Below, one piece after another: positions 1 through 37,542 of a stretch of DNA of 37,542 bases. Source of the stretch: a virus. The stretch is from the IMG/VR virus record IMGVR_UViG_3300031857_000570, positions 1 to 37,542 of that record. One strand, written 5' to 3'. The notes beneath the pieces are model-generated. The model did no database searches. It was not told the DNA's origin and saw only the letters and a program-made list of their open reading frames with translations. The translations under genes were made by a program, and so were the position numbers. Numbering within the stretch: position 1 is the first letter of the stretch; the number at the start of each line of letters is the position of its first letter.

Positions 1-2
1 TA

Positions 3-956
3 TCTCAAGCAAGACTAGCATTAGCAGCAGTATCAGGAGGAATCGGAACCCGCAGAGTTGGTTCTGCAACTTATGGTTATTGGGGTGGTGGTAGTGGAAC
101 AAGTAATACTCCTGTTTATTCTACTATAGATCGTTTAGATTTCTCTACAGAAACAGTAACAACGCCAACACCTAAGTTATCTCAAGCAAACTATGGATTT
201 GCAGCAACCTCAAGTAGTTCTTATGGATACTTTGGTGGTGGTTATTTAAATTCCACTCCCACAACTTACTCAACCATAGACCGTTTAGATTTCTCTACAG
301 AAACTACATCAGTACCAACACCTAAGTTATCAATATCAAGAACAGCATTATCTGCAACCTCAAGTAGTTCTTATGGTTACTTTGGTGGTGGAGCAATAAA
401 AAATATTTCAACACCTGCATATTGTACTATAGATCGTTTAGATTTCTCAACAGAAACCGTATCAGTACCAACACCTAAGTTATCTCAAGCAAGATTCGGT
501 TTAGCAGCAGTCTCAAGTAATTCTTATGGTTATTTTGGTGGCGGTAATACCTCTTCTTTTGTTTCTACCATAGACCGTTTAGATTTCTCTACAGAAACAG
601 TATCAACACCAACACCTAAGTTATCTCAAGCAAGAGATGGTTTAACAGCAGTCTCAAACAGTTCTTATGGTTACTTTGGTGGTGGTGTTAATGTAACTCC
701 AATTCAAGTTTGCACCATAGATCGTTTAGATTTTTCAACAGAAACTGTATCAACACCAACACCTAAGTTATCTCAAGCAAGAGATAACTTAGCAGCATCC
801 TCAACTAGTTCTTATGGATACTTTGGTGGTGGTGGTACTGATGGAAAATTCTCTACTATAGATCGTTTAGATTTCTCTACAGAAACTGTTACTGTTCCAT
901 CACAAAAACTTACTTTTATAAGAGGATATGTAGCAGCAGTCTCAAACGCAAACTAA
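3..956 (+). CDS. Kelch-like repeat protein, probable fibre or adhesin (5' end outside window)
   Basis: Open in frame from base 3 to the TAA at 954-956, with no start in the window, so the N-terminus is missing. The visible 317 residues are six copies of a 47-51 residue unit: a YGYFGGG segment, a variable loop, then STIDRLDFSTETVS, PTPKLSQAR and an alanine/serine strand. The anchor coding IDRLDF recurs at about 126, 276, 429, 570, 717 and 858, giving spacings of 150, 153, 141, 147 and 141 bp, all multiples of three. The aromatic-Gly-Gly strand and unit length match kelch/galactose-oxidase blades, so a beta-propeller is expected. Variation is concentrated in the loop after FGGG, as in a binding surface. 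Its position before tail genes suggests a virion adhesin. The fold is fairly secure; the role is inferred. Confidence 0.8.
   Translation, partial: SQARLALAAVSGGIGTRRVGSATYGYWGGGSGTSNTPVYSTIDRLDFSTETVTTPTPKLSQANYGFAATSSSSYGYFGGGYLNSTPTTYSTIDRLDFSTETTSVPTPKLSISRTALSATSSSSYGYFGGGAIKNISTPAYCTIDRLDFSTETVSVPTPKLSQARFGLAAVSSNSYGYFGGGNTSSFVSTIDRLDFSTETVSTPTPKLSQARDGLTAVSNSSYGYFGGGVNVTPIQVCTIDRLDFSTETVSTPTPKLSQARDNLAASSTSSYGYFGGGGTDGKFSTIDRLDFSTETVTVPSQKLTFIRGYVAAVSNAN
126..900 (+). repeat. Kelch-blade DNA repeats, 141-153 bp period
   Basis: Six direct, imperfect repeats lie inside the kelch-like gene. The best conserved block is the 15-base core ATAGAYCGTTTAGAT, followed by a second block coding PTPKLSQ. 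All unit lengths are multiples of three, so copy number can change without a frameshift. Confidence 0.8.
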
Positions 957-960
957 ATAA
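953..960 (+). promoter_or_regulatory. T4-type late promoter-like box (CTAAATAA)
   Basis: CTAAATAA overlaps the stop of the kelch-like gene and starts 29 bp before the ATG at 982. The same octamer occurs exactly 29 bp before the ATG at 36439. It differs from the T4 late consensus TATAAATA at the first two and last positions, so it is weaker than the other boxes here. Confidence 0.45.
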
Positions 961-981
961 AACACCTAGATCATTAGTCCT

Positions 982-1641
982 ATGAATGATTTGCTATCTA
1001 ATATTTTAATTCAACCTAAAGTTGTCACAAAAGAAAATTGTAAATATCTGATTGACTTTGCAAACTCTGCCGAACAAGAGCAGATGGGAGTCTTTGATCC
1101 TGATAAAACTAATCTCACAAAACAATCAGAACATAAGGTAGATAAAACATCAAGAGATGTTAAATGTGCTGATATCACTCCAATTCTTCCTCAAGTTCAC
1201 GACTTGATGGCAAACATTATTGATCACGTTATCAATCCTTTTTATAACTTTAAGATTCGTGATAGTGAAATGCCACAACTTCTTTATTATCAAAAAGGAG
1301 GGCACTATAAACCTCACTATGATGCAGAAGCACTTTGGACAAATCCTGATGGAACAACTATGTGGAAAAAGAGTGTAGATCGTGATCTTTCTACAGTTCT
1401 TTTTTTAAATGATGATTTTGAAGGTGGTTATTTTTCTTTTCCGGATTTAAGAATTAAGATCAAACCAGAACCAGGGCTTCTTGTTTGTTTTCCATCCTCC
1501 AGATACTATAAACATTGTGTAGAACCAGTTATTTCGGGACATCGTTATACACTTGTAACCTGGATGCGAGTGCAGGGATTTAAGACAAAAGAAGAACAAG
1601 ATAGAGAGATTGAAAAGAAATATGGAATCAAGGTTCCATAA
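982..1641 (+). CDS. 2OG-Fe(II) oxygenase, prolyl 4-hydroxylase type
   Basis: This 219-aa protein has the P4Hc double-stranded beta-helix signature. The Fe(II) ligands are H112 and D114 in GHYKPHYDAE and H178 in YYKHCVEP. The 2-oxoglutarate-binding basic residue is R188 in GHRYTLVTWM. The FLNDDFEGGYFSFP segment (141-154) is also typical of the family, and the length matches stand-alone P4H domains. The family hydroxylates a protein side chain using O2 and 2-oxoglutarate in the cytoplasm. The gene lies between the kelch-like protein and a tail-assembly chaperone, so a virion protein is a plausible substrate. The nearby collagen-like fibres are poor classical substrates because their Y positions are almost always Gln, not Pro. 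The family is confident; the substrate is unknown. Confidence 0.9.
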   Translation: MNDLLSNILIQPKVVTKENCKYLIDFANSAEQEQMGVFDPDKTNLTKQSEHKVDKTSRDVKCADITPILPQVHDLMANIIDHVINPFYNFKIRDSEMPQLLYYQKGGHYKPHYDAEALWTNPDGTTMWKKSVDRDLSTVLFLNDDFEGGYFSFPDLRIKIKPEPGLLVCFPSSRYYKHCVEPVISGHRYTLVTWMRVQGFKTKEEQDREIEKKYGIKVP

Positions 1642-1644
1642 ATA
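1637..1644 (+). promoter_or_regulatory. Late promoter-like box (CATAAATA)
   Basis: CATAAATA spans the end of the oxygenase gene and lies 34 bp before the ATG at 1671. It matches the T4 late consensus TATAAATA at seven of eight positions. Its placement suggests separate late transcription of the chaperone-like gene. Confidence 0.6.
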
Positions 1645-1670
1645 ACAAGAAAGTATTTTAGAACATAACA

Positions 1671-2216
1671 ATGACTCAACTTGTAAAACATTACTTGGTT
1701 GATAGGGACAATACAAGCGTTTTTGCAACAACTCTTGAGCAATTCTCAAGACCTATGTTTGGAACGATGAGTCCAAATATTGAGGGTCTTGAAGGAGTTT
1801 ATACTCTGACTGATGCAAATGGAATTCAATATTTTCTTGCAAACTGCCCAGATACAACTACTATTAATGAAGTAGAAGGTTTAGAAGTTCTTACTCAATC
1901 AGAATGGGATGCAGAGATTGCTGCTTATGATGCAAGACAAGAAGCAAAACGTTGGGAATTTATTCGTAAATATAGAGATCAACTTCTTGCACAAACAGAT
2001 TGGATTGTAATCAAAGCAAAAGAGCAAGGAACTAATCTTGCTACTGATTTTAAAGATTGGAGACAATCTCTCCGCGATCTTCCTGCTTCTGCAACTTTTC
2101 CACTTGAACTTCCTTCTGCACCTAATGGAGTATCAGTAGATCAATCAATATATAATGCTTATGTTGCAGAACTGAGAAGTATTCCTATGATTAACGACCC
2201 ATTGCCACCTGTATAG
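1671..2216 (+). CDS. Putative phage tail assembly chaperone-like protein
   Basis: This 181-aa protein has a C-terminal half with the pattern RDQLLAQTDWIVIKAKEQG (about 102-120), then DWRQSLRDLPASA, ending in LPSAP. It resembles the R.LLA.TDW....W..YRQ.LRDLP signature of tail-assembly chaperone proteins (PF16778-like) found beside phage tail-fibre genes. The N-terminal half contains a YTLTDANGIQYFLA strand pair and is otherwise unassigned. The expected role is help with fibre or tail-tip folding or attachment. A late-type box lies 34 bp upstream. The last 26 bp overlap the convergent minus-strand oxygenase gene. The family call rests on the motif alone. Confidence 0.65.
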   Translation: MTQLVKHYLVDRDNTSVFATTLEQFSRPMFGTMSPNIEGLEGVYTLTDANGIQYFLANCPDTTTINEVEGLEVLTQSEWDAEIAAYDARQEAKRWEFIRKYRDQLLAQTDWIVIKAKEQGTNLATDFKDWRQSLRDLPASATFPLELPSAPNGVSVDQSIYNAYVAELRSIPMINDPLPPV

Positions 2217-2802
2217 TAGGTTGAGTCATATTCAATAATTGATAACACTTATCACTGCGGTCAAATGCATAATCTGCATATTGACCCCCTTTTCTTACAA
2301 AGTGTAAAAATAACTGCATAAAACGATCATTTTTGTGAGTTCTTAAAGGACTTCTCCAGTGCTCTACTTCAGTTCCAAGATAAGCAACTCCGTGTCCTAC
2401 AGGTGTTACAACTGCACGATTTTTTCCCGTCTTATCTTTGAGTTTGATAGGCCAAGCAGCATCACCACAAATATTCATAGTGACTGATATTTCACAAGAA
2501 GGGCGATCAGTATGACAGTTCATCCATCCACCTTTATGATAAGTTGTAGAGAACCAATAAGTAGGTAAAAGTTCTTCTCCAACTAATTTCTCAAGAATTG
2601 GTTTGACTCTCCACATAATATAAGTACAAGTTGGTGGAGCATAACAAGTTAATACTTTTCCTCTTTCTGGATCCCAATGACCTTTAAGATTTCCAAGTTC
2701 TCTTACTGCACCACATAAATTTTTATATTTAATCTCTAATGCTTCTTCTGGGGTGATAATTTCGGGAAGATAGTACCAACCTTTTTTAAGAAATTCACTC
2801 AT
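2191..2802 (-). CDS. 2OG-Fe(II) oxygenase-like protein
   Basis: This 203-aa protein is the only gene on the minus strand. It starts at base 2802 and runs leftward, overlapping the end of the 1671-2216 gene by 26 bp. Probable Fe(II) ligands are H97 and D99 in NCHTDRPSCEISVTMNI and H148 in VEHWRSPL. R160 in NDRFMQLFLHFV is the likely 2-oxoglutarate anchor, 12 residues after the distal histidine as in the superfamily. The aromatic-rich middle (TYWFSTTYHKGGW) may line the active site. It differs clearly from the oxygenase at 982, so the two probably act on different substrates. Separate, divergent transcription suggests regulation apart from the late fibre operon. Confidence 0.75.
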   Translation of the reverse strand: MSEFLKKGWYYLPEIITPEEALEIKYKNLCGAVRELGNLKGHWDPERGKVLTCYAPPTCTYIMWRVKPILEKLVGEELLPTYWFSTTYHKGGWMNCHTDRPSCEISVTMNICGDAAWPIKLKDKTGKNRAVVTPVGHGVAYLGTEVEHWRSPLRTHKNDRFMQLFLHFVRKGGQYADYAFDRSDKCYQLLNMTQPTIQVAMGR

Positions 2803-2826
2803 ATTTTTTATTATTCTATAGTATGT

Positions 2827-2832
2827 ATTATA
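2827..2832 (-). promoter_or_regulatory. Possible -10 box for the minus-strand oxygenase
   Basis: Read on the minus strand, this is TATAAT, starting about 30 bp before the ATG at 2802. No convincing -35 is visible, so the call is weak. The same short interval carries the plus-strand late box at 2834-2841. Confidence 0.3.
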
Positions 2833-2833
2833 T

Positions 2834-2841
2834 CATAAATA
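2834..2841 (+). promoter_or_regulatory. Late promoter-like box (CATAAATA)
   Basis: CATAAATA, followed by C, lies 26 bp before the ATG at 2860 in the divergent intergenic gap. It is the best candidate for driving the fibre genes that follow on the plus strand. Confidence 0.65.
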
Positions 2842-2859
2842 CTTTAAACCTTTTAAAAG

Positions 2860-3186
2860 ATGGCAGTTCCCGCAGTTAATATAACAATTGATCAAGGTGC
2901 TGATTATGAGGAAGTATTTACTGTAACAAATCCAGACGGTTCTCCATTGGACTTGTTGGGATATTCCTGTGAAGCAACTCTTGCAAAATTTCCTGGTGCT
3001 AATGTTACAACATCGTTTGGAGTTGGAATTGTGACTTCTGCTGGTCAAGTTGTTGTTTCAATTGCAAATACAGTTACTGACCAGTTAAAACCAGGAAGAT
3101 ATTATTATAATATTTTTACTATTTCCAATACCTCAAAGAGAAAAAAAATCATTGAAGGAAATGCTTTAGTTCAACCCTCAGCATAA
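2860..3186 (+). CDS. Small structural protein, probable baseplate/fibre-associated beta domain
   Basis: This 108-aa protein reads as an all-beta domain. It begins AVNITIDQGADYEEVFTV, continues with NPDGSPLDLLGYSCEATLAK, and ends with a GRYYYNIFTISNTSKRKKI strand pair and EGNALVQPS. The pattern (dQGaD...F.v...dG.p.dL.Gy...a.i.k) resembles the N-terminal domain of baseplate upper proteins and small virion proteins of marine T4-like phages. There is no signal peptide or membrane segment. It follows a late-type box and sits 5 bp before the giant collagen-like fibre, so it may be a connector for that fibre. Structural role likely; exact position in the virion unknown. Confidence 0.6.
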   Translation: MAVPAVNITIDQGADYEEVFTVTNPDGSPLDLLGYSCEATLAKFPGANVTTSFGVGIVTSAGQVVVSIANTVTDQLKPGRYYYNIFTISNTSKRKKIIEGNALVQPSA

Positions 3187-3191
3187 GTTAA

Positions 3192-6100
3192 ATGCCTGTA
3201 TCATTAGGAAGTACTTCACATAAAGTAACAGTTGGTTACTCACCTACACTCAAAATAGCACAGGCTGCAGCAAGTCTTCAGGGAGCTCAAGGAACTCAGG
3301 GACCATTAAGTGACTTCCAAGGAACACAAGGTCCCCAAGGAACGCAAGGACTTCAAGGAAGACAAGGTACGCAAGGTCTTTCCAATCAGGGTGTTCAAGG
3401 ATCAAACGGTATTCAAGGACTGCAAGGTACTCAAGGAAGACAAGGTACTCAAGGAAGACAAGGTACTCAAGGTACTCAAGGACTTCAAGGTCTTCAAGGA
3501 CTTCAAGGTCTTCAAGGTCTTCAAGGACTTTCTAATCAAGGTGTTCAAGGACTTCAGGGTCTTCAGGGAAATCAAGGAAGACAAGGAACTCAAGGAAGAC
3601 AAGGACTTCAAGGCAATCAAGGACTTCAAGGCAATCAAGGACTTCAAGGACTTCAAGGTAATCAAGGAGTTCAGGGTCTCCAGGGTCTTCAGGGAAATCA
3701 AGGAAGACAAGGAACTCAAGGAAGGCAAGGTACGCAAGGTCTTCAAGGACTTCAAGGAATTCAAGGTAATCAAGGAGTTCAGGGTCTCCAGGGTCTTCAG
3801 GGAAATCAAGGAAGACAAGGAACTCAAGGAAGGCAAGGTACGCAAGGTCTTCAAGGACTTCAAGGAATTCAAGGTAATCAAGGAGTTCAGGGTCTTCAAG
3901 GAACTCAAGGTAATCAAGGTAATCAAGGTAATCAAGGAACACAAGGTCTTCAGGGGAGACAAGGTGCTCAAGGAACGCAAGGACTTCAAGGACTTCAAGG
4001 TTCTCAAGGTCTTCAAGGTTCTCAAGGTGCCCAAGGTCTTCAAGGACTTCAAGGTCTTCAAGGCACTCAAGGAAGACAAGGTGCTCAAGGTTTACAAGGT
4101 GTTCAAGGTTTACAAGGACTTCAAGGTTTAAGCAATCAAGGAGTTCAAGGTACTCAAGGAATACAAGGTACTCAAGGAAGACAAGGTACTCAAGGAAGAC
4201 AAGGTACTCAAGGATTACAGGGTACTCAAGGTATTCAAGGTTCTCAAGGACTTCAGGGTCTTCAGGGTGTTCAGGGACAAAGAGGAATACAGGGTAGAGA
4301 AGGATCTCAAGGATCTCAAGGACTTCAAGGACTTCAAGGTCTCTCCAATCAAGGTCTTCAGGGTCTTCAAGGAGAAAGAGGTTCTCAAGGAAGACAAGGT
4401 ACTCAAGGATTACAGGGTACTCAAGGTATTCAAGGTTCTCAAGGACTTCAGGGTTTAAGTAATCAAGGTGTACAAGGACTTCAAGGACTTCAAGGAAATT
4501 TTGGTCTTCAAGGTCTTCAGGGTCCAGTAGGTACTTCAATCAATATCGTTGGAAGTCTTGCATTAACACCAGGAAATGAACAAACAGAATTAAATAACCC
4601 AAGCAATTCTTGGTATCCACCAAATTCTGGCGAGTCTGTTATTGATACAAACACAGGAAATCTGTGGATTTACGATGGCAACACCAGTCTTTGGGTAAAT
4701 GTTGGAAATATTAGAGGACCTCAAGGTCTTCAAGGTCTTCAAGGTCTTCAAGGTCTTCAAGGATCTCAAGGTCTTCAAGGATCTCAAGGTCTTCAAGGAT
4801 CTCAAGGTCTTCAAGGACAACAAGGTGGAGATCTTGGACCAATTGTTGCAAATGTTCTTTATGTTACAGAAAATGGATCAGACTCAAACTCAGGACTCCG
4901 ACTTGGAGACGCAAAACGAACAATTGGAGCAGCTCTCACAGCAGCAACAACAGGAACAACTATTAAAGTTAGTTCTGGATCTTATGTAGAAAATAATCCA
5001 CTATCAGTACCAAAACAAGTTTCTATTGTTGGTGATAGTTTAAGAGAAGTGTCAGTGTCTCCGCAGAATGCAAATGAAGATTTATTCTATGTTTTAGAAG
5101 GTAATTATATTGCAGAAATGTCCTTTACTGGATCTTTGAATTCTGGAAAAGCAATTTTTGCATTCAATCCAAATCAAGTTGGATATACAAGTCAGTCCCC
5201 ATATATTCAAAACTGTACTAACTTTATTCCAAATAGTATTGGATTAAAGATTGATGGATCAAAAGCAATCGGACCATTAAAGTCTATGGTTCTTGATAGT
5301 TACACTCAATACAATCAGGGTGGTATTGGATGTTCGATTACCAACGAAGGTTATGCTCAGTTGGTTTCGATGTTCACGATTTGTAATGATGCTGCTGTTT
5401 ATTGTGGATCTGGTTCGGCTTGCGATTTAACAAACTCAAACTCTTCTTTTGGAAACTATGCTTTAGTTGCTGATGGAATAGGTCCACGCAAATATACTGG
5501 AATTATTACAGCATCTGCATCGGAAAATGCGGATACATTTGTTCTAGATCTAAATGTTCCAACATTAAATGTAACTGCTGCAGATTATGATAATGTAACT
5601 GGATTAACAACTATTACAGTAGGTTCAAATCATAACTTTAATGTTGGAATGGGAGTTTCAATTGTTGGACTTGCATTTACTTGTTCCTCTGGACCAGGAA
5701 TTGTAACTTATCCATCAGGAAATAAAGGATATGTTTTTGAAGTTGCTGGTGTTCCTTCATCAACTTCTTTTGAAGTCTACGTTGGTGTTTCTACCTTACA
5801 ACACACATATCAATCTGGTGGAACAGTTAATATAAATGTATCAAGACCTTTTGATGGCCAAGTAATTTATTTTGATACTCTTTATTATACCGTTGGAAGT
5901 GTAACTGTAAGTTCTGGAGGAACAGGATATACGACAAATGCAGATGTAACAATTGGAAATCCTTCAACTCCTTGGGGTATTCCTGCAACTGCTGTAGCGG
6001 AAGTCAAGAATGGATCAATTGTAAACATTGAAATGATTTCAAATGGAAGAGGATATACTTCTATACCAACAGTTACATTTAGTACTCCTGATGTGGGAAT

Positions 6101-6533
6101 AAATACAGCAATAGGGACTGCAAATTTTGTTCCAACTTATTATGTAATTTCAAGTTCTACTCCTGTTTCTGCAGGAATTTGCACTATTACAATTACAGAT
6201 AATGTACCTTATGCAGTGGGAGTGGGTACTACGGTTCCTTTCTTTAAGCAAAGTCGTGTATTAGCATCTGGTCATTCTCTTGAATATATTGGTTCTGGAA
6301 TTAATATTGCAACTGCTCTTCCTCAAAATGGGGGTGTTCCTATTCAAGCAAATGAAACTGATTCAAGAAATGGTGGATTGGTTGTTTATACAAGCACGGA
6401 TCATTCTGGAAACTTTAGAATTGGTGATGGTGTTGTGATTAACCAGCAAACTGGAACGATTAGTGGAAGATTTTATTCTAAGAGTTTATTCTCAACAATG
6501 ACACCATTTATTCTTGCATTAGGAGGAGATTAA
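3192..6533 (+). CDS. Giant collagen-like tail fibre/structural protein with beta-helix C-terminus
   Basis: This protein is 1113 aa. After about 28 residues comes a long Gly-X-Gln collagen-like rod (about 29-450), broken at intervals by GLSNQG. A folded spacer (about 452-507) and a short second GLQ/GSQ rod (about 508-546) follow. The C-terminus begins VLYVTENGSDSNSG, then TIGAALTAATTGTTIKVSSG, a DUF1565/pectate-lyase-like parallel beta-helix opening. It later has GYT modules (SSGGTGYTT, SNGRGYTSIPTVTF), and the chain ends FILALGGD. Collagen-like rods with Q in the Y position are known in phage fibres and can trimerise. The expected role is a trimeric adhesin shaft plus receptor-binding head. 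It is 4 bp upstream of the next small gene, whose Shine-Dalgarno lies in its last codons. Confidence 0.8.
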   Translation: MPVSLGSTSHKVTVGYSPTLKIAQAAASLQGAQGTQGPLSDFQGTQGPQGTQGLQGRQGTQGLSNQGVQGSNGIQGLQGTQGRQGTQGRQGTQGTQGLQGLQGLQGLQGLQGLSNQGVQGLQGLQGNQGRQGTQGRQGLQGNQGLQGNQGLQGLQGNQGVQGLQGLQGNQGRQGTQGRQGTQGLQGLQGIQGNQGVQGLQGLQGNQGRQGTQGRQGTQGLQGLQGIQGNQGVQGLQGTQGNQGNQGNQGTQGLQGRQGAQGTQGLQGLQGSQGLQGSQGAQGLQGLQGLQGTQGRQGAQGLQGVQGLQGLQGLSNQGVQGTQGIQGTQGRQGTQGRQGTQGLQGTQGIQGSQGLQGLQGVQGQRGIQGREGSQGSQGLQGLQGLSNQGLQGLQGERGSQGRQGTQGLQGTQGIQGSQGLQGLSNQGVQGLQGLQGNFGLQGLQGPVGTSINIVGSLALTPGNEQTELNNPSNSWYPPNSGESVIDTNTGNLWIYDGNTSLWVNVGNIRGPQGLQGLQGLQGLQGSQGLQGSQGLQGSQGLQGQQGGDLGPIVANVLYVTENGSDSNSGLRLGDAKRTIGAALTAATTGTTIKVSSGSYVENNPLSVPKQVSIVGDSLREVSVSPQNANEDLFYVLEGNYIAEMSFTGSLNSGKAIFAFNPNQVGYTSQSPYIQNCTNFIPNSIGLKIDGSKAIGPLKSMVLDSYTQYNQGGIGCSITNEGYAQLVSMFTICNDAAVYCGSGSACDLTNSNSSFGNYALVADGIGPRKYTGIITASASENADTFVLDLNVPTLNVTAADYDNVTGLTTITVGSNHNFNVGMGVSIVGLAFTCSSGPGIVTYPSGNKGYVFEVAGVPSSTSFEVYVGVSTLQHTYQSGGTVNINVSRPFDGQVIYFDTLYYTVGSVTVSSGGTGYTTNADVTIGNPSTPWGIPATAVAEVKNGSIVNIEMISNGRGYTSIPTVTFSTPDVGINTAIGTANFVPTYYVISSSTPVSAGICTITITDNVPYAVGVGTTVPFFKQSRVLASGHSLEYIGSGINIATALPQNGGVPIQANETDSRNGGLVVYTSTDHSGNFRIGDGVVINQQTGTISGRFYSKSLFSTMTPFILALGGD
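3276..4530 (+). repeat. Collagen-like Gly-X-Gln DNA repeat tract
   Basis: A 9-bp based tandem array (GGN NNN CAA/CAG codons; commonest words are GGTCTTCAA, GGACTTCAA and GGTACTCAA) codes the Gly-X-Gln rod. Leu, Thr, Arg, Asn, Val, Ser, Ala and Ile alternate at X. The GLSNQG motif breaks the triplet register several times. The lack of stop-forming words keeps several other frames open, which creates long spurious open frames on both strands. Confidence 0.9.
3666..3881 (+). repeat. Perfect 108-bp tandem duplication within the collagen tract
   Basis: Bases 3666-3773 and 3774-3881 are identical by direct reading, and a third copy begins at 3882 before diverging. Each unit codes twelve Gly-X-Gln triplets (36 residues). 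Perfect identity, including silent positions, points to a recent duplication. Confidence 0.85.
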
Positions 6534-6537
6534 AAAA

Positions 6538-6867
6538 ATGGCATTAGCACTTAATGTATTCCAAACAGTTACAGCGGTAGTACCAGCATCACCAACGGTT
6601 GTTTATACCGCACCTGTTGGATATACAGGTGTCGTTCTTCTAGCACAAGTTGCAAATATTGGTGCAAATTCGCAAGATGTTTCATTAGTTCATCGTAGAA
6701 GTTCAACTGATACTGAAATGCTTAAGAATTTTCCAATTTCCGCGAGTGACACTGCAAATCTTCTTGCGGGAAAATTGGTATTAGAGAGTGGAGATAGATT
6801 AGTATTATCAGGCAGTAATGCCACTGATTTGAAATTTATTGCAAGTATTTTAGAAACACTTAACTAA
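6538..6867 (+). CDS. Small virion structural protein (unassigned)
   Basis: This 109-aa all-beta protein has ATG after an AGGAGGA ribosome-binding site in the end of the preceding fibre gene. The chain runs ALALNVFQTVTAVVP, VVYTAPVGYTGVVLLAQVAN, a SLVHRRSSTDTEMLKNFPIS segment, and ends LVLESGDRLVLSGSNA then KFIASILETLN. The alternation of hydrophobic strands and a 'l.sGD.l.lsgs' turn is like small capsid- or fibre-decorating proteins of marine T4-like phages. No enzyme motif, signal peptide or membrane segment is visible. It lies between two giant collagen-like fibre genes, so a role as connector or tip subunit is plausible. Function not established. Confidence 0.6.
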   Translation: MALALNVFQTVTAVVPASPTVVYTAPVGYTGVVLLAQVANIGANSQDVSLVHRRSSTDTEMLKNFPISASDTANLLAGKLVLESGDRLVLSGSNATDLKFIASILETLN

Positions 6868-6878
6868 TATAACGTCAA

Positions 6879-9800
6879 ATGGCAAAGTATCTCAGTAACC
6901 GCCAGAAAAATCTAAAAGTTGGTATTAGTTCTTATACTGAAAGTCAAACAGTATTAGAGGTTACTGGGAAAGTTGGTATTGGGACCACAAATGCAACACA
7001 AGAATTGGATGTTGCTGGAGACACAAGACTTCGTGGTGGATTGTATGATACTTACAATCAAGTAGGTGCTGGTGGATCTATTCTTGTTTCTACTGGTGCT
7101 GGAGTAAGTTGGACGACTCCATTTGCTGCTGGACTTCAGGGACTCCAGGGAACTCAAGGTACTCAAGGATTACAGGGCACTCAAGGTGTCCAAGGTGTCC
7201 AGGGTCTTCAAGGACTTCAAGGAACCCAAGGTGTCCAGGGTCTTCAAGGACTTCAAGGAACCCAAGGTAATCAAGGACTTCAAGGAACCCAAGGTGTCCA
7301 GGGTCTTCAAGGACTTCAAGGAACCCAAGGTAATCAAGGACTTCAAGGAACCCAGGGTCGTCAAGGAACTCAAGGTGTCCAGGGTCTTCAAGGACTTCAA
7401 GGAACCCAAGGTAATCAAGGACTTCAAGGAACCCAAGGTAATCAAGGACTTCAAGGAACCCAAGGTAATCAAGGACTTCAAGGAACTCAAGGTGTCCAAG
7501 GTGTCCAGGGTCTTCAAGGACTTCAAGGAACCCAAGGCAATCAAGGACTTCAAGGAACCCAAGGTGTCCAGGGTCTTCAAGGAACCCAAGGTGTCCAGGG
7601 TCTTCAAGGACTTCAAGGAACCCAAGGCAATCAAGGACTTCAAGGAACCCAAGGTAATCAAGGAACTCAAGGTGTCCAGGGTCTTCAAGGACTTCAAGGA
7701 ACCCAAGGTGTCCAGGGTCTTCAAGGACTTCAAGGAACCCAAGGTAATCAAGGACTTCAAGGACTTCAAGGAACCCAAGGTAATCAAGGACTTCAAGGAA
7801 CCCAGGGTCGTCAAGGAACTCAAGGTGTCCAGGGTCTTCAAGGACTTCAAGGAACCCAAGGTAATCAAGGACTTCAAGGAACCCAAGGTAATCAAGGACT
7901 TCAAGGAACCCAAGGTAATCAAGGAACTCAAGGTGTCCAGGGTCTTCAAGGACTTCAAGGAACCCAAGGCAATCAAGGACTTCAAGGAACCCAAGGTAAT
8001 CAAGGACTTCAAGGAACCCAAGGTAATCAAGGAACTCTAGGTGTCCAGGGTCTTCAAGGACTTCAAGGAACCCAAGGCAATCAAGGACTTCAAGGAACCC
8101 AAGGTAATCAAGGAACTCAAGGTGTCCAGGGTCTTCAAGGACTTCAAGGAACCCAAGGCAATCAAGGACTTCAAGGAACCCAAGGTAATCAAGGACTTCA
8201 AGGTACTCAAGGACTTCAAGGACTTCAAGGTTCTCCGGGTCCAGTGGGAGGTTCTGCTAATCAAGTTCTTTATAAAGATGGAACAAATACTGCAACTGGT
8301 TCTGGAAACTTAACCTTTGACGGATCCAACCTTTATGTTGGCGGAAATGTAACTATTGGTGGTACTTCAGTTCTTATTGCTGCATCAACATTAACTGTTA
8401 GAGATAAGGATATTATTGTTGGCCTTGCAACAACTGCAGGTGGTGTTGTTATTTCTAACGATACAACAGCAAATCACGGTGGTATTGCAGTTGCTTCAAC
8501 AGAAGGAAGTCCATTATTTGATATTAATGCTGGTGTTGGCACTGATGATATTCCATCCACATATAAGCAAATAATGTGGGTCAAGTCCGGTACTTTTACT
8601 GGACTGAATACCGACGCTTGGTTATTTAATTATGGAGTAGGTATTGGAACTGATCAAGTTCCTTTTGGTGTTAGACTTGCTGCTGGTGGAATGCAAGTCA
8701 CTGATACAACTATCAGTTCTCCGCAGATTAATATTTCTGGTATTGCAACGATTAATAAAATTGATGTTAATCAAATATCACCAGATGGAACAAATTATGG
8801 AGGAACAAATCAAGTTCCTGTTGCTGATGGTGCTGGCAATTGGAGTTGGCAACCAGTAAGTGCTGCTGGTGCTGCAACTTCTATTGCAATTCAAGATGAA
8901 GGAAGTTCAAAAGGAAATGCCACAATACTAAACTTTGTGGGGGCAGGAATTACTGCATCTGTTGCTGGAAACACTGCTACAATTACTTTAGACATTGCTT
9001 CTTTACAAGGTTCGCAAGGTATTCAAGGACTTCAGGGAACGCAAGGAGTTCAAGGTCTTTCTAATCAGGGTTCTCAAGGTCTTCAAGGATTACAAGGACT
9101 TCAGGGAACGCAAGGACTTCAGGGTCTTCAAGGTGTAGGTAATCAGGGTTCTCAAGGTCTTCAAGGATTACAAGGACTTCAGGGAAGACAAGGACTTCAA
9201 GGTCTTTCTAATCAGGGTTCTCAAGGTCTTCAAGGAAATCAGGGTCTTCAGGGAACGCAAGGACTTCAGGGTCTTCAAGGTGTAGGTAATCAAGGTTCCC
9301 AAGGACTTCAAGGTGTTCAAGGTCTAAGTAATCAAGGTACTCAAGGTACTCAAGGTCTTCAAGGTACTCAAGGTCTTCAAGGTACTCAAGGTCTTCAAGG
9401 TACTCAAGGATTACAAGGAACTCAAGGACTTCAGGGTACTCAAGGTCTTCAAGGTCAACAAGGACTTCAGGGTGTTCAGGGACTTCAAGGTCTTCAGGGT
9501 ATTCAAGGTTCCAACAATGGTGGAGTTACTGTCGTTAATGATGTTTCTACAAACGCACTTCGTTATATCACATTTGAAGATGTAACTTCTGGAGTTTCCA
9601 CAAACGTTGGAGTTTCTTCTACAAAACTCACATTCAACCCATCAACTGGAAATGTAGGTCTCGGAACCACAAATCCAGTAGCAACTCTCCAAGTCAAGGA
9701 TGCACTTGCCTTTGAAACTACAAACACCACAACCACAACAACCTCACAAGTTGCAGTAGATACTTTTGCAACCGCAACCTTCCGTTCTGCTAAGTATCAC

Positions 9801-10811
9801 GTTCAACTGACTTGCCCAGGACAGATAGCAACTCTTGGTGGTATTACAACTGGTGGTAGAGGTTATACTTCAGGAACATATAATGTAACCTTCACAACTT
9901 CTTCAGGTACTGGTTCTGCAGCACAAGGAACTCTTACAATTTCTAATGGAACTGTAGGACAATTAAGTATTATTTCTGGTGGTGCAAATTATACTACTGG
10001 TGATGTTCTTACAGCATCAGGTGGTTCAGGTCTTCAAGTTTCTGTTGGAACAACTGATGGAACTGGTGCAATTCTTACACTTGGTTCTATTACAAGTGCC
10101 GGTATTGGATATACTGCTGGTGTTGGAGTTGGAACAACATCTCTTACATTCTTGGGTGGAACTGGAACTTCTGCAACAGGTCTTGCAACTATCTTTGATG
10201 GAGTAATCACAAGTTCCACACTTCTTCAGCAACCAACCACAGGAACTGGTGGAACTGTTTATTATTCAGGTTCTAATTATTCTACTGCATCAGTTCTTTC
10301 CGTTAACAGAACCGATCTGGCAAATACAATTACAACAATAACTACAAGTGGAATTTCTACATTTACATCGATCACAACACACGGACTATTTGTAAACGAT
10401 ATTATAAGAACTACAGGAACCTCAAATGGATTAACTGCTGGTGTTGATTATTATGTTGTTGCAACTCCAACAACTACAACATTTACTCTTGGAACTTCAC
10501 TTGGGGTTGAAGCAGCATTTACCGCAGGAACCTCACTTGCGATTGGTTTCTATCGCAATAGTGCGAATGCCGGTGGTCAAGTTGCATATACAAATGCAAT
10601 CGCAGGAGTATCAACAAACTATCAGGTCAGTGACTTATTGGTTCTGCAGAATGGAACAAGTGCAGATTATATTGAGTATGCTGGAATTGCAAATAATGAT
10701 ATTCTTGGGATCTTTGCTGCTGACATTTCTGGATCAAACGCAAGATTGTTAATTACTCCAACTTATCCCAATAATACAATTAGAGTTGCAAGACAGGTAA
10801 TGTTAGTATGA
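6879..10811 (+). CDS. 1310-aa collagen-like tail fibre with two Gly-X-Gln rods
   Basis: The N-terminal 84 residues contain a VGIGTTNATQELDVAGDTRL module and VSTGAGVSWTTPFAAG, closely matched in the fibre at 15741. Rod 1 covers about residues 85-455 and ends GSPGPVGG. A folded region (about 456-708) includes VGIGTDQVPFGVRLAAGG. Rod 2 covers about 709-878 with GLSNQG and GVGNQG breaks. The C-terminal head repeats GGRGYTSGTYNVTF/GIGYTAGVGVG modules and ends ADYIEYAGIANNDILGIFAA. Such alternating rods and heads suit a long trimeric fibre. The stop overlaps the start of the next gene by ATGA, so the two are translationally coupled. A structural/adhesive role is secure in outline; the receptor is unknown. 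Confidence 0.8.
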   Translation: MAKYLSNRQKNLKVGISSYTESQTVLEVTGKVGIGTTNATQELDVAGDTRLRGGLYDTYNQVGAGGSILVSTGAGVSWTTPFAAGLQGLQGTQGTQGLQGTQGVQGVQGLQGLQGTQGVQGLQGLQGTQGNQGLQGTQGVQGLQGLQGTQGNQGLQGTQGRQGTQGVQGLQGLQGTQGNQGLQGTQGNQGLQGTQGNQGLQGTQGVQGVQGLQGLQGTQGNQGLQGTQGVQGLQGTQGVQGLQGLQGTQGNQGLQGTQGNQGTQGVQGLQGLQGTQGVQGLQGLQGTQGNQGLQGLQGTQGNQGLQGTQGRQGTQGVQGLQGLQGTQGNQGLQGTQGNQGLQGTQGNQGTQGVQGLQGLQGTQGNQGLQGTQGNQGLQGTQGNQGTLGVQGLQGLQGTQGNQGLQGTQGNQGTQGVQGLQGLQGTQGNQGLQGTQGNQGLQGTQGLQGLQGSPGPVGGSANQVLYKDGTNTATGSGNLTFDGSNLYVGGNVTIGGTSVLIAASTLTVRDKDIIVGLATTAGGVVISNDTTANHGGIAVASTEGSPLFDINAGVGTDDIPSTYKQIMWVKSGTFTGLNTDAWLFNYGVGIGTDQVPFGVRLAAGGMQVTDTTISSPQINISGIATINKIDVNQISPDGTNYGGTNQVPVADGAGNWSWQPVSAAGAATSIAIQDEGSSKGNATILNFVGAGITASVAGNTATITLDIASLQGSQGIQGLQGTQGVQGLSNQGSQGLQGLQGLQGTQGLQGLQGVGNQGSQGLQGLQGLQGRQGLQGLSNQGSQGLQGNQGLQGTQGLQGLQGVGNQGSQGLQGVQGLSNQGTQGTQGLQGTQGLQGTQGLQGTQGLQGTQGLQGTQGLQGQQGLQGVQGLQGLQGIQGSNNGGVTVVNDVSTNALRYITFEDVTSGVSTNVGVSSTKLTFNPSTGNVGLGTTNPVATLQVKDALAFETTNTTTTTTSQVAVDTFATATFRSAKYHVQLTCPGQIATLGGITTGGRGYTSGTYNVTFTTSSGTGSAAQGTLTISNGTVGQLSIISGGANYTTGDVLTASGGSGLQVSVGTTDGTGAILTLGSITSAGIGYTAGVGVGTTSLTFLGGTGTSATGLATIFDGVITSSTLLQQPTTGTGGTVYYSGSNYSTASVLSVNRTDLANTITTITTSGISTFTSITTHGLFVNDIIRTTGTSNGLTAGVDYYVVATPTTTTFTLGTSLGVEAAFTAGTSLAIGFYRNSANAGGQVAYTNAIAGVSTNYQVSDLLVLQNGTSADYIEYAGIANNDILGIFAADISGSNARLLITPTYPNNTIRVARQVMLV
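7131..8245 (+). repeat. Collagen-like DNA repeat tract, rod 1 of the 1310-aa fibre
   Basis: Highly homogeneous array of GGAACCCAAGGTAATCAA, GGACTTCAA and GGTGTCCAG words. Long stretches recur with few or no differences, much more uniform than the 3276-4530 tract. Homogeneity suggests recent expansion or gene conversion. Confidence 0.9.
9009..9510 (+). repeat. Collagen-like DNA repeat tract, rod 2 of the 1310-aa fibre
   Basis: Gly-X-Gln coding array with regular GLSNQGSQG and GVGNQGSQG interruptions and a run of GGTCTTCAAGGTACTCAA units near 9355-9420. Confidence 0.85.
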
Positions 10812-12229
10812 GTATTATAAGAGACGGAATACAAAGTGCTGATTTAAATGCGCCAGTAGCATCACCCACACTCAATCTGGACTTTGCAAACTCACAAGAA
10901 TTAGACCCACGCATTACATTCACTCGGGGTTCGGTTGGAACTTTTGTGAATAAGAATGGATTGATTGAGACGGCACCAGCAAATCAACCAAGATTTGATT
11001 ATGACCCAATTAGTGGTGAGTGTAGAGGACTTTTGATTGAAGAGCAGAGAACTAATTTAGTTACGAATAGTACAAGTGCAACTTTTAATGGACTCAATAA
11101 TACTTCTACTACAACTGATGGAACATTAGCACCTGATGGAAGTCCTGCAAATGTTTATATTCCAAATTCAGTTTTTATAATTCATTCAACTTCTAATCTT
11201 TGTACTATAAATTTAGATACGATTGGAATTGCAACTGGTGCTACTTATGATGTTACTTTTTCGGGTTGGGTAAAAGATTATAATAATAGTGATTTGGGAG
11301 TTTATTTTGTAAATGGTGCTTATCTTACACCATTTACAAATGCTACATATCAAACTAGATTAGCAAAACCAAAAAGTGCATCTTGGACTTCTGGTTCTGT
11401 TGGTACTGGATGGACAAGAAATTATGAAAAGATAGTTCCTTATCCAAATGGCTGGTACAGATTTATTCAATCCAGTCGTTATACAAGACAATCAAATCAA
11501 AATTCATTATTATTTGCATTTCAAATTTTTAATAATCGCAATACACAAACTTATAGTGGTGATGGAACTTCTGGAATTTATATCTGGGGACCACAAGTAG
11601 AATCAGCAGTATCACCAGCACAGGCACCATTTGAAACTTCTTATATCCCAACATCAGGTTCCACTGTCACAAGAAGTCCAGATTTAGCACGACTTCAAGA
11701 ACCTTATTTCTCTCCATTCTTTAATAAATTTGAGGGAAGTGTTGTTGCAAATTATAATGTTAATGCACCTGTAGATACTGGAAGTGTTTATGGTTTACAA
11801 AGAACTATGCACGTATTTTATCTTGGAGATAAGAATGATTCAACATATAATGGTTATGGAGTGAATGTTAATAGAGCAACTGCATTAGTTCATAGATTAA
11901 CTGGTCAGGCATTTGTTCAAACTACTAATGCTTCAACTGGAAGTGTTTATGCATTAAATTCTCCAATTAATAATGGGAAATTTTGTTTTACATATGACCA
12001 AAATAAACTTAAAGTTTCTTGTGATGCTGTTAATAGCATAACATCATTAAATCGTTTGGGAACTTATAATCAACAACAATCTATTACCACACAAGTTTTT
12101 AATGAAATTACTATTGGTTGGGGTAATAATTCTGGGTTTGGTACTAGATACATTAATGGAACCATCAAATCACTTCAATATTATCCAAAAGCATTAAACG
12201 ATGCAGAGATGTTATATCTAACGAGGTAA
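10808..12229 (+). CDS. Tail fibre/adhesin, 'FTRGS-GLLIEE-RTNL' family, copy 1
   Basis: This 473-aa protein is the first of three adjacent paralogues. The shared N-terminal block (about residues 20-85) reads LNLDFANSQELDPRITFTRGS, NQPRFDYDPISGECRGLLIEE and QRTNL. A beta-sandwich-like carbohydrate-binding region follows, with the segment FSGWVKDYN and then GDGTSGIYIWGPQVE. A marker GSTVTRSPDLARL leads to a C-terminal LamG-like domain (FEGSVVANYNV ... IKSLQYYPKALNDAEMLYLTR). This architecture is common in phage head- or tail-fibre proteins that bind surface glycans. The start codon overlaps the previous stop (ATGA) and the next paralogue begins 1 bp after its stop. Binding role inferred; no catalytic residues seen. 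Confidence 0.75.
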   Translation: MSIIRDGIQSADLNAPVASPTLNLDFANSQELDPRITFTRGSVGTFVNKNGLIETAPANQPRFDYDPISGECRGLLIEEQRTNLVTNSTSATFNGLNNTSTTTDGTLAPDGSPANVYIPNSVFIIHSTSNLCTINLDTIGIATGATYDVTFSGWVKDYNNSDLGVYFVNGAYLTPFTNATYQTRLAKPKSASWTSGSVGTGWTRNYEKIVPYPNGWYRFIQSSRYTRQSNQNSLLFAFQIFNNRNTQTYSGDGTSGIYIWGPQVESAVSPAQAPFETSYIPTSGSTVTRSPDLARLQEPYFSPFFNKFEGSVVANYNVNAPVDTGSVYGLQRTMHVFYLGDKNDSTYNGYGVNVNRATALVHRLTGQAFVQTTNASTGSVYALNSPINNGKFCFTYDQNKLKVSCDAVNSITSLNRLGTYNQQQSITTQVFNEITIGWGNNSGFGTRYINGTIKSLQYYPKALNDAEMLYLTR

Positions 12230-12230
12230 T

Positions 12231-13457
12231 ATGGCTAAAATACTCATAGGTCGTAGTGATGTTGATTTAGATTATCCAGTATGTCGTCCAAGTTTAGATT
12301 TGGATTTCACGCAAGAAGAGTTAGACCCTCGCATTACATTCACCAGAGGAAGTATTGGAACTCGGGTCAATCGTAATCGTTTGATTGAAACTGTTGCTGC
12401 AAACCAACCAAGATTTGATTATGACCCTGTGACTGGTGAGTGTAAGGGTTTATTGATTGAGGAGAGTAGGCAGAACTTATTGACTTATAGTAATGACTTT
12501 ACAAATGCTGTTTGGACTCCTTTTCCAAATACAATTCCATCTGCAAATCAAACTGGATTAGATGGTACTACAAGTGCATTTACATATACTGCATTATCTA
12601 CTACTCCAAATTATGTGTATCAAAACTTTACTTGTTCCGCATCAACAACTTATACATTTTCTTTTTATGTAAAGTTAGGAACTCTCCGAGCATCTTCATA
12701 TAAAATTGCAGTTTATAATAATACAGGAGCAGCATTTATTGCTGCTGATGTTGTACCAACACAAACTTTAAGTTCAGAATCTTGGACAAGAGTTTCATAT
12801 ACTTTTACAACTCCTGCTGGTTGTACTTCTGCAAGAGTTTATCCTTACAGAAATACTAATACGTCACAAAATAATGGAACTATTTTTCTATGGGGAGCAC
12901 AATTAGAAGCAGGAGCATTTCCAACATCTTATATACCTACTACAACAGCAACAGTCACAAGAACTGCAGAAATTGCTGAAATGACTGGAACTAACTTCTC
13001 AAGTTGGTATAATCAAACAGAAGGAACATTTTTCTTTGATGGAACTTTACCTTTTATTACTACTGATACAAGAACCAGAGTTCCTTATGGAGTTTCTAAT
13101 GGATTGAATTTTCCAAATTCTATGTATGTTTCAAAGGGTTCTACAAGTTTAGGAGTATCATTTAGTGTAATTAATAATAATGTTTCTCAACACTCTGGAA
13201 CTACTGGAGGAACTATGACTTCCAATAGATTTAAAATTGCATCGGCAGTAGCACCCAGAAGTATTCGTACTTCTTTCTCTGGTGATATTGTTAATCCTTC
13301 AAGACCTTCTGCAGCAATACCAACTGTTGATAGATTGAGTTTAGGAAAAGAACCTTGGAATGCATCACCATCAAATCCAATAATTGGTTGTATTAGAAGA
13401 TTTACATATTACCCAAGAGCACTCAAACCAAATCAACTTCAATATCTAACGCAGTAA
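12231..13457 (+). CDS. Tail fibre/adhesin, same family, copy 2
   Basis: This 408-aa protein has the family block LDLDFTQEELDPRITFTRGS, RFDYDPVTGECKGLLIEE and SRQNLLTYS near the N-terminus. The carbohydrate-binding-like centre includes YTFSFYVKLGTLRASSYKI and TIFLWGAQLEAGAFPTSYIP, then TATVTRTAEIAEM. The C-terminal LamG-like part begins GTNFSSWYNQTEGTFFFDG and ends GCIRRFTYYPRALKPNQLQYL. It shares the TNFSSWYNQ entry with copy 3 but not copy 1, so copies 2 and 3 look closer to each other. It starts 1 bp after the stop of copy 1 and ends 1 bp before copy 3, implying a single transcript and translational coupling. Confidence 0.75.
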   Translation: MAKILIGRSDVDLDYPVCRPSLDLDFTQEELDPRITFTRGSIGTRVNRNRLIETVAANQPRFDYDPVTGECKGLLIEESRQNLLTYSNDFTNAVWTPFPNTIPSANQTGLDGTTSAFTYTALSTTPNYVYQNFTCSASTTYTFSFYVKLGTLRASSYKIAVYNNTGAAFIAADVVPTQTLSSESWTRVSYTFTTPAGCTSARVYPYRNTNTSQNNGTIFLWGAQLEAGAFPTSYIPTTTATVTRTAEIAEMTGTNFSSWYNQTEGTFFFDGTLPFITTDTRTRVPYGVSNGLNFPNSMYVSKGSTSLGVSFSVINNNVSQHSGTTGGTMTSNRFKIASAVAPRSIRTSFSGDIVNPSRPSAAIPTVDRLSLGKEPWNASPSNPIIGCIRRFTYYPRALKPNQLQYLTQ

Positions 13458-13458
13458 G

Positions 13459-14727
13459 ATGCCAATACTTTCACAACAAAAACAATCACAAGCACCAGAT
13501 TTTCCAAATGTTCGTCCTTCTTTGGATTTGAGATTTGCTCTTGCGAAAAAGTTAGACCCACGCATTACATTTACTCGGGGAAGTACTGGAACTTATTTTG
13601 GCCCTGATGGTTTTATGAGAACTGCTGGTGTGAATGAACCAAGATTTGACCACGACCCAGTTACAGGACAAAGTTTGGGATTGTTGATTGAGGAGAGTAG
13701 AACTAATCTTTATACAAGAAGTGATATTGAAGGAACTGTTGGAAGCACACCAACATCTATGAGTTTTGCTGGTGGTGCTCCTGTTAGACAAACTGTAGTT
13801 GTTTCTACTGATGTTTCACTTGGACCAAACGGACAATCCGCAAAACATATAAGAGGAACTTCAGCAGATAATAATGTTGGATTTTTTAGTTATGGTTCTC
13901 ATACACTTAATTCTACTTATGTTGCCAGCATTTATGTTTATATTCCATCTTCACAGGCACAAAATTTTTCTGGTAAATATATTAGATTTCAAGTGGAAGC
14001 AGTTGGTGCGAGTGGAGTTGTTAGTGTTGATGTAAATATAGTTGATAGATGGCAAAGAGTTTCAGTAACTTATACTCCAACATCTGCGACTAGTGTTCCT
14101 ATAGTAGCAAGAACCAACGCAGTTGCTGGAAGTTTCTTTTATACTGATTGCTGGCAGTTAGAACTTGGAGCATCTCCAACATCTTATATGCCTGCTTCTG
14201 GCGGTTCTCAATTCACAAGAAATCCAGATAATGCTGATATGACTGGAAGTAATTTCTCAAGTTGGTATAATCAAGGTGAGGGAAGTATTATTTCAAATTG
14301 TAATGCTCCTTATGCTGTTCCAAGTAGCAATTTTCCTTGTGTAGCAGGAATTAGTAATGGAATTTCTGGAGCAGGAAGAAATGCTATAAATGTTGGATAC
14401 TTAACTGAAGGATTATTCAGTTTAGAAACATATAGTAATAATACAAGAATAGTTGCTTTGTATCCAGGAAGTTCAAATATTAGAAGAAGAATTTCGGGAG
14501 TAAGTTACAATCAAACTACCGATGTTTATTACATTTTTACAAATAATAAAACTTCTGGTTCAGCAATTCATAGAAGTGATAAACAAAATATTGATTTTGG
14601 AACTGATATGAATACTTTAAATATTGGTAGAGTGCTTGGTGGTAGTTATCTCAACGGAACCATAAGTCGTCTCACCTATTACCCAATCCAACTCACCAAT
14701 CAACAACTCATAAATCTCACCTCATAA
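13459..14727 (+). CDS. Tail fibre/adhesin, same family, copy 3
   Basis: This 422-aa protein has LDLRFALAKKLDPRITFTRGS, RFDHDPVTGQSLGLLIEE and SRTNLYTRS at the N-terminus. The middle beta-rich region has STYVASIYVYIPSSQAQNFS and FFYTDCWQLELGASPTSYMP. SQFTRNPDNADM leads into SNFSSWYNQGEGSIIS and a LamG-like end, NGTISRLTYYPIQLTNQQL. The first 20 nt of the ITFTRG-coding DNA (13552-13571) equal those of copy 1 (10901-10920). Sequence between conserved blocks has diverged strongly, as expected for receptor-binding loops. A late-type box for the next gene overlaps its stop codon. Confidence 0.75.
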   Translation: MPILSQQKQSQAPDFPNVRPSLDLRFALAKKLDPRITFTRGSTGTYFGPDGFMRTAGVNEPRFDHDPVTGQSLGLLIEESRTNLYTRSDIEGTVGSTPTSMSFAGGAPVRQTVVVSTDVSLGPNGQSAKHIRGTSADNNVGFFSYGSHTLNSTYVASIYVYIPSSQAQNFSGKYIRFQVEAVGASGVVSVDVNIVDRWQRVSVTYTPTSATSVPIVARTNAVAGSFFYTDCWQLELGASPTSYMPASGGSQFTRNPDNADMTGSNFSSWYNQGEGSIISNCNAPYAVPSSNFPCVAGISNGISGAGRNAINVGYLTEGLFSLETYSNNTRIVALYPGSSNIRRRISGVSYNQTTDVYYIFTNNKTSGSAIHRSDKQNIDFGTDMNTLNIGRVLGGSYLNGTISRLTYYPIQLTNQQLINLTS

Positions 14728-14730
14728 ATA
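14723..14730 (+). promoter_or_regulatory. Late promoter-like box (CATAAATA)
   Basis: CATAAATA followed by C overlaps the stop of the third adhesin paralogue and lies 23 bp before the ATG at 14746. It matches TATAAATA at seven of eight positions. Confidence 0.6.
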
Positions 14731-14745
14731 CATATAAAACTCATT

Positions 14746-15063
14746 ATGATAGATTATTACCTTAAATTTTCTACCGAACAAGAATCATTCCAAGCATTTC
14801 AAGAGGCAGGTTATACCTCTCAAGATGAAGAAGGAAGAGAGTTTGTAATCTCTGCAACTCACGATTATTGTGTTGATTTAGTTGGAACGATTACAGAGGG
14901 TGGAAAGTGGGAATATCAGGGTGAAGAATTTGTAATGACTGAAGAACCAGTTACTCTTTCTGGTTATCACGTTAATGTAAGAATTTTAAGAGGTGATATT
15001 GCTGAATCTTTGAGACCTTTTGTGATTAATACTCCTCAGACACCTTATAGAATATTCGGATAA
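14746..15063 (+). CDS. Hypothetical protein of the fibre region
   Basis: This 105-aa acidic protein begins IDYYLKFSTEQESFQAFQEAG. It has a central ISATHDYCVDLVGTITEGGK and WEYQGEEFV, and ends with VTLSGYHVNVRILRGDI and VINTPQTPYRIFG. The mixed alpha/beta pattern and the 'GYHVNVR' strand resemble small uncharacterised proteins placed among fibre genes in T4-like marine phages. No catalytic or binding motif is recognised. It follows its own late-type box and is 7 bp upstream of the homing endonuclease gene. A late virion or assembly role is only a guess from position. Confidence 0.55.
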   Translation: MIDYYLKFSTEQESFQAFQEAGYTSQDEEGREFVISATHDYCVDLVGTITEGGKWEYQGEEFVMTEEPVTLSGYHVNVRILRGDIAESLRPFVINTPQTPYRIFG

Positions 15064-15070
15064 TTTATAG

Positions 15071-15748
15071 ATGAGAAAAGAAGAAGAATTGGAACTGCTT
15101 AAAAAACATCTTTTTAATATTTGTGGTCTTCATAATGAAAAAAATTCTGATTTAAACAGAGCAATAGCAGATGCAAAATCTCTGTTGATGGAATTATATC
15201 CAGAACCAGTTACAGAATGGTCTCAAGAAATTGAATGGAGAGTTTGTCCAGATTTTCCTGATTATGAAGTTTCAAACTATGGTGATGTAAGAAGATGCAA
15301 AGTTTGCACAAGAAATAGACAGTCATTCAAAGGAAAAATTTTAAAACCAAAAATAGATAAAAGAGGATATTATCAATATACATTATCAAAAGATAAAAAA
15401 TTTCATTACTTAACTGGACATAAATTGGTAGCAATTACATATATTGGAATGCCTTTAAATAAAAGTTTTGTAATTGCACATTTGGATGGAAGTAAATCTA
15501 ATAATTTTGTTGCAAATTTAAAATGGGTTAGCAATTCTGAAAATCAATTACACAGAAGAGTTCACGAAGATTTTGTTCCATTTAAGGGACATAATTCTTT
15601 GAGTGTTGAAGAAGTTAAAGATATTAGAAAAAGATTTATGGGAGGTGAATTGCAATCAAATTTAGCATCCAAATATGAGGTTTCTTACGGAGTAATAAAT
15701 AAGATTGTTAATAATGTAACATATATAAGGAGCATTTACTGTGTCTAA
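15071..15748 (+). CDS. HNH homing endonuclease with NUMOD4 domain
   Basis: This 225-aa protein has an unusual acidic N-terminal extension (1-50). A NUMOD4 motif (about 55-103) follows with WRVCPDFPDYEVSNYGDVRR and ILKPKIDKRGYYQYTL. The HNH nuclease core has H117 (GHKLV) and VIAHLDGSKSNNFVANLKW with H137, N144/N145 and N149, then SENQLHR. A C-terminal helix-turn-helix (about 177-221) reads SVEEVKDIRKRFMGG and NLASKYEVSYGVINKIV. Such free-standing enzymes cut intronless alleles and spread their gene into co-infecting phage genomes. Its 3' end contains the Shine-Dalgarno and GTG start of the next fibre gene, with an 8-bp overlap, so it has integrated into the operon without breaking expression. 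Confidence 0.88.
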   Translation: MRKEEELELLKKHLFNICGLHNEKNSDLNRAIADAKSLLMELYPEPVTEWSQEIEWRVCPDFPDYEVSNYGDVRRCKVCTRNRQSFKGKILKPKIDKRGYYQYTLSKDKKFHYLTGHKLVAITYIGMPLNKSFVIAHLDGSKSNNFVANLKWVSNSENQLHRRVHEDFVPFKGHNSLSVEEVKDIRKRFMGGELQSNLASKYEVSYGVINKIVNNVTYIRSIYCV

Positions 15749-17663
15749 TCTCATAGGATCTGGAATTGGGCAAATTCCGACAAATGGGATGTTGGGGAAC
15801 CTTGCGTTCCAGGATAAGGCATATGTAAATGTAGATAAGGTTGGTATTGGAACCACATTTGTTGATAGTGGAACAGCAGGGCAGATATTACAGGTTTATG
15901 GTGGCGGTGCTTATGTAAGTGGTTCTGTAGGTATTGGAACCACAAATCCATTAGACCCTTTAGATGTTGTTGGAGTTATAAGACCTCGTTTAGGTATTCG
16001 TGATTCTTATGGAAACGTAGGTGCTGCTGGGTCAGTATTAGTTTCTACTGGTGCTGGAGTTAGTTGGACAGCTTCTTTTGCTGCTGGATTGCAAGGAAAT
16101 CAAGGCGTTCAAGGACTTCAAGGTTCTGGATCACAAGGTTCACAAGGACTTCAGGGTACTCAAGGAAGACAAGGTGTTCAAGGTCTTCAAGGAGATCAAG
16201 GTATTCAAGGTATTCAAGGTATTCAAGGAACACAAGGTATTCAAGGATCTCAGGGACTTCAAGGTCTCCAAGGTGGTGGAGGGCAAGGTGCTCAAGGACT
16301 TCAAGGACTTCAAGGTTCTGGATCACAAGGTTCACAAGGACTTCAAGGACTTCAAGGTGTTCAGGGTCTTTCTAATCAAGGATCTCAAGGTCTTCAAGGT
16401 GGTGGAGGACAAGGATCTCAAGGTCTTCAGGGTTCTCAAGGTCTTTCTAATCAAGGTTCTCAAGGTTCACAAGGACTTCAGGGTACTCAAGGAAGACAAG
16501 GTATTCAAGGTCTTCAAGGAGATCAAGGTATTCAAGGATCCCAAGGAGCACAAGGTACTCAAGGAAGACAAGGTTCTCAAGGTCTTCAAGGAGATCAAGG
16601 TATTCAGGGTGCTCAAGGAAGACAAGGTACTCAAGGTCTTCAAGGAGATCAAGGACTTCAGGGTACTCAAGGAAGACAAGGACTTCAAGGACTTCAAGGT
16701 ATTCAAGGTCTTTCTAATCAAGGATCTCAAGGTCTTCAGGGTTCTCAAGGTCTCCAAGGTTCTGGATCACAAGGTTCACAAGGACTTCAGGGTACTCAAG
16801 GAAGACAAGGTATTCAAGGTCTTCAAGGAGATCAAGGTATTCAGGGTGCTCAAGGAAGACAAGGTTCTCAAGGTCTTCAGGGACTCCAAGGAACACAAGG
16901 TATTTCAATTCAAGGTCTTCAAGGATCTGCTGGTAGTGGAGGAGTTTCTGCTTGGTCCAGAAAAACTGCAATTTACACTGCAGTCACTGGAGATAGACTT
17001 ATTGCAGATACTTCTGGAGGTGCATTTACAATCACACTTCCAGCAACACCAACAACTGGAAATAGTGTAATTTTTGCTGATGGCGCTGATTGGTTCACTA
17101 CTAATCTAACAGTTGCAAGAAATGGATCTACAATTGAAGGAGTTGCTGATGATTTCGTATTAGATATTAAAGGAATTACTGTTGAATTTGTTTATGACGG
17201 AACGACTTGGGAAGTATTTGCATCAACAGGACCAGCAGGACCTAATGATGTAATCCTTGCTCAAAATGATACTTCAACCACAACATTATATCCTGTGATG
17301 GTTTCTAGTGCTGGTGTTAATGCTACACCAAAAGTTACGACAACCACAAATTACTTATCATTTAATGCAGCAACAGGTCAAATTACTGCTATTGATTTTA
17401 ACTCTGCATCAGATCAATCAATCAAAACAAATGTATCAAAACTAAATAACAGTATAGAAATTTTAAAAACTCTTTCTCCAGTCTCATTTAATTGGACTAA
17501 TTCTAATGAAAAGAGTTATGGTTTAATCGCTCAAGAAGTTGAAAAGATTTTACCAGAACTTGTTTCTGAAACAAATGATATTAAGTCTGTTCGTTACATA
17601 CCATTAATTGCGATGTTGATTGATGCTGTAGTTGATTTAGAAAAAAGAATTACTAACGAATAA
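15741..17663 (+). CDS. Collagen-like tail fibre with Peptidase_S74 self-cleaving chaperone domain
   Basis: This 640-aa protein starts at GTG, 7 bp after AAGGAGC (15727-15733). The N-terminus has VGIGTT modules and VSTGAGVSWTASFAAG like the 1310-aa fibre. A Gly-X-Gln rod with GSGSQG and GGGGQG breaks spans about 116-398. A beta domain follows (VTGDRLIADTSGGAFTITLP, about 415-490). The C-terminus is an intramolecular chaperone: SDQSIKTNVSKLNNSIEILK, SPVSFNW, SYGLIAQEVEKILPELV and SVRYIPLIAMLIDAVVDLEK. S557 and K562 have the five-residue spacing of the S74 Ser-Lys dyad. Family knowledge predicts cleavage just before S557, releasing an 84-aa piece after trimerisation. Confidence 0.87.
   Translation: MSNLIGSGIGQIPTNGMLGNLAFQDKAYVNVDKVGIGTTFVDSGTAGQILQVYGGGAYVSGSVGIGTTNPLDPLDVVGVIRPRLGIRDSYGNVGAAGSVLVSTGAGVSWTASFAAGLQGNQGVQGLQGSGSQGSQGLQGTQGRQGVQGLQGDQGIQGIQGIQGTQGIQGSQGLQGLQGGGGQGAQGLQGLQGSGSQGSQGLQGLQGVQGLSNQGSQGLQGGGGQGSQGLQGSQGLSNQGSQGSQGLQGTQGRQGIQGLQGDQGIQGSQGAQGTQGRQGSQGLQGDQGIQGAQGRQGTQGLQGDQGLQGTQGRQGLQGLQGIQGLSNQGSQGLQGSQGLQGSGSQGSQGLQGTQGRQGIQGLQGDQGIQGAQGRQGSQGLQGLQGTQGISIQGLQGSAGSGGVSAWSRKTAIYTAVTGDRLIADTSGGAFTITLPATPTTGNSVIFADGADWFTTNLTVARNGSTIEGVADDFVLDIKGITVEFVYDGTTWEVFASTGPAGPNDVILAQNDTSTTTLYPVMVSSAGVNATPKVTTTTNYLSFNAATGQITAIDFNSASDQSIKTNVSKLNNSIEILKTLSPVSFNWTNSNEKSYGLIAQEVEKILPELVSETNDIKSVRYIPLIAMLIDAVVDLEKRITNE
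16086..16935 (+). repeat. Collagen-like DNA repeat tract of the S74 fibre
   Basis: Gly-X-Gln coding array with a higher share of Asp, Ile and Ser at X (GGAGATCAAGGTATTCAA words) and breaks coding GSGSQG and GGGGQG. The composite block from GGTTCTGGATCACAAGGTTC through GGTACTCAAGGAAGACAAGG recurs near 16122, 16316 and 16761. Confidence 0.85.
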
Positions 17664-17668
17664 ACAAT

Positions 17669-18457
17669 ATGCCCACTAATCTTTCTACATTTTTAGGTTC
17701 AACATTCATAGGTACTCAAGGAGCCCAAGGTCTTCAAGGATTACAGGGAAGGCAAGGACTTCAAGGTCTTTCTAATCAAGGTTCTCAAGGACTTCAAGGT
17801 CTTTCTAATCAAGGTGTCCAAGGAACTCAAGGACTTCAAGGTCTTTCTAATCAAGGTACTCAAGGACTTCAGGGTCTTTCTAATCAAGGTTCTCAAGGAC
17901 TTCAAGGTCTTTCTAATCAAGGTTCTCAAGGACTTCAAGGTCTTTCTAATCAAGGTTCTCAAGGACTTCAAGGTCTTTCTAATCAAGGTGTCCAAGGAAC
18001 TCAAGGACTTCAAGGTCTTTCTAATCAAGGTACTCAAGGACTTGTTGGACCTATCGGCATAAATTATTGGGAAAAAACTGCTGCAGGTATTCACACTCTC
18101 TCAAAAGTTGGTATAGGAACCACAAATCCAACGGCACTGATTACAGTTAAATCTCAAAGTGTTAATGATTTTGTTGGTTTGTTCTCAGGAACTACTAATA
18201 CTGATTTGGTAAGAATTACTCAAGACGGAACTGGAAATGCTCTAAGAGTTGATGACCAAGCAGGAGGAACAACTCCATTTATTGTTGATAATCTTGGTAA
18301 AGTTGGTATCAATACACTAACCGCAACATCAAATCTTACAGTTTTTGGTAATAGTTTAGTAACTGGAATATCAACATCTCAGCACTTGGATGGAACAGCA
18401 ATTACAACCTTATCTGGTTCGGTGCTTGCATATTCTTATAGAATGACTATGCCCTAA
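17669..18457 (+). CDS. Short collagen-like fibre protein
   Basis: This 262-aa protein has an N-terminal cap of about 14 residues (MPTNLSTFLGSTFI). A rod follows whose dominant unit is GLSNQGSQGLQ, with variants carrying T or V in place of S. It ends GLVGPIGINYWEKTAAGIHT. The C-terminal globular part carries two beta modules, VGIGTTNPTALITVKSQ and VGINTLTATSNLTVFGNS, and ends VLAYSYRMTMP. The VGIGTTNP module also occurs in the 640- and 1310-aa fibres. It lacks the S74 cleavage domain found in its upstream neighbour, from which it is separated by 5 bp. Likely a short trimeric fibre or fibre extension; the ribosome-binding site is weak. Confidence 0.75.
   Translation: MPTNLSTFLGSTFIGTQGAQGLQGLQGRQGLQGLSNQGSQGLQGLSNQGVQGTQGLQGLSNQGTQGLQGLSNQGSQGLQGLSNQGSQGLQGLSNQGSQGLQGLSNQGVQGTQGLQGLSNQGTQGLVGPIGINYWEKTAAGIHTLSKVGIGTTNPTALITVKSQSVNDFVGLFSGTTNTDLVRITQDGTGNALRVDDQAGGTTPFIVDNLGKVGINTLTATSNLTVFGNSLVTGISTSQHLDGTAITTLSGSVLAYSYRMTMP
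17764..18036 (+). repeat. 33-bp tandem repeats coding GLSNQGSQGLQ
   Basis: The unit is GGTCTTTCTAATCAA + GGTTCTCAA + GGACTTCAA, 33 bp, repeated with a few unit variants in which GTC or ACT replaces TCT. The non-triplet GLSNQG break, occasional in other fibres here, is in this gene a regular part of every unit. Confidence 0.85.
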
Positions 18458-18496
18458 TATATAACATATATAAAATAAAAAAGAAGGACTTAATAA

Positions 18497-18961
18497 ATGG
18501 CAATTACTACACTAAACACGGCACCAATTTTTACAGGAGTTCCTGAAATTAATTTAGTTCAAATTCCACAAGCTTCTACCAATGTTCATTCTTCAGGTGG
18601 TACTGCTCAAATTGGAACTAACATCTATGTTGCATTTACTTCAGGAGCAAATGGTTCTTATGTGCAAAAAATGAGATTTCAATATACTTCAACAACTAAC
18701 ACAGTTAGCGCAGCACTAACAGTTTTTAAAGTTTATTTCTCAACAGTAAATACAGGAATTCCATCAATTACACAAGCATCATTAATTGCTGATATTCAGT
18801 CACCAGCACAAACAATTTCTGCTGTTACAACTTCTGCATATCCAATTGAAGTTCCATTAAACTTTGCTATGCCTGCAAACACTTATCTTCTTGTAGGACA
18901 AACAGCTGCTGCAACTGCAAACGGTGCTTGGAATGTAACAACATTTGGTGGAGATTATTGA
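18497..18961 (+). CDS. Hypothetical virion protein (beta-sandwich-like)
   Basis: This 154-aa protein has ATG after AAGAAGGA. It consists of alternating beta strands: NIYVAFTSGANGSYVQKMRF, FQYTSTTNTVSAALTVFKVY, YPIEVPLNFAMPANTYLLVG and GAWNVTTFGGDY. The 'a.ANTYLLVGQ' stretch and the absence of charged catalytic clusters suggest a jelly-roll or beta-sandwich structural domain. It sits between a collagen-like fibre and the glycine-rich adhesin, with only 3 bp to the latter. A role as fibre tip or connector is plausible, but no family is recognised with confidence. The 39-bp upstream gap is very AT-rich and includes TATATAAAATA, a possible weak late-type signal. Confidence 0.55.
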   Translation: MAITTLNTAPIFTGVPEINLVQIPQASTNVHSSGGTAQIGTNIYVAFTSGANGSYVQKMRFQYTSTTNTVSAALTVFKVYFSTVNTGIPSITQASLIADIQSPAQTISAVTTSAYPIEVPLNFAMPANTYLLVGQTAAATANGAWNVTTFGGDY

Positions 18962-18964
18962 GTT

Positions 18965-19891
18965 ATGCTTGACCTTCTACATCTTCCTAAACCAGTATCA
19001 GGAAATGTCGATTATTTTACCGGCAAGTCCAATATTATAGGACAAGTATGGGAAACTTGGGAAAAACCTAGAGGAATTACGATGGTGAGAATTACCGCTA
19101 TTGGAGGCGGAAGTGGCGGGGCAAGTGGATTTCCCGCAACAGGCAATCGTGGTGGTGGAGGTGGAGGAGGTTCTGGTGGAGTCACTCTTGTAACTATTCC
19201 TGCTATTTTTTTACCTGATGTTTTATATGTTTCTGCTGGAAGAGGTGGAACAGGTGGTGCATCTTCTACTACTGTTGGTAACGCTGGTGGTTTAGGAATT
19301 GGTTCTTATGTTTCTGTAGTTCCTTATCTTACAACATTAGTACAGGGTTATACTGTTTGTCATGCACTTGCGAGTGGAACTGCTGCTACTGCTCCTACTG
19401 CTGCTGCTGTGGGTGGTGCTGGTGCTGCTGCTGCTGCTGCGACTCAGGCAAACACTCTAATTGGTGGATATGGAAATTTTGTTGCTCTTGCTGGTGGTGC
19501 TGGTGCTGTTGGTGGTGCTGTTGCCGGCGCTGCTGGTGCTAATGCCTCTTTTCCAACAACAGGTGCCTTACTTTCTGGTGGTGCCGGTGGTGGCGGTGGA
19601 TCTAACTTTGCTGGAGGTGCCGTAACCACTCTAGGAGCACAATTATTTGCAACCATACCAGGTGGAGTTGCTGGTAGTGGTGCTGGAAGTTCTATACAAC
19701 TTCAGCAACCTTTTATTTCTAGTGGTGGTTCTGGTGGTGGTTCCGCTAACGGTACTGCTAACCAGGGTGGTGCTGGTGGAAATGGCGGATTTGGTTGTGG
19801 TGGTGGCGGCGGCGGTGGTGGTGGAACCACTGGTGGCGGTGGCCCTGGTGGTGATGGTGGTCCAGGTCTAGTAATAATCAATTATTGGTAA
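18965..19891 (+). CDS. Glycine-rich tail-tip adhesin
   Basis: This 308-aa protein has an N-terminal 45 residues (LDLLHLPKPVSGNVDYFTGK ... WETWEKPRGITMVRITAIGG) forming a small domain typical of phage glycine-rich proteins. From about 47 onward it is dominated by Gly/Ala/Ser runs (GGGGGGGSGG, GGAGAAAAAA, GGAGGGGGSN, GGGGGGGGGT) separated by short beta segments, ending GLVIINYW. Poly-Gly-rich stretches divided by variable loops resemble polyglycine-II adhesins such as gp38-type tips of T4-like phages; this analogy is structural, not a demonstrated homology. Loops such as QVTALPYLTTLV-like and AVTTLGAQLFATIP-like segments would bind receptor. Base composition is locally GC-rich because of GGN and GCN codons. 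Confidence 0.7.
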   Translation: MLDLLHLPKPVSGNVDYFTGKSNIIGQVWETWEKPRGITMVRITAIGGGSGGASGFPATGNRGGGGGGGSGGVTLVTIPAIFLPDVLYVSAGRGGTGGASSTTVGNAGGLGIGSYVSVVPYLTTLVQGYTVCHALASGTAATAPTAAAVGGAGAAAAAATQANTLIGGYGNFVALAGGAGAVGGAVAGAAGANASFPTTGALLSGGAGGGGGSNFAGGAVTTLGAQLFATIPGGVAGSGAGSSIQLQQPFISSGGSGGGSANGTANQGGAGGNGGFGCGGGGGGGGGTTGGGGPGGDGGPGLVIINYW

Positions 19892-19897
19892 AGAATT

Positions 19898-20383
19898 ATG
19901 CCTATAAGTACAGATATTTCATACGGTCAATTTTATATGAAAGATAATTCGGAAGTAACTTCATTTACTTCTGTTGATTCTTGGACAAAGATTGCGGGAA
20001 TCACAACAACTGACGGATCAATTAATTCCAAATTTACTGCAACTGATAATAGATTAACTTATAATGGTATAGATGATAAAGTATTTTTATCTCAGGCAAC
20101 AATTACTTTTACTCAAGAAAGACCTCCTTCCGGACCATTTATTGATTATGATGTGGAGGTTGGAATCTATGATTATGATACAACTTCTGGAATAGGTACA
20201 GTTCTTAAATCTTCTTCCACTTTGGTTAATAATACCACTTATGGAAAATTTTATACTGTCTATCTGACCGATATTCATGCTCATAAACAAAATGATTATG
20301 TTGAACTTTATATTTGTAATAAAGGAACTGATTCTGGCATTATAGTTACTGGTATGAGTTTATTACTTACTCCAATCTCATAA
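19898..20383 (+). CDS. Stand-alone copy of a fibre C-terminal module
   Basis: This 161-aa protein matches residues about 405-561 of the next gene almost end to end. Shared blocks include WTKIAGITTTDGSINSKFTA, ATDNRLTYN/ATDNRVTYN, GPFIDYDVEVGI/GPFVDFDVEVGI and HKQNDYVELYI/HEQNDYVELYI. Short N-terminal MPISTDISY replaces the fibre shaft. The domain looks like an all-beta trimeric head (C1q/TNF-like topology is possible but not shown). Either it is a separate tip subunit or a spare receptor-binding cassette produced by duplication. It sits 6 bp after the glycine-rich adhesin and 29 bp before its full-length relative. Confidence 0.75.
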   Translation: MPISTDISYGQFYMKDNSEVTSFTSVDSWTKIAGITTTDGSINSKFTATDNRLTYNGIDDKVFLSQATITFTQERPPSGPFIDYDVEVGIYDYDTTSGIGTVLKSSSTLVNNTTYGKFYTVYLTDIHAHKQNDYVELYICNKGTDSGIIVTGMSLLLTPIS

Positions 20384-20387
20384 GTAA

Positions 20388-20395
20388 AATAAATA
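20388..20395 (+). promoter_or_regulatory. Late promoter-like box (AATAAATA)
   Basis: AATAAATA followed by C lies 25 bp before the ATG at 20413, in the gap between the stand-alone module and the full-length fibre. It matches TATAAATA at seven of eight positions. Confidence 0.6.
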
Positions 20396-20412
20396 CTAAA
20401 AAAGAACATATA

Positions 20413-22098
20413 ATGAACCGATATTCTAAAATTTTACATCATATCAGTCCTACAAAAAAGGTAGAAACTTCTACAAGTTCTTCGGGTAAAAAGAGAACTT
20501 TTGAGGAGTACGAAGCAGAGCAGAAAAAAACAGAGGTAGATATATTACAAGAAAAAACTCAAGAACTTCAAAAAAATGTTGAGTTCTTGGAGAAATATAT
20601 TATTGACCATCACGATGATGTTTATGAACTTCGTCAGCAACTCAAGAATACTCCTATTCCACAACCAAGAAAGCAACTGAATGAAGGTTTATTGAATGAA
20701 CCTCCTAATATAAAGAATAGTGACCCTCTTACACCATTAGACCAAAAGTATGTAACTATTCAACAATTAAGTGACCACTATCGCCTCTTCACGAATCGCA
20801 TTCTGGAACAGATGGCGACGATTGGTGGTGGCGGTGAAACGCAGTTTAAGTATCTTGATGATATTAGAAACTTCATTTTTGTTGGAACTAAAAATGATTT
20901 ACCACCAACAGTAAATGGTATAATCACTCTCAAAGATAATTACACATATTTCTTCACCACAACTGTAGATTTAGAAGGAGACCGTTTAGTTGCTGGACAA
21001 AACACGACAATTCTTGGTGGTTCATCAGAAAACTGTCGTATTAAATCAACAGGTATTAGCACTACAACCGCACTCTTAAGTAGTAATTATTCTCTTCCCT
21101 TAAGAAATATTACACTTGAAGCACCTTATGCAATCAATCTTGATGCAACTGGATATGGTACACAAGCACTTGATTGGTTTGGAGTAAACTTTACTGACTG
21201 TGCAAAGGTTGGAATCATTTCAAGTTATAATAACTTTATTATGCTTGATGGTGCTTTCCTGAACTCTCAAGATTTAACTTTTGATGGAACTACTGGAACA
21301 GTAGGATTTAATCAGTGTTTATTTACTGGACAATTTCCTCCAGGCAATCCTTCTGCAAAATCTATTCTTAATTTCCCAAGTACTTTTATTTGTACAAGAA
21401 GAATTCGTGTTACAGTTTGTTCATTCGTTGTTCCTCCTGGATATACTGGAATTACAGTTCAAAACGGAGTTACTTTCCAAACTCCCCAAGGTGTTTATAA
21501 TCCAGAAAGTTTTATTCTACAAACTTGCAATTTCTCTGGTCCAGGAACGAAACTTGGAATCAGTACTCATACTGATATTAATGGCAATGATAGTTTTTAT
21601 GAAGGAAATCGTGGTATCAGCAATACATTTCCTTCTGGACAATTTTATATGTCCAATAATTCTACAGTAACATCTGTTGGTGTTGGTTCCACGGATGTTT
21701 GGACAAAAATTGCTGGAATTACAACAACAGATGGTTCAATTAATTCCAAATTTACCGCAACTGATAATAGAGTAACTTATAATGTTGCAATTGATAGAAA
21801 GTTCTTATCTCAAGCATCGGTTACTTTCACTCAAGATACTCCTGCTTCTGGACCGTTTGTAGATTTTGATGTGGAAGTGGGAATTCTTGACTATGATGCA
21901 TCTGCAGGAATAGGTACAATTCTTAAGTCTTCTACTACTTTAGTCAAAAATACTACATATGGACAGTACTACACTGTTCATCTAACAGATATTCACGATC
22001 ACGAACAAAATGATTATGTTGAACTTTATATTCGTAATAAAGGAACTGATACTGGTATTTTAGTTACTGATATGAATTTACTTGTAACTTCTATATGA
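20413..22098 (+). CDS. Tail fibre: coiled coil, beta-helix, duplicated C-terminal head
   Basis: This 561-aa protein has a charged N-terminus containing a coiled coil (about 30-85; EEYEAEQKKTEVDILQEKTQ ... DDVYELRQQLKN). A segment YVTIQQLSDHYRLFTNRILE (about 113-132) and TIGGGGETQFKYLDDIRN follows; similar linkers are frequent in marine T4-like phage structural proteins. A parallel beta-helix-like body runs about 155-400 (NYTYFFTTTVDLEGDRLVAG, TTILGGSSENCRIKSTGIST, ITLEAPYAINLDATGYGT). The head (405-561) is shared with the preceding gene. Expected role: trimeric receptor-binding fibre. It is the last structural gene before the glycan cassette. No catalytic residues are obvious, so depolymerase activity is not claimed. 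Confidence 0.75.
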   Translation: MNRYSKILHHISPTKKVETSTSSSGKKRTFEEYEAEQKKTEVDILQEKTQELQKNVEFLEKYIIDHHDDVYELRQQLKNTPIPQPRKQLNEGLLNEPPNIKNSDPLTPLDQKYVTIQQLSDHYRLFTNRILEQMATIGGGGETQFKYLDDIRNFIFVGTKNDLPPTVNGIITLKDNYTYFFTTTVDLEGDRLVAGQNTTILGGSSENCRIKSTGISTTTALLSSNYSLPLRNITLEAPYAINLDATGYGTQALDWFGVNFTDCAKVGIISSYNNFIMLDGAFLNSQDLTFDGTTGTVGFNQCLFTGQFPPGNPSAKSILNFPSTFICTRRIRVTVCSFVVPPGYTGITVQNGVTFQTPQGVYNPESFILQTCNFSGPGTKLGISTHTDINGNDSFYEGNRGISNTFPSGQFYMSNNSTVTSVGVGSTDVWTKIAGITTTDGSINSKFTATDNRVTYNVAIDRKFLSQASVTFTQDTPASGPFVDFDVEVGILDYDASAGIGTILKSSTTLVKNTTYGQYYTVHLTDIHDHEQNDYVELYIRNKGTDTGILVTDMNLLVTSI

Positions 22099-22107
22099 TT
22101 TACGACG

Positions 22108-22115
22108 GATAAATA
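22108..22115 (+). promoter_or_regulatory. Late promoter-like box (GATAAATA) before the glycan cassette
   Basis: GATAAATA followed by C lies 32 bp before the ATG at 22140, directly after the last fibre gene. It is the last clear box before the following 12.5 kb of overlapping genes and so may drive the whole cassette late in infection. Confidence 0.6.
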
Positions 22116-22139
22116 CTCTCAAGAACACATAATGTCTTT

Positions 22140-23114
22140 ATGAACTTTGTTAAACTTGCATTGGAGAATGGTGGAAGTATTCACCCACTTATTATTCCTT
22201 CATTAGAACTAAAAGGTCCAGCAATTACAAATCCTTCCATTTACAACGATAATGGAAAAATTCTTGTAAATCTAAGGAATATTAACTATACTTTATATCA
22301 TTCAGAGAAGAAAAAGTTTGAGCATCATTGGGGACCTTTAGTTTACATTCATCCAGAAAATGATCTCCGGCTTCGCACTTGGAATTATATGTGCGAAATG
22401 GATGAAAATATGCACATTAAAAAATATAATCGCGTTGATACCTCAGATTTTCCAGATAAAGAACTCTGGGAGTTTGTTGGACTAGAGGATGCTCGTATTG
22501 TTCGTTGGGATGGAAAACTTTATATTTGTGGAGTTAGAAGAGACCTTGATACGATTGGTACTGGTCGTATGGAACTCTCTGAAATTGAAATTACTGAAAA
22601 TGGCGTAAAAGAACTTAAGCAATATCGTATTCCAACTCCAGGAGATAACAGTTCTTATTGCGAAAAGAATTGGATGCCCATTCTTGATATGCCTTTCCAT
22701 TTTGTTAAGTGGACAAATGGAACTGAAGTCGTAAAATACGATATTGAAACTGGAACAACAACTCAAGTTGCTCTTACTGAATGGAAAGATTTGGGTTGTA
22801 TTGATCTTCGCGGAGGATCTCAAGTCATTCCATTTGAGGAATATCGTTTCTGTCTTAATCACGAAACGTATTTAACCAAGAGTGAAGCAGGAAGAAAAGA
22901 CGGAACTTATCGCCATCGTTTTATTGTTTGGGATAAGAACTGGGATATTGTAAAAGTTTCCAGGCAGTTCTCATTTATGGAAGCAGAGATTGAGTTTGCT
23001 GTTGGAATGTGCGAGTATGGTGATGATTATCTTATGACTTTTGGTTTTCAAGATAATGCAGCATACCTTTTAAGAGTGTCTCAAAAGTTCGTGAAGGAGT
23101 TTATTTTTGAATGA
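22140..23114 (+). CDS. GH130-like five-bladed beta-propeller protein
   Basis: This 324-aa protein shows features of the GH130 / glycoside-phosphorylase propeller family. They include GLEDARIVRWDGKLYICGVR (114-133) with the ED-A/P-R core, EKNWMPI (175-181), a central RGGSQVIPFEEYRFCLNHET (224-243), and FAVGMCEYGDDYLMTFGFQD (286-305) near the end. The family acts on beta-mannosides and related oligosaccharides, often as phosphorylases; many distant members sit beside glycosyltransferases and have unknown activity. As first gene of the glycan cassette it may trim or transfer sugars. It overlaps the next gene by ATGA. Whether the full catalytic set is present cannot be judged by eye. Confidence 0.65.
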   Translation: MNFVKLALENGGSIHPLIIPSLELKGPAITNPSIYNDNGKILVNLRNINYTLYHSEKKKFEHHWGPLVYIHPENDLRLRTWNYMCEMDENMHIKKYNRVDTSDFPDKELWEFVGLEDARIVRWDGKLYICGVRRDLDTIGTGRMELSEIEITENGVKELKQYRIPTPGDNSSYCEKNWMPILDMPFHFVKWTNGTEVVKYDIETGTTTQVALTEWKDLGCIDLRGGSQVIPFEEYRFCLNHETYLTKSEAGRKDGTYRHRFIVWDKNWDIVKVSRQFSFMEAEIEFAVGMCEYGDDYLMTFGFQDNAAYLLRVSQKFVKEFIFE

Positions 23115-23731
23115 TTATACAAATTCAAGACATAATTCAAAAATACAATATGAACATTACAGGAGTAATTCATATTGGAGCACACTATGGAGAAGAAGTT
23201 CCTAATTACATTCAAAGTGGAATAAAGGATATTATTTTATTTGAACCTCTAAGAGAAAATTTTGAAATCCTAAAAAGAAATATATCTCACTTTACATATG
23301 CGAACATCAGAAAAAATCAAGTTGCATTAGGAAATTCTAATAAAACTATTTCAATGAACCTTTCCAGTAATGGTTTAGAAAGTAGTTCAATTCTAAAACC
23401 AAAACTTCATTTGGAATTATATCCAGACATTACTTTTGATAGAACTGAAGAAATTGAAATGCAAAAACTTGATGATTATAATTGTAAAAAATGCAATTTT
23501 ATCAATATAGATGTCCAAGGTTATGAACTTGAAGTACTAAAAGGTGCAGAAGAAACTCTTCAACATATTGATTATATTTACTGCGAAGTGAATGAAAGTG
23601 AAATTTATGAAGGTAATGCTTTTATTCATCAAATAGATGATTATCTAACCAAGTATAATATGAAAAGAGTTGAAACTTCTTGGTGGTATGACGCTGGTTG
23701 GGGAGATGCTCTTTATATCAAAATGAAATGA
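23111..23731 (+). CDS. FkbM-family SAM-dependent methyltransferase
   Basis: This 206-aa protein has SAM motif I as VIHIGAHYGEE (19-29), then an acidic loop, FEPLREN (44-50). The FkbM hallmark INIDVQGYELEVLKGAEETL is at 131-150. YIYCEVNESEIYEG follows, and the end has WWYDAGWGDALYIK. Family members O-methylate sugars or small molecules and are frequent in capsule, LPS and phage glycan clusters. Length matches a single-domain FkbM protein. It is coupled to both neighbours by 4-bp overlaps. Substrate is unknown; methylation of a sugar made by this cassette is the likely role. Confidence 0.88.
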   Translation: MIIQIQDIIQKYNMNITGVIHIGAHYGEEVPNYIQSGIKDIILFEPLRENFEILKRNISHFTYANIRKNQVALGNSNKTISMNLSSNGLESSSILKPKLHLELYPDITFDRTEEIEMQKLDDYNCKKCNFINIDVQGYELEVLKGAEETLQHIDYIYCEVNESEIYEGNAFIHQIDDYLTKYNMKRVETSWWYDAGWGDALYIKMK

Positions 23732-24477
23732 AAATCGCAGTATGTATCTCTGGAGGGGTTAGATATCCTCATCTTGGATTGCAAAGTATTCAAAAAATTA
23801 TTCCAAATGAATATGTAAAAGTTTTTATTCATACTTGGGAAATAAAGAATAGAAATTCTTTCATTCAAACTCTTTCTGGATTGCAGTATAAAGAGAAGGA
23901 TAAAATTGTTGAGACTGATCTTTCTCTTCTACAGAATTATAATTTTGAAAAGATTTTTATTGAAAACTATGAAGATAAAGAAGAACAATTCAAACAACTT
24001 TTCTCAGAACTAAATTTCGTTCCTTGGGATGAGGCAATAGATGAACCAAGATTTGATGTTGGTCCTATCAGTATGCACTATTCAATATTTAAAGCAAATG
24101 AGTTGAAAAGTGAATATGAAAAAGTAAACAATATTACCTTTGATTGGGTTATTCGTATGAGAACTGATAGTGATTTTAAATACGAAACACTTAATATGAA
24201 TTCTTTAATTGAAGATTTGAATATACCATCAGGTGAAGATTGGGCAGAAAATGCGATCAATGATCAATTTTCTATAGGAAGATCAAATGTTATGGATCTT
24301 TATTCAAATCTTTATAATAATTTGCATAAAACTCAGACAACAAAGTATTATCCCGAAAATTTATTATTTACACATTTGAATAATTTTGGATTGACTCCAA
24401 ATAGAATTGATTTTCCAGTAAGAATTAATAATGGAATAGATTTTAGAAAAGTTTGGTATCCTCATTTGGTTGAATAA
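23728..24477 (+). CDS. Putative glycosyltransferase (R-x-R-x-D type)
   Basis: The ATG at 23728 overlaps the previous stop (ATGA) and gives 249 aa beginning MKIAVCISGGVRYPHLGLQS. An in-frame upstream start at 23698 would only add residues read from inside the methyltransferase gene. Motifs are VFIHTWEIKNR (32-42), DVGPISMHYSIFKANELK (110-127) and FDWVIRMRTDSDF (138-150). The R-x-R-T-D strand followed by a second Asp looks like the DXD-type nucleotide-sugar site of a GT-A fold in uncharacterised glycosyltransferases of capsule clusters. The family is not one I can name with certainty. Location between FkbM and GT11 supports glycan assembly. Confidence 0.65.
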   Translation: MKIAVCISGGVRYPHLGLQSIQKIIPNEYVKVFIHTWEIKNRNSFIQTLSGLQYKEKDKIVETDLSLLQNYNFEKIFIENYEDKEEQFKQLFSELNFVPWDEAIDEPRFDVGPISMHYSIFKANELKSEYEKVNNITFDWVIRMRTDSDFKYETLNMNSLIEDLNIPSGEDWAENAINDQFSIGRSNVMDLYSNLYNNLHKTQTTKYYPENLLFTHLNNFGLTPNRIDFPVRINNGIDFRKVWYPHLVE

Positions 24478-24478
24478 A

Positions 24479-25225
24479 GTGATTTCATTTAATAATCTTG
24501 GACATATGGGACGTTTAGGAAATCAGATGTTTCAATATGCATCTCTACGTGGAATAGCATCCCATAATGGATATTCATACTCAATTCCTAAAGACACTTC
24601 TCTAACAGAATGTTTCAAAATATCGGAAACTTTACATAATCAAAATTATGAGAGTATAAGTGTAGATAGATTTGAGTTTGATAAAAATTTTTTTGATACT
24701 TGCCCAGATAATGTAGATTTATTAGGATATTTTCAAAGCGAAAAATATTTCAAACATATAGAAGATAAAATTAGACAAGATTTTACTTTTCATGATAAAA
24801 TAGATAGAATGTGTTCTCATTACAGAAAGTATATCTTTCCAAATACTGAACTCATATCTCTTCACATAAGAAGAACTGATTACATTACTGATGCAAACTT
24901 TGAATGCCTTTCTTTGGAATACTATAATAATGCTTTAGAGTTATTGCCAAATCTTCCTGTAATGATATTCAGCGATGATCCAAATTGGTGTAAGGATCAA
25001 TTCAATCATGAAAGATTTAAAATTTCATTATCAAATGATCCTTATATTGATCTCTGCTTAATGTCTATGTGTGATTATCATATCATCGCAAACAGTTCTT
25101 TCAGTTGGTGGGGTTCTTGGTTAGCAAAAAGTAAGAAAACAATTGCTCCTAGAAAATGGTTTTGTGGAGAGTTTTCAAATTGGAACACTCAAGACTTATA
25201 TCTTTCTGATTGGTCTATTCTTTAA
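24479..25225 (+). CDS. Alpha-1,2-fucosyltransferase-like glycosyltransferase (GT11)
   Basis: A GTG start at 24479 gives 248 aa reading MISFNNLGHMGRLGNQMFQY, the usual GT11 N-terminus. A TTG at 24470 would add three residues and overlap the previous gene. GT11 signatures are GRLGNQMFQYA (11-21), GYFQSEKYF (83-91), SLHIRRTDY (127-135, the HxRR donor-binding motif) and IANSSFSWWGSWLA (203-216). Length is slightly under the usual 280-300 aa but all motifs are present. The family transfers fucose from GDP-fucose to galactose or related acceptors on LPS or capsule. GDP-fucose would have to come from the host, as no synthesis gene is seen here. Confidence 0.88.
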   Translation: MISFNNLGHMGRLGNQMFQYASLRGIASHNGYSYSIPKDTSLTECFKISETLHNQNYESISVDRFEFDKNFFDTCPDNVDLLGYFQSEKYFKHIEDKIRQDFTFHDKIDRMCSHYRKYIFPNTELISLHIRRTDYITDANFECLSLEYYNNALELLPNLPVMIFSDDPNWCKDQFNHERFKISLSNDPYIDLCLMSMCDYHIIANSSFSWWGSWLAKSKKTIAPRKWFCGEFSNWNTQDLYLSDWSIL

Positions 25226-25252
25226 TATATACAACATTACTTTTAATTTAAT

Positions 25253-25999
25253 ATGGATTTTACAACTGACTTACATAATAAAGCAATTGTTGATACTGGG
25301 TATGTATATTGGGGAAGAGAAAATCATTCCTATGTATATACTGGATATGTTGATAAGTTTATGGAAAAAATTCACGGTCTTGGTTGGGGACCAAAAGTTT
25401 ATCTTGATATTGGATCTAGGGATTTGATGCAAACTATTGAAGTTGCTCAATATCATCCGGGAACTAGATTTATTGCGTTTGAACCTGTTCCTTGGCAATA
25501 TCAAGTTTGTTATGAAAGAAGTTTAGAATGGGATAATGTTGAGGTTTATAATTATGCCATTTCGGATGAAGAAGGATATGCAGATTTTTGGGAAATGGAT
25601 ACAAATACTGGAGGATCATCTCTTTTAGAACCCATTGATGTTCCTGGAAGTAACAATGTAAGTAAGAAAATTACCGTTGAATGTAAAAGACTTGATAATT
25701 TTTTAAAATCTTTGGGTATAGAATCTGTTGATTGTTTATGGATGGACACTCAAGGAACAGAGTTAAAAGTATTAAAAAGTTTGGGAAATTATATAGACAA
25801 TGTTTTGTTTGTGCATACTGAAGCTGCCCCAAAACCTTACTATAAGGGACATATTCTAAAAGATGAACTAGAAGAATTTCTTCTCAAAAAAGGATTTGAC
25901 CTAGAATTCCATACAAATGGACCTCATCCATATGATGAAGGTGATATAATTGCATCAAAACCAAAACTTGTTGAATTTTTATTAAAAAAACAATCATGA
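25253..25999 (+). CDS. FkbM-family SAM-dependent methyltransferase (second)
   Basis: This 248-aa protein has SAM motif I VYLDIGSRDLMQ (49-60), FEPVPWQ (76-82) and a variable insert, GGSSLLEPIDVPGSNNV. The FkbM signature VDCLWMDTQGTELKVLKSLG (159-178) is followed by VLFVHTEAAPKPYYKGH. It shares the family but little sequence with the methyltransferase at 23111, so they probably modify different positions. The N-terminal 45 residues (YWGRENHSYVYTGYVDKFME) look like an added cap. It is separated from the fucosyltransferase by 27 bp and overlaps the next gene by ATGA. Confidence 0.85.
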   Translation: MDFTTDLHNKAIVDTGYVYWGRENHSYVYTGYVDKFMEKIHGLGWGPKVYLDIGSRDLMQTIEVAQYHPGTRFIAFEPVPWQYQVCYERSLEWDNVEVYNYAISDEEGYADFWEMDTNTGGSSLLEPIDVPGSNNVSKKITVECKRLDNFLKSLGIESVDCLWMDTQGTELKVLKSLGNYIDNVLFVHTEAAPKPYYKGHILKDELEEFLLKKGFDLEFHTNGPHPYDEGDIIASKPKLVEFLLKKQS

Positions 26000-27609
26000 A
26001 AGTCTTATACGTTTATAATTTTGCTTATGCAGACTATCAAAGCGATAGCATTTATCATGGTCTGATTGATAGTGGAGTTGAGGTTTATGAGACTGCATAT
26101 CCAGCATATATGCTACAAGGATATGAAAACGCCCATTATCTTCACGGAAAAGGATTTACAATTCATGGAAAGTTAAATCATACTCCGAGAGTTGATGAAC
26201 CAGAAGTCATCAAAGAAAAAATTAAAAATAGATTTTATGATCTGGTAATTTATGGATGTGTTTATACACACTTTATGCTTCCTCAAAGACAATCTTTGGA
26301 TTATTTGCAGGAAGTAATTCAATCTTATTCTAAAGATAAAGTTCACTTTGTAGATGGTTGTGATGACATTCCAAACTTTGCATATGGTTTAGGATTGCAT
26401 AAGTACGGAACAGTTTGGAAAACAAATGGCGCCGATGATAAGCACGGCAAGTCTATTTCATTTGCAATTCCAGAAAGTCAGTTGCTTGAATATAAACCAC
26501 AAAAGGAAAAGTTCTTTGCTGACATTATTCCCGGGGTACAAGAAACTTACCGTTTTACTGATGAAAATGAATATTATCACGACTATGCGATTTCTTATTA
26601 TGGTAAGACTTGGAGAAAGGGTCAGTGGAATTGTATGAGGCATCTTGAAATTCTTGCAAACCGATGTATTCCTTATTTCCCTGGATTAGAAAATTGTCCG
26701 GAATGGATTATGAAGAATTTTCCAAAAGAAATTATTTTGGAAACAAACAAGTATGCCGAACAAGGTAAAATTCATCCACAATATGAAGAACTAAATGAGA
26801 TTCTCTTTGAGTATACTAAGCAAAATCTAACAACGAAAAAACTTGCTGAAAGATTTTTAAATTCTTCAAAAGAAATAAATGAATATTCGCTACCCAGTAT
26901 ACAAAATATTTCTCCCTTAAATCCATATATTTCTAAAAAAGGTAATTCTAATCACCAATATGCAGAAATAATTGAAAGAGCATTTCAAAAGGCTTGCTTG
27001 GATAAGCAAGATGTTCCTGACTGGATTTTATATTATGGTGGAGCATCCGGAACTAGATATCGTATTATGATAAACGATATAATTAAAAATATTCCAGATG
27101 CCAGATATCTTGAGATTGGAATGTGGACTGGTTCTACTTTATTTGCTGCTCTATCAAATAATAAAGTTAAGGCAACTGGAATTGATAATTGGACGCAGGG
27201 TTTTTATGGTGATGTAAAAAATCAATTCTATCAGTTTCTTCAGGGTTGTATTACCTATGATAATTCAATTGCTCTTTACGAAACCGAATTCCAGAAGATT
27301 GATTATACCCAAATAGGAAAGCATAATGTTTTTCTTTATGATGGACCCCATGACGAACAAGAACAATATGACGGTGTTAGTCTTCCTTATGATGCTTTAG
27401 ATGACACATTTATCTTAGTCGTTGATGATTGGAATTGGCCTTCTCCTAGAAATGGAACGTTTCGGGCATTAAATGATAAAAATATTGAGATTGTTTATTC
27501 AATTGAGATAAGAACAACTTCCAACGATTATTTTCCTCCCGAAGAATATCACGGTCAAAGTCATCATTGGCATGATGGTTATCTGATTGCTGTTTGCCAA
27601 AAAAGATAA
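25996..27609 (+). CDS. Fusion: GT-B-like glycosyltransferase domain + class I SAM methyltransferase
   Basis: This protein is 537 aa. The N-terminal part (1-about 290) begins MKVLYVYNFAYADYQSDSIY, with VIYGCVYTHFMLPQR (84-98), and a CgeB/exostosin-like end YYGKTWRKGQWNCMRHLEIL then ANRCIPYFPG (201-230). This pattern is typical of GT-B proteins. The C-terminal part (about 320-537) has motif I ARYLEIGMWTGSTLFAAL (369-386), GIDNW, VFLYDGPHDEQEQYDGV (445-461) and VVDDWNWP, typical of Methyltransf_24-like enzymes with a metal-binding DG/DDW pattern. One chain may add and methylate the same sugar. It overlaps its predecessor by ATGA and is 3 bp from the WavE-type gene. The methyltransferase call is stronger than the glycosyltransferase call. 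Confidence 0.72.
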   Translation: MKVLYVYNFAYADYQSDSIYHGLIDSGVEVYETAYPAYMLQGYENAHYLHGKGFTIHGKLNHTPRVDEPEVIKEKIKNRFYDLVIYGCVYTHFMLPQRQSLDYLQEVIQSYSKDKVHFVDGCDDIPNFAYGLGLHKYGTVWKTNGADDKHGKSISFAIPESQLLEYKPQKEKFFADIIPGVQETYRFTDENEYYHDYAISYYGKTWRKGQWNCMRHLEILANRCIPYFPGLENCPEWIMKNFPKEIILETNKYAEQGKIHPQYEELNEILFEYTKQNLTTKKLAERFLNSSKEINEYSLPSIQNISPLNPYISKKGNSNHQYAEIIERAFQKACLDKQDVPDWILYYGGASGTRYRIMINDIIKNIPDARYLEIGMWTGSTLFAALSNNKVKATGIDNWTQGFYGDVKNQFYQFLQGCITYDNSIALYETEFQKIDYTQIGKHNVFLYDGPHDEQEQYDGVSLPYDALDDTFILVVDDWNWPSPRNGTFRALNDKNIEIVYSIEIRTTSNDYFPPEEYHGQSHHWHDGYLIAVCQKR

Positions 27610-27612
27610 GTT

Positions 27613-28386
27613 ATGTACGATGATATTTCATTAGTTATTCAGGGTCCAGCATCAGATAAAGAAAAGTTGGACTTTGTTGATGCTCTTCCTTATTATAAAA
27701 CTTTGTTTTCTGAAATTATATTATCAACTTATACTGAACACTTAATATCTAATTGGCAACTTCTAAAAGTGTGTGAAGAAAATGATATTAAAATAGTTCA
27801 TAAAACTGTTGATATTAACAAATCATTATTAGATCATCCTACTAGCCCTTGCATTTATTATCAGACATATACAAGTTTGAATGGGTTTAAATTTTCATCA
27901 AAAAAATATACTATTAAACATAGAATAGATGAAAGGTATTCTAATTTGCATCTTTTAATTGATAAATTTTTGACTAGTAATGAGAAGTGGGTTTCGGGTG
28001 GAATGCTATTTGCCCCAAAGGTATGGAGATCTTTTTGTGCAGGAGATCATTTGTTTATTGCTCAAACAGAAAAACTAATTAAAACATTTGAATTGACAGA
28101 AGAACATCTAAGTAATAAATCTTTTTTGGAAGAAGGTCCAGAAATTACATATACAAAAAATTTTCTAAGAATTAATAATGAAGATCCTTCAGATGAAAAT
28201 CATGACGAATTGATGAGAAAATATTTTGATTTTGTCCCCGATAAGTATATGTTTCCTTTTATAATCAGATCTAATACTAATGAAGAAGGAAATAAAGTTT
28301 GGAGGACTCTTGAAGAATATGGTTCACTTAGATCTCAATATGAAACACTAGATGACATTTTTTATAGTCCATATTTACCTTGGTAA
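27613..28386 (+). CDS. WavE-type LPS core biosynthesis protein
   Basis: This 257-aa protein opens with DISLVIQGPASDKEK (4-18), the WavE-family start. SEIILSTYTEHL (33-44) and YTIKHRIDERYSNL (99-112, with R104, D106, E107 and R108) follow. GMLFAPKVWRSFCAGDHLFI (130-149) matches the family's 'FaGDhlfig' segment. PF07507 proteins are linked to LPS core synthesis in Vibrio and occur in other surface-polysaccharide loci. They are probably GT-A glycosyltransferases, although the reaction is poorly defined. It is flanked closely by the methyltransferase fusion and the nucleotidyltransferase. Confidence 0.78.
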   Translation: MYDDISLVIQGPASDKEKLDFVDALPYYKTLFSEIILSTYTEHLISNWQLLKVCEENDIKIVHKTVDINKSLLDHPTSPCIYYQTYTSLNGFKFSSKKYTIKHRIDERYSNLHLLIDKFLTSNEKWVSGGMLFAPKVWRSFCAGDHLFIAQTEKLIKTFELTEEHLSNKSFLEEGPEITYTKNFLRINNEDPSDENHDELMRKYFDFVPDKYMFPFIIRSNTNEEGNKVWRTLEEYGSLRSQYETLDDIFYSPYLPW

Positions 28387-28394
28387 AAATTAAT

Positions 28395-29108
28395 ATGAAT
28401 GTCCTTATTCCTATGGCGGGTGAGGGAACAAGATTCCCAAGAGATACCTACAAAATTCCAAAACCCTTAATTGATATTAGAGGAGTTCCAATGATCCAGA
28501 GAGCAATTGAATCTCTTGGTCTTATTGGAACTTATCATTTTGTCATTCGTAAAGACAGTTATTACGATCAAGTATGCACCTTACTACACAAAACTTTATC
28601 AGATCCAAAAATCATTAGTGTAGAAGAAACTACAGAAGGACCGGCATCAAGTTCTTTATTGTTCAAAGATTTCATCAATACTGAAGAAGAACTTGTAATT
28701 GCAAACTGTGATCAAATTATGTGGTGGGATGCAGACCTTTTTCTCACAAATGCAAGATATTATAAGTATGATGGTTTAATTGTAACTTATAGCACAACAA
28801 CCCCAAAAAATAGTTACGCTAGAATTGATAGAAATGGATTTGTCCAAGAGATTAGAGAAAAGGAAGTGATTAGTGATATTTCTTTAAATGGAATTCATTA
28901 TTGGAGGAAAGGTAGATACTTCGTTGAAAGTACAGAATCTATGATGAGAATGAATGATCGAGCTCCGAATGGAGAGTTTTATGTTGGTCCTACATACAAT
29001 CATATGATCCAACAAGGACTTAAAGTTGGAATTCATCATATTCCTAACTGGCAACACAATCCAGTTGGTGTTCCTGAGGATCTTGAAACTTTTTTGAAAA
29101 AATTATGA
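28395..29108 (+). CDS. Sugar-phosphate nucleotidyltransferase-like protein
   Basis: The ATG at 28395 gives 237 aa beginning MNVLIPMAGEGTRFPRDTYK. A TTG at 28380 overlapping the previous gene is less likely. The activating loop GEGTRF, KPLIDIRGVPMIQRAIESLG, the metal-site NCDQIMWW and SLNGIHYWRKGRYF are standard for NTP_transferase enzymes that make NDP-sugars or CDP-alcohols from NTP and a phosphorylated substrate. The C-terminus IPNWQHNPVGVPEDLETFLK is the usual lid. The sugar is unknown. It is coupled to the cupin gene by ATGA and so directly linked with the cupin/RuBisCO-like pair. Confidence 0.82.
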   Translation: MNVLIPMAGEGTRFPRDTYKIPKPLIDIRGVPMIQRAIESLGLIGTYHFVIRKDSYYDQVCTLLHKTLSDPKIISVEETTEGPASSSLLFKDFINTEEELVIANCDQIMWWDADLFLTNARYYKYDGLIVTYSTTTPKNSYARIDRNGFVQEIREKEVISDISLNGIHYWRKGRYFVESTESMMRMNDRAPNGEFYVGPTYNHMIQQGLKVGIHHIPNWQHNPVGVPEDLETFLKKL

Positions 29109-29440
29109 ATATTACAAAAATAACTGATTATGTCAGAGGGTGGTTCATTGGAAACTTTGAACCATCTCTTTTAAAAACTTCTGCTTTTGAAGTTGGTGTT
29201 CTTACACATAAGAAAGGAGAATACTGGGCTCCACATTATCATAAGGAAAGTATAGAATATAATGTTCTCATAACTGGCAAAATGATCGTCCAGGGAAAGG
29301 AGTTAAATAGTGGTGATGTATTTGTATTCGACAAAGGAGAAGTTGCTGACCCAATTTTTCTTGAAGATTGTACATTAGTTGTAGTTAAAACACCATCTAT
29401 TCCTTCTGATAAATTTGAGGTTGAGAATGAAATTCTTTAG
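29105..29440 (+). CDS. Small cupin
   Basis: This 111-aa single-domain cupin has motif 1, GEYWAPHYHKESIEYNVLITG, spanning about 38-58, with H44, H46 and E51 as likely metal ligands. Motif 2 is weaker (GDVFVFDKGEVADPIF). Cupins of this size in sugar clusters are isomerases, epimerases or small binding proteins acting on NDP-sugars or sugar acids. Motif 2 lacks an evident histidine, so the metal site may be incomplete. It overlaps the nucleotidyltransferase by 4 bp and the RuBisCO-like gene by 14 bp, the tightest packing in the cassette, which suggests the three products serve one step series. Confidence 0.75.
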   Translation: MNITKITDYVRGWFIGNFEPSLLKTSAFEVGVLTHKKGEYWAPHYHKESIEYNVLITGKMIVQGKELNSGDVFVFDKGEVADPIFLEDCTLVVVKTPSIPSDKFEVENEIL

Positions 29441-30665
29441 AGAACTTACTGAATATGAAAGAGATCGTTGCGTAGTTGCAACATATTACATCGAATCATA
29501 TGAAAATATTGGAACATTAAGGGATGCTGCCTGGAATCTTGCCATTGGGCAAAGTGTCGGCAACCCTAAAGTAAGAAATCGTTGGGAGAGTGATGAACTC
29601 TTTGAACTAGCATCTTGTGTCATCTATGCTGATGAACAAGAACTTTCTCAACAGACAAAGGGACAAGTTAAAATTGGTTTCCCCAAAGTTAATACTGACT
29701 GGGAAGGTGATGGCATTTCACATCTTCTTTGCCAACTGATGGGTGGGCAATTGGATATTGATGTGTTCAAAGTCTGTCGTCTTCAGAAATTGGAGTTTCC
29801 TGCTGATGTAGAAGCACAATTCCTTGGACCCAAGAATGGTATTGATGGGATTCGTAAGTTTGTCAATCGTTATGACAAACCACTTTCTGGTGCGATTGTA
29901 AAACCCAAGACAGGTATTTCACCACAAACTCTTTCTGAGATGGTGAAGGAACTTCTTGATGGTGGTGTAGATTTCATCAAGGAAGATGAAATTCTTTCTA
30001 ATCCTTCCTTCTGCCGTCTTGAAGATCGTGTAGAACTCATTTCAAATATCGTAAACAACTGTGGTCGTAATGTCATTTATACTTTCTGTATTAATGGTGA
30101 TCACCATACTATTCTTGATCGTGCTAAATTTGTTGCTGACAATGGTGGGAATGGTATTCATATTAATTTTTGGTCTGGTCTTGGGGTTTATAACTCTGTA
30201 AGAAAGATGGACCTGCCTCTGTTCATTCACTATCAGAAGAGTGGTGATAAGATCCTGACTGATAAGAGACACGCATTTGGAATAGATTGGGATGTTCTCT
30301 GCGACCTTGCTGGTCTGTGTGGTGTTGATACCATCCATGCAGGAATGTGGGGTGGTTATCTGAGTGATGATGAGAATGAACTTCGTCAAACGATGTCAAC
30401 ACTTCACAAACGGAATGTTCTCCCAGCATTGAGCTGTGGGATGCATCCAGGCATCGTCAACACCACTGCAGAGAAGTTCGGCACGGACTTCCTTGCTAAC
30501 TGTGGAGGTGCCATCCACGGGCATCCAGAGGGCACTCTGTCGGGTGCTCTGGCAATGAGACAATCTATTGATAAAACTCCTGGTCCAGAATTTCGTGCTG
30601 CCATTGATAAGTGGGGTTATGAAACTGGTGGTGGTTCTCTTCCTGAGTGGGTATTAGATTTTTGA
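29427..30665 (+). CDS. RuBisCO-like protein (form IV-type, probably not a carboxylase)
   Basis: The ATG at 29427 follows GAGG by 7 nt and gives 412 aa, full length for RuBisCO-like proteins. Conserved segments are GAIVKPKTGIS (155-165; K159 and K161 match K175/K177 of plant RbcL) and GGVDFIKEDE (179-188; K185, D187 and E188 match K201, D203 and E204). TIHAG (302-306; H304 = H327), PALSCGMH (S336 = S379) and CGGAIHGHPEG (359-369) are also present. By hand alignment several catalytic residues are replaced: Q270 at H294, K271 at R295, Y311 at K334, N46 at T65 and H99 at N123. This suggests an enolase, isomerase or transcarboxylase-type reaction on a sugar acid, as known for RuBisCO-like proteins, not CO2 fixation. 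Its 3' half is GC-richer than its neighbours. Confidence 0.88.
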   Translation: MKFFRELTEYERDRCVVATYYIESYENIGTLRDAAWNLAIGQSVGNPKVRNRWESDELFELASCVIYADEQELSQQTKGQVKIGFPKVNTDWEGDGISHLLCQLMGGQLDIDVFKVCRLQKLEFPADVEAQFLGPKNGIDGIRKFVNRYDKPLSGAIVKPKTGISPQTLSEMVKELLDGGVDFIKEDEILSNPSFCRLEDRVELISNIVNNCGRNVIYTFCINGDHHTILDRAKFVADNGGNGIHINFWSGLGVYNSVRKMDLPLFIHYQKSGDKILTDKRHAFGIDWDVLCDLAGLCGVDTIHAGMWGGYLSDDENELRQTMSTLHKRNVLPALSCGMHPGIVNTTAEKFGTDFLANCGGAIHGHPEGTLSGALAMRQSIDKTPGPEFRAAIDKWGYETGGGSLPEWVLDF

Positions 30666-30690
30666 TTAATTTTAAAATAGGAGTAAAAAA

Positions 30691-31851
30691 ATGAATTTTT
30701 CTGTAGACAATTATACCAGATGGAAAGAAGATCTGATAAAAAATATTCGATATAATGATTATAGGGATGATCTTGATTGGAATGGTGGAGAGTTTCCAGA
30801 AATACCAATTAAAAATGTTGATCTTAGGCATTCAAACCATGGATATACTATTACTCAGAGCGAGTGTAATTTGAATAATATTAGAGATTACTTTTTTAAA
30901 ATCCGAGATCAGTGCAAATGTATTCTTGAGATTGGAGTTGATTGTAATGCAACCGCAACTGAAAGAACATCTACAAGAATTTTCTTGGACAATAAGTTAG
31001 ATGAAACTATCTACATTGGACTTGATCTTAATGATAAGAGTTACTTAAATGATGAAAGTAAAAATATTTTTACTTTCCAAGCAGACTCTTCTGATACTGA
31101 ATCTGTTATGAATTTCATTCAATCAAAGGGAATTTCTGAGATAGATTTTATTTTTATAGATGGTTGGCACAGTATTAACCAAGTTATGAAAGATTGGGAA
31201 TACACCAAATACCTTTCTGACTTTGGTATTGTTGGATTTCATGATACTGCATCTCATCCAGGTCCTCACTCATTTATAAATGCTTTAGACAAAACAAAGT
31301 GGAATATAGTTGAAAATCCATGCTCAAATAACCAAAATGATTGGGGAGTTGGGTTTGCCTGGAGATGTAAAAAGAAAATACAAATCATTTCCCATAGAGG
31401 TAATCTTAACGGACCAAATCCATCAAGAGAAAATAGTCCAGAGTATATTGATGAAGCAATTGCAGCAGGATTTGATGTTGAAATTGATGTCAGATGTGAA
31501 GATCATAAGTTTTATCTTGGTCACGATGGACCTCAATATGAAATTCCTATGACTTGGTTATGGAAAAGGAAAGATAAACTTTGGATTCATTGTAAAGATC
31601 TGAGATCATTGGATGTTCTCTCTAGTAGTCCAGTTGATTTTCACTACTTTTGGCACGATATAGATAGATACACACTCACCAGTAAAGGTATTGGTTGGGT
31701 TTTAGTTGGTCAGTTTCCATTCAAAAAATCAATCGTAGTTCTTCCAGAATCTATTCATTATTATGATAAGTATGAGGGGAACTATGATAGAATATTAGAA
31801 ACGATGGGAATTTGTACCGATAAACCATTATTTTATAAAAATGAGTTATGA
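30691..31851 (+). CDS. Fusion: class I SAM methyltransferase + GDPD-like phosphodiesterase domain
   Basis: This 386-aa protein has a good ribosome-binding site, AGGAGT, 7 bp before ATG. Residues about 55-225 form a methyltransferase: CILEIGVD (77-84), YIGLDLNDK (108-116), IDFIFIDGWHSINQVMKDWE (151-170) and GIVGFHDT (179-186). Residues 230-386 form a GDPD-like TIM-barrel. Its features are IISHRGNLNGP (H235, R236), GFDVEIDVRC (E264, D266), YLGHDGPQYEI (H278), WIHCKDLRSLDVL (K302) and HYFWHDIDRYTLTSKG. The GDPD family cleaves glycerophosphodiesters; this short subfamily is common in phages and surface-sugar loci. The fusion may act on a glycerol-phosphate-decorated glycan, an inference. It overlaps the next gene by ATGA. 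Confidence 0.8.
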   Translation: MNFSVDNYTRWKEDLIKNIRYNDYRDDLDWNGGEFPEIPIKNVDLRHSNHGYTITQSECNLNNIRDYFFKIRDQCKCILEIGVDCNATATERTSTRIFLDNKLDETIYIGLDLNDKSYLNDESKNIFTFQADSSDTESVMNFIQSKGISEIDFIFIDGWHSINQVMKDWEYTKYLSDFGIVGFHDTASHPGPHSFINALDKTKWNIVENPCSNNQNDWGVGFAWRCKKKIQIISHRGNLNGPNPSRENSPEYIDEAIAAGFDVEIDVRCEDHKFYLGHDGPQYEIPMTWLWKRKDKLWIHCKDLRSLDVLSSSPVDFHYFWHDIDRYTLTSKGIGWVLVGQFPFKKSIVVLPESIHYYDKYEGNYDRILETMGICTDKPLFYKNEL

Positions 31852-34685
31852 GCATTTCTGTAATTTGTGCGTGCAAAAATCGCAATTCCCCTCTTCACAT
31901 ATCGTTAAATTCTTGGTTAAATTTTAAAGAAATTACTGAGATTATTATAGTTGATTGGAGTTCTGATGAACCTTTAGGATATCTAACTAAACTTGATCCA
32001 CGGATTAAAATTGTAAGAGTTTCAGATAAAAAATATTTTAATCAACCACAACCTTTAAACCTTGCTGCAAGTATTGCGACTGGTGATTATATTCTTAAAC
32101 TTGATACTGATTATATAACTAATCCATATTTCAATTTTATTGAAAGATATTTTCCTACAGATAATTCTTTCACTTCAGGAGTTCATAATATCAAAAGTCC
32201 AGAATACTATGACGAAGAAACTGGTCTTTATATGATCGACAAATCTAGTATGAGTGATGCTGATTTGCAGGAATATTTCAACTCTTATAGCCCATACTTT
32301 AAGTATCTTACTGGATTTTTATTTGTTAGTAGAGAGAACTTTAATAAAGTTGGTGGATATAATGAAAATCTTGGAAAATACTATGCATTTGAGGATAGTG
32401 AGATTTATAAGAGATTGGAAAATCTTGGATTAACTCACAACAAAATGGATTATGATTATAATTTAATTCATATTCCACACCCAGATGTTAAGAGAGTTGA
32501 AAACTTTGAGGGTTATGATGAAAAAGATAGAGAATGGATAAATTCAATTCAATATGATCCAGATAGATGGCAAGCCGAATACTTCATTTCTCAATCACAT
32601 GTTAAACAAAATGTAGGAATGATTGGAGAAATTGATTATACATATGTCAATTCAAAGACTAAATGGGATGTTATTAGAGTAGATGAACAAAATTATTTTG
32701 CAGAAGATCTAAAAGTGGAAAATAAGTTAGATGGATTTTCAAGTGTTTATTATGTAAGTCTTGAAGAATGTGGGAATAGAAGAAGAAATCTGGAATTTGA
32801 ATTTGATAAGTATAATATCCAACCAAAAGCAATCATATCAAAAAGATTTTCAGAATGCAGTGATATTATTACAGGAAAATATGTTTATCAGTTAAATGAT
32901 GGAACAAAGGGATGTTGCATATCTCATCTTAAAGCAATTAAAGATTGGTATGAAAATACTGATGAAGACTATGGATTTTTCTGTGAGGATGATTTAAGTC
33001 TAGAAACAGTTGAATATTGGAATTTTACTTGGCAACAATTTATAGAAAGTATTCCAGAAGATGCAGATTGCGTTCAGTTACTTACAATCCGTAGTGAGTT
33101 TGATACATTTGAAATTCGTGAGAGATATTGGGATGATTGGGGAGCAACAGCATATATTATGACTAGAGATTATGCTAAAAAGATAATTGATACTTATGTC
33201 AAAGAAGATTCATATCATTTAGAAATTCCAAATCAAGACGTAATGCCTTTAATAGAAAATATTCTGTTTGCAAGTGTTGGAAAAACATATACTTACCCAA
33301 TATTTGTTGAAAATATTGATTTTAAATCCACTTTTGTTGGAAATGATGATGATGTAAGTGATGGTCAAAAAACAAATCATAAGAAGTCAAGAGAGATTGT
33401 TTTAAATTATTGGAAAAATAAAAATATAGTAGAAAAGACGGAACTTGAAGTCCTTTTAACGGAATATTCTTGCGATACTGAAAATCCGGAACATAATTTT
33501 AGTCTTGGTATTTGGTATGAAAATGAAGGACACACTGCCCCAGCTCTTTCATACTATTTAAGATGTGCAGAAAGAGCATATGAATCTAATTCAGATTTAG
33601 CATATGAAGCCCTCATTCGGGGTTCTTATTGCTACGAGAAGCAGGGAACAAGAGATGGAAGTGCAAGATCAATGCTCTGGCAAGCACAAGCATTTAGACC
33701 AGATAGACCAGAGTCACACTTTTTATTGTCAAGATTTGCAGAGAGAAGAGAATGGTGGCAAGATTGTTATATGAATGCAGATTTGGCACTTAGATATTGC
33801 AATTTTGACAATCAACCTCTTCGCACTAATGTTGAATATCCAGGGCAATATGGACTTTTATACTTAAAATCAATTGCTGCTTGGTGGTGGGGGAAGGGAA
33901 AAGAAACTAGACTTCTCCTACAAGAAATAAAAAATAATCATCAAGTTAGATCTGAAGATTTTGATTTAATTCAAAATCGCTTGATGGAATTAGCTACTGG
34001 ATATATTCCAGAATCTGAATTAAAGTACACTAAGAATACTGGTCAAGAGTTAAGATTTAAATTTAATGATTGTGAAAATATAGAGAGAAATTATTCGCAA
34101 GCATTTCAAGATTTATTTGTATTGACTGCTTTAGATGGAAAGAAAAATGGAACTTATCTTGAAATAGGAGCACAAGAACCATTTTATCAAAATAATACTG
34201 CTCTTTTAGAAACTCAATTTGAGTGGAAAGGTGTATCTATAGAAATACGTCAAGATTTGTGTGAAATGTTTTCTCAACAAAGAAAAAACACAATATTATG
34301 TCAGGATGCTACAAAAATAAATTATCTTAACTTATTGAACAATTTTAAGTATGGAAATATAATTGATTATCTTCAAGTGGATTGTGAGCCATCTAAAACT
34401 ACATTTGAAATCTTATTAATGATTCCATTTGATGAATATCAATTCAGAATTATTACTTATGAGCACGATTATTATGTTGATTTAACAAATTCATATAGAG
34501 ACAAATCTAGAGAATACTTATTGTCAAAAGGATATAAACTTCTTGTTTCTAACGTCGCACTAAATGAATGGAGTCCATTTGAAGATTGGTGGTATCATCC
34601 AGATCTTGTTGATCCTGCCATTGTAGAACAAGTAAAAAATATATCCGACATTACAGATATAAGGCACTATATGATTGAACGCTAA
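31848..34685 (+). CDS. Four-domain glycan enzyme: GT2 + GT25 + TPR-like + SAM methyltransferase
   Basis: This protein is 945 aa. Residues 1-250 are a GT2 glycosyltransferase (MSISVICACKNRN, IIIVDWSSDEP, DYILKLDTDY with D86-x-D88, YAFEDSEIYKRL). Residues about 296-525 are a GT25-type domain (SSVYYVSLEECGNRRRNLEF, KGCCISHLKAIKDW, DYGFFCEDDLSLE with E380-D-D382, DDWGATAYIMTRDYAKKIID). Residues about 545-715 are helical, TPR-like repeats (NPEHNFSLGIWYENEGHTAP, SHFLLSRFAERREWWQDCYM). Residues about 748-920 are an FkbM/Methyltransf-like domain (NGTYLEIGAQEPFY, DYLQVDCEPS). Two transferases, a scaffold and a methyltransferase in one chain could assemble and cap one repeat unit. It is last in the cassette and is followed by a strong hairpin. 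Confidence 0.82.
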   Translation: MSISVICACKNRNSPLHISLNSWLNFKEITEIIIVDWSSDEPLGYLTKLDPRIKIVRVSDKKYFNQPQPLNLAASIATGDYILKLDTDYITNPYFNFIERYFPTDNSFTSGVHNIKSPEYYDEETGLYMIDKSSMSDADLQEYFNSYSPYFKYLTGFLFVSRENFNKVGGYNENLGKYYAFEDSEIYKRLENLGLTHNKMDYDYNLIHIPHPDVKRVENFEGYDEKDREWINSIQYDPDRWQAEYFISQSHVKQNVGMIGEIDYTYVNSKTKWDVIRVDEQNYFAEDLKVENKLDGFSSVYYVSLEECGNRRRNLEFEFDKYNIQPKAIISKRFSECSDIITGKYVYQLNDGTKGCCISHLKAIKDWYENTDEDYGFFCEDDLSLETVEYWNFTWQQFIESIPEDADCVQLLTIRSEFDTFEIRERYWDDWGATAYIMTRDYAKKIIDTYVKEDSYHLEIPNQDVMPLIENILFASVGKTYTYPIFVENIDFKSTFVGNDDDVSDGQKTNHKKSREIVLNYWKNKNIVEKTELEVLLTEYSCDTENPEHNFSLGIWYENEGHTAPALSYYLRCAERAYESNSDLAYEALIRGSYCYEKQGTRDGSARSMLWQAQAFRPDRPESHFLLSRFAERREWWQDCYMNADLALRYCNFDNQPLRTNVEYPGQYGLLYLKSIAAWWWGKGKETRLLLQEIKNNHQVRSEDFDLIQNRLMELATGYIPESELKYTKNTGQELRFKFNDCENIERNYSQAFQDLFVLTALDGKKNGTYLEIGAQEPFYQNNTALLETQFEWKGVSIEIRQDLCEMFSQQRKNTILCQDATKINYLNLLNNFKYGNIIDYLQVDCEPSKTTFEILLMIPFDEYQFRIITYEHDYYVDLTNSYRDKSREYLLSKGYKLLVSNVALNEWSPFEDWWYHPDLVDPAIVEQVKNISDITDIRHYMIER

Positions 34686-34709
34686 GAGACACTCCACAAA
34701 CCGTCCACC

Positions 34710-34738
34710 AAGACCCTGCAGCGACCCTGCGGGGTCTT
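34710..34738 (+). terminator. GC-rich 12-bp hairpin after the glycan cassette
   Basis: Arms AAGACCCTGCAG (34710-34721) and CTGCGGGGTCTT (34727-34738) pair over 12 bp with one T-G wobble and a 5-nt loop CGACC. It begins 24 bp after the stop of the 945-aa gene. There is no long T run; it is followed by ATAGTATG. A second hairpin with the same design is at 36770. It probably ends the cassette transcript and/or forms a regulatory structure. Confidence 0.65.
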
Positions 34739-34743
34739 ATAGT
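34738..34743 (+). promoter_or_regulatory. Possible -10 box (TATAGT) directly after the hairpin
   Basis: TATAGT within TTATAGTATG matches the -10 of the clearer promoter at 36775-36803, where the same context follows the same type of hairpin. The -35 position here reads CCTGCA, which is poor, so the promoter may need an activator or be weak. It would serve the small gene at 34766 and the metalloprotease. Confidence 0.4.
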
Positions 34744-34765
34744 ATGTGAAGACAACCAACCGACT

Positions 34766-34867
34766 ATGTACTCCAATCTTGACCGTCTGATCTTTGTTGG
34801 TTCCTTTGTATGGTTCATTCACTGGGGAACTAAGGTTTCTGAAGCAGTCTTGAACTTTGTATTCTAA
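34766..34867 (+). CDS. Small 33-aa hydrophobic peptide
   Basis: A short frame beginning MYSNLDRLIFVGSFVWFIHW and ending SEAVLNFVF. Its TAA at 34865-34867 overlaps the ATG of the metalloprotease gene as TAATG, a common coupling arrangement. Residues 8-20 form a short hydrophobic stretch rich in aromatic residues, so it may associate with the membrane. It fills the space between the hairpin/-10 box and the protease, which would otherwise be an unexplained leader. No ribosome-binding site is obvious. It could be a leader peptide rather than a functional protein. Confidence 0.45.
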   Translation: MYSNLDRLIFVGSFVWFIHWGTKVSEAVLNFVF

Positions 34868-35283
34868 TGCTATCACTCTATACATCAGGTTCTAAGTACT
34901 CCAGGAGACGCTGTGAGAGCATTGTTTCCTGGTTTATGCAGAAGTACCTCAAAAGATACAATATTGAGATTGAAGTGCTTCACAGAGGTCTTCTGAGAGA
35001 AGGTGTGTGTGGATGGTGTATTGTAACTGATTGTAATTGGAGACCCAGAAGTTTTCTAATTGAGATTCACAATCAACTTTCTATAGAAGATTACACAAAG
35101 ACACTGCTTCATGAACTTTATCATATTCTACAGCATATTCGTGGTGATCTCCGTGATAAGAGAGGTATCCGTTGTTGGAAAGGTATTGATTGCTCTGAAC
35201 TGGATTATTCCGAACAACCTTGGGAACAAGAAGCACACTCAAAAGAACAAGAACTCTACGATGAGTACTTGACATCACTCTAA
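34867..35283 (+). CDS. Putative HExxH zinc metalloprotease
   Basis: This 138-aa protein has the zinc-binding motif TLLHELYHILQH (79-90; H82, E83, H86). A third ligand is probably in QPWEQEAHSKEQEL (E120 or E122), as in ImmA/IrrE- and SprT-like peptidases whose third ligand is a downstream Glu or His. The N-terminal half is basic and beta-rich (KYSRRRCESIVSWFMQKYLK, RPRSFLIEIHN). The size is that of a minimal protease domain. In phages such enzymes may cleave host repressors or defence regulators, but the target is unknown. A perfect -35 hexamer for the next gene is inside its 3' end. Confidence 0.75.
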   Translation: MLSLYTSGSKYSRRRCESIVSWFMQKYLKRYNIEIEVLHRGLLREGVCGWCIVTDCNWRPRSFLIEIHNQLSIEDYTKTLLHELYHILQHIRGDLRDKRGIRCWKGIDCSELDYSEQPWEQEAHSKEQELYDEYLTSL

Positions 35284-35297
35284 AAACTCTGTACAAT
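35269..35297 (+). promoter_or_regulatory. Strong sigma70-type promoter (TTGACA-17-TACAAT)
   Basis: TTGACA at 35269-35274, a 17-bp spacer, then TACAAT at 35292-35297. The -35 is consensus and lies inside the protease gene's end. Expected transcription start is near 35304, leaving about 19 nt before the ATG at 35323, with TGGAGG at 35306-35311. An early-type promoter read by host polymerase. Confidence 0.8.
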
Positions 35298-35322
35298 GAC
35301 CTTTGTGGAGGTTGAAAAAACT

Positions 35323-35541
35323 ATGAACTCTATTAAAGCTCCAAAGATGAAGAAACGATTTGTAAGTGTAACTCCGAAGAGTTCCAAAGCGTTCAATCGC
35401 TTTGTGAACATTATGAGTTCTCTGCATTCTTGTGAAGTAGAACAAGAGACGACCGATAAGTTCTTTCTTGTTTCTTTGAACAAACAATACTGCTTCTGGA
35501 TTCAGAAAGAAGGAAATGAGCACTGGGAGATTGGAAAATAA
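35323..35541 (+). CDS. Small basic hypothetical protein (early gene)
   Basis: This is a 72-aa protein from the ATG at 35323. An in-frame ATG at 35296 is rejected because it overlaps the -10 box of the promoter. The chain reads NSIKAPKMKKRFVSVTPKSS, KAFNRFVNIMSSLHSCEVEQ, KFFLVSLNKQYCFWIQKEGN, HWEIGK. The lysine-rich N-terminus and the NRF..(I/L)M..LHSC.VEQ block resemble a small protein conserved among T4-like cyanophages; its function is unknown. A strong early promoter suggests expression soon after infection, perhaps in host takeover. Confidence 0.7.
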   Translation: MNSIKAPKMKKRFVSVTPKSSKAFNRFVNIMSSLHSCEVEQETTDKFFLVSLNKQYCFWIQKEGNEHWEIGK

Positions 35542-35544
35542 ATA
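35537..35544 (+). promoter_or_regulatory. Late promoter-like box (AATAAATA)
   Basis: AATAAATA overlaps the stop of the previous small gene and lies 29 bp before the ATG at 35566. It matches TATAAATA at seven of eight positions. Its presence in an otherwise early-looking region suggests some of these genes are also transcribed late. Confidence 0.5.
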
Positions 35545-35565
35545 GTAGAAGAATAGGGAAGAACT

Positions 35566-35754
35566 ATGGTTGTGTTTCTTGCAACAACCATTATTAATTG
35601 CTCTGATGCCGTTTCTATTATCAATCGTCTTACAAAGGTTGTAGGTCTTACTACTCAACAACGAATAGAAATCATTTCAACAATTCAAAAATCTATTCCT
35701 TCTTGTCCTCTAATTATCAAACCCAATGAACCAAAAAGAACTTCAAGCAATTGA
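35566..35754 (+). CDS. Small hypothetical protein
   Basis: This 62-aa protein has GGGAAG upstream of ATG. It starts VVFLATTIINCSDAVSIINR, continues LTKVVGLTTQQRIEIISTIQ, and ends KSIPSCPLIIKPNEPKRTSS. Two short amphipathic helices (about 13-24 and 29-43) separated by a turn are likely. The hydrophobic N-terminus is too short and polar for a clear membrane span. No family is recognised. Its last 29 bp overlap the next gene in another frame, a sign of strong compaction. Confidence 0.55.
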   Translation: MVVFLATTIINCSDAVSIINRLTKVVGLTTQQRIEIISTIQKSIPSCPLIIKPNEPKRTSSN

Positions 35755-35917
35755 TTTGATGTTGGAAGACCTACAAACAAATCATCCAGAAATCCGTACT
35801 GTTGCTAAAGAGTTGGATTGTGAAACTGAACTTGAAGCACTCAAAGTGGAAATGCTTGATTATCTTTACTCAATAAAGTCTTATCTTTACTCAATAAAGT
35901 CTTATCACAATCCATGA
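35726..35917 (+). CDS. Small acidic hypothetical protein with tandem YLYSIKS
   Basis: This is a 63-aa protein: NQKELQAIDLMLEDLQTNHP, EIRTVAKELDCETELEALKV, EMLDYLYSIKS, YLYSIKS, YHNP. The first 45 residues form two acidic helices; the C-terminus carries a seven-residue repeat caused by a perfect 21-bp duplication (35861-35902). No domain is recognised. It overlaps both neighbours: 29 bp with the previous gene and ATGA with the next. Confidence 0.55.
   Translation: MNQKELQAIDLMLEDLQTNHPEIRTVAKELDCETELEALKVEMLDYLYSIKSYLYSIKSYHNP
35861..35902 (+). repeat. Perfect 21-bp tandem duplication
   Basis: TATCTTTACTCAATAAAGTC plus T occurs twice in direct succession (35861-35881 and 35882-35902), adding seven residues in frame near the C-terminus of a small gene. 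Confidence 0.9.
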
Positions 35918-36159
35918 ATGCACAGTATATCTACCTGACTATATTCTTTTGTATTGGTTATTTAATTATAACAGACCAATCAATAGCGAGGGCATTTCAT
36001 ATGTTCACTCAATTGGTAAGAGTTCAGTACGAAAAGACAAAGTGGTGGGCGCTACACAATCCAGCAAATCCAATCATTAAGTATTTGATTTGGCGTCGTT
36101 CTATGAGACTTGCTAAAGATTTGCAAAGAGAACTTGCAGAAAAATCAAAAGACGTATAA
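35914..36159 (+). CDS. Small membrane-anchored hypothetical protein
   Basis: This 81-aa protein starts NAQYIYLTIFFCIGYLIITD, a probable N-terminal membrane anchor (about 4-20). A cytoplasmic-type basic segment follows (QLVRVQYEKTKWWALHNPAN) and an amphipathic, basic tail (YLIWRRSMRLAKDLQRELAE). By the positive-inside rule the tail should lie in the cytoplasm. Similar single-span small proteins occur in marine T4-like phages without known function. Its ATG overlaps the previous stop. Its 3' end contains a promoter for the next gene. Confidence 0.6.
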   Translation: MNAQYIYLTIFFCIGYLIITDQSIARAFHMFTQLVRVQYEKTKWWALHNPANPIIKYLIWRRSMRLAKDLQRELAEKSKDV

Positions 36160-36162
36160 AAT
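36134..36162 (+). promoter_or_regulatory. Sigma70-type promoter (TTGCAG-17-TAAAAT)
   Basis: TTGCAG at 36134-36139, a 17-bp spacer and TAAAAT at 36157-36162, ending just past the stop of the membrane protein gene. Transcription would begin near 36169, 20 nt before the ATG at 36189, with GAGGA at 36176-36180. Confidence 0.6.
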
Positions 36163-36188
36163 AGTATGTGTAATTGAGGAATGGAATT

Positions 36189-36413
36189 ATGTCCAGGACT
36201 TATCGCAAAATTGATTACATTGGTAAATGTGCTCTTCGTCACCCTAAAACATCAAATGAACGAAAGCACTTGATTGGTATTCTTCAAGATAATCAATATG
36301 AAGATTATTTAATCTCAGGTCTAAATCATCTTCACCATCGTCTGTCTCACTGCCCAACTGCTTGGGATGATAAAGTGGTCTCAGCGTACTATGAGGAGGA
36401 TTTTAAGTTCTAA
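36189..36413 (+). CDS. Small hypothetical protein
   Basis: The ATG at 36189, 8 bp after GAGGA, gives 74 aa. A TTG at 36174 would add five residues and includes the ribosome-binding site, so it is unlikely. The sequence begins SRTYRKIDYIGKCALRHPKT and continues SNERKHLIGILQDNQYEDYL and ISGLNHLHHRLSHCPTAWDD, ending AYYEEDFKF. A basic N-terminus and acidic C-terminus are evident. Several His and Cys residues (C14, H17, H47, H49, H50, H54, C55) could bind metal, but there is no recognised zinc-finger spacing. Function unknown. Confidence 0.6.
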   Translation: MSRTYRKIDYIGKCALRHPKTSNERKHLIGILQDNQYEDYLISGLNHLHHRLSHCPTAWDDKVVSAYYEEDFKF

Positions 36414-36417
36414 ATAA
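36410..36417 (+). promoter_or_regulatory. Late promoter-like box (CTAAATAA)
   Basis: CTAAATAA overlaps the stop of the previous gene and lies exactly 29 bp before the ATG at 36439, the same octamer and spacing as at 953-960. Weaker match than the NATAAATA boxes. Confidence 0.4.
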
Positions 36418-36438
36418 CACTATATCTGGATAATACAT

Positions 36439-36747
36439 ATGCTTTCTACGCAATATCGTCTTCGTCTTGAGTTTATTTGTAGCAGAATTGAAAAACATGA
36501 AGAAGTACAATTAGAAGATATGATTTGGGCAGAAAAACTTGCTTCACATAATCGTTCTGCTGCAACAATTTTGAGAAAATCCCGTAGAAAAGCAGCAAAT
36601 CCAGACATGAACGAAGATAGTTTAGATGGGTTTTTAAATGCATTGGATTTAGGAGATCCAGATCCATCTAATCATCGTAATCGTTTTGATAGTCCTGATG
36701 ATATTGCAGATTTTTTCCATAATGGTGATGGAATGAGACGGGACTGA
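36439..36747 (+). CDS. Conserved-type hypothetical protein
   Basis: This 102-aa protein has an N-terminal helical part, LSTQYRLRLEFICSRIEKHE then EVQLEDMIWAEKLASHNRSA and ATILRKSRRKA. It is followed by an acidic, Asp/Pro-rich tail, LDGFLNALDLGDPDPSNHRN and SPDDIADFFHNGDGMRRD. The QYRLRLEFIC...LEDMIWAEKLA block resembles a protein widespread in T4-like cyanophages, whose function I do not know. The acidic tail suggests binding to a basic partner or mimicry of nucleic acid. It is followed by the second hairpin/promoter element. Confidence 0.65.
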   Translation: MLSTQYRLRLEFICSRIEKHEEVQLEDMIWAEKLASHNRSAATILRKSRRKAANPDMNEDSLDGFLNALDLGDPDPSNHRNRFDSPDDIADFFHNGDGMRRD

Positions 36748-36769
36748 ACCACTTCCAAAACTGTCCACT

Positions 36770-36796
36770 GACCCTTGACTTTCGCAGTCAGGGGTC
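36770..36796 (+). terminator. 11-bp hairpin overlapping a promoter
   Basis: Arms GACCCTTGACT (36770-36780) and AGTCAGGGGTC (36786-36796) pair over 11 bp with one T-G wobble around the loop TTCGC. It is 22 bp after a stop codon. The left arm contains the -35 TTGACT and the right arm is in the spacer of the promoter at 36775-36803. Design and outer arms equal those of the hairpin at 34710. Confidence 0.7.
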
Positions 36797-36803
36797 TTAT
36801 AGT
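36775..36803 (+). promoter_or_regulatory. Sigma70-type promoter (TTGACT-17-TATAGT) within hairpin DNA
   Basis: TTGACT at 36775-36780, a 17-bp spacer and TATAGT at 36798-36803, 22 bp before the ATG at 36826. Transcription should begin near 36810. The -35 and spacer are the two arms of a hairpin, so the same DNA may both end the upstream transcript and start the next. Confidence 0.75.
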
Positions 36804-36825
36804 ATGAGTATACAAAACAAAACCG

Positions 36826-37437
36826 ATGACCTACAAAGCAACTCTCAAAGTTAAGTTTGATACTGAGTTCGTCAATCAATCCTCTTATGGTGTGTATGAT
36901 GATGAAACTCTTCCCGAAGAGCATTATACCTTTGAGGTTCCTGCTCACGATCTGAATACCATTCAACTGTTCCGTTTCTTTGGAACTGTTGCCCGCACGA
37001 TGGGACATAATGATGTGGGCATTATGAAAGGTGCTGCATCTCTTGCATTCAATGATATGCGTAATGAAGAGGATATGAAAAGGGTTGCTGATGAGTTTGA
37101 CCTGAAAATGGCAGAAGATTATGCAAAAGAACTTCGTAAGATGCAGGATGAGATTTATGTCCTGAAAGCAGAACTTTCCCGTCTTGAGCAACCTGATAAT
37201 CCTCAATATACTGATGAGGAAATGGAGGCGATGACTGCTCAGAATGAAGTCACCACACAAACTCTTAAGAACGCACAAGTGGTTTGCCGCGATTGTGGTT
37301 CTAAATATGGAACATATTCTGTTGGTTGTTCTTCTGTTTGGGAAGGTAAGTGTGGAGTATGTGGAGAAACTAAAGGTGTAACTGAAGTTCGTGATTATGC
37401 ATATTTGACTAAAGGTATCAAGGAGTTGTCTGAATGA
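36826..37437 (+). CDS. Coiled-coil protein with C-terminal zinc ribbon
   Basis: This 203-aa protein has an N-terminal beta region (TYKATLKVKFDTEFVNQ, HYTFEVPAHDLNTIQLFRFF). A helical centre includes coiled-coil-like EDYAKELRKMQDEIYVLKAE (about 97-116). A zinc ribbon follows with C154-x2-C157, C168, and C176-x2-C179 (VCRDCGSKYG ... GKCGVCGETKG). C154/C157/C176/C179 are the likely zinc ligands. Proteins like this appear in T4-like cyanophages and may bind nucleic acid or a host complex; the role is unknown. It has its own sigma70 promoter and overlaps the next gene by ATGA, so it is probably early. Confidence 0.72.
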   Translation: MTYKATLKVKFDTEFVNQSSYGVYDDETLPEEHYTFEVPAHDLNTIQLFRFFGTVARTMGHNDVGIMKGAASLAFNDMRNEEDMKRVADEFDLKMAEDYAKELRKMQDEIYVLKAELSRLEQPDNPQYTDEEMEAMTAQNEVTTQTLKNAQVVCRDCGSKYGTYSVGCSSVWEGKCGVCGETKGVTEVRDYAYLTKGIKELSE

Positions 37438-37542
37438 CTGAACGTTCGCAAGAATTTATGAATGCAGTATGGGAGCACCGAAATAATGGTGCTGATACTG
37501 AAGAGAAGTTAGTTGCTGCAATTCTGTTTATTGCTGCGGAGA
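37434..37542 (+). CDS. Partial hypothetical protein (3' end outside window)
   Basis: The ATG at 37434 overlaps the previous TGA. The 36 visible codons read TERSQEFMNAVWEHRNNGAD and TEEKLVAAILFIAAE after the initiator. A helical start is likely. Too short to assign a family. It is coupled to the zinc-ribbon gene and so probably expressed with it. Confidence 0.55.
   Translation, partial: MTERSQEFMNAVWEHRNNGADTEEKLVAAILFIAAE

Follow-up and report, generated by a model that had tools for sequence, protein, structure and literature searches.

The locus raises the question of what a RuBisCO-like protein (RLP) contributes to a viral gene cassette that also encodes glycosyltransferases, methyltransferases and a nucleotidyltransferase. 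The window, i.e., the whole stretch of 37,542 nucleotides analyzed here, corresponds to IMG/VR virus record IMGVR_UViG_3300031857_000570.

Gene content and setting of the cassette

The cassette occupies positions 22,140–34,685 and consists, as an earlier note on this DNA had claimed, of twelve consecutive genes; all are on the plus strand. Seven of the 11 gene junctions overlap, and the largest gap is 27 bp. Five of the 11 are 4-bp ATGA-type overlaps, one overlap is 8 bp and one is 14 bp, and the other four junctions are gaps of 3, 8, 25 and 27 bp. The note had also placed the block behind a single late-type box. An ATAAATA late-promoter-like box, identified by its match to the consensus, lies at 22,109–22,115 on the plus strand, 24 bp 5' of the first cassette gene, and no copy occurs inside the cassette; the exact TATAAATA is absent from the whole 37.5-kb window, and this part of the claim was only partly borne out. 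The sequence GATAAATAC occurs once in the window, at 22,108–22,116 (chance expectation, 0.45). ATAAATA itself occurs eight times, below the 13.8 expected, with all eight copies on the plus strand and seven of them ending 15–39 bp 5' of an ORF start.

Two genes encode FkbM-family methyltransferases, at 23,111–23,731 (PF05050, 5e-19; TIGR01444, 1.5e-20) and 25,253–25,999 (PF05050, 1e-18). Matches to Methyltransf_24 (PF13578) under the cut-off were found in the C-terminal region of a 537-aa protein at 25,996–27,609 (E = 0.0013; phrog_1458) and in the N-terminal domain, at 30,691–31,374, of the ORF at 30,691–31,851 (2e-4), a domain that has stand-alone relatives. For the proposed four or more glycosyltransferase-type proteins, support was limited to two ORFs, which have three such domains between them: a GT11 (fucosyltransferase-type) enzyme at 24,470–25,225 (PF01531, 8e-27), whose TTG start is uncertain, and a GT2/GT7C and GT25-like multidomain protein at 31,848–34,685 (PF02709, 5e-8; PF00535, 1.4e-7; PF01755, under the cut-off), in which phrog_2835 “glucosyltransferase” (E = 1.4e-49) covers the region of the GT domains. 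No glycosyltransferase match was obtained for the DUF7796 protein at 23,728–24,477, which has no assigned function (PF25072, 4.7e-9; phrog_13607), or for the 257-aa protein at 27,613–28,386, which had no family match in Pfam, NCBIfam or PHROG. The first gene (22,140–23,114) had been read as a GH130-like propeller. Its protein had no match in the Pfam, NCBIfam, PHROG or PDB-profile searches, and because no profile matched, we did not accept GH130 as an established identity; two Synechococcus-phage relatives, with 56–57% identity, carry the depositors' labels “MGP protein” and “beta-mannosyltransferase.” The remaining genes encode a MobA/sugar-1-phosphate-type nucleotidyltransferase, hereafter NTP, at 28,395–29,108 (PF00483, NTP_transferase, 1e-7), a cupin at 29,105–29,440 (Cupin_7, E = 1.7e-4, below the Pfam cut-off), and the 412-aa RLP at 29,427–30,665 (PF00016, RuBisCO_large, 1e-42, above the cut-off and thus within the RuBisCO superfamily); all three had been named in the note.

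In the window, tail-fiber-like genes lie directly upstream of the cassette, and in phage DSL-LC02 a GH130-like gene and two FkbM genes sit among tail-fiber genes; the glycan may decorate the host surface or, in keeping with this setting, the virion. All 54 records matching window positions 36,826–37,434 are Synechococcus phages or cyanophages, as are 18 of the 19 records matching the NTP (all 18 being Synechococcus phages); gp23, used as a mark of T4-like genomes, is not in the 37.5-kb fragment, and 6 of the 25 other records looked at have it. The source is an aquatic virus, similar to cyanobacteria-infecting phages as judged from the record matches, and its cassette is of the cyanophage glycan type. 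The available part of one report describes lipopolysaccharide or glycan cassettes in the T4-like cyanophages P-SSM2, S-SM2 and S-SSM7 that are likewise phage-borne and hold the same kinds of glycosyltransferase and nucleotide-sugar genes (PMC3037559). Gene content, close packing of the genes and corresponding cassettes in cultured Synechococcus phages together support the original proposal of a coupled, phage-borne glycan-synthesis cassette. Its description as complete was not upheld: no flippase, polymerase, initiating transferase or exporter appears among the Pfam, NCBIfam and PHROG matches of the twelve proteins, so the host would need to supply those steps.

Distribution and conserved neighborhood of the RLP gene

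The RLP subfamily was detected in 298 IMG/VR stretches and at 22 loci across 84,980 cellular species; among 50,697 phage records scanned, no isolate record was found to carry it. At one cellular locus (L082), the RLP is identical to that of a virus locus (L045), so some of the 22 cellular loci may lie on viral contigs. A profile search of three phyla (691 genomes) yielded no member new to the set: scores of at least about 295 bits occurred in four genomes, of which three were those that the search had started from and the fourth, G637, has a fragment equal to locus L103 in score and length. In a search of open-access literature, we found no account of this group or of a glycan operon that includes an RLP. 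The Global Ocean Sampling survey describes marine metagenomic RuBisCO homologues that fit none of the four forms and in which N123 is one of the non-conserved residues (PMC1821046). To judge from the description, these may include the present group; unlike for the window's RLP, no viral origin or operon is given in the available part of that paper.

To describe the viral neighborhoods, we counted genes in the best 80 of the 298 RLP stretches (225 in another scan), i.e., those most similar to the window. In 75 of these 80 viral loci and in 17 of the 22 cellular loci, an NTP is encoded no more than 1.4 kb from the RLP and in the same orientation; of the five viral loci lacking it (5 of 22 among cellular loci), three are truncated by the end of the contig less than 0.7 kb upstream. 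In 20 control loci of other RuBisCO-family members, both strands were examined over approximately 6 kb on each side, and no NTP, cupin or GDPD was found; this control replaced one of 64 loci because the flanks of the latter were approximately 1–3 kb. Within 6 kb, a cupin occurs in 64 and a GDPD-fold gene in 63 of the same best 80 viral loci, and the order NTP–cupin–RLP(–GDPD) is found in 62 of them (35 + 26 + 1 with a second NTP). No cupin accompanies the RLP in 18 of the 22 cellular loci or in 16 of the 80 viral ones, and 17 of the 80 have no GDPD at this distance, so neither is indispensable. The RLP loci of SAR11 also hold an epimerase or GT17, and in Legionella one locus (L101) has a LicD gene, with the same arrangement, judged by length, in two others (L099 and L100). 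The conserved unit consists of NTP, cupin, RLP and a small GDPD-fold domain, in which the NTP is constant and the cupin is constant in most viral loci. Phage glycan cassettes were already known; the NTP–cupin–RLP core with the small GDPD-fold domain is new, and the RLP, as a member of this unit, is the most informative gene of the cassette.

Structural comparisons were made for the partners of the RLP. The nearest solved structure to the NTP is 4evw (profile E = 2.6e-33). The AlphaFold model of the cupin (pLDDT 94.7) has cupins as its PDB neighbors; in Foldseek, many cupins, with phosphomannose isomerases among the near-top rows, yield no specific assignment. PDB searches with the single sequences of the cupin and of 30,691–31,848 gave no match. 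The C-terminal part of the ORF at 30,691–31,851, i.e., 31,375–31,848, is predicted to be a separate GDPD-fold domain. This assignment rests on a sequence-profile match to the GDPD 7e0v (6e-5) and on a VIA-align comparison of the predicted model (pLDDT 93.8), in which GDPD structures top the list (best 1o1z, Z 11.4, rmsd 3.3, 146 aligned) and the first clearly unrelated row has Z 7.2; Foldseek gave no support, with no match at E ≤ 0.001. The Pfam GDPD model matched 1 of 25 family members (E = 0.038) and not the window's domain. In the alignment of these members (A2), H7, R8, E19, N20, E36, D38, G49 and H50 are invariant in 25/25, residues that we take to be the HRG, EN, EID and GHD motifs of the GDPD family. 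The domain is a separate stand-alone gene in most related loci. The first list of cassette genes had left it out, and had treated the RLP as one item among many.

The RLP as a distinct, probably non-carboxylating subfamily

The RLP queries began at position 29,433, and the ATG of the gene is at 29,427. In a tree whose rows did not include MtnW, and which had long branches at locus L102 and between two reference groups, 37 subfamily rows were split from 46 reference rows by a 100/100 branch, found in 200/200 bootstrap trees, which sets the group off from RuBisCO of forms I, II and III, from OiaX and from the remaining RLPs sampled. All 13 subfamily rows listed carry the replacements E60→G, T65→N, N123→G, H294→Q and K334→Y, and R295 is K in 12 and R in one, while K175, K177, K201, D203, E204, S379, G381, G403 and G404 are kept. 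Positions follow what we take to be spinach RuBisCO numbering, with E60, N123, K334, K175, K201, D203 and E204 presumably being the carboxylase catalytic residues. As read from this alignment, the carboxylation residues are replaced and the carbamate/metal site is kept. The RLP scored 199.5 of 497 bits against the form III model, 190.9 of 438 against the form I-type model and 104.7 of 489 against the form II model, far below the cut-offs. Among the near-full matches listed from 72,556 plasmid records, the RLPs had at most approximately 31% identity to it.

A carboxylase of forms I–III was rejected on residues, model scores and tree. The RLP belongs to the same fold family as these forms and retains their carbamate lysine and metal ligands, as well as some of the phosphate site; it differs in the carboxylation residues and the supported tree group; the forms adjoin Calvin or nucleotide-salvage genes, whereas an NTP operon lies beside the RLP. 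It is thus extremely improbable that the gene is a viral rbcL that raises host CO2 fixation as an auxiliary gene, with incidental glycan neighbors, even though the RuBisCO_large match has E = 1e-42 and, as likened by description from the available parts of the reports, viral rbcL genes have been presented as carbon-fixation genes (PMC8506154, PMC12607003) and one soil-virus rbcL, expressed together with rbcS, as active (PMC12615777). Scans of IMG/VR viral contigs for canonical form I/III RuBisCO matched the patterns at 115 sites and at 1, none of which was confirmed as a relative; these used two and six short patterns with no positive control and detect only pattern-bearing sequences. A viral “rbcL” match should not be read as carbon fixation before N123, K334 and the neighbors are checked.

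MtnW, OiaX and its kin, and the sulfur-bacterial form IV are non-carboxylating members of the superfamily, as is predicted for this RLP. The RLP falls far below the curated cut-offs of the MtnW models (TIGR03332, 125.8 of 513.6 bits; NF007095, 167.5 of 409) and of the OiaX model (NF042437, 151.6 of 700), and the neighbors differ; MtnW was rejected on these scores, and OiaX on its score and the tree separation. A role in methionine or S-adenosylmethionine salvage, as a DK-MTP-1P enolase or as a methylthioribulose-phosphate isomerase working with a cupin, would involve enolization chemistry of the same type, and Rhodospirillum rubrum reportedly pairs an RLP with a cupin. We consider this improbable, given the MtnW scores, the 18 of 22 cellular RLP loci with no cupin nearby, and pathways that have no role for a nucleotidyltransferase. 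The substrates of OiaX and related enzymes are branched keto-sugar-acid phosphates, according to the available part of PMC6302742, which would accord with an enzyme that degrades a host sugar. Such a catabolic role is very improbable, since the OiaX-type loci examined adjoin a sugar-acid kinase or dehydrogenases, the control loci lack NTP, cupin and GDPD, and score and tree both separate the RLP.

The RLP is under purifying selection, with dN/dS of 0.027–0.076 in 8 of 11 comparisons, the other three being saturated. For cyanophage lipopolysaccharide clusters, the possibility of stuffer DNA with no viral function has been raised (in the available part of PMC3037559); for the present cassette, we give this almost no credence because of the purifying selection (RLP dN/dS 0.03–0.08), and the frames are intact and the gene order is kept across many contigs.

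Proposed exchange and role of the RLP

Related viruses have cassettes in which the NTP, cupin and GDPD genes recur, the RLP is missing and the NTP is fused to RpiB. With the phage Bellamy cupin as the anchor, a cupin was recognized in 68 of 72 loci, with NTP in 67, PfkB-like in 66 (a match under the cut-off), HAD in 64, GDPD in 60, RpiB in 59 and RLP in none; with window-type cupins as the anchor, a cupin was recognized in 76 of 80 loci, of which 75 hold the RLP and none holds RpiB, and the loci with no recognized cupin ORF (4/72 and 4/80) were uncounted. Both NTP::RpiB and NTP::RibB fusions were seen with Pfam; the 90 NTP::RpiB ORFs counted do not represent 90 different viruses because the loci overlap by contig between scans. 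Among cultured phages, S-SM2, S-CAM9, Bellamy and others share the NTP and GDPD families with the window, and the isolate cassettes have RpiB, RibB, HAD, aldolase or transaldolase domains where the window has the RLP. These arrangements suggest that the RLP is an exchangeable module alongside RpiB or RibB. The cupin lineages differ between RLP and RpiB loci, so the mutual exclusion may reflect descent.

Activation of the ADP-heptose or Kdo-like kind uses an isomerase, a kinase, a HAD phosphatase and a nucleotidyltransferase. The RpiB cassettes share these kinds of enzymes (HAD, PfkB-like and NTP::RpiB), whereas their kinase and phosphatase occur in none of the best 80 of the 298 RLP loci, and therefore the swap is not one for one.

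We consider it likely, from gene content and homology, that this is a surface-glycan cassette in which the RLP would act as a non-carboxylating ketose-phosphate enzyme feeding a nucleotide-activated glycan precursor; many viral sequences pair the RLP with the same sugar-activating gene, and so it probably makes an unusual surface-sugar building block. We infer the substrate class, the order of steps and the attachment to a glycan as follows. The RLP would most likely enolize a phosphorylated 2-keto sugar at its carbamylated-lysine/metal site, and thereby isomerize or epimerize it, or make or break a C–C bond in it. The nucleotidyltransferase would convert the product to an NDP-linked unit, which the glycosyltransferases and methyltransferases of the cassette would attach and finish, with a possible phosphodiester step by the GDPD-fold domain. 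In other viruses, RpiB, with the kinase and HAD phosphatase, or RibB would work with the same kind of nucleotidyltransferase. With slightly less confidence, we favor the broader view that viruses, above all, have put the RuBisCO fold to use as a swappable anabolic enzyme that makes a nucleotide-activated, probably ketose- or pentulose-derived building block of surface glycans. This role would be distinct from those that the superfamily has in CO2 fixation, in the salvage of nucleotides and methionine, and in the breakdown of sugar acids. If so, the superfamily gains a new physiological setting, more in viruses than in cells as far as the scans reach, and group members automatically labeled rbcL in viruses would be glycan genes and not carbon-fixation genes. 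Phages would then diversify their glycans by keeping the nucleotidyltransferase, cupin and GDPD and swapping the ketose-phosphate enzyme (RLP, RpiB or RibB), and each pairing defines a small enzyme set suited to in vitro assay.

The cassette may also be as proposed with the RLP as an aldolase-type or C–C-cleaving enzyme in place of an isomerase or epimerase, a reading that we regard as unlikely while granting it some weight. RuBisCO and class II aldolases both work through the enediolate of a 1-phospho-2-ketone, which counts in its favor, and the cassettes of cultured cyanophages that share the NTP and GDPD families hold a class II aldolase (Bellamy gp211 and S-SM2 gp206) or a transaldolase (S-SKS1). 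Against it, of the best 80 of the 298 viral RLP loci, one was seen to have a relative of the Bellamy/S-SM2 aldolase and none a relative of the S-SKS1 transaldolase.

The RuBisCO-like protein and its relatives

The RuBisCO-like protein (RLP) gene of the cassette (29427-30665, + strand) encodes 412 aa and matched RuBisCO_large at 1e-42, but lay far below all curated form-specific models (form III, 199.5/497 bits; MtnW, 125.8/514; OiaX, 151.6/700). A tblastn search of 50,697 isolate phage records detected no RLP. In IMG/VR, 225 stretches contained confirmed relatives, or 298 when the scan used an alignment, and 0 form I/III RuBisCOs were confirmed in scans on two and six short patterns, run without a positive control. 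Among 84,980 species, each represented by one genome, 22 cellular loci were confirmed, in SAR11 single cells, three Legionella, Azospirillum, Elusimicrobia, and a small number of archaeal and other bins. A viral origin is possible for some of these loci, for example L082, the RLP of which is identical to that of virus locus L045. In the careful tree of 83 rows, the references of which did not include MtnW, the 37 subfamily rows were split from the other rows by a single branch, supported at 100/100 and present in 200/200 bootstrap trees.

The active-site comparison, with residues numbered after spinach RuBisCO, covered 13 rows of the subfamily: viruses, SAR11, archaea, Elusimicrobia, Azospirillum, Legionella, and one Bacteroidota bin. 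All 13 rows carried E60 to G, T65 to N, N123 to G, H294 to Q, and K334 to Y; the R295 position was K in 12 rows and R in one, and the H327 position was H in 12 and Q in one. The residues K175, K177, K201, D203, E204, S379, G381, G403, and G404 were kept. The RLP bears the signatures QKSGD and GMWGGY. The active site thus retains its carbamylated lysine, its metal ligands, and some of the residues that bind phosphate, but has lost residues needed for carboxylation. It is well supported, on sequence grounds, that the RLP is not a carboxylase. Its dN/dS was 0.027-0.076 in comparisons with eight viral relatives whose synonymous changes were not saturated; three more comparisons were saturated.

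Viral rbcL is described as carbon-fixing in a Great Salt Lake study (PMC8506154), in a landfill study that also mentions RbcL-like kinship and presence in IMG/VR (PMC12607003), and in a contaminated-soil study, in which the virus-borne gene is termed active when accompanied by rbcS (PMC12615777). The GOS study reports RuBisCO homologues that belong to none of the four forms (PMC1821046), and these unplaced homologues may include the RLP group. Our searches of an open-access library turned up no description of an RLP within a glycan operon.

The NTP-cupin-RLP-GDPD unit

We analyzed the neighbourhoods of the 80 viral RLP loci most similar to the window. Within 1.4 kb of the RLP and on the same strand, a nucleotidyltransferase (NTP; 28395-29108 in the window) was found in 75 of the 80, a cupin (29105-29440) in 64, and a short GDPD-fold domain in 52; the corresponding numbers among the 22 cellular loci were 17, 4, and 10. 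Three of the five viral loci without the NTP end at a contig edge just 5' of the RLP. None of the three partners occurred near other RuBisCO-family genes in 20 control loci (three phyla, ∼6 kb per side). The commonest viral orders were NTP-cupin-RLP-GDPD (35/80) and NTP-cupin-RLP (26/80). This unit and its RLP are a novel variation on a known kind of cassette, and the RLP group is virus-rich and lies in a sugar-activation setting.

The GDPD domain is a stand-alone gene in most loci, and the window copy is fused C-terminally to a methyltransferase-like domain (30691-31851). Although the Pfam GDPD model did not recognise the window copy, its structural model (pLDDT 93.8) aligned best with GDPD structures (Z 11.4), and its HR, EN, E.D, and GH residues were kept in 25/25 relatives. 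The structure search decided no assignment for the cupin, which may be an isomerase or epimerase.

In the cellular loci, the NTP adjoins the RLP in Legionella L099, L100, and L101; L101 also has a divergent LicD-family gene beside the RLP, and L099 and L100 have ORFs of similar length. In most of the SAR11 loci L090-L092 and L094-L096, the RLP is flanked by two nucleotidyltransferase-like genes. The upstream one in L095 may be degenerate, since it has neither a Pfam match nor the usual glycine-rich start. An epimerase lies beside the RLP in one SAR11 contig and a GT17 in another.

Exchange of the partner enzyme and proposed function

The NTP family occurred in 19 isolate phage records (18 Synechococcus phages), the GDPD domain in 16, and the cupin in three, all lacking the RLP. 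In the cultured cyanophage Bellamy, gp206 (L195:7838-8995) is an NTP::RpiB fusion (PF02502, 4e-32) followed by the cupin; in cultured S-SKS1, an NTP::RibB (DHBP synthase) fusion (L199:7001-8428; PF00926, 5e-65) precedes genes for a HAD protein and a transaldolase; and in S-CAM9, a HAD domain is fused to the NTP. The deposited names of the Bellamy and S-SKS1 genes (phosphatase, DHBP synthase) miss the fusion. Among IMG/VR loci anchored on the Bellamy cupin, the 68 with a recognised cupin had RpiB in 59, a PfkB-like gene in 66, a HAD gene in 64, and the RLP in none. Anchoring on the window-type cupin gave 76 such loci, with the RLP in 75 and RpiB in none; PfkB-like and HAD genes were absent from the 80 viral RLP loci most similar to the window. 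These counts indicate that NTP, cupin, and GDPD are common to both kinds of cassette, whereas the ketose-phosphate enzyme differs. RibB cassettes (10 loci) share only the NTP of these three.

The substrate of RuBisCO is ribulose-1,5-bisphosphate, and that of both RpiB and RibB is ribulose-5-phosphate. On the simplest reading, the RLP would enolise a phosphorylated ketose related to the ribulose phosphates, and the NTP would activate its product. The reaction could be isomerisation, epimerisation, or the making or breaking of a C-C bond; this last option stays alive because some cyanophage cassettes hold class II aldolases and a transaldolase. The glycosyltransferases and methyltransferases of the cassette, the SAR11 epimerase and GT17, and the Legionella LicD point to glycans, to which the activated product would be attached. 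The best reading is that the RLP supplies a glycan precursor.

The cassette and its setting

All twelve consecutive genes claimed in the earlier note (22140-34685) were found intact on the + strand of the 37,542-base IMG/VR virus record. At five of the 11 junctions neighbouring genes overlap by 4 bp, and at two others by 8 and 14 bp; the widest intergenic gap is 27 bp. As for the proposed late-type box, one ATAAATA lies 24 bp 5' of the first gene; the exact T4-type box does not occur in the window. No ATAAATA lies inside the cassette; the eight across the window are rarer than expected by chance, all on the coding strand, and seven shortly 5' of an ORF. At least four glycosyltransferases and several methyltransferases had been proposed: two glycosyltransferase ORFs are secure and two further ones are not, and two FkbM methyltransferases are secure. 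The GH130 assignment of the first gene (22140-23114) did not hold securely, without a Pfam, NCBIfam, PHROG, or PDB-profile match. The cassette is a genuine example of an already known kind, the phage glycan cassettes; cyanophages are known to hold large LPS clusters, the function of which has been termed unsettled (PMC3037559).

Synechococcus phages accounted for six of the nine isolate records matching the window by DNA, and all 54 isolate records matching the ORF at 36826 were Synechococcus phages or cyanophages. Tail-fibre-like, collagen-like, and tail-assembly genes lie 5' of the cassette. In phage DSL-LC02 (L493:8992-12702), tail-fibre genes flank two FkbM methyltransferases and a relative of the 22140 gene, an arrangement hinting that genes of this sort could serve to decorate virions. 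Elsewhere in the window, QGLQG-type collagen-like repeats occur in two adjacent tail-fibre-like genes (15741-18457), a NUMOD4/HNH homing-endonuclease-like gene (15071-15748) lies between tail-fibre-like genes, a 2OG-Fe(II) oxygenase (982-1641) lies close to tail genes, and an open-ended ORF (3-956) with repeated STIDRLDFSTET-type units appears propeller-like by eye.

Follow-up and report, generated by a model that had tools for sequence, protein, structure and literature searches.

The stretch of DNA analysed here, referred to as the window, comprises 37,542 nucleotides of a virus (IMG/VR record IMGVR_UViG_3300031857_000570, positions 1 to 37,542). It carries a gene for a RuBisCO-like protein (RLP) within a glycan-related cassette, the genes of which are as follows.

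23111-23731, plus strand: FkbM-type methyltransferase
23698-24477, plus strand: DUF7796 protein, which recurs in such cassettes
24470-25225, plus strand: glycosyltransferase family 11 (fucosyltransferase type)
25253-25999, plus strand: FkbM-type methyltransferase
25996-27609, plus strand: cassette protein without Pfam match; phrog_1458 matches its C-terminal half
27613-28386, plus strand: cassette protein without Pfam match
28380-29108, plus strand: sugar-phosphate nucleotidyltransferase (NT); ATG start at 28395; NTP_transferase match at 1.1e-7; phrog_3980
29105-29440, plus strand: small cupin of a 110-aa family (phrog_24762) with HxHx4E motif
29427-30665, plus strand: RLP, 412 aa, assigned by RuBisCO_large match, alignment and predicted fold
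30691-31374, plus strand: methyltransferase-like N-terminal half of a 386-aa ORF (Methyltransf_24, below the curated cutoff)
31375-31851, plus strand: miniature glycerophosphodiesterase (GDPD) domain (mini-GDPD), 158 aa, the C-terminal half of the same ORF; HRG, EN, ExD, GHD and HxK retained
31848-34685, plus strand: multidomain glycosyltransferase, 945 aa (GT2/GT7C, GT25-like)

The first-pass annotation placed the RLP directly behind a nucleotidyltransferase and a cupin, and this arrangement is correct: the NTP_transferase match and the HxHx4E motif identify the two genes, and the cupin gene overlaps that of the NT by 4 bases and that of the RLP by 14 bases. The family profile of the NT matches 4evw at 6.6e-31. 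The remainder of the cassette consists mainly of glycosyltransferases and FkbM methyltransferases, in agreement with its earlier description as a glycan cassette. The 158-residue model of the mini-GDPD has a pLDDT of 94.2 and a VIA Z of up to 11.4 (to GDPD 1o1z), and nearly all of its best VIA rows belong to the GDPD/PLD family. Its barrel is shorter than that of 1o1z (158 versus 226 residues). H7, R8, N20, E36, D38, G49 and H50 are invariant in the mini-GDPD alignment and E19 is nearly so, and the fold together with the catalytic HR, EN, ExD and GH places window positions 31375-31851 in the GDPD family.

Elsewhere in the window, a 2OG-Fe(II) oxygenase gene (982-1641) neighbours several fibre-like genes with collagen repeats (GxQ; 3192-18457), one of which ends in a Peptidase_S74 chaperone. 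Hydroxylation of the fibre proteins by this oxygenase is possible. An ORF between the fibre genes (15071-15748) appears by eye to encode a homing endonuclease of the HNH/NUMOD type.

The RLP gene is full length, as first annotated, with an open and complete ORF encoding 412 amino acids. RuBisCO_large (Pfam) matches the protein at 9.9e-43. The best NCBIfam model is that of type III RuBisCO (199.5 bits versus a cutoff of 497), and the nearest solved sequences are form III enzymes (2cwx from Pyrococcus horikoshii; 8dht, type III). Orthology to MtnW or OiaX was rejected because the scores lie beneath the curated cutoffs (MtnW, NF007095 167.5/409 bits and TIGR03332 125.8/513.6 bits; OiaX, 151.6/700 bits). 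An AlphaFold2 model built from 20 relatives has a mean pLDDT of 90.8 and displays the complete RuBisCO fold, with N-terminal domain and TIM barrel, as expected of a member of the RuBisCO superfamily. VIA Z scores to RuBisCO chains range from 37 to 42, with 2cwx at 42.3 (2.4 A, 26% identity, 381 residues). Among the best 50 matches to BFVD viral structures, no RuBisCO fold was found, only TIM barrels with TMq <0.4. The gene is under strong purifying selection, with dN/dS of 0.03-0.08 against the close relatives with estimable dS (n=9). Of the 20 aligned sequences, only those of the window's subgroup and that of L056, a contig of 518 kb, end in the C-terminal tail GGS(L/M)PEWVL(D/E)F (window 30627-30662).

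In the phylogeny, one branch parts all phage and cellular relatives of the RLP, hereafter the clade, from forms I, II and III and from the Photo, MtnW-type (including reference L143, typed as such) and OiaX/NonPhoto groups. IQ-TREE supports this branch at 100/100, and FastTree, run on a second alignment, at 1.0. The earlier proposal that the protein is not a carbon-fixing enzyme would be challenged by placement inside a form II/III carboxylase clade, and both trees put the clade outside forms I-III with full support. The groups sampled in the trees are those just listed, to which DeepYkr, IV-GOS (the name of an environmental RLP clade) and AMC references do not belong, and the clade could therefore prove identical to an environmental group that already has a name.

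Residues were mapped on a MAFFT alignment of 109 homologues, in which 66 clade members were compared with 41 other homologues sampled. Most of the residue assignments made by hand in the first-pass annotation hold in this alignment. K159 and K161 correspond to K175 and K177, and K185, D187 and E188 to K201, D203 and E204; Q270 stands at H294, K271 at R295, Y311 at K334 and N46 at T65. The equivalent of N123 had been misassigned to H99, and its column instead holds G107, within the motif MGGQxDI. Further replacements are G41 at E60 and C337 at G380, and S336, G338, G360, G361 and H304 retain S379, G381, G403, G404 and H327. The metal and carbamylation residues and both the Lys175 and Lys177 equivalents are invariant in 66/66 clade members, so that the catalytic Lys, Asp and Glu are common to members from phages, bacteria and archaea; the carbamylatable Lys201 with Asp203, Glu204 and Lys175 is thus present as in the RuBisCO superfamily at large. 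K177 is retained in the clade and absent from the other RLPs sampled. K334, H294, N123, T65 and E60, the residues expected of the carboxylating forms I-III, are all replaced in 66/66 members. The H294 column holds Gln in every clade member and His in 41/41 of the other homologues, and Tyr occupies the K334 column throughout the clade; C at G380 and GNP at T65 are likewise invariant. Form III RuBisCO (2cwx, 8dht) shares with the RLP the metal site, K175/K177 and the top sequence and fold scores, whereas the RLP has no equivalent of K334, H294, R295, N123, T65 or E60 and comes nowhere near the cutoff of the form III model. With the metal residues kept, and with Lys334, which binds CO2, replaced along with further residues needed for carboxylation, the metal-enolate core is intact and the carboxylation set is gone. 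A RuBisCO fold, an incomplete set of carboxylase residues and a position outside forms I-III make the protein a form IV RuBisCO homologue, i.e. a RuBisCO-like protein.

Far from being a one-off, the window RLP belongs to a family that is widespread in phages and occurs rarely in cells. Relatives are encoded by at least 301 IMG/VR stretches as counted by profile scan of the contigs (single-sequence scans gave 225 and 228), and no clade member was found in the 50,697 reference phage records of INPHARED. On plasmids, no match reached 60% identity, and those with an annotation among the matches listed were mostly OiaX. The gene for the T4-type major capsid protein Gp23 is present on 10/22 long viral contigs with an RLP, among them the 518-kb contig and one of 111 kb with an RLP at 97% identity to that of the window; psbA is present on 2/22, of which the 111-kb contig is one. 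Gp23 and psbA on related contigs indicate that the closest relatives of the window RLP include T4-like cyanophages, and we infer the window's own host from these relatives only. On the cyanophage contig L002 (G424), psbA was matched in two pieces (109183-109755 and 110640-110975) about 0.9 kb apart, which suggests an intron or insertion.

In cells the clade is rare, with 23 loci found by pattern search of 84,980 species genomes. The RLP was present in 1/398 Pseudomonadota (the seed), in 4/22 genomes of one Legionella genus sample and in 2/147 of a SAR11 family sample, and among the cellular members are those of SAR11, Legionella, Azospirillum and Elusimicrobia. Certain SAG/MAG contigs with an RLP may be phage, as the RLP of L082 equals that of viral L045 in the tree. 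Contamination as a general explanation was rejected, since the Legionella, Azospirillum and Elusimicrobia loci and the long SAR11 contigs look truly cellular.

Gene linkage was counted in 43 non-redundant viral and 23 cellular loci, with three other RuBisCO homologues as controls. NT accompanies the RLP in 42/43 viral loci, mini-GDPD in 36/43 and cupin in 34/43. The cellular loci contain NT in 20/23 (the three without it being short contigs or having the gene near a contig end), GDPD in 15/23 and cupin in 7/23; cupin is thus absent from about one-fifth of the viral and most of the cellular loci. None of NT, cupin or GDPD was found beside the three control homologues. In every locus except two, the partner genes run in the same direction as the RLP gene. 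The order nucleotidyltransferase-cupin-RLP, which the first-pass annotation proposed to seek in other phages, is present in most viral loci, the commonest phage order being NT-cupin-RLP-GDPD. Azospirillum and Elusimicrobia have GDPD-RLP-cupin-NT, SAR11 has GDPD-NT-RLP-NT, a Sphingobacteriales MAG has RLP-cupin-NT and Legionella has RLP-NT. That membership is kept while order is reshuffled argues for a joint function of NT, cupin, RLP and GDPD. In SAR11 loci (e.g. L095:7219-7959), two NT paralogues flank the RLP, and the first, to judge by its loss of the usual GxGxR signature, may be inactive or altered.

The wider neighbourhood of cellular loci gives hints about the product. In Azospirillum the four-gene set is followed by sulfate-activation genes (PAPS-reductase-domain, CysD/NodP-type, and APS-kinase, NodQ-type; L155:6771-9568), which suggests a sulfated glycan. 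LicD adjoins RLP and NT in 4/4 RLP-bearing Legionella genomes and adjoins a HAD-NT fusion in 4/6 other Legionella genomes. Enzymes of the LicD family use CDP-linked donors for the transfer of phospho-groups, and their position beside RLP and NT in Legionella is a hint of a CDP-activated product. LicD was rejected as a universal transferase, since it was not seen in 22/23 viral records.

Cultured cyanophages without an RLP provide a second view of the NT. In the six such regions examined the same NT is present, with mini-GDPD in 5/6 and cupin in 1/6. The RLP-adjacent NTs are nearly all stand-alone proteins of about 235-260 aa, and domain swaps, drawn from few genomes, occur in the RLP-less phages. 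In S-SKS1 the NT is fused to the DHBP synthase RibB (5e-65), the substrate of which is ribulose 5-phosphate, and in SynMITS9220M01 to LacAB_RpiB, a ribose/galactose-phosphate isomerase domain of RpiB type (4e-33). RpiB-type domains act on hexose phosphates too. The NT of S-CAM9, DSL-LC03 and B23 is fused to a HAD phosphatase, a partner that is uninformative about a pentulose. S-SM2 has two fused NT domains, with a class II aldolase and phosphoheptose isomerases annotated nearby. The S-SKS1 fusion (HQ633071.1 38066-39493; L328:5001-6428) is annotated solely as DHBP synthase, a warning for riboflavin auxiliary-gene calls.

The suggestion that the RLP carries out a sugar-phosphate reaction and not carbon fixation is supported by the residues replaced clade-wide, by the tree position and by the finding of no phosphoribulokinase (PRK) in 23 viral records. 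We give about an even chance to the RLP being a non-carboxylating, Mg2+-dependent enolase/isomerase of a small phosphorylated ketose, the product of which is activated by NT for a surface glycan. What is observed is the fold, the clade, the residue signature, the four-gene linkage, purifying selection, and the fusion of NT to ribulose-5-phosphate-type enzymes in RLP-less genomes. We infer the substrate, the reaction, the nucleotide, the cupin and GDPD steps and the identity of the glycan, as follows. The RLP, with carbamylated Lys185 and Mg2+, would enolise a pentulose-type phosphate, most probably ribulose 5-phosphate or a closely related compound. The cupin would work on the same intermediate, possibly before activation by NT, and NT would convert the product of the RLP pathway to an NDP-linked (perhaps CDP-linked) compound. 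The activated compound would enter a surface glycan of the virion or host through the cassette glycosyltransferases or, in Legionella, through LicD, and the mini-GDPD would have a phosphodiester within this pathway as its target. The evidence is stronger for non-carboxylating enolate chemistry feeding NT than for the precise identity of the RLP substrate, and the substrate sugar of NT could be unrelated to the RLP product. For the clade as a whole, dominated by phages, the fuller reading, in which a ribulose-5-phosphate-like substrate becomes a sugar phosphate and NT then activates this product for a surface glycan with phosphodiester or glycosidic linkage, is held slightly less firmly, at just under an even chance.

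Other readings of the RLP must be weighed against this enolase/isomerase. OiaX/NonPhoto RLPs have the same fold and serve sugar-acid phosphate metabolism, as in apiose breakdown (PMC6302742), and OiaX is among the NCBIfam matches of the window RLP. An OiaX-like enzyme that decarboxylates or transcarboxylates a branched keto-sugar-acid phosphate, making a rare glycan sugar, is nevertheless unlikely: the match reaches 152 bits against a 700-bit cutoff, and OiaX/NonPhoto form their own clan, which keeps K334 and H294 and loses K177, the reverse of the phage clade. An acid-sugar dehydrogenase or kinase was also not seen recurring beside the RLP. Somewhat less probable again is a role in sulfur salvage, as a DK-MTP-1-P enolase (MtnW) or as a cupin-assisted methylthioribulose-1-P isomerase of the MTA-isoprenoid shunt. 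RLP and cupin are a known pair in that shunt, and the DeepYkr RLP gene of R. rubrum and R. palustris adjoins a cupin gene as in the window (PMC5893883); moreover MtnW (2zvi, 2oem) shares the RLP fold (Z 41-42) and the metal site, and the fit of 2zvi to the RLP model (Z 41.8) comes close to that of form III. The window cupin, however, belongs to a different setting, a 110-aa family paired with a nucleotidyltransferase, and the MtnW models remain far under their cutoffs. The clade has K177 and Q for H294, the MtnW-type reference has the reverse, and Q in this column is found in no other RLP sampled. No methionine-salvage genes were identified in the annotated neighbourhoods, where it is a sugar nucleotidyltransferase that constantly accompanies the RLP. 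The loss of several substrate-contact residues might point to a RuBisCO fold put to structural or regulatory use with no catalysis; this is highly improbable given the invariant catalytic residues, the low dN/dS and the constant pairing with enzymes. Least probable of all is a true carboxylase, encoded as an auxiliary gene to fix carbon in the course of infection; this candidate was rejected on residues, tree and the finding of no PRK in 23 viral records together with the form III score and the glycan-related cassette, despite the retained metal site and lysines, the psbA on two contigs and the listing of viral rbcL under carbon fixation in PMC8506154 and PMC12607003.

Related sequences may already have been published. 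One paper counts viral rbcL among the auxiliary genes of carbon fixation (PMC8506154), a landfill study grouped viral RbcL with "RbcL-like" proteins, a call also made in an IMG/VR sample (PMC12607003), and the GOS study of 2007 described 65 RuBisCO homologues joining no known form (PMC1821046). By their descriptions in the accessible text of these papers, they resemble the clade as viral or marine environmental homologues, some outside known forms, and differ in that the glycan cassette, the clade signature and cellular relatives are absent there; some of these viral RbcL or GOS sequences may belong to the phage RLP clade. In the open-access literature, no description of the phage RLP clade, its residues or its cassette was found.

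The main known carriers of the clade are tailed phages, some with photosystem genes, and the clade may account for a class of viral "rbcL" calls taken as carbon fixation. NT, cupin, RLP and mini-GDPD constitute a directly testable enzyme set. To our knowledge, the RuBisCO homologues with an assigned role function in carbon fixation, nucleoside and methionine salvage, and sugar-acid breakdown, and we know of none in nucleotide-sugar biosynthesis. If the proposed function is true, anabolic nucleotide-sugar synthesis would be added to the roles of the RuBisCO family.

What the first reader, a model, noticed from the sequence alone, without database searches (positions are those of the whole stretch)
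31848..34685. A four-domain GT2-GT25-TPR-methyltransferase protein
One 945-aa chain joins two glycosyltransferase folds with separate acidic metal motifs (D86-x-D88; E380-D-D382), a helical TPR-like scaffold and an FkbM-like methyltransferase. The combination would allow successive sugar addition followed by a methyl cap, a known way to stop chain growth in polysaccharide synthesis.
Basis: partly seen in the sequence, partly recalled or inferred. Interest (0 to 1): 0.7.

Follow-up and report, generated by a model that had tools for sequence, protein, structure and literature searches.

The report
Modular sugar-adding, methylating cyanophage enzyme
A T4-like virus of marine cyanobacteria carries one long protein that joins two different sugar-adding enzymes, a helical docking scaffold and a methyl-adding enzyme; the layout is real and conserved, resembles known multi-enzyme proteins of algal viruses, and its last part is repeatedly swapped or lost among relatives, which suggests that these viruses build and vary glycans by exchanging enzyme modules.

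Summary
ORF 31848-34685 (945 aa) contains a GT2 domain, a GT25 domain, a TPR scaffold and an FkbM-type class I methyltransferase, supported by profiles, relatives and predicted structure. The two acidic motifs are invariant in 48-56 relatives and follow a strand, where GT-A enzymes hold their metal motif. All four domains are under purifying selection. Relatives sit on contigs with T4 gp23 and psbA (T4-like cyanophages). Two GT domains plus a methyltransferase in one viral protein is known in kind: PBCV-1 A064R adds two rhamnoses and methylates the last. What looks new is the TPR-containing phage version and its modularity. Among 60 clusters the GT2-GT25-TPR core is followed by this methyltransferase, another FkbM methyltransferase, WavE, GT2, a Methyltransf_24-like domain, or nothing; the C-terminal module needs at least 14 changes on a tree of the core. 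No acceptor, sugar or product is known. A RuBisCO-like gene two genes upstream, absent from 50,697 phage records, deserves a look of its own.

The parts
31848..34685 (+). 945-aa GT2-GT25-TPR-methyltransferase protein (stop codon included)
   Evidence: single open frame; full-length relatives in independent contigs
31848..32645 (+). GT2 domain, residues 1-266 (GT-A fold, Glyco_transf_7C-like C-terminal part)
   Evidence: PF00535 and PF02709 above cut-off; fold matches
32103..32111 (+). D86-x-D88 metal motif of the GT2 domain
   Evidence: 48/48 relatives; follows strand 81-84 in the model
32391..32396 (+). E182-D183, likely catalytic-base region of the GT2 domain
   Evidence: D183 in 50/50 relatives; aligns with the EDD of beta-1,4-galactosyltransferase 1
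32715..33422 (+). GT25 domain, residues 290-525
   Evidence: phrog_2835 E 1.4e-49; relatives above Pfam cut-off; 9crz R655 Z 17.3
32985..32993 (+). E380-D381-D382 motif of the GT25 domain
   Evidence: 56/56 relatives; at the end of strand 375-380
33435..33998 (+). TPR scaffold, residues 530-717
   Evidence: TPR fold matches Z 16-17; profile match to consensus TPRs; L051 TPR_17
34059..34673 (+). FkbM-like class I SAM methyltransferase domain, residues 738-942
   Evidence: 21/23 alignment members hit PF05050; fold
34161..34172 (+). E772-I-G-A775, presumed SAM-binding loop
   Evidence: G774 29/29, E772 26/30; position by analogy with class I methyltransferases
34380..34388 (+). D845-C-E847, FkbM-type acidic motif
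   Evidence: D845 27/27, E847 26/27
30691..31851 (+). upstream gene, Methyltransf_24-like, overlapping the start by 4 nt (coupled operon neighbour)

Best explanation
A soluble assembly-line enzyme of a T4-like cyanophage that builds and finishes a short glycan. The GT2 and GT25 domains each transfer a sugar from a nucleotide donor, and the C-terminal FkbM-type domain methylates a hydroxyl of the product, most likely on the last sugar, as A064R does in chlorovirus PBCV-1. The TPR domain between them holds the acceptor or a partner protein, as TPR domains do in FlmG. Shown here: the four domains, conserved catalytic motifs, purifying selection, and an exchangeable C-terminal module. Inferred: that each domain is active, the order of steps, the sugars, and the acceptor. 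The acceptor may be a phage virion protein or a host surface glycan; I lean slightly to a protein because of the TPR domain.
For: Domain evidence. Invariant GT motifs and near-invariant methyltransferase motifs. dN/dS 0.03-0.25 per domain in nearly all pairs, including the methyltransferase. Same four-domain order in 17 clusters. No hydrophobic segment (maximum 19-residue Kyte-Doolittle mean 0.81), so probably soluble. Relatives on contigs with gp23 and psbA. Setting next to methyltransferases, GT11 and a nucleotidyltransferase. Tested precedent for two GTs plus a methyltransferase in one viral chain: A064R (PMC9614988). Precedent for a TPR that brings a protein acceptor to a GT: FlmG (PMC7591256).
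Against: No enzymatic data. Relative placement of the domains is uncertain (pTM 0.39). Fold matches for the GT2-GT25 pair include human COLGALT1, in which DXD motifs of both lobes are needed for one activity (PMC3244457), so successive action is not proven. The TPR could bind something other than the acceptor. The methyltransferase matches many class I enzymes about equally, so a sugar substrate rests on family and context.
Confidence: 0.55

Rival explanations
1. Chain terminator: the methyltransferase caps the growing end of a polysaccharide made by the two GT domains and so sets its length (WbdD-like logic; the reader's reading).
For: Order GT, GT, methyltransferase in one chain; methyl caps are an established way to end O-antigen chains (general knowledge); best whole-model Foldseek matches are two-domain polymerases, K4CP and heparosan synthase 2.
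Against: Close relatives keep the core but lack the methyltransferase or carry GT2 or WavE in its place; no polymerase, flippase or transporter recognised nearby; two unlike GT families do not themselves indicate a polymer.
Confidence: 0.12
2. COLGALT1-like enzyme: the GT2-type lobe and the GT25 lobe serve one transfer reaction together, followed by methylation.
For: COLGALT1 aligned along residues 1-500 in the same order (Z 16.3, but rmsd 19); in GLT25D1 motifs 166-168 and 461-463 are both essential for one activity (PMC3244457).
Against: GT2 and GT25 occur as separate genes or with the GT2 missing in relatives (L089, L103, L104, L119, L124), and GT25 alone is common in cyanophages, so the GT25 unit can probably work without the GT2 unit; all GT2 motifs are conserved.
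Confidence: 0.15
3. Glycosylation of hydroxylysine in the phage's collagen-like tail fibres by the GT25 domain.
For: GT25 fold of R655 and COLGALT1; collagen-like fibres and a 2OG-Fe(II) oxygenase in the window.
Against: No lysine at X or Y in 390 window GXY triplets and 3 in 1520 X or Y positions of related loci; only 8 of 59 representative loci hold a collagen-like ORF (flanks are short).
Confidence: 0.03
4. Host-surface remodelling: the enzyme changes LPS or O-antigen of the cyanobacterium during infection, for example to block superinfection (same chemistry, other acceptor).
For: GT25, WavE and FkbM domains are typical of LPS or O-antigen loci (family descriptions); cassette of sugar genes.
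Against: TPR-GT fusions with known acceptors act on proteins (FlmG; OGT); no membrane segment. Not excluded.
Confidence: 0.35

Closest known systems
PBCV-1 A064R (638 aa, PMC9614988)
   Same: Virus-encoded chain with two glycosyltransferase domains followed by a C-terminal methyltransferase; tested to add two rhamnoses and methylate the last one
   Different: No TPR; host is a green alga; D1 is GT34-like and D2 a new GT family (per the review), not GT2 and GT25. Homology of the domains was not tested here
COLGALT1/GLT25D1 and mimivirus R655
   Same: GT25 fold; COLGALT1 has a GT-A lobe before the GT25 lobe, with essential motifs in both
   Different: No TPR or methyltransferase; COLGALT1 acts on collagen hydroxylysine, for which the window's fibres offer no lysine
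K4 chondroitin polymerase and P. multocida heparosan synthase 2
   Same: Two GT-A domains in one chain; best whole-model Foldseek matches
   Different: Both polymerise a repeat; no TPR or methyltransferase
FlmG of Caulobacter (PMC7591256) and OGT
   Same: TPR domain fused to a glycosyltransferase; in FlmG the TPR binds the protein acceptor
   Different: GT-B fold, one catalytic domain, no methyltransferase
Synechococcus phage S-SCSM2R gene SSCSM2R_195; DSL-LC02 'FkbM family methyltransferase' gene
   Same: S-SCSM2R: same TPR plus methyltransferase half, 44% identical; DSL-LC02: a TPR relative in a gene annotated FkbM
   Different: S-SCSM2R: no GT domain fused (a DUF6445 domain follows), its GT2 relative lies elsewhere in the genome. 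DSL-LC02: only the TPR part of the query matched
Cyanophage GT25 proteins (PHROG 2835)
   Same: Same GT25 domain, matched in most of 99 phage records
   Different: About 30-37% identical and without the rest of this protein

Membership tests
GT2 (GT-A fold) | Pfam GT2 profile above cut-off | tested here: met
   PF00535 32 bits against 23.3
GT2 (GT-A fold) | DXD motif and downstream acidic base region conserved | tested here: met
   D86/D88 48/48; D183 50/50
GT25 | Pfam GT25 profile above cut-off | tested here: inconclusive
   Window 20.6 bits against 24; relatives pass; phrog_2835 E 1.4e-49
GT25 | EDD motif | tested here: met
   E380-D382 56/56
GT25 | Fold of a GT25-like member | tested here: met
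   9crz R655 Z 17.3, rmsd 3.2, 190 aligned
TPR | Helical repeat fold and repeat profile | tested here: met
   Z 16-17 to several TPR proteins (helical repeats reach such Z easily, so profile hits count too)
FkbM methyltransferase (PF05050) | Profile match | tested here: inconclusive
   Window no hit; 21 of 23 alignment members hit, best E 8.9e-6
FkbM methyltransferase (PF05050) | Class I SAM methyltransferase fold | tested here: met
A064R-type GT-GT-MT enzyme | Sequential transfer of two sugars, then methylation | not testable with these tools
   needs enzymology
Chain-terminating methyltransferase (WbdD type) | Methylation ends polymer growth | not testable with these tools
   indirect evidence against
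Collagen hydroxylysine glycosyltransferase (COLGALT type) | Lysine in the collagen-like acceptor | tested here: not met
   0 lysines at X or Y in 390 GXY triplets of the window's fibres; other acceptors were not tested

The most novel reading that the evidence does not exclude
A family of combinatorial glycan-assembly enzymes in T4-like cyanophages: a fixed GT2-GT25-TPR core with an exchangeable C-terminal slot (two kinds of FkbM methyltransferase, another methyltransferase, WavE, GT2, or empty) and optional added domains, swapped by recombination so that phages vary the glycan they make.
Probability: 0.35. Interest if true: 0.6.

Novelty: new variant of a known kind. Interest (0 to 1): 0.4.

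Why it matters
Glycosylation by marine phages is poorly understood. A single protein with two sugar-transfer domains, a docking scaffold and a methyltransferase is a compact, testable unit, and the repeated swapping of its last module is a natural domain-exchange series from which the effect of each module could be read.

Tried and rejected
PDB sequence search with the single protein gave only annexin noise; with the methyltransferase profile nothing useful. hhalign of the methyltransferase against the other two FkbM modules was weak (0.3% and 4.4% probability, thin alignments), so kinship between the swapped methyltransferase modules is not shown. NCBIfam gave nothing for the methyltransferase. 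No relative in bacterial and archaeal genome contigs, but that scan used only two short patterns, so it is a weak negative. Collagen-hydroxylysine idea disfavoured for lack of lysine. No Rfam hit in the window. Promoter and terminator scans hardly differ from shuffles. No paper describing this family was found in the library held, which does not prove that none exists. Three alignment calls failed on coordinates and one paper look-up and one ticket call on wrong input (37, 78).

Full report
What was checked. The ORF at 31848-34685 is open and unbroken, 945 aa, and its ATG overlaps the stop of the gene before it by 4 nt. The window is a 37.5 kb virus record with collagen-like tail fibres followed by a run of glycan-type genes on the same strand.

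Domains. Residues 1-266 are GT2: Pfam GT2 and Glyco_transf_7C pass their cut-offs and the model matches GT-A enzymes. Residues 290-525 are GT25: PHROG 2835 E 1.4e-49; the Pfam score is below cut-off in the window but above it in relatives; the best single-domain fold match is mimivirus R655, Z 17.3, rmsd 3.2 over 190 residues. Residues 530-717 are a TPR scaffold. Residues 738-942 are an FkbM-like methyltransferase: 21 of 23 alignment members hit PF05050, and the separate model is a class I SAM methyltransferase. The full model has mean pLDDT 86 but pTM 0.39: single domains are well predicted, their arrangement is not.

Active sites. D86 and D88 are present in 48 of 48 relatives, D183 in 50 of 50, E380, D381 and D382 in 56 of 56; in the methyltransferase G774 in 29 of 29, D840 and D845 in 27 of 27, E847 in 26 of 27. 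The two acidic motifs follow strands as in GT-A enzymes. dN/dS by domain is 0.03-0.25 in nearly all pairs, the exception being the GT2 domain of L002 against L004 at 0.42 (several dS values are near saturation, so the numbers are rough). No domain looks decayed.

Family. A first scan gave 49 related viral loci, a second 320 candidates of which 80 were kept. No record among 50,697 phage records holds 80% of the protein in one place; the isolate S-SCSM2R holds the TPR-methyltransferase half in one gene and a GT2 relative elsewhere. Of ten long contigs tested, taken from both the family search and the RuBisCO-like search, four carry T4 gp23 and four psbA, and nine hold a relative of the protein: these are T4-like cyanophages.

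Modularity. Local profiles for each module sorted 142 ORFs into 60 clusters at 90% identity. GT2-GT25-TPR-MT, the window's layout, is the commonest (15 clusters plus 2 cut by a contig end). Others end after the TPR, or carry a different FkbM domain, WavE, GT2 or a Methyltransf_24-like domain there; some have FkbM or GT2 added in front, GT17 inserted, or a second GT25. The layouts shown as GT2-GT2 may be split hits, judging by length. On a tree of the core the C-terminal label needs 14 changes where 5 is the least possible; the second FkbM module alone needs 5, all forced by well-supported branches, and one of the window's closest relatives, L079, carries it. So the slot is exchanged often, though the labels are also clustered (shuffled mean 25).

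Function. The nearest tested parallel is A064R of chlorovirus PBCV-1: two GT domains and a methyltransferase that together add two rhamnoses and methylate O-2 of the last (PMC9614988). COLGALT1 warns that two GT lobes may serve a single activity (PMC3244457). TPR-GT fusions such as FlmG use the TPR to bind a protein acceptor (PMC7591256), which makes a virion protein a fair candidate, but a host surface glycan cannot be excluded. Hydroxylysine in collagen-like fibres is disfavoured: no lysine at X or Y in 390 triplets.

Verdict. Real, conserved, correctly described; a new variant of a known kind of multi-enzyme viral glycan protein. Interest moderate, mainly for the module exchange.

Noticed in passing
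window 29415-30665: RuBisCO-superfamily protein inside the glycan cassette: PF00016 E 1e-42, solved RuBisCOs E 1.5e-39, KPKTG and FIKEDE active-site stretches kept by eye. No match in 50,697 phage records but 225 candidate viral loci; 18 of the 80 kept also carry a GT25-TPR protein nearby. Possibly a sugar-phosphate enolase or isomerase for the cassette; may be more surprising than the finding.
   Followed up: partly
L179 (contig of 518,643 bases): A jumbo-size virus record carries a 62% identical RuBisCO-like gene and gp23 but no relative of the 945-aa protein.
   Followed up: no
contig of L094 (G002), 79757-82223: psbA is matched in three pieces with gaps and stops between them, as if interrupted by introns or inserts.
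   Followed up: no
window 15071-15748: NUMOD4/HNH homing-endonuclease-type gene among the tail fibre genes.
   Followed up: no
window 27613-28386: No Pfam hit, but its start (SLVIQGPASDKEKLDF..) resembles, by eye, the WavE modules fused to the GT2-GT25-TPR core in L118, L120 and L123.
   Followed up: no
L002:1712-4111: Neighbouring 800-aa protein with GT17, RmlD-type reductase and, by BLAST, a GT25 domain: another unusual fusion next to a family member.
   Followed up: no
window 982-1641: 2OG-Fe(II) oxygenase (PF13640 E 5.6e-16) close to the tail fibre genes; target unknown.
   Followed up: no

Follow-up and report, generated by a model that had tools for sequence, protein, structure and literature searches.

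The window, by which we mean the whole stretch of 37,542 nucleotides analysed here (IMG/VR record IMGVR_UViG_3300031857_000570), carries two short sites on its plus strand in which a conserved block, a hairpin and a -10 hexamer follow one another. Upstream of the first lies an ORF of 945 amino acids with glycosyltransferase domains (31848-34685), whose stop codon (34683-34685) ends 3 nt 5' of block 1, ACACTCCACAAACCGTCCAC (34689-34708), an activator-like box that would be expected at about -61 to -42 and that scores 33.5 bits in a position weight matrix which includes the -10. Hairpin 1 (34710-34738) reads AAGACCCTGCAG, a CGACC loop of 5 nt and CTGCGGGGTCTT, with 12 pairs that include the outer A-T pairs and one T-G wobble, and it is terminator-like for the upstream unit on the basis of its fold energy and of covariation within its length class. 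The -10 hexamer TATAGT of promoter 1 occupies 34738-34743 and, from the matrix, the -10 composition and a (C)ATA pattern, transcription is predicted to start near 34750 (A). A directly read ORF of 33 amino acids (34766-34867) begins 22 nt past the -10, and its stop overlaps the start of the ORF at 34867-35283, the first in a module of ORFs encoding 138, 81, 62, 63, 81, 79 and 102 amino acids (34867-36747), five of which were scanned against Pfam without a match.

Block 2, CCACTTCCAAAACTGTCCAC (36749-36768), scores 33.9 bits including its -10 and is separated by 29 nt from TATAGT. Hairpin 2 (36770-36796) reads GACCCTTGACT, a TTCGC loop of 5 nt and AGTCAGGGGTC, with 11 pairs, one of them again a T-G wobble, and rests on the same two kinds of evidence as hairpin 1. 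The -10 hexamer of promoter 2 (36798-36803) has a start site predicted near 36810 (A) on the same grounds as promoter 1, and an ORF of 203 amino acids (36826-37437) follows, for which no Pfam match was found. The distance from -10 to ORF is 22 nt here too.

Fold energies are -20.6 kcal/mol for hairpin 1 and -18.3 kcal/mol for hairpin 2 (z about -5 for both), and none of 200 dinucleotide shuffles was as stable. When a minimum stem of 10 bp and a loop of 3-7 nt are required, the window has four stem/loop placements and each of 10 dinucleotide-shuffled windows has none, and GGGTCTTATAG occurs without mismatch only at the two hairpins. Both are real as an earlier sequence-only reading had described them, with arms that pair, TTATAGTATG directly 3' and GTCCAC on the 5' side. 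Rfam gave no match at gathering scores in the window, and none in 34640-36850 even with E-values up to 1. Direct similarity search of the window region against annotated phages returned only a 108-base match, and a query with the 64-base element 16 weak records.

Block, gap and -10 hexamer

The GTCCAC that had been noted upstream of both hairpins is present at each but is incomplete, its true extent being the 20-nt block, which recurs in hundreds of relatives. Both hairpins are parts of a larger composite element and are copies of a repeated cyanophage switch point. Specifically, the element consists of; 1) the 20-nt block CCACTTnnnAAACYGTCCAC; 2) a gap of 28-30 nt; and, 3) a -10 hexamer TATAAT, TATAGT or TATACT, with the (C)ATA pattern at +6 to +9 past it. 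The start codon usually follows after about 20-30 nt (mostly 19-30 nt past the -10 in relatives) and the stop codon of the upstream gene is normally at the block edge, clustering in relatives at -7 to -2 of the block. Our collection comprises 252 non-redundant copies. Near-identical copies (85-90% clustering) were removed before anything was counted, copies lying less than 40 nt from the start of their locus were left out, and two loci (L032 and L052) were dropped as chance matches to a 16-mer at the 3' side of the element.

The gap measures 28-30 nt in 227 of the 252 copies. A search with nothing but the block gave 76 non-redundant rows, in which 61 TATAAT-like hexamers lie 28-30 nt past it, whereas shuffled sequence yields about 0.45 at any one position. 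In the other direction, of 43 copies retrieved with nothing but the 3' 16-mer, 29 have the block with at most 5 mismatches in 17, versus 0.6% of shuffles. Scanning 2.09 Mb, training loci included, with block and -10 at a threshold of at least 20 bits gave 446 matches versus 2 in the reversed sequence, and the 16-mer gave 101 stretches versus 8 for its reverse. With these shuffled and reversed-sequence controls, and with the element present in isolate genomes, chance or an assembly artefact is a vanishingly improbable explanation, and nothing was found in its favour.

It had also been proposed that in the second copy the hairpin arms provide the -35 and spacer of a promoter. This holds for copy 2, in which TTGACT (36775-36780), within the 5' arm of hairpin 2, lies 17 nt from TATAGT (10 of 12 matches), but it is a minority trait, since a good -35 (at least 5 of 6 to TTGACA) is found in 34 of the 252 copies (shuffle expectation 3.3). 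On this count the idea that all hairpins are TTGAC-containing promoters is ruled out; in the promoter search of the window copy 1 had no TTGACT-like -35. The upstream block, rather than a -35, appears to be the general promoter partner of the -10, and a host or phage factor would presumably bind it, although we know of no block-binding protein. That the block is itself an inverted repeat (CAGTT/AACTG) was considered and dismissed, because at positions 4 and 13 C mostly faces C (134/252), which does not pair.

The stem-loop in the gap

About half of the element copies have a stem-loop filling the gap. Where the 16-mer is absent, 113 of 219 gaps reach -8 kcal/mol, versus 15.0% of dinucleotide shuffles. 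GGGGTCTTATAGTATG occurs at 59 distinct places (both window copies counted), GACC lies in hairpin register at 51 of them, and 46 of these 51 extend to at least 10 consecutive pairs, inner arms not having been selected for. Covariation was scored on equal-length classes, a first MAFFT alignment having mis-registered the 5' arms, and a register-based set chosen on pairing was left out of the count because that selection itself favours pairs; in each of three length classes the score lay above all 500 shuffles. Homologous covarying hairpins in relatives, whose absence the sequence-only reading had named as one of two grounds for refuting it, were therefore found, and its observation that the inner arms differ while pairing is kept extends from the two window copies to their relatives.

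That reading had left selection on RNA or on DNA structure side by side. RNA appears to be favoured over DNA, as stem mismatches comprise 23 G-U and no A-C, 19 of the 23 coming from the 16-mer class and probably from few independent events. Set against the canonical terminator, with its GC-rich stem and U-rich tract, hairpins that do not belong to the 16-mer class are followed by at least 5 T in 8 nt in 68 of 113 cases, those that do in none of 31; in this class, to which both window copies belong, the number is always 4 of 8 after the stem. Hairpins of the 16-mer class may thus terminate poorly, and their weak U-tract means that termination is something we only infer.

These data bear on whether the element is a promoter only, its inverted repeat being a DNA feature, either a protein-binding dyad or a cruciform, and no RNA terminator. 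The weak U-tract in the window's class speaks for this, as does the retention of block and -10 in hairpin-free copies, including most of those in Syn9. However, the stem sequences are wholly different with pairing kept, unlike a protein site, the mismatches are of the kind expected for RNA read from the plus strand, a T-rich tail follows most hairpins outside the 16-mer class, and the hairpin is tied to the presence of an upstream gene, so that we regard this explanation as unlikely.

The last association was seen in a context test that left out 38 of the 252 copies as too near a contig end. A hairpin is present in 99 of 149 copies with a same-strand gene ending just upstream versus 22 of 65 without a detected one (Fisher p 1.2e-5, with independence overstated because copies are related). 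The earlier suggestion that one element may terminate and re-initiate transcription fits this pattern, both events being ones that we infer. It is also to be noted, counter to terminator nesting, that about half of the copies lack a strong hairpin and that those 22 copies bear one.

Conversely, the element might be only a terminator or a 3'-end processing signal with an incidental match to TATAGT, and stable hairpins immediately 3' of stop codons are what such a signal would look like. The probability of this is very slight, because the block, the 28-30 nt spacing, the (C)ATA pattern and the steady start-codon distance are present also without the hairpin.

Distribution and known systems

The element was found in the Kyanoviridae isolates S-SRM01, Syn9, S-CRM01, S-PM2, P-SSM2, P-SSM4, P-TIM40 and S-CAM7. 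In whole isolates outside the training set, S-SRM01 gave 36 matches versus 3 in reversed sequence and Syn9 14 versus 3, with elements in small-ORF regions at 44.7-89 kb of S-SRM01, 43-53 kb of Syn9 and 44.5-56 kb of P-TIM40. S-N03 has sites with hairpin, TTGAC and -10, yet no block-model match, and the block is therefore not universal. In 257 Gb of bacterial genomes the exact block occurs in 18 stretches, 2 of them cyanobacterial, which is below the chance estimate of about 30; with no enrichment there, a host-regulon reading of the exact block has no support.

Promoter-early stem-loops (PeSLs) of T4-like phages combine a strong sigma70-like promoter, including a -35, with a stem-loop that is an effective transcription terminator. 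They are reportedly the subject of work by Arbiol et al. 2010 and Comeau et al. 2014 (Genome Biol Evol). Like them, the cyanophage element joins promoter and stem-loop in one short intergenic sequence and lies between small genes of hyperplastic regions (S-SRM01, Syn9), but the sigma70-like -35 is absent from most copies, and of the window copies only the second has it. In RB49, sites read directly show a TTGACA-like hexamer, a hairpin spacer and TATACT, so that there too a hairpin sits inside the promoter; however, RB49 has a proper -35 and no 20-nt block (no block-model match), whereas in the cyanophage element the hairpin is flanked by block and -10, and for most copies the block takes the place of the -35. 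Judged by its sequence, the element is a cyanophage counterpart of these composite promoter-terminator motifs, with an extra recognition block of its own.

PeSLs serve as points of genetic exchange; among the cyanophages, similarity between relatives ends at elements in 344 of 2967 cases versus 119.3 expected (2.9-fold, compared with 1.3-fold at other ORF starts), an enrichment that conserved sequence may itself produce by extending or ending alignments, which makes the breakpoint test suggestive. The element could on this evidence be first a recombination seam, the boundary of a mobile cassette that is kept up as gene modules are exchanged, its roles as promoter and terminator being secondary; two loci, L066 and L068, are alike in their 3' half and diverge from within the 5' arm onward. 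Recombination alone leaves the compensatory stem changes and exact spacing unexplained, and we consider this priority decidedly improbable.

An early-gene regulatory element of T4-like cyanophages, in Syn9 and P-TIM40, is said to have been described by Doron et al. 2016 (ISME J). Copies of block and -10 in the small-ORF regions of both phages are in the expected kind of place, and the composite element probably carries the Syn9 early regulatory element. In S-PM2, one account describes a potential stem-loop after S-PM2p038 (11369-11391), which falls inside a block-model match at 11352-11413. That account takes the stem-loop as lone, sees no dense PeSLs there and holds PeSL-mediated exchange to be unlikely there (PMC4503421), which differs from the 11 block-model matches that we find across the S-PM2 genome. 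A few copies with block and hairpin (L126, L144, L164) lead into sequence like the T4 late promoter TATAAATA, not TATAAT, whereas the window copies carry TATAGT and no late motif.

A candidate boundary between early transcription units

We think it probable that the element is an early promoter and that, between its activator-like box and its -10, it encloses the intrinsic terminator of the upstream unit. Each site would then be a compact boundary at which one transcription unit gives way to the next, within the early region of small genes of a T4-like cyanophage, ordered from 5' to 3' as upstream stop codon, block, stem-loop in the 29-nt gap, -10, start site (about 7 nt past the -10) and start codon. 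The next unit would be transcribed from a promoter made up of block and -10, with the block in most copies substituting for a -35. RNA polymerase that has come through the upstream unit would copy the gap into RNA, and the stem-loop formed in this way would either terminate the upstream transcript or protect its 3' end. The new transcript, starting downstream of the hairpin, would not contain it, and thus the same DNA could serve as both end and start. The data establish the anatomy, the spacing, the covariation, the tie to an upstream gene and the distribution; termination, initiation and a factor on the block are proposed from them. More tentatively, it is possible that an activator-bound box at -61 to -42 dispenses with the -35, so that the stretch from box to -10 has been free to become an intrinsic terminator for the neighbouring unit, promoter and terminator sharing 29 bp, with exchange at the seam shuffling early genes among phages and the factor either brought in by the virion or supplied by the host.

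T4-like cyanophages take over transcription early without homologues of MotA, AsiA, Alt or ModA (PMC2984593; PMC5780444). The 20-nt block, well defined, constant in its distance to the -10 and present in phages that are abundant, offers a concrete bait for the activator, and the nested hairpin would illustrate how a compact genome places end and start signals on the same bases. The element also gives a simple sequence rule by which the boundaries of early transcription units may be marked in uncultured cyanophages.

Hairpins of the window and their relatives

The relatives of this 37,542-base virus record, the whole of which forms the window, are T4-like cyanophages. Reading the sequence directly places two hairpins exactly where the sequence-only reading had put them, at 34710-34738 and 36770-36796, with fold energies of -20.6 and -18.3 kcal/mol respectively that no shuffle equalled; no stems of this quality occurred in 10 shuffled windows. 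A stop codon lies just 5' of each (34683-34685 and 36745-36747), and TATAGT comes next, with a start codon 22 nt beyond it that opens a 33-aa ORF, read by eye, at the first site (34766) and a 203-aa ORF at the second (36826). The module between the two elements holds a canonical TTGACA-17-TACAAT promoter at 35269-35297 and late-promoter-like AAATAAATAG / CTAAATAA near 35541 and 36413. Elsewhere in the window, a 416-aa ORF (29415-30665) matches the catalytic domain of RuBisCO_large (PF00016, E 1e-42). Its neighbours are glycosyltransferase and methyltransferase-like ORFs, and RuBisCO, or a protein resembling it, seems unusual in a cyanophage. Very long collagen-like repeats (QGLQGTQG...) lie in probable tail-fibre ORFs at 3192-6533, 6879-10811 and 15741-17663.

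The viral collection contains 101 stretches with GGGGTCTTATAGTATG, the 16-mer shared by the 3' sides of both hairpins, against 8 with its reverse. Counting both window copies, GACC stands in the hairpin register at 51 of 59 distinct places with the 16-mer and is absent from it at eight. Selection of the 51 rested on outer bases only, leaving the inner arms free, and 46 of them form at least 10 consecutive arm pairs, the exceptions being loci L010, L013, L032, L073 and L097. The covariation score of each of three equal-length classes exceeded all 500 shuffles and every slid register; the count of pairs altered on both sides, reached by 4, 70 and 170 of 500 shuffles, is less clear-cut and fits few independent lineages.

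The 5' block and signs of a promoter

A conserved 20-nt block precedes both hairpins (34689-34708 and 36749-36768), and CCACTTNNNAAACTGTCCAC as sole query returned at least 120 stretches. Across 76 non-redundant rows the sequence 3' of the block is freely variable, and 61 TATAAT-like hexamers lie 28-30 nt beyond it, where chance predicts about 0.45 per position. Independently of that search, the block turned up 5' of the 16-mer in 29 of 43 cases when up to 5 of 17 mismatches were allowed, against 0.6% of shuffles. A weight matrix built from block copies and a -10 gave 446 matches in 2.09 Mb, the training copies among them, against 2 reversed, and yielded 252 non-redundant copies of the element.

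At least five of six -35 bases match in only 34 of the 252, yet this is above the 3.3 expected. The distance from -10 to start codon is mostly 19-30 nt. Past the hexamer, C is commonest at +6 (44%), followed by A at +7 (67%), T at +8 (71%) and A at +9 (60%), in keeping with the CAT-like start of bacterial promoters; the block, predicted at about -61 to -42, would occupy the region where activators bind. At three block-selected loci (L126, L144, L164), a T4-late-type sequence resembling TATAAATA takes the place of TATAAT after the block and a T-tailed hairpin, which suggests possible exchange of the cassette's 3' half for a late promoter.

Possible termination and exchange, and known systems

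Copies with the 16-mer always have four T, never five, in the 8 nt past the stem (31/31), so the window copies may terminate transcription only in part; 68 of 113 hairpins outside this class have at least five. Similarity breakpoints fall at elements in 344 of 2967 cases, against 119.3 expected, an excess that is suggestive only. Descent and exchange link the copies to one another, and significance values are therefore optimistic. Loci L066 (6372-6431) and L068 (3357-3416) have the promoter half and downstream sequence in common; in L066 the 5' arm and the block are missing, the break falling inside the element with TTGACA and -10 kept.

Phage RB49, in which promoter-early stem-loops (PeSLs) have reportedly been described, contains sites with a hairpin occupying the gap from a TTGACA-like sequence to TATACT, so the principle of a nested hairpin is not new. 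Doron et al. 2016 reportedly identified a new element that regulates early genes in Syn9 and P-TIM40, for which the block is the obvious candidate. PMC4503421 mentions PeSLs and deems PeSL exchange unlikely in a region of S-PM2 where it places a potential stem-loop (11369-11391); that stem-loop falls inside one element identified here. The cyanophage and PeSL literature searched, with key papers outside its reach, contained no description of the block with a nested hairpin.

Occurrence of block and hairpin among phages

Among copies without the 16-mer, the gap folds at -8 kcal/mol or below in 113 of 219, against 15.0% of dinucleotide shuffles, and in 108 of these 113 the 5' arm begins 0-3 nt past the block. 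Two layouts occur: long stems abutting the -10, as at both window sites, and shorter stems separated from TATAAT by a T-run. Stem mismatches comprise 23 G-U (19 from the 16-mer class), no A-C and three others. With 38 copies skipped, a hairpin is present in 99 of 149 copies where a same-strand ORF ends at the block and in 22 of 65 where none does. In several P-TIM40 copies (L300, 44.5-56 kb) the gap carries, in a similar place, a repeated CACTACC(G) motif instead of a hairpin.

A sequence-only model of 70 copies, out of 120 eligible, matches 13 of 15 records: S-CAM7 (23 matches), S-SRM01 (18), S-CRM01 (14), S-PM2, P-SSM2 and P-TIM40 (11 each), Syn9 and P-SSM4 (6 each), the podovirus S-RIP1 (2) and four uncultured records (4-13 each), with none in S-N03 or RB49; its training rows include one from S-CAM7 and others from the contigs behind records G002 and G004, so matches there are not independent. 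Element matches number 36 in S-SRM01, most within its 44.7-89 kb small-ORF region, and 14 in Syn9, seven of them within 43-53 kb and mostly hairpin-free, against 3 in the reverse of each. The hairpin share varies (S-SRM01 13/31, Syn9 2/11, S-CAM7 region 12/25, P-SSM2 region 6/20, P-TIM40 region 1/7), some low-scoring matches being probably false. S-N03 presents the converse case, with TTGAC, hairpin and -10 present and the block absent. Together with the hairpin-poor phages, it indicates that block and hairpin are separable parts; the putative promoter carries the hairpin as an optional insert.
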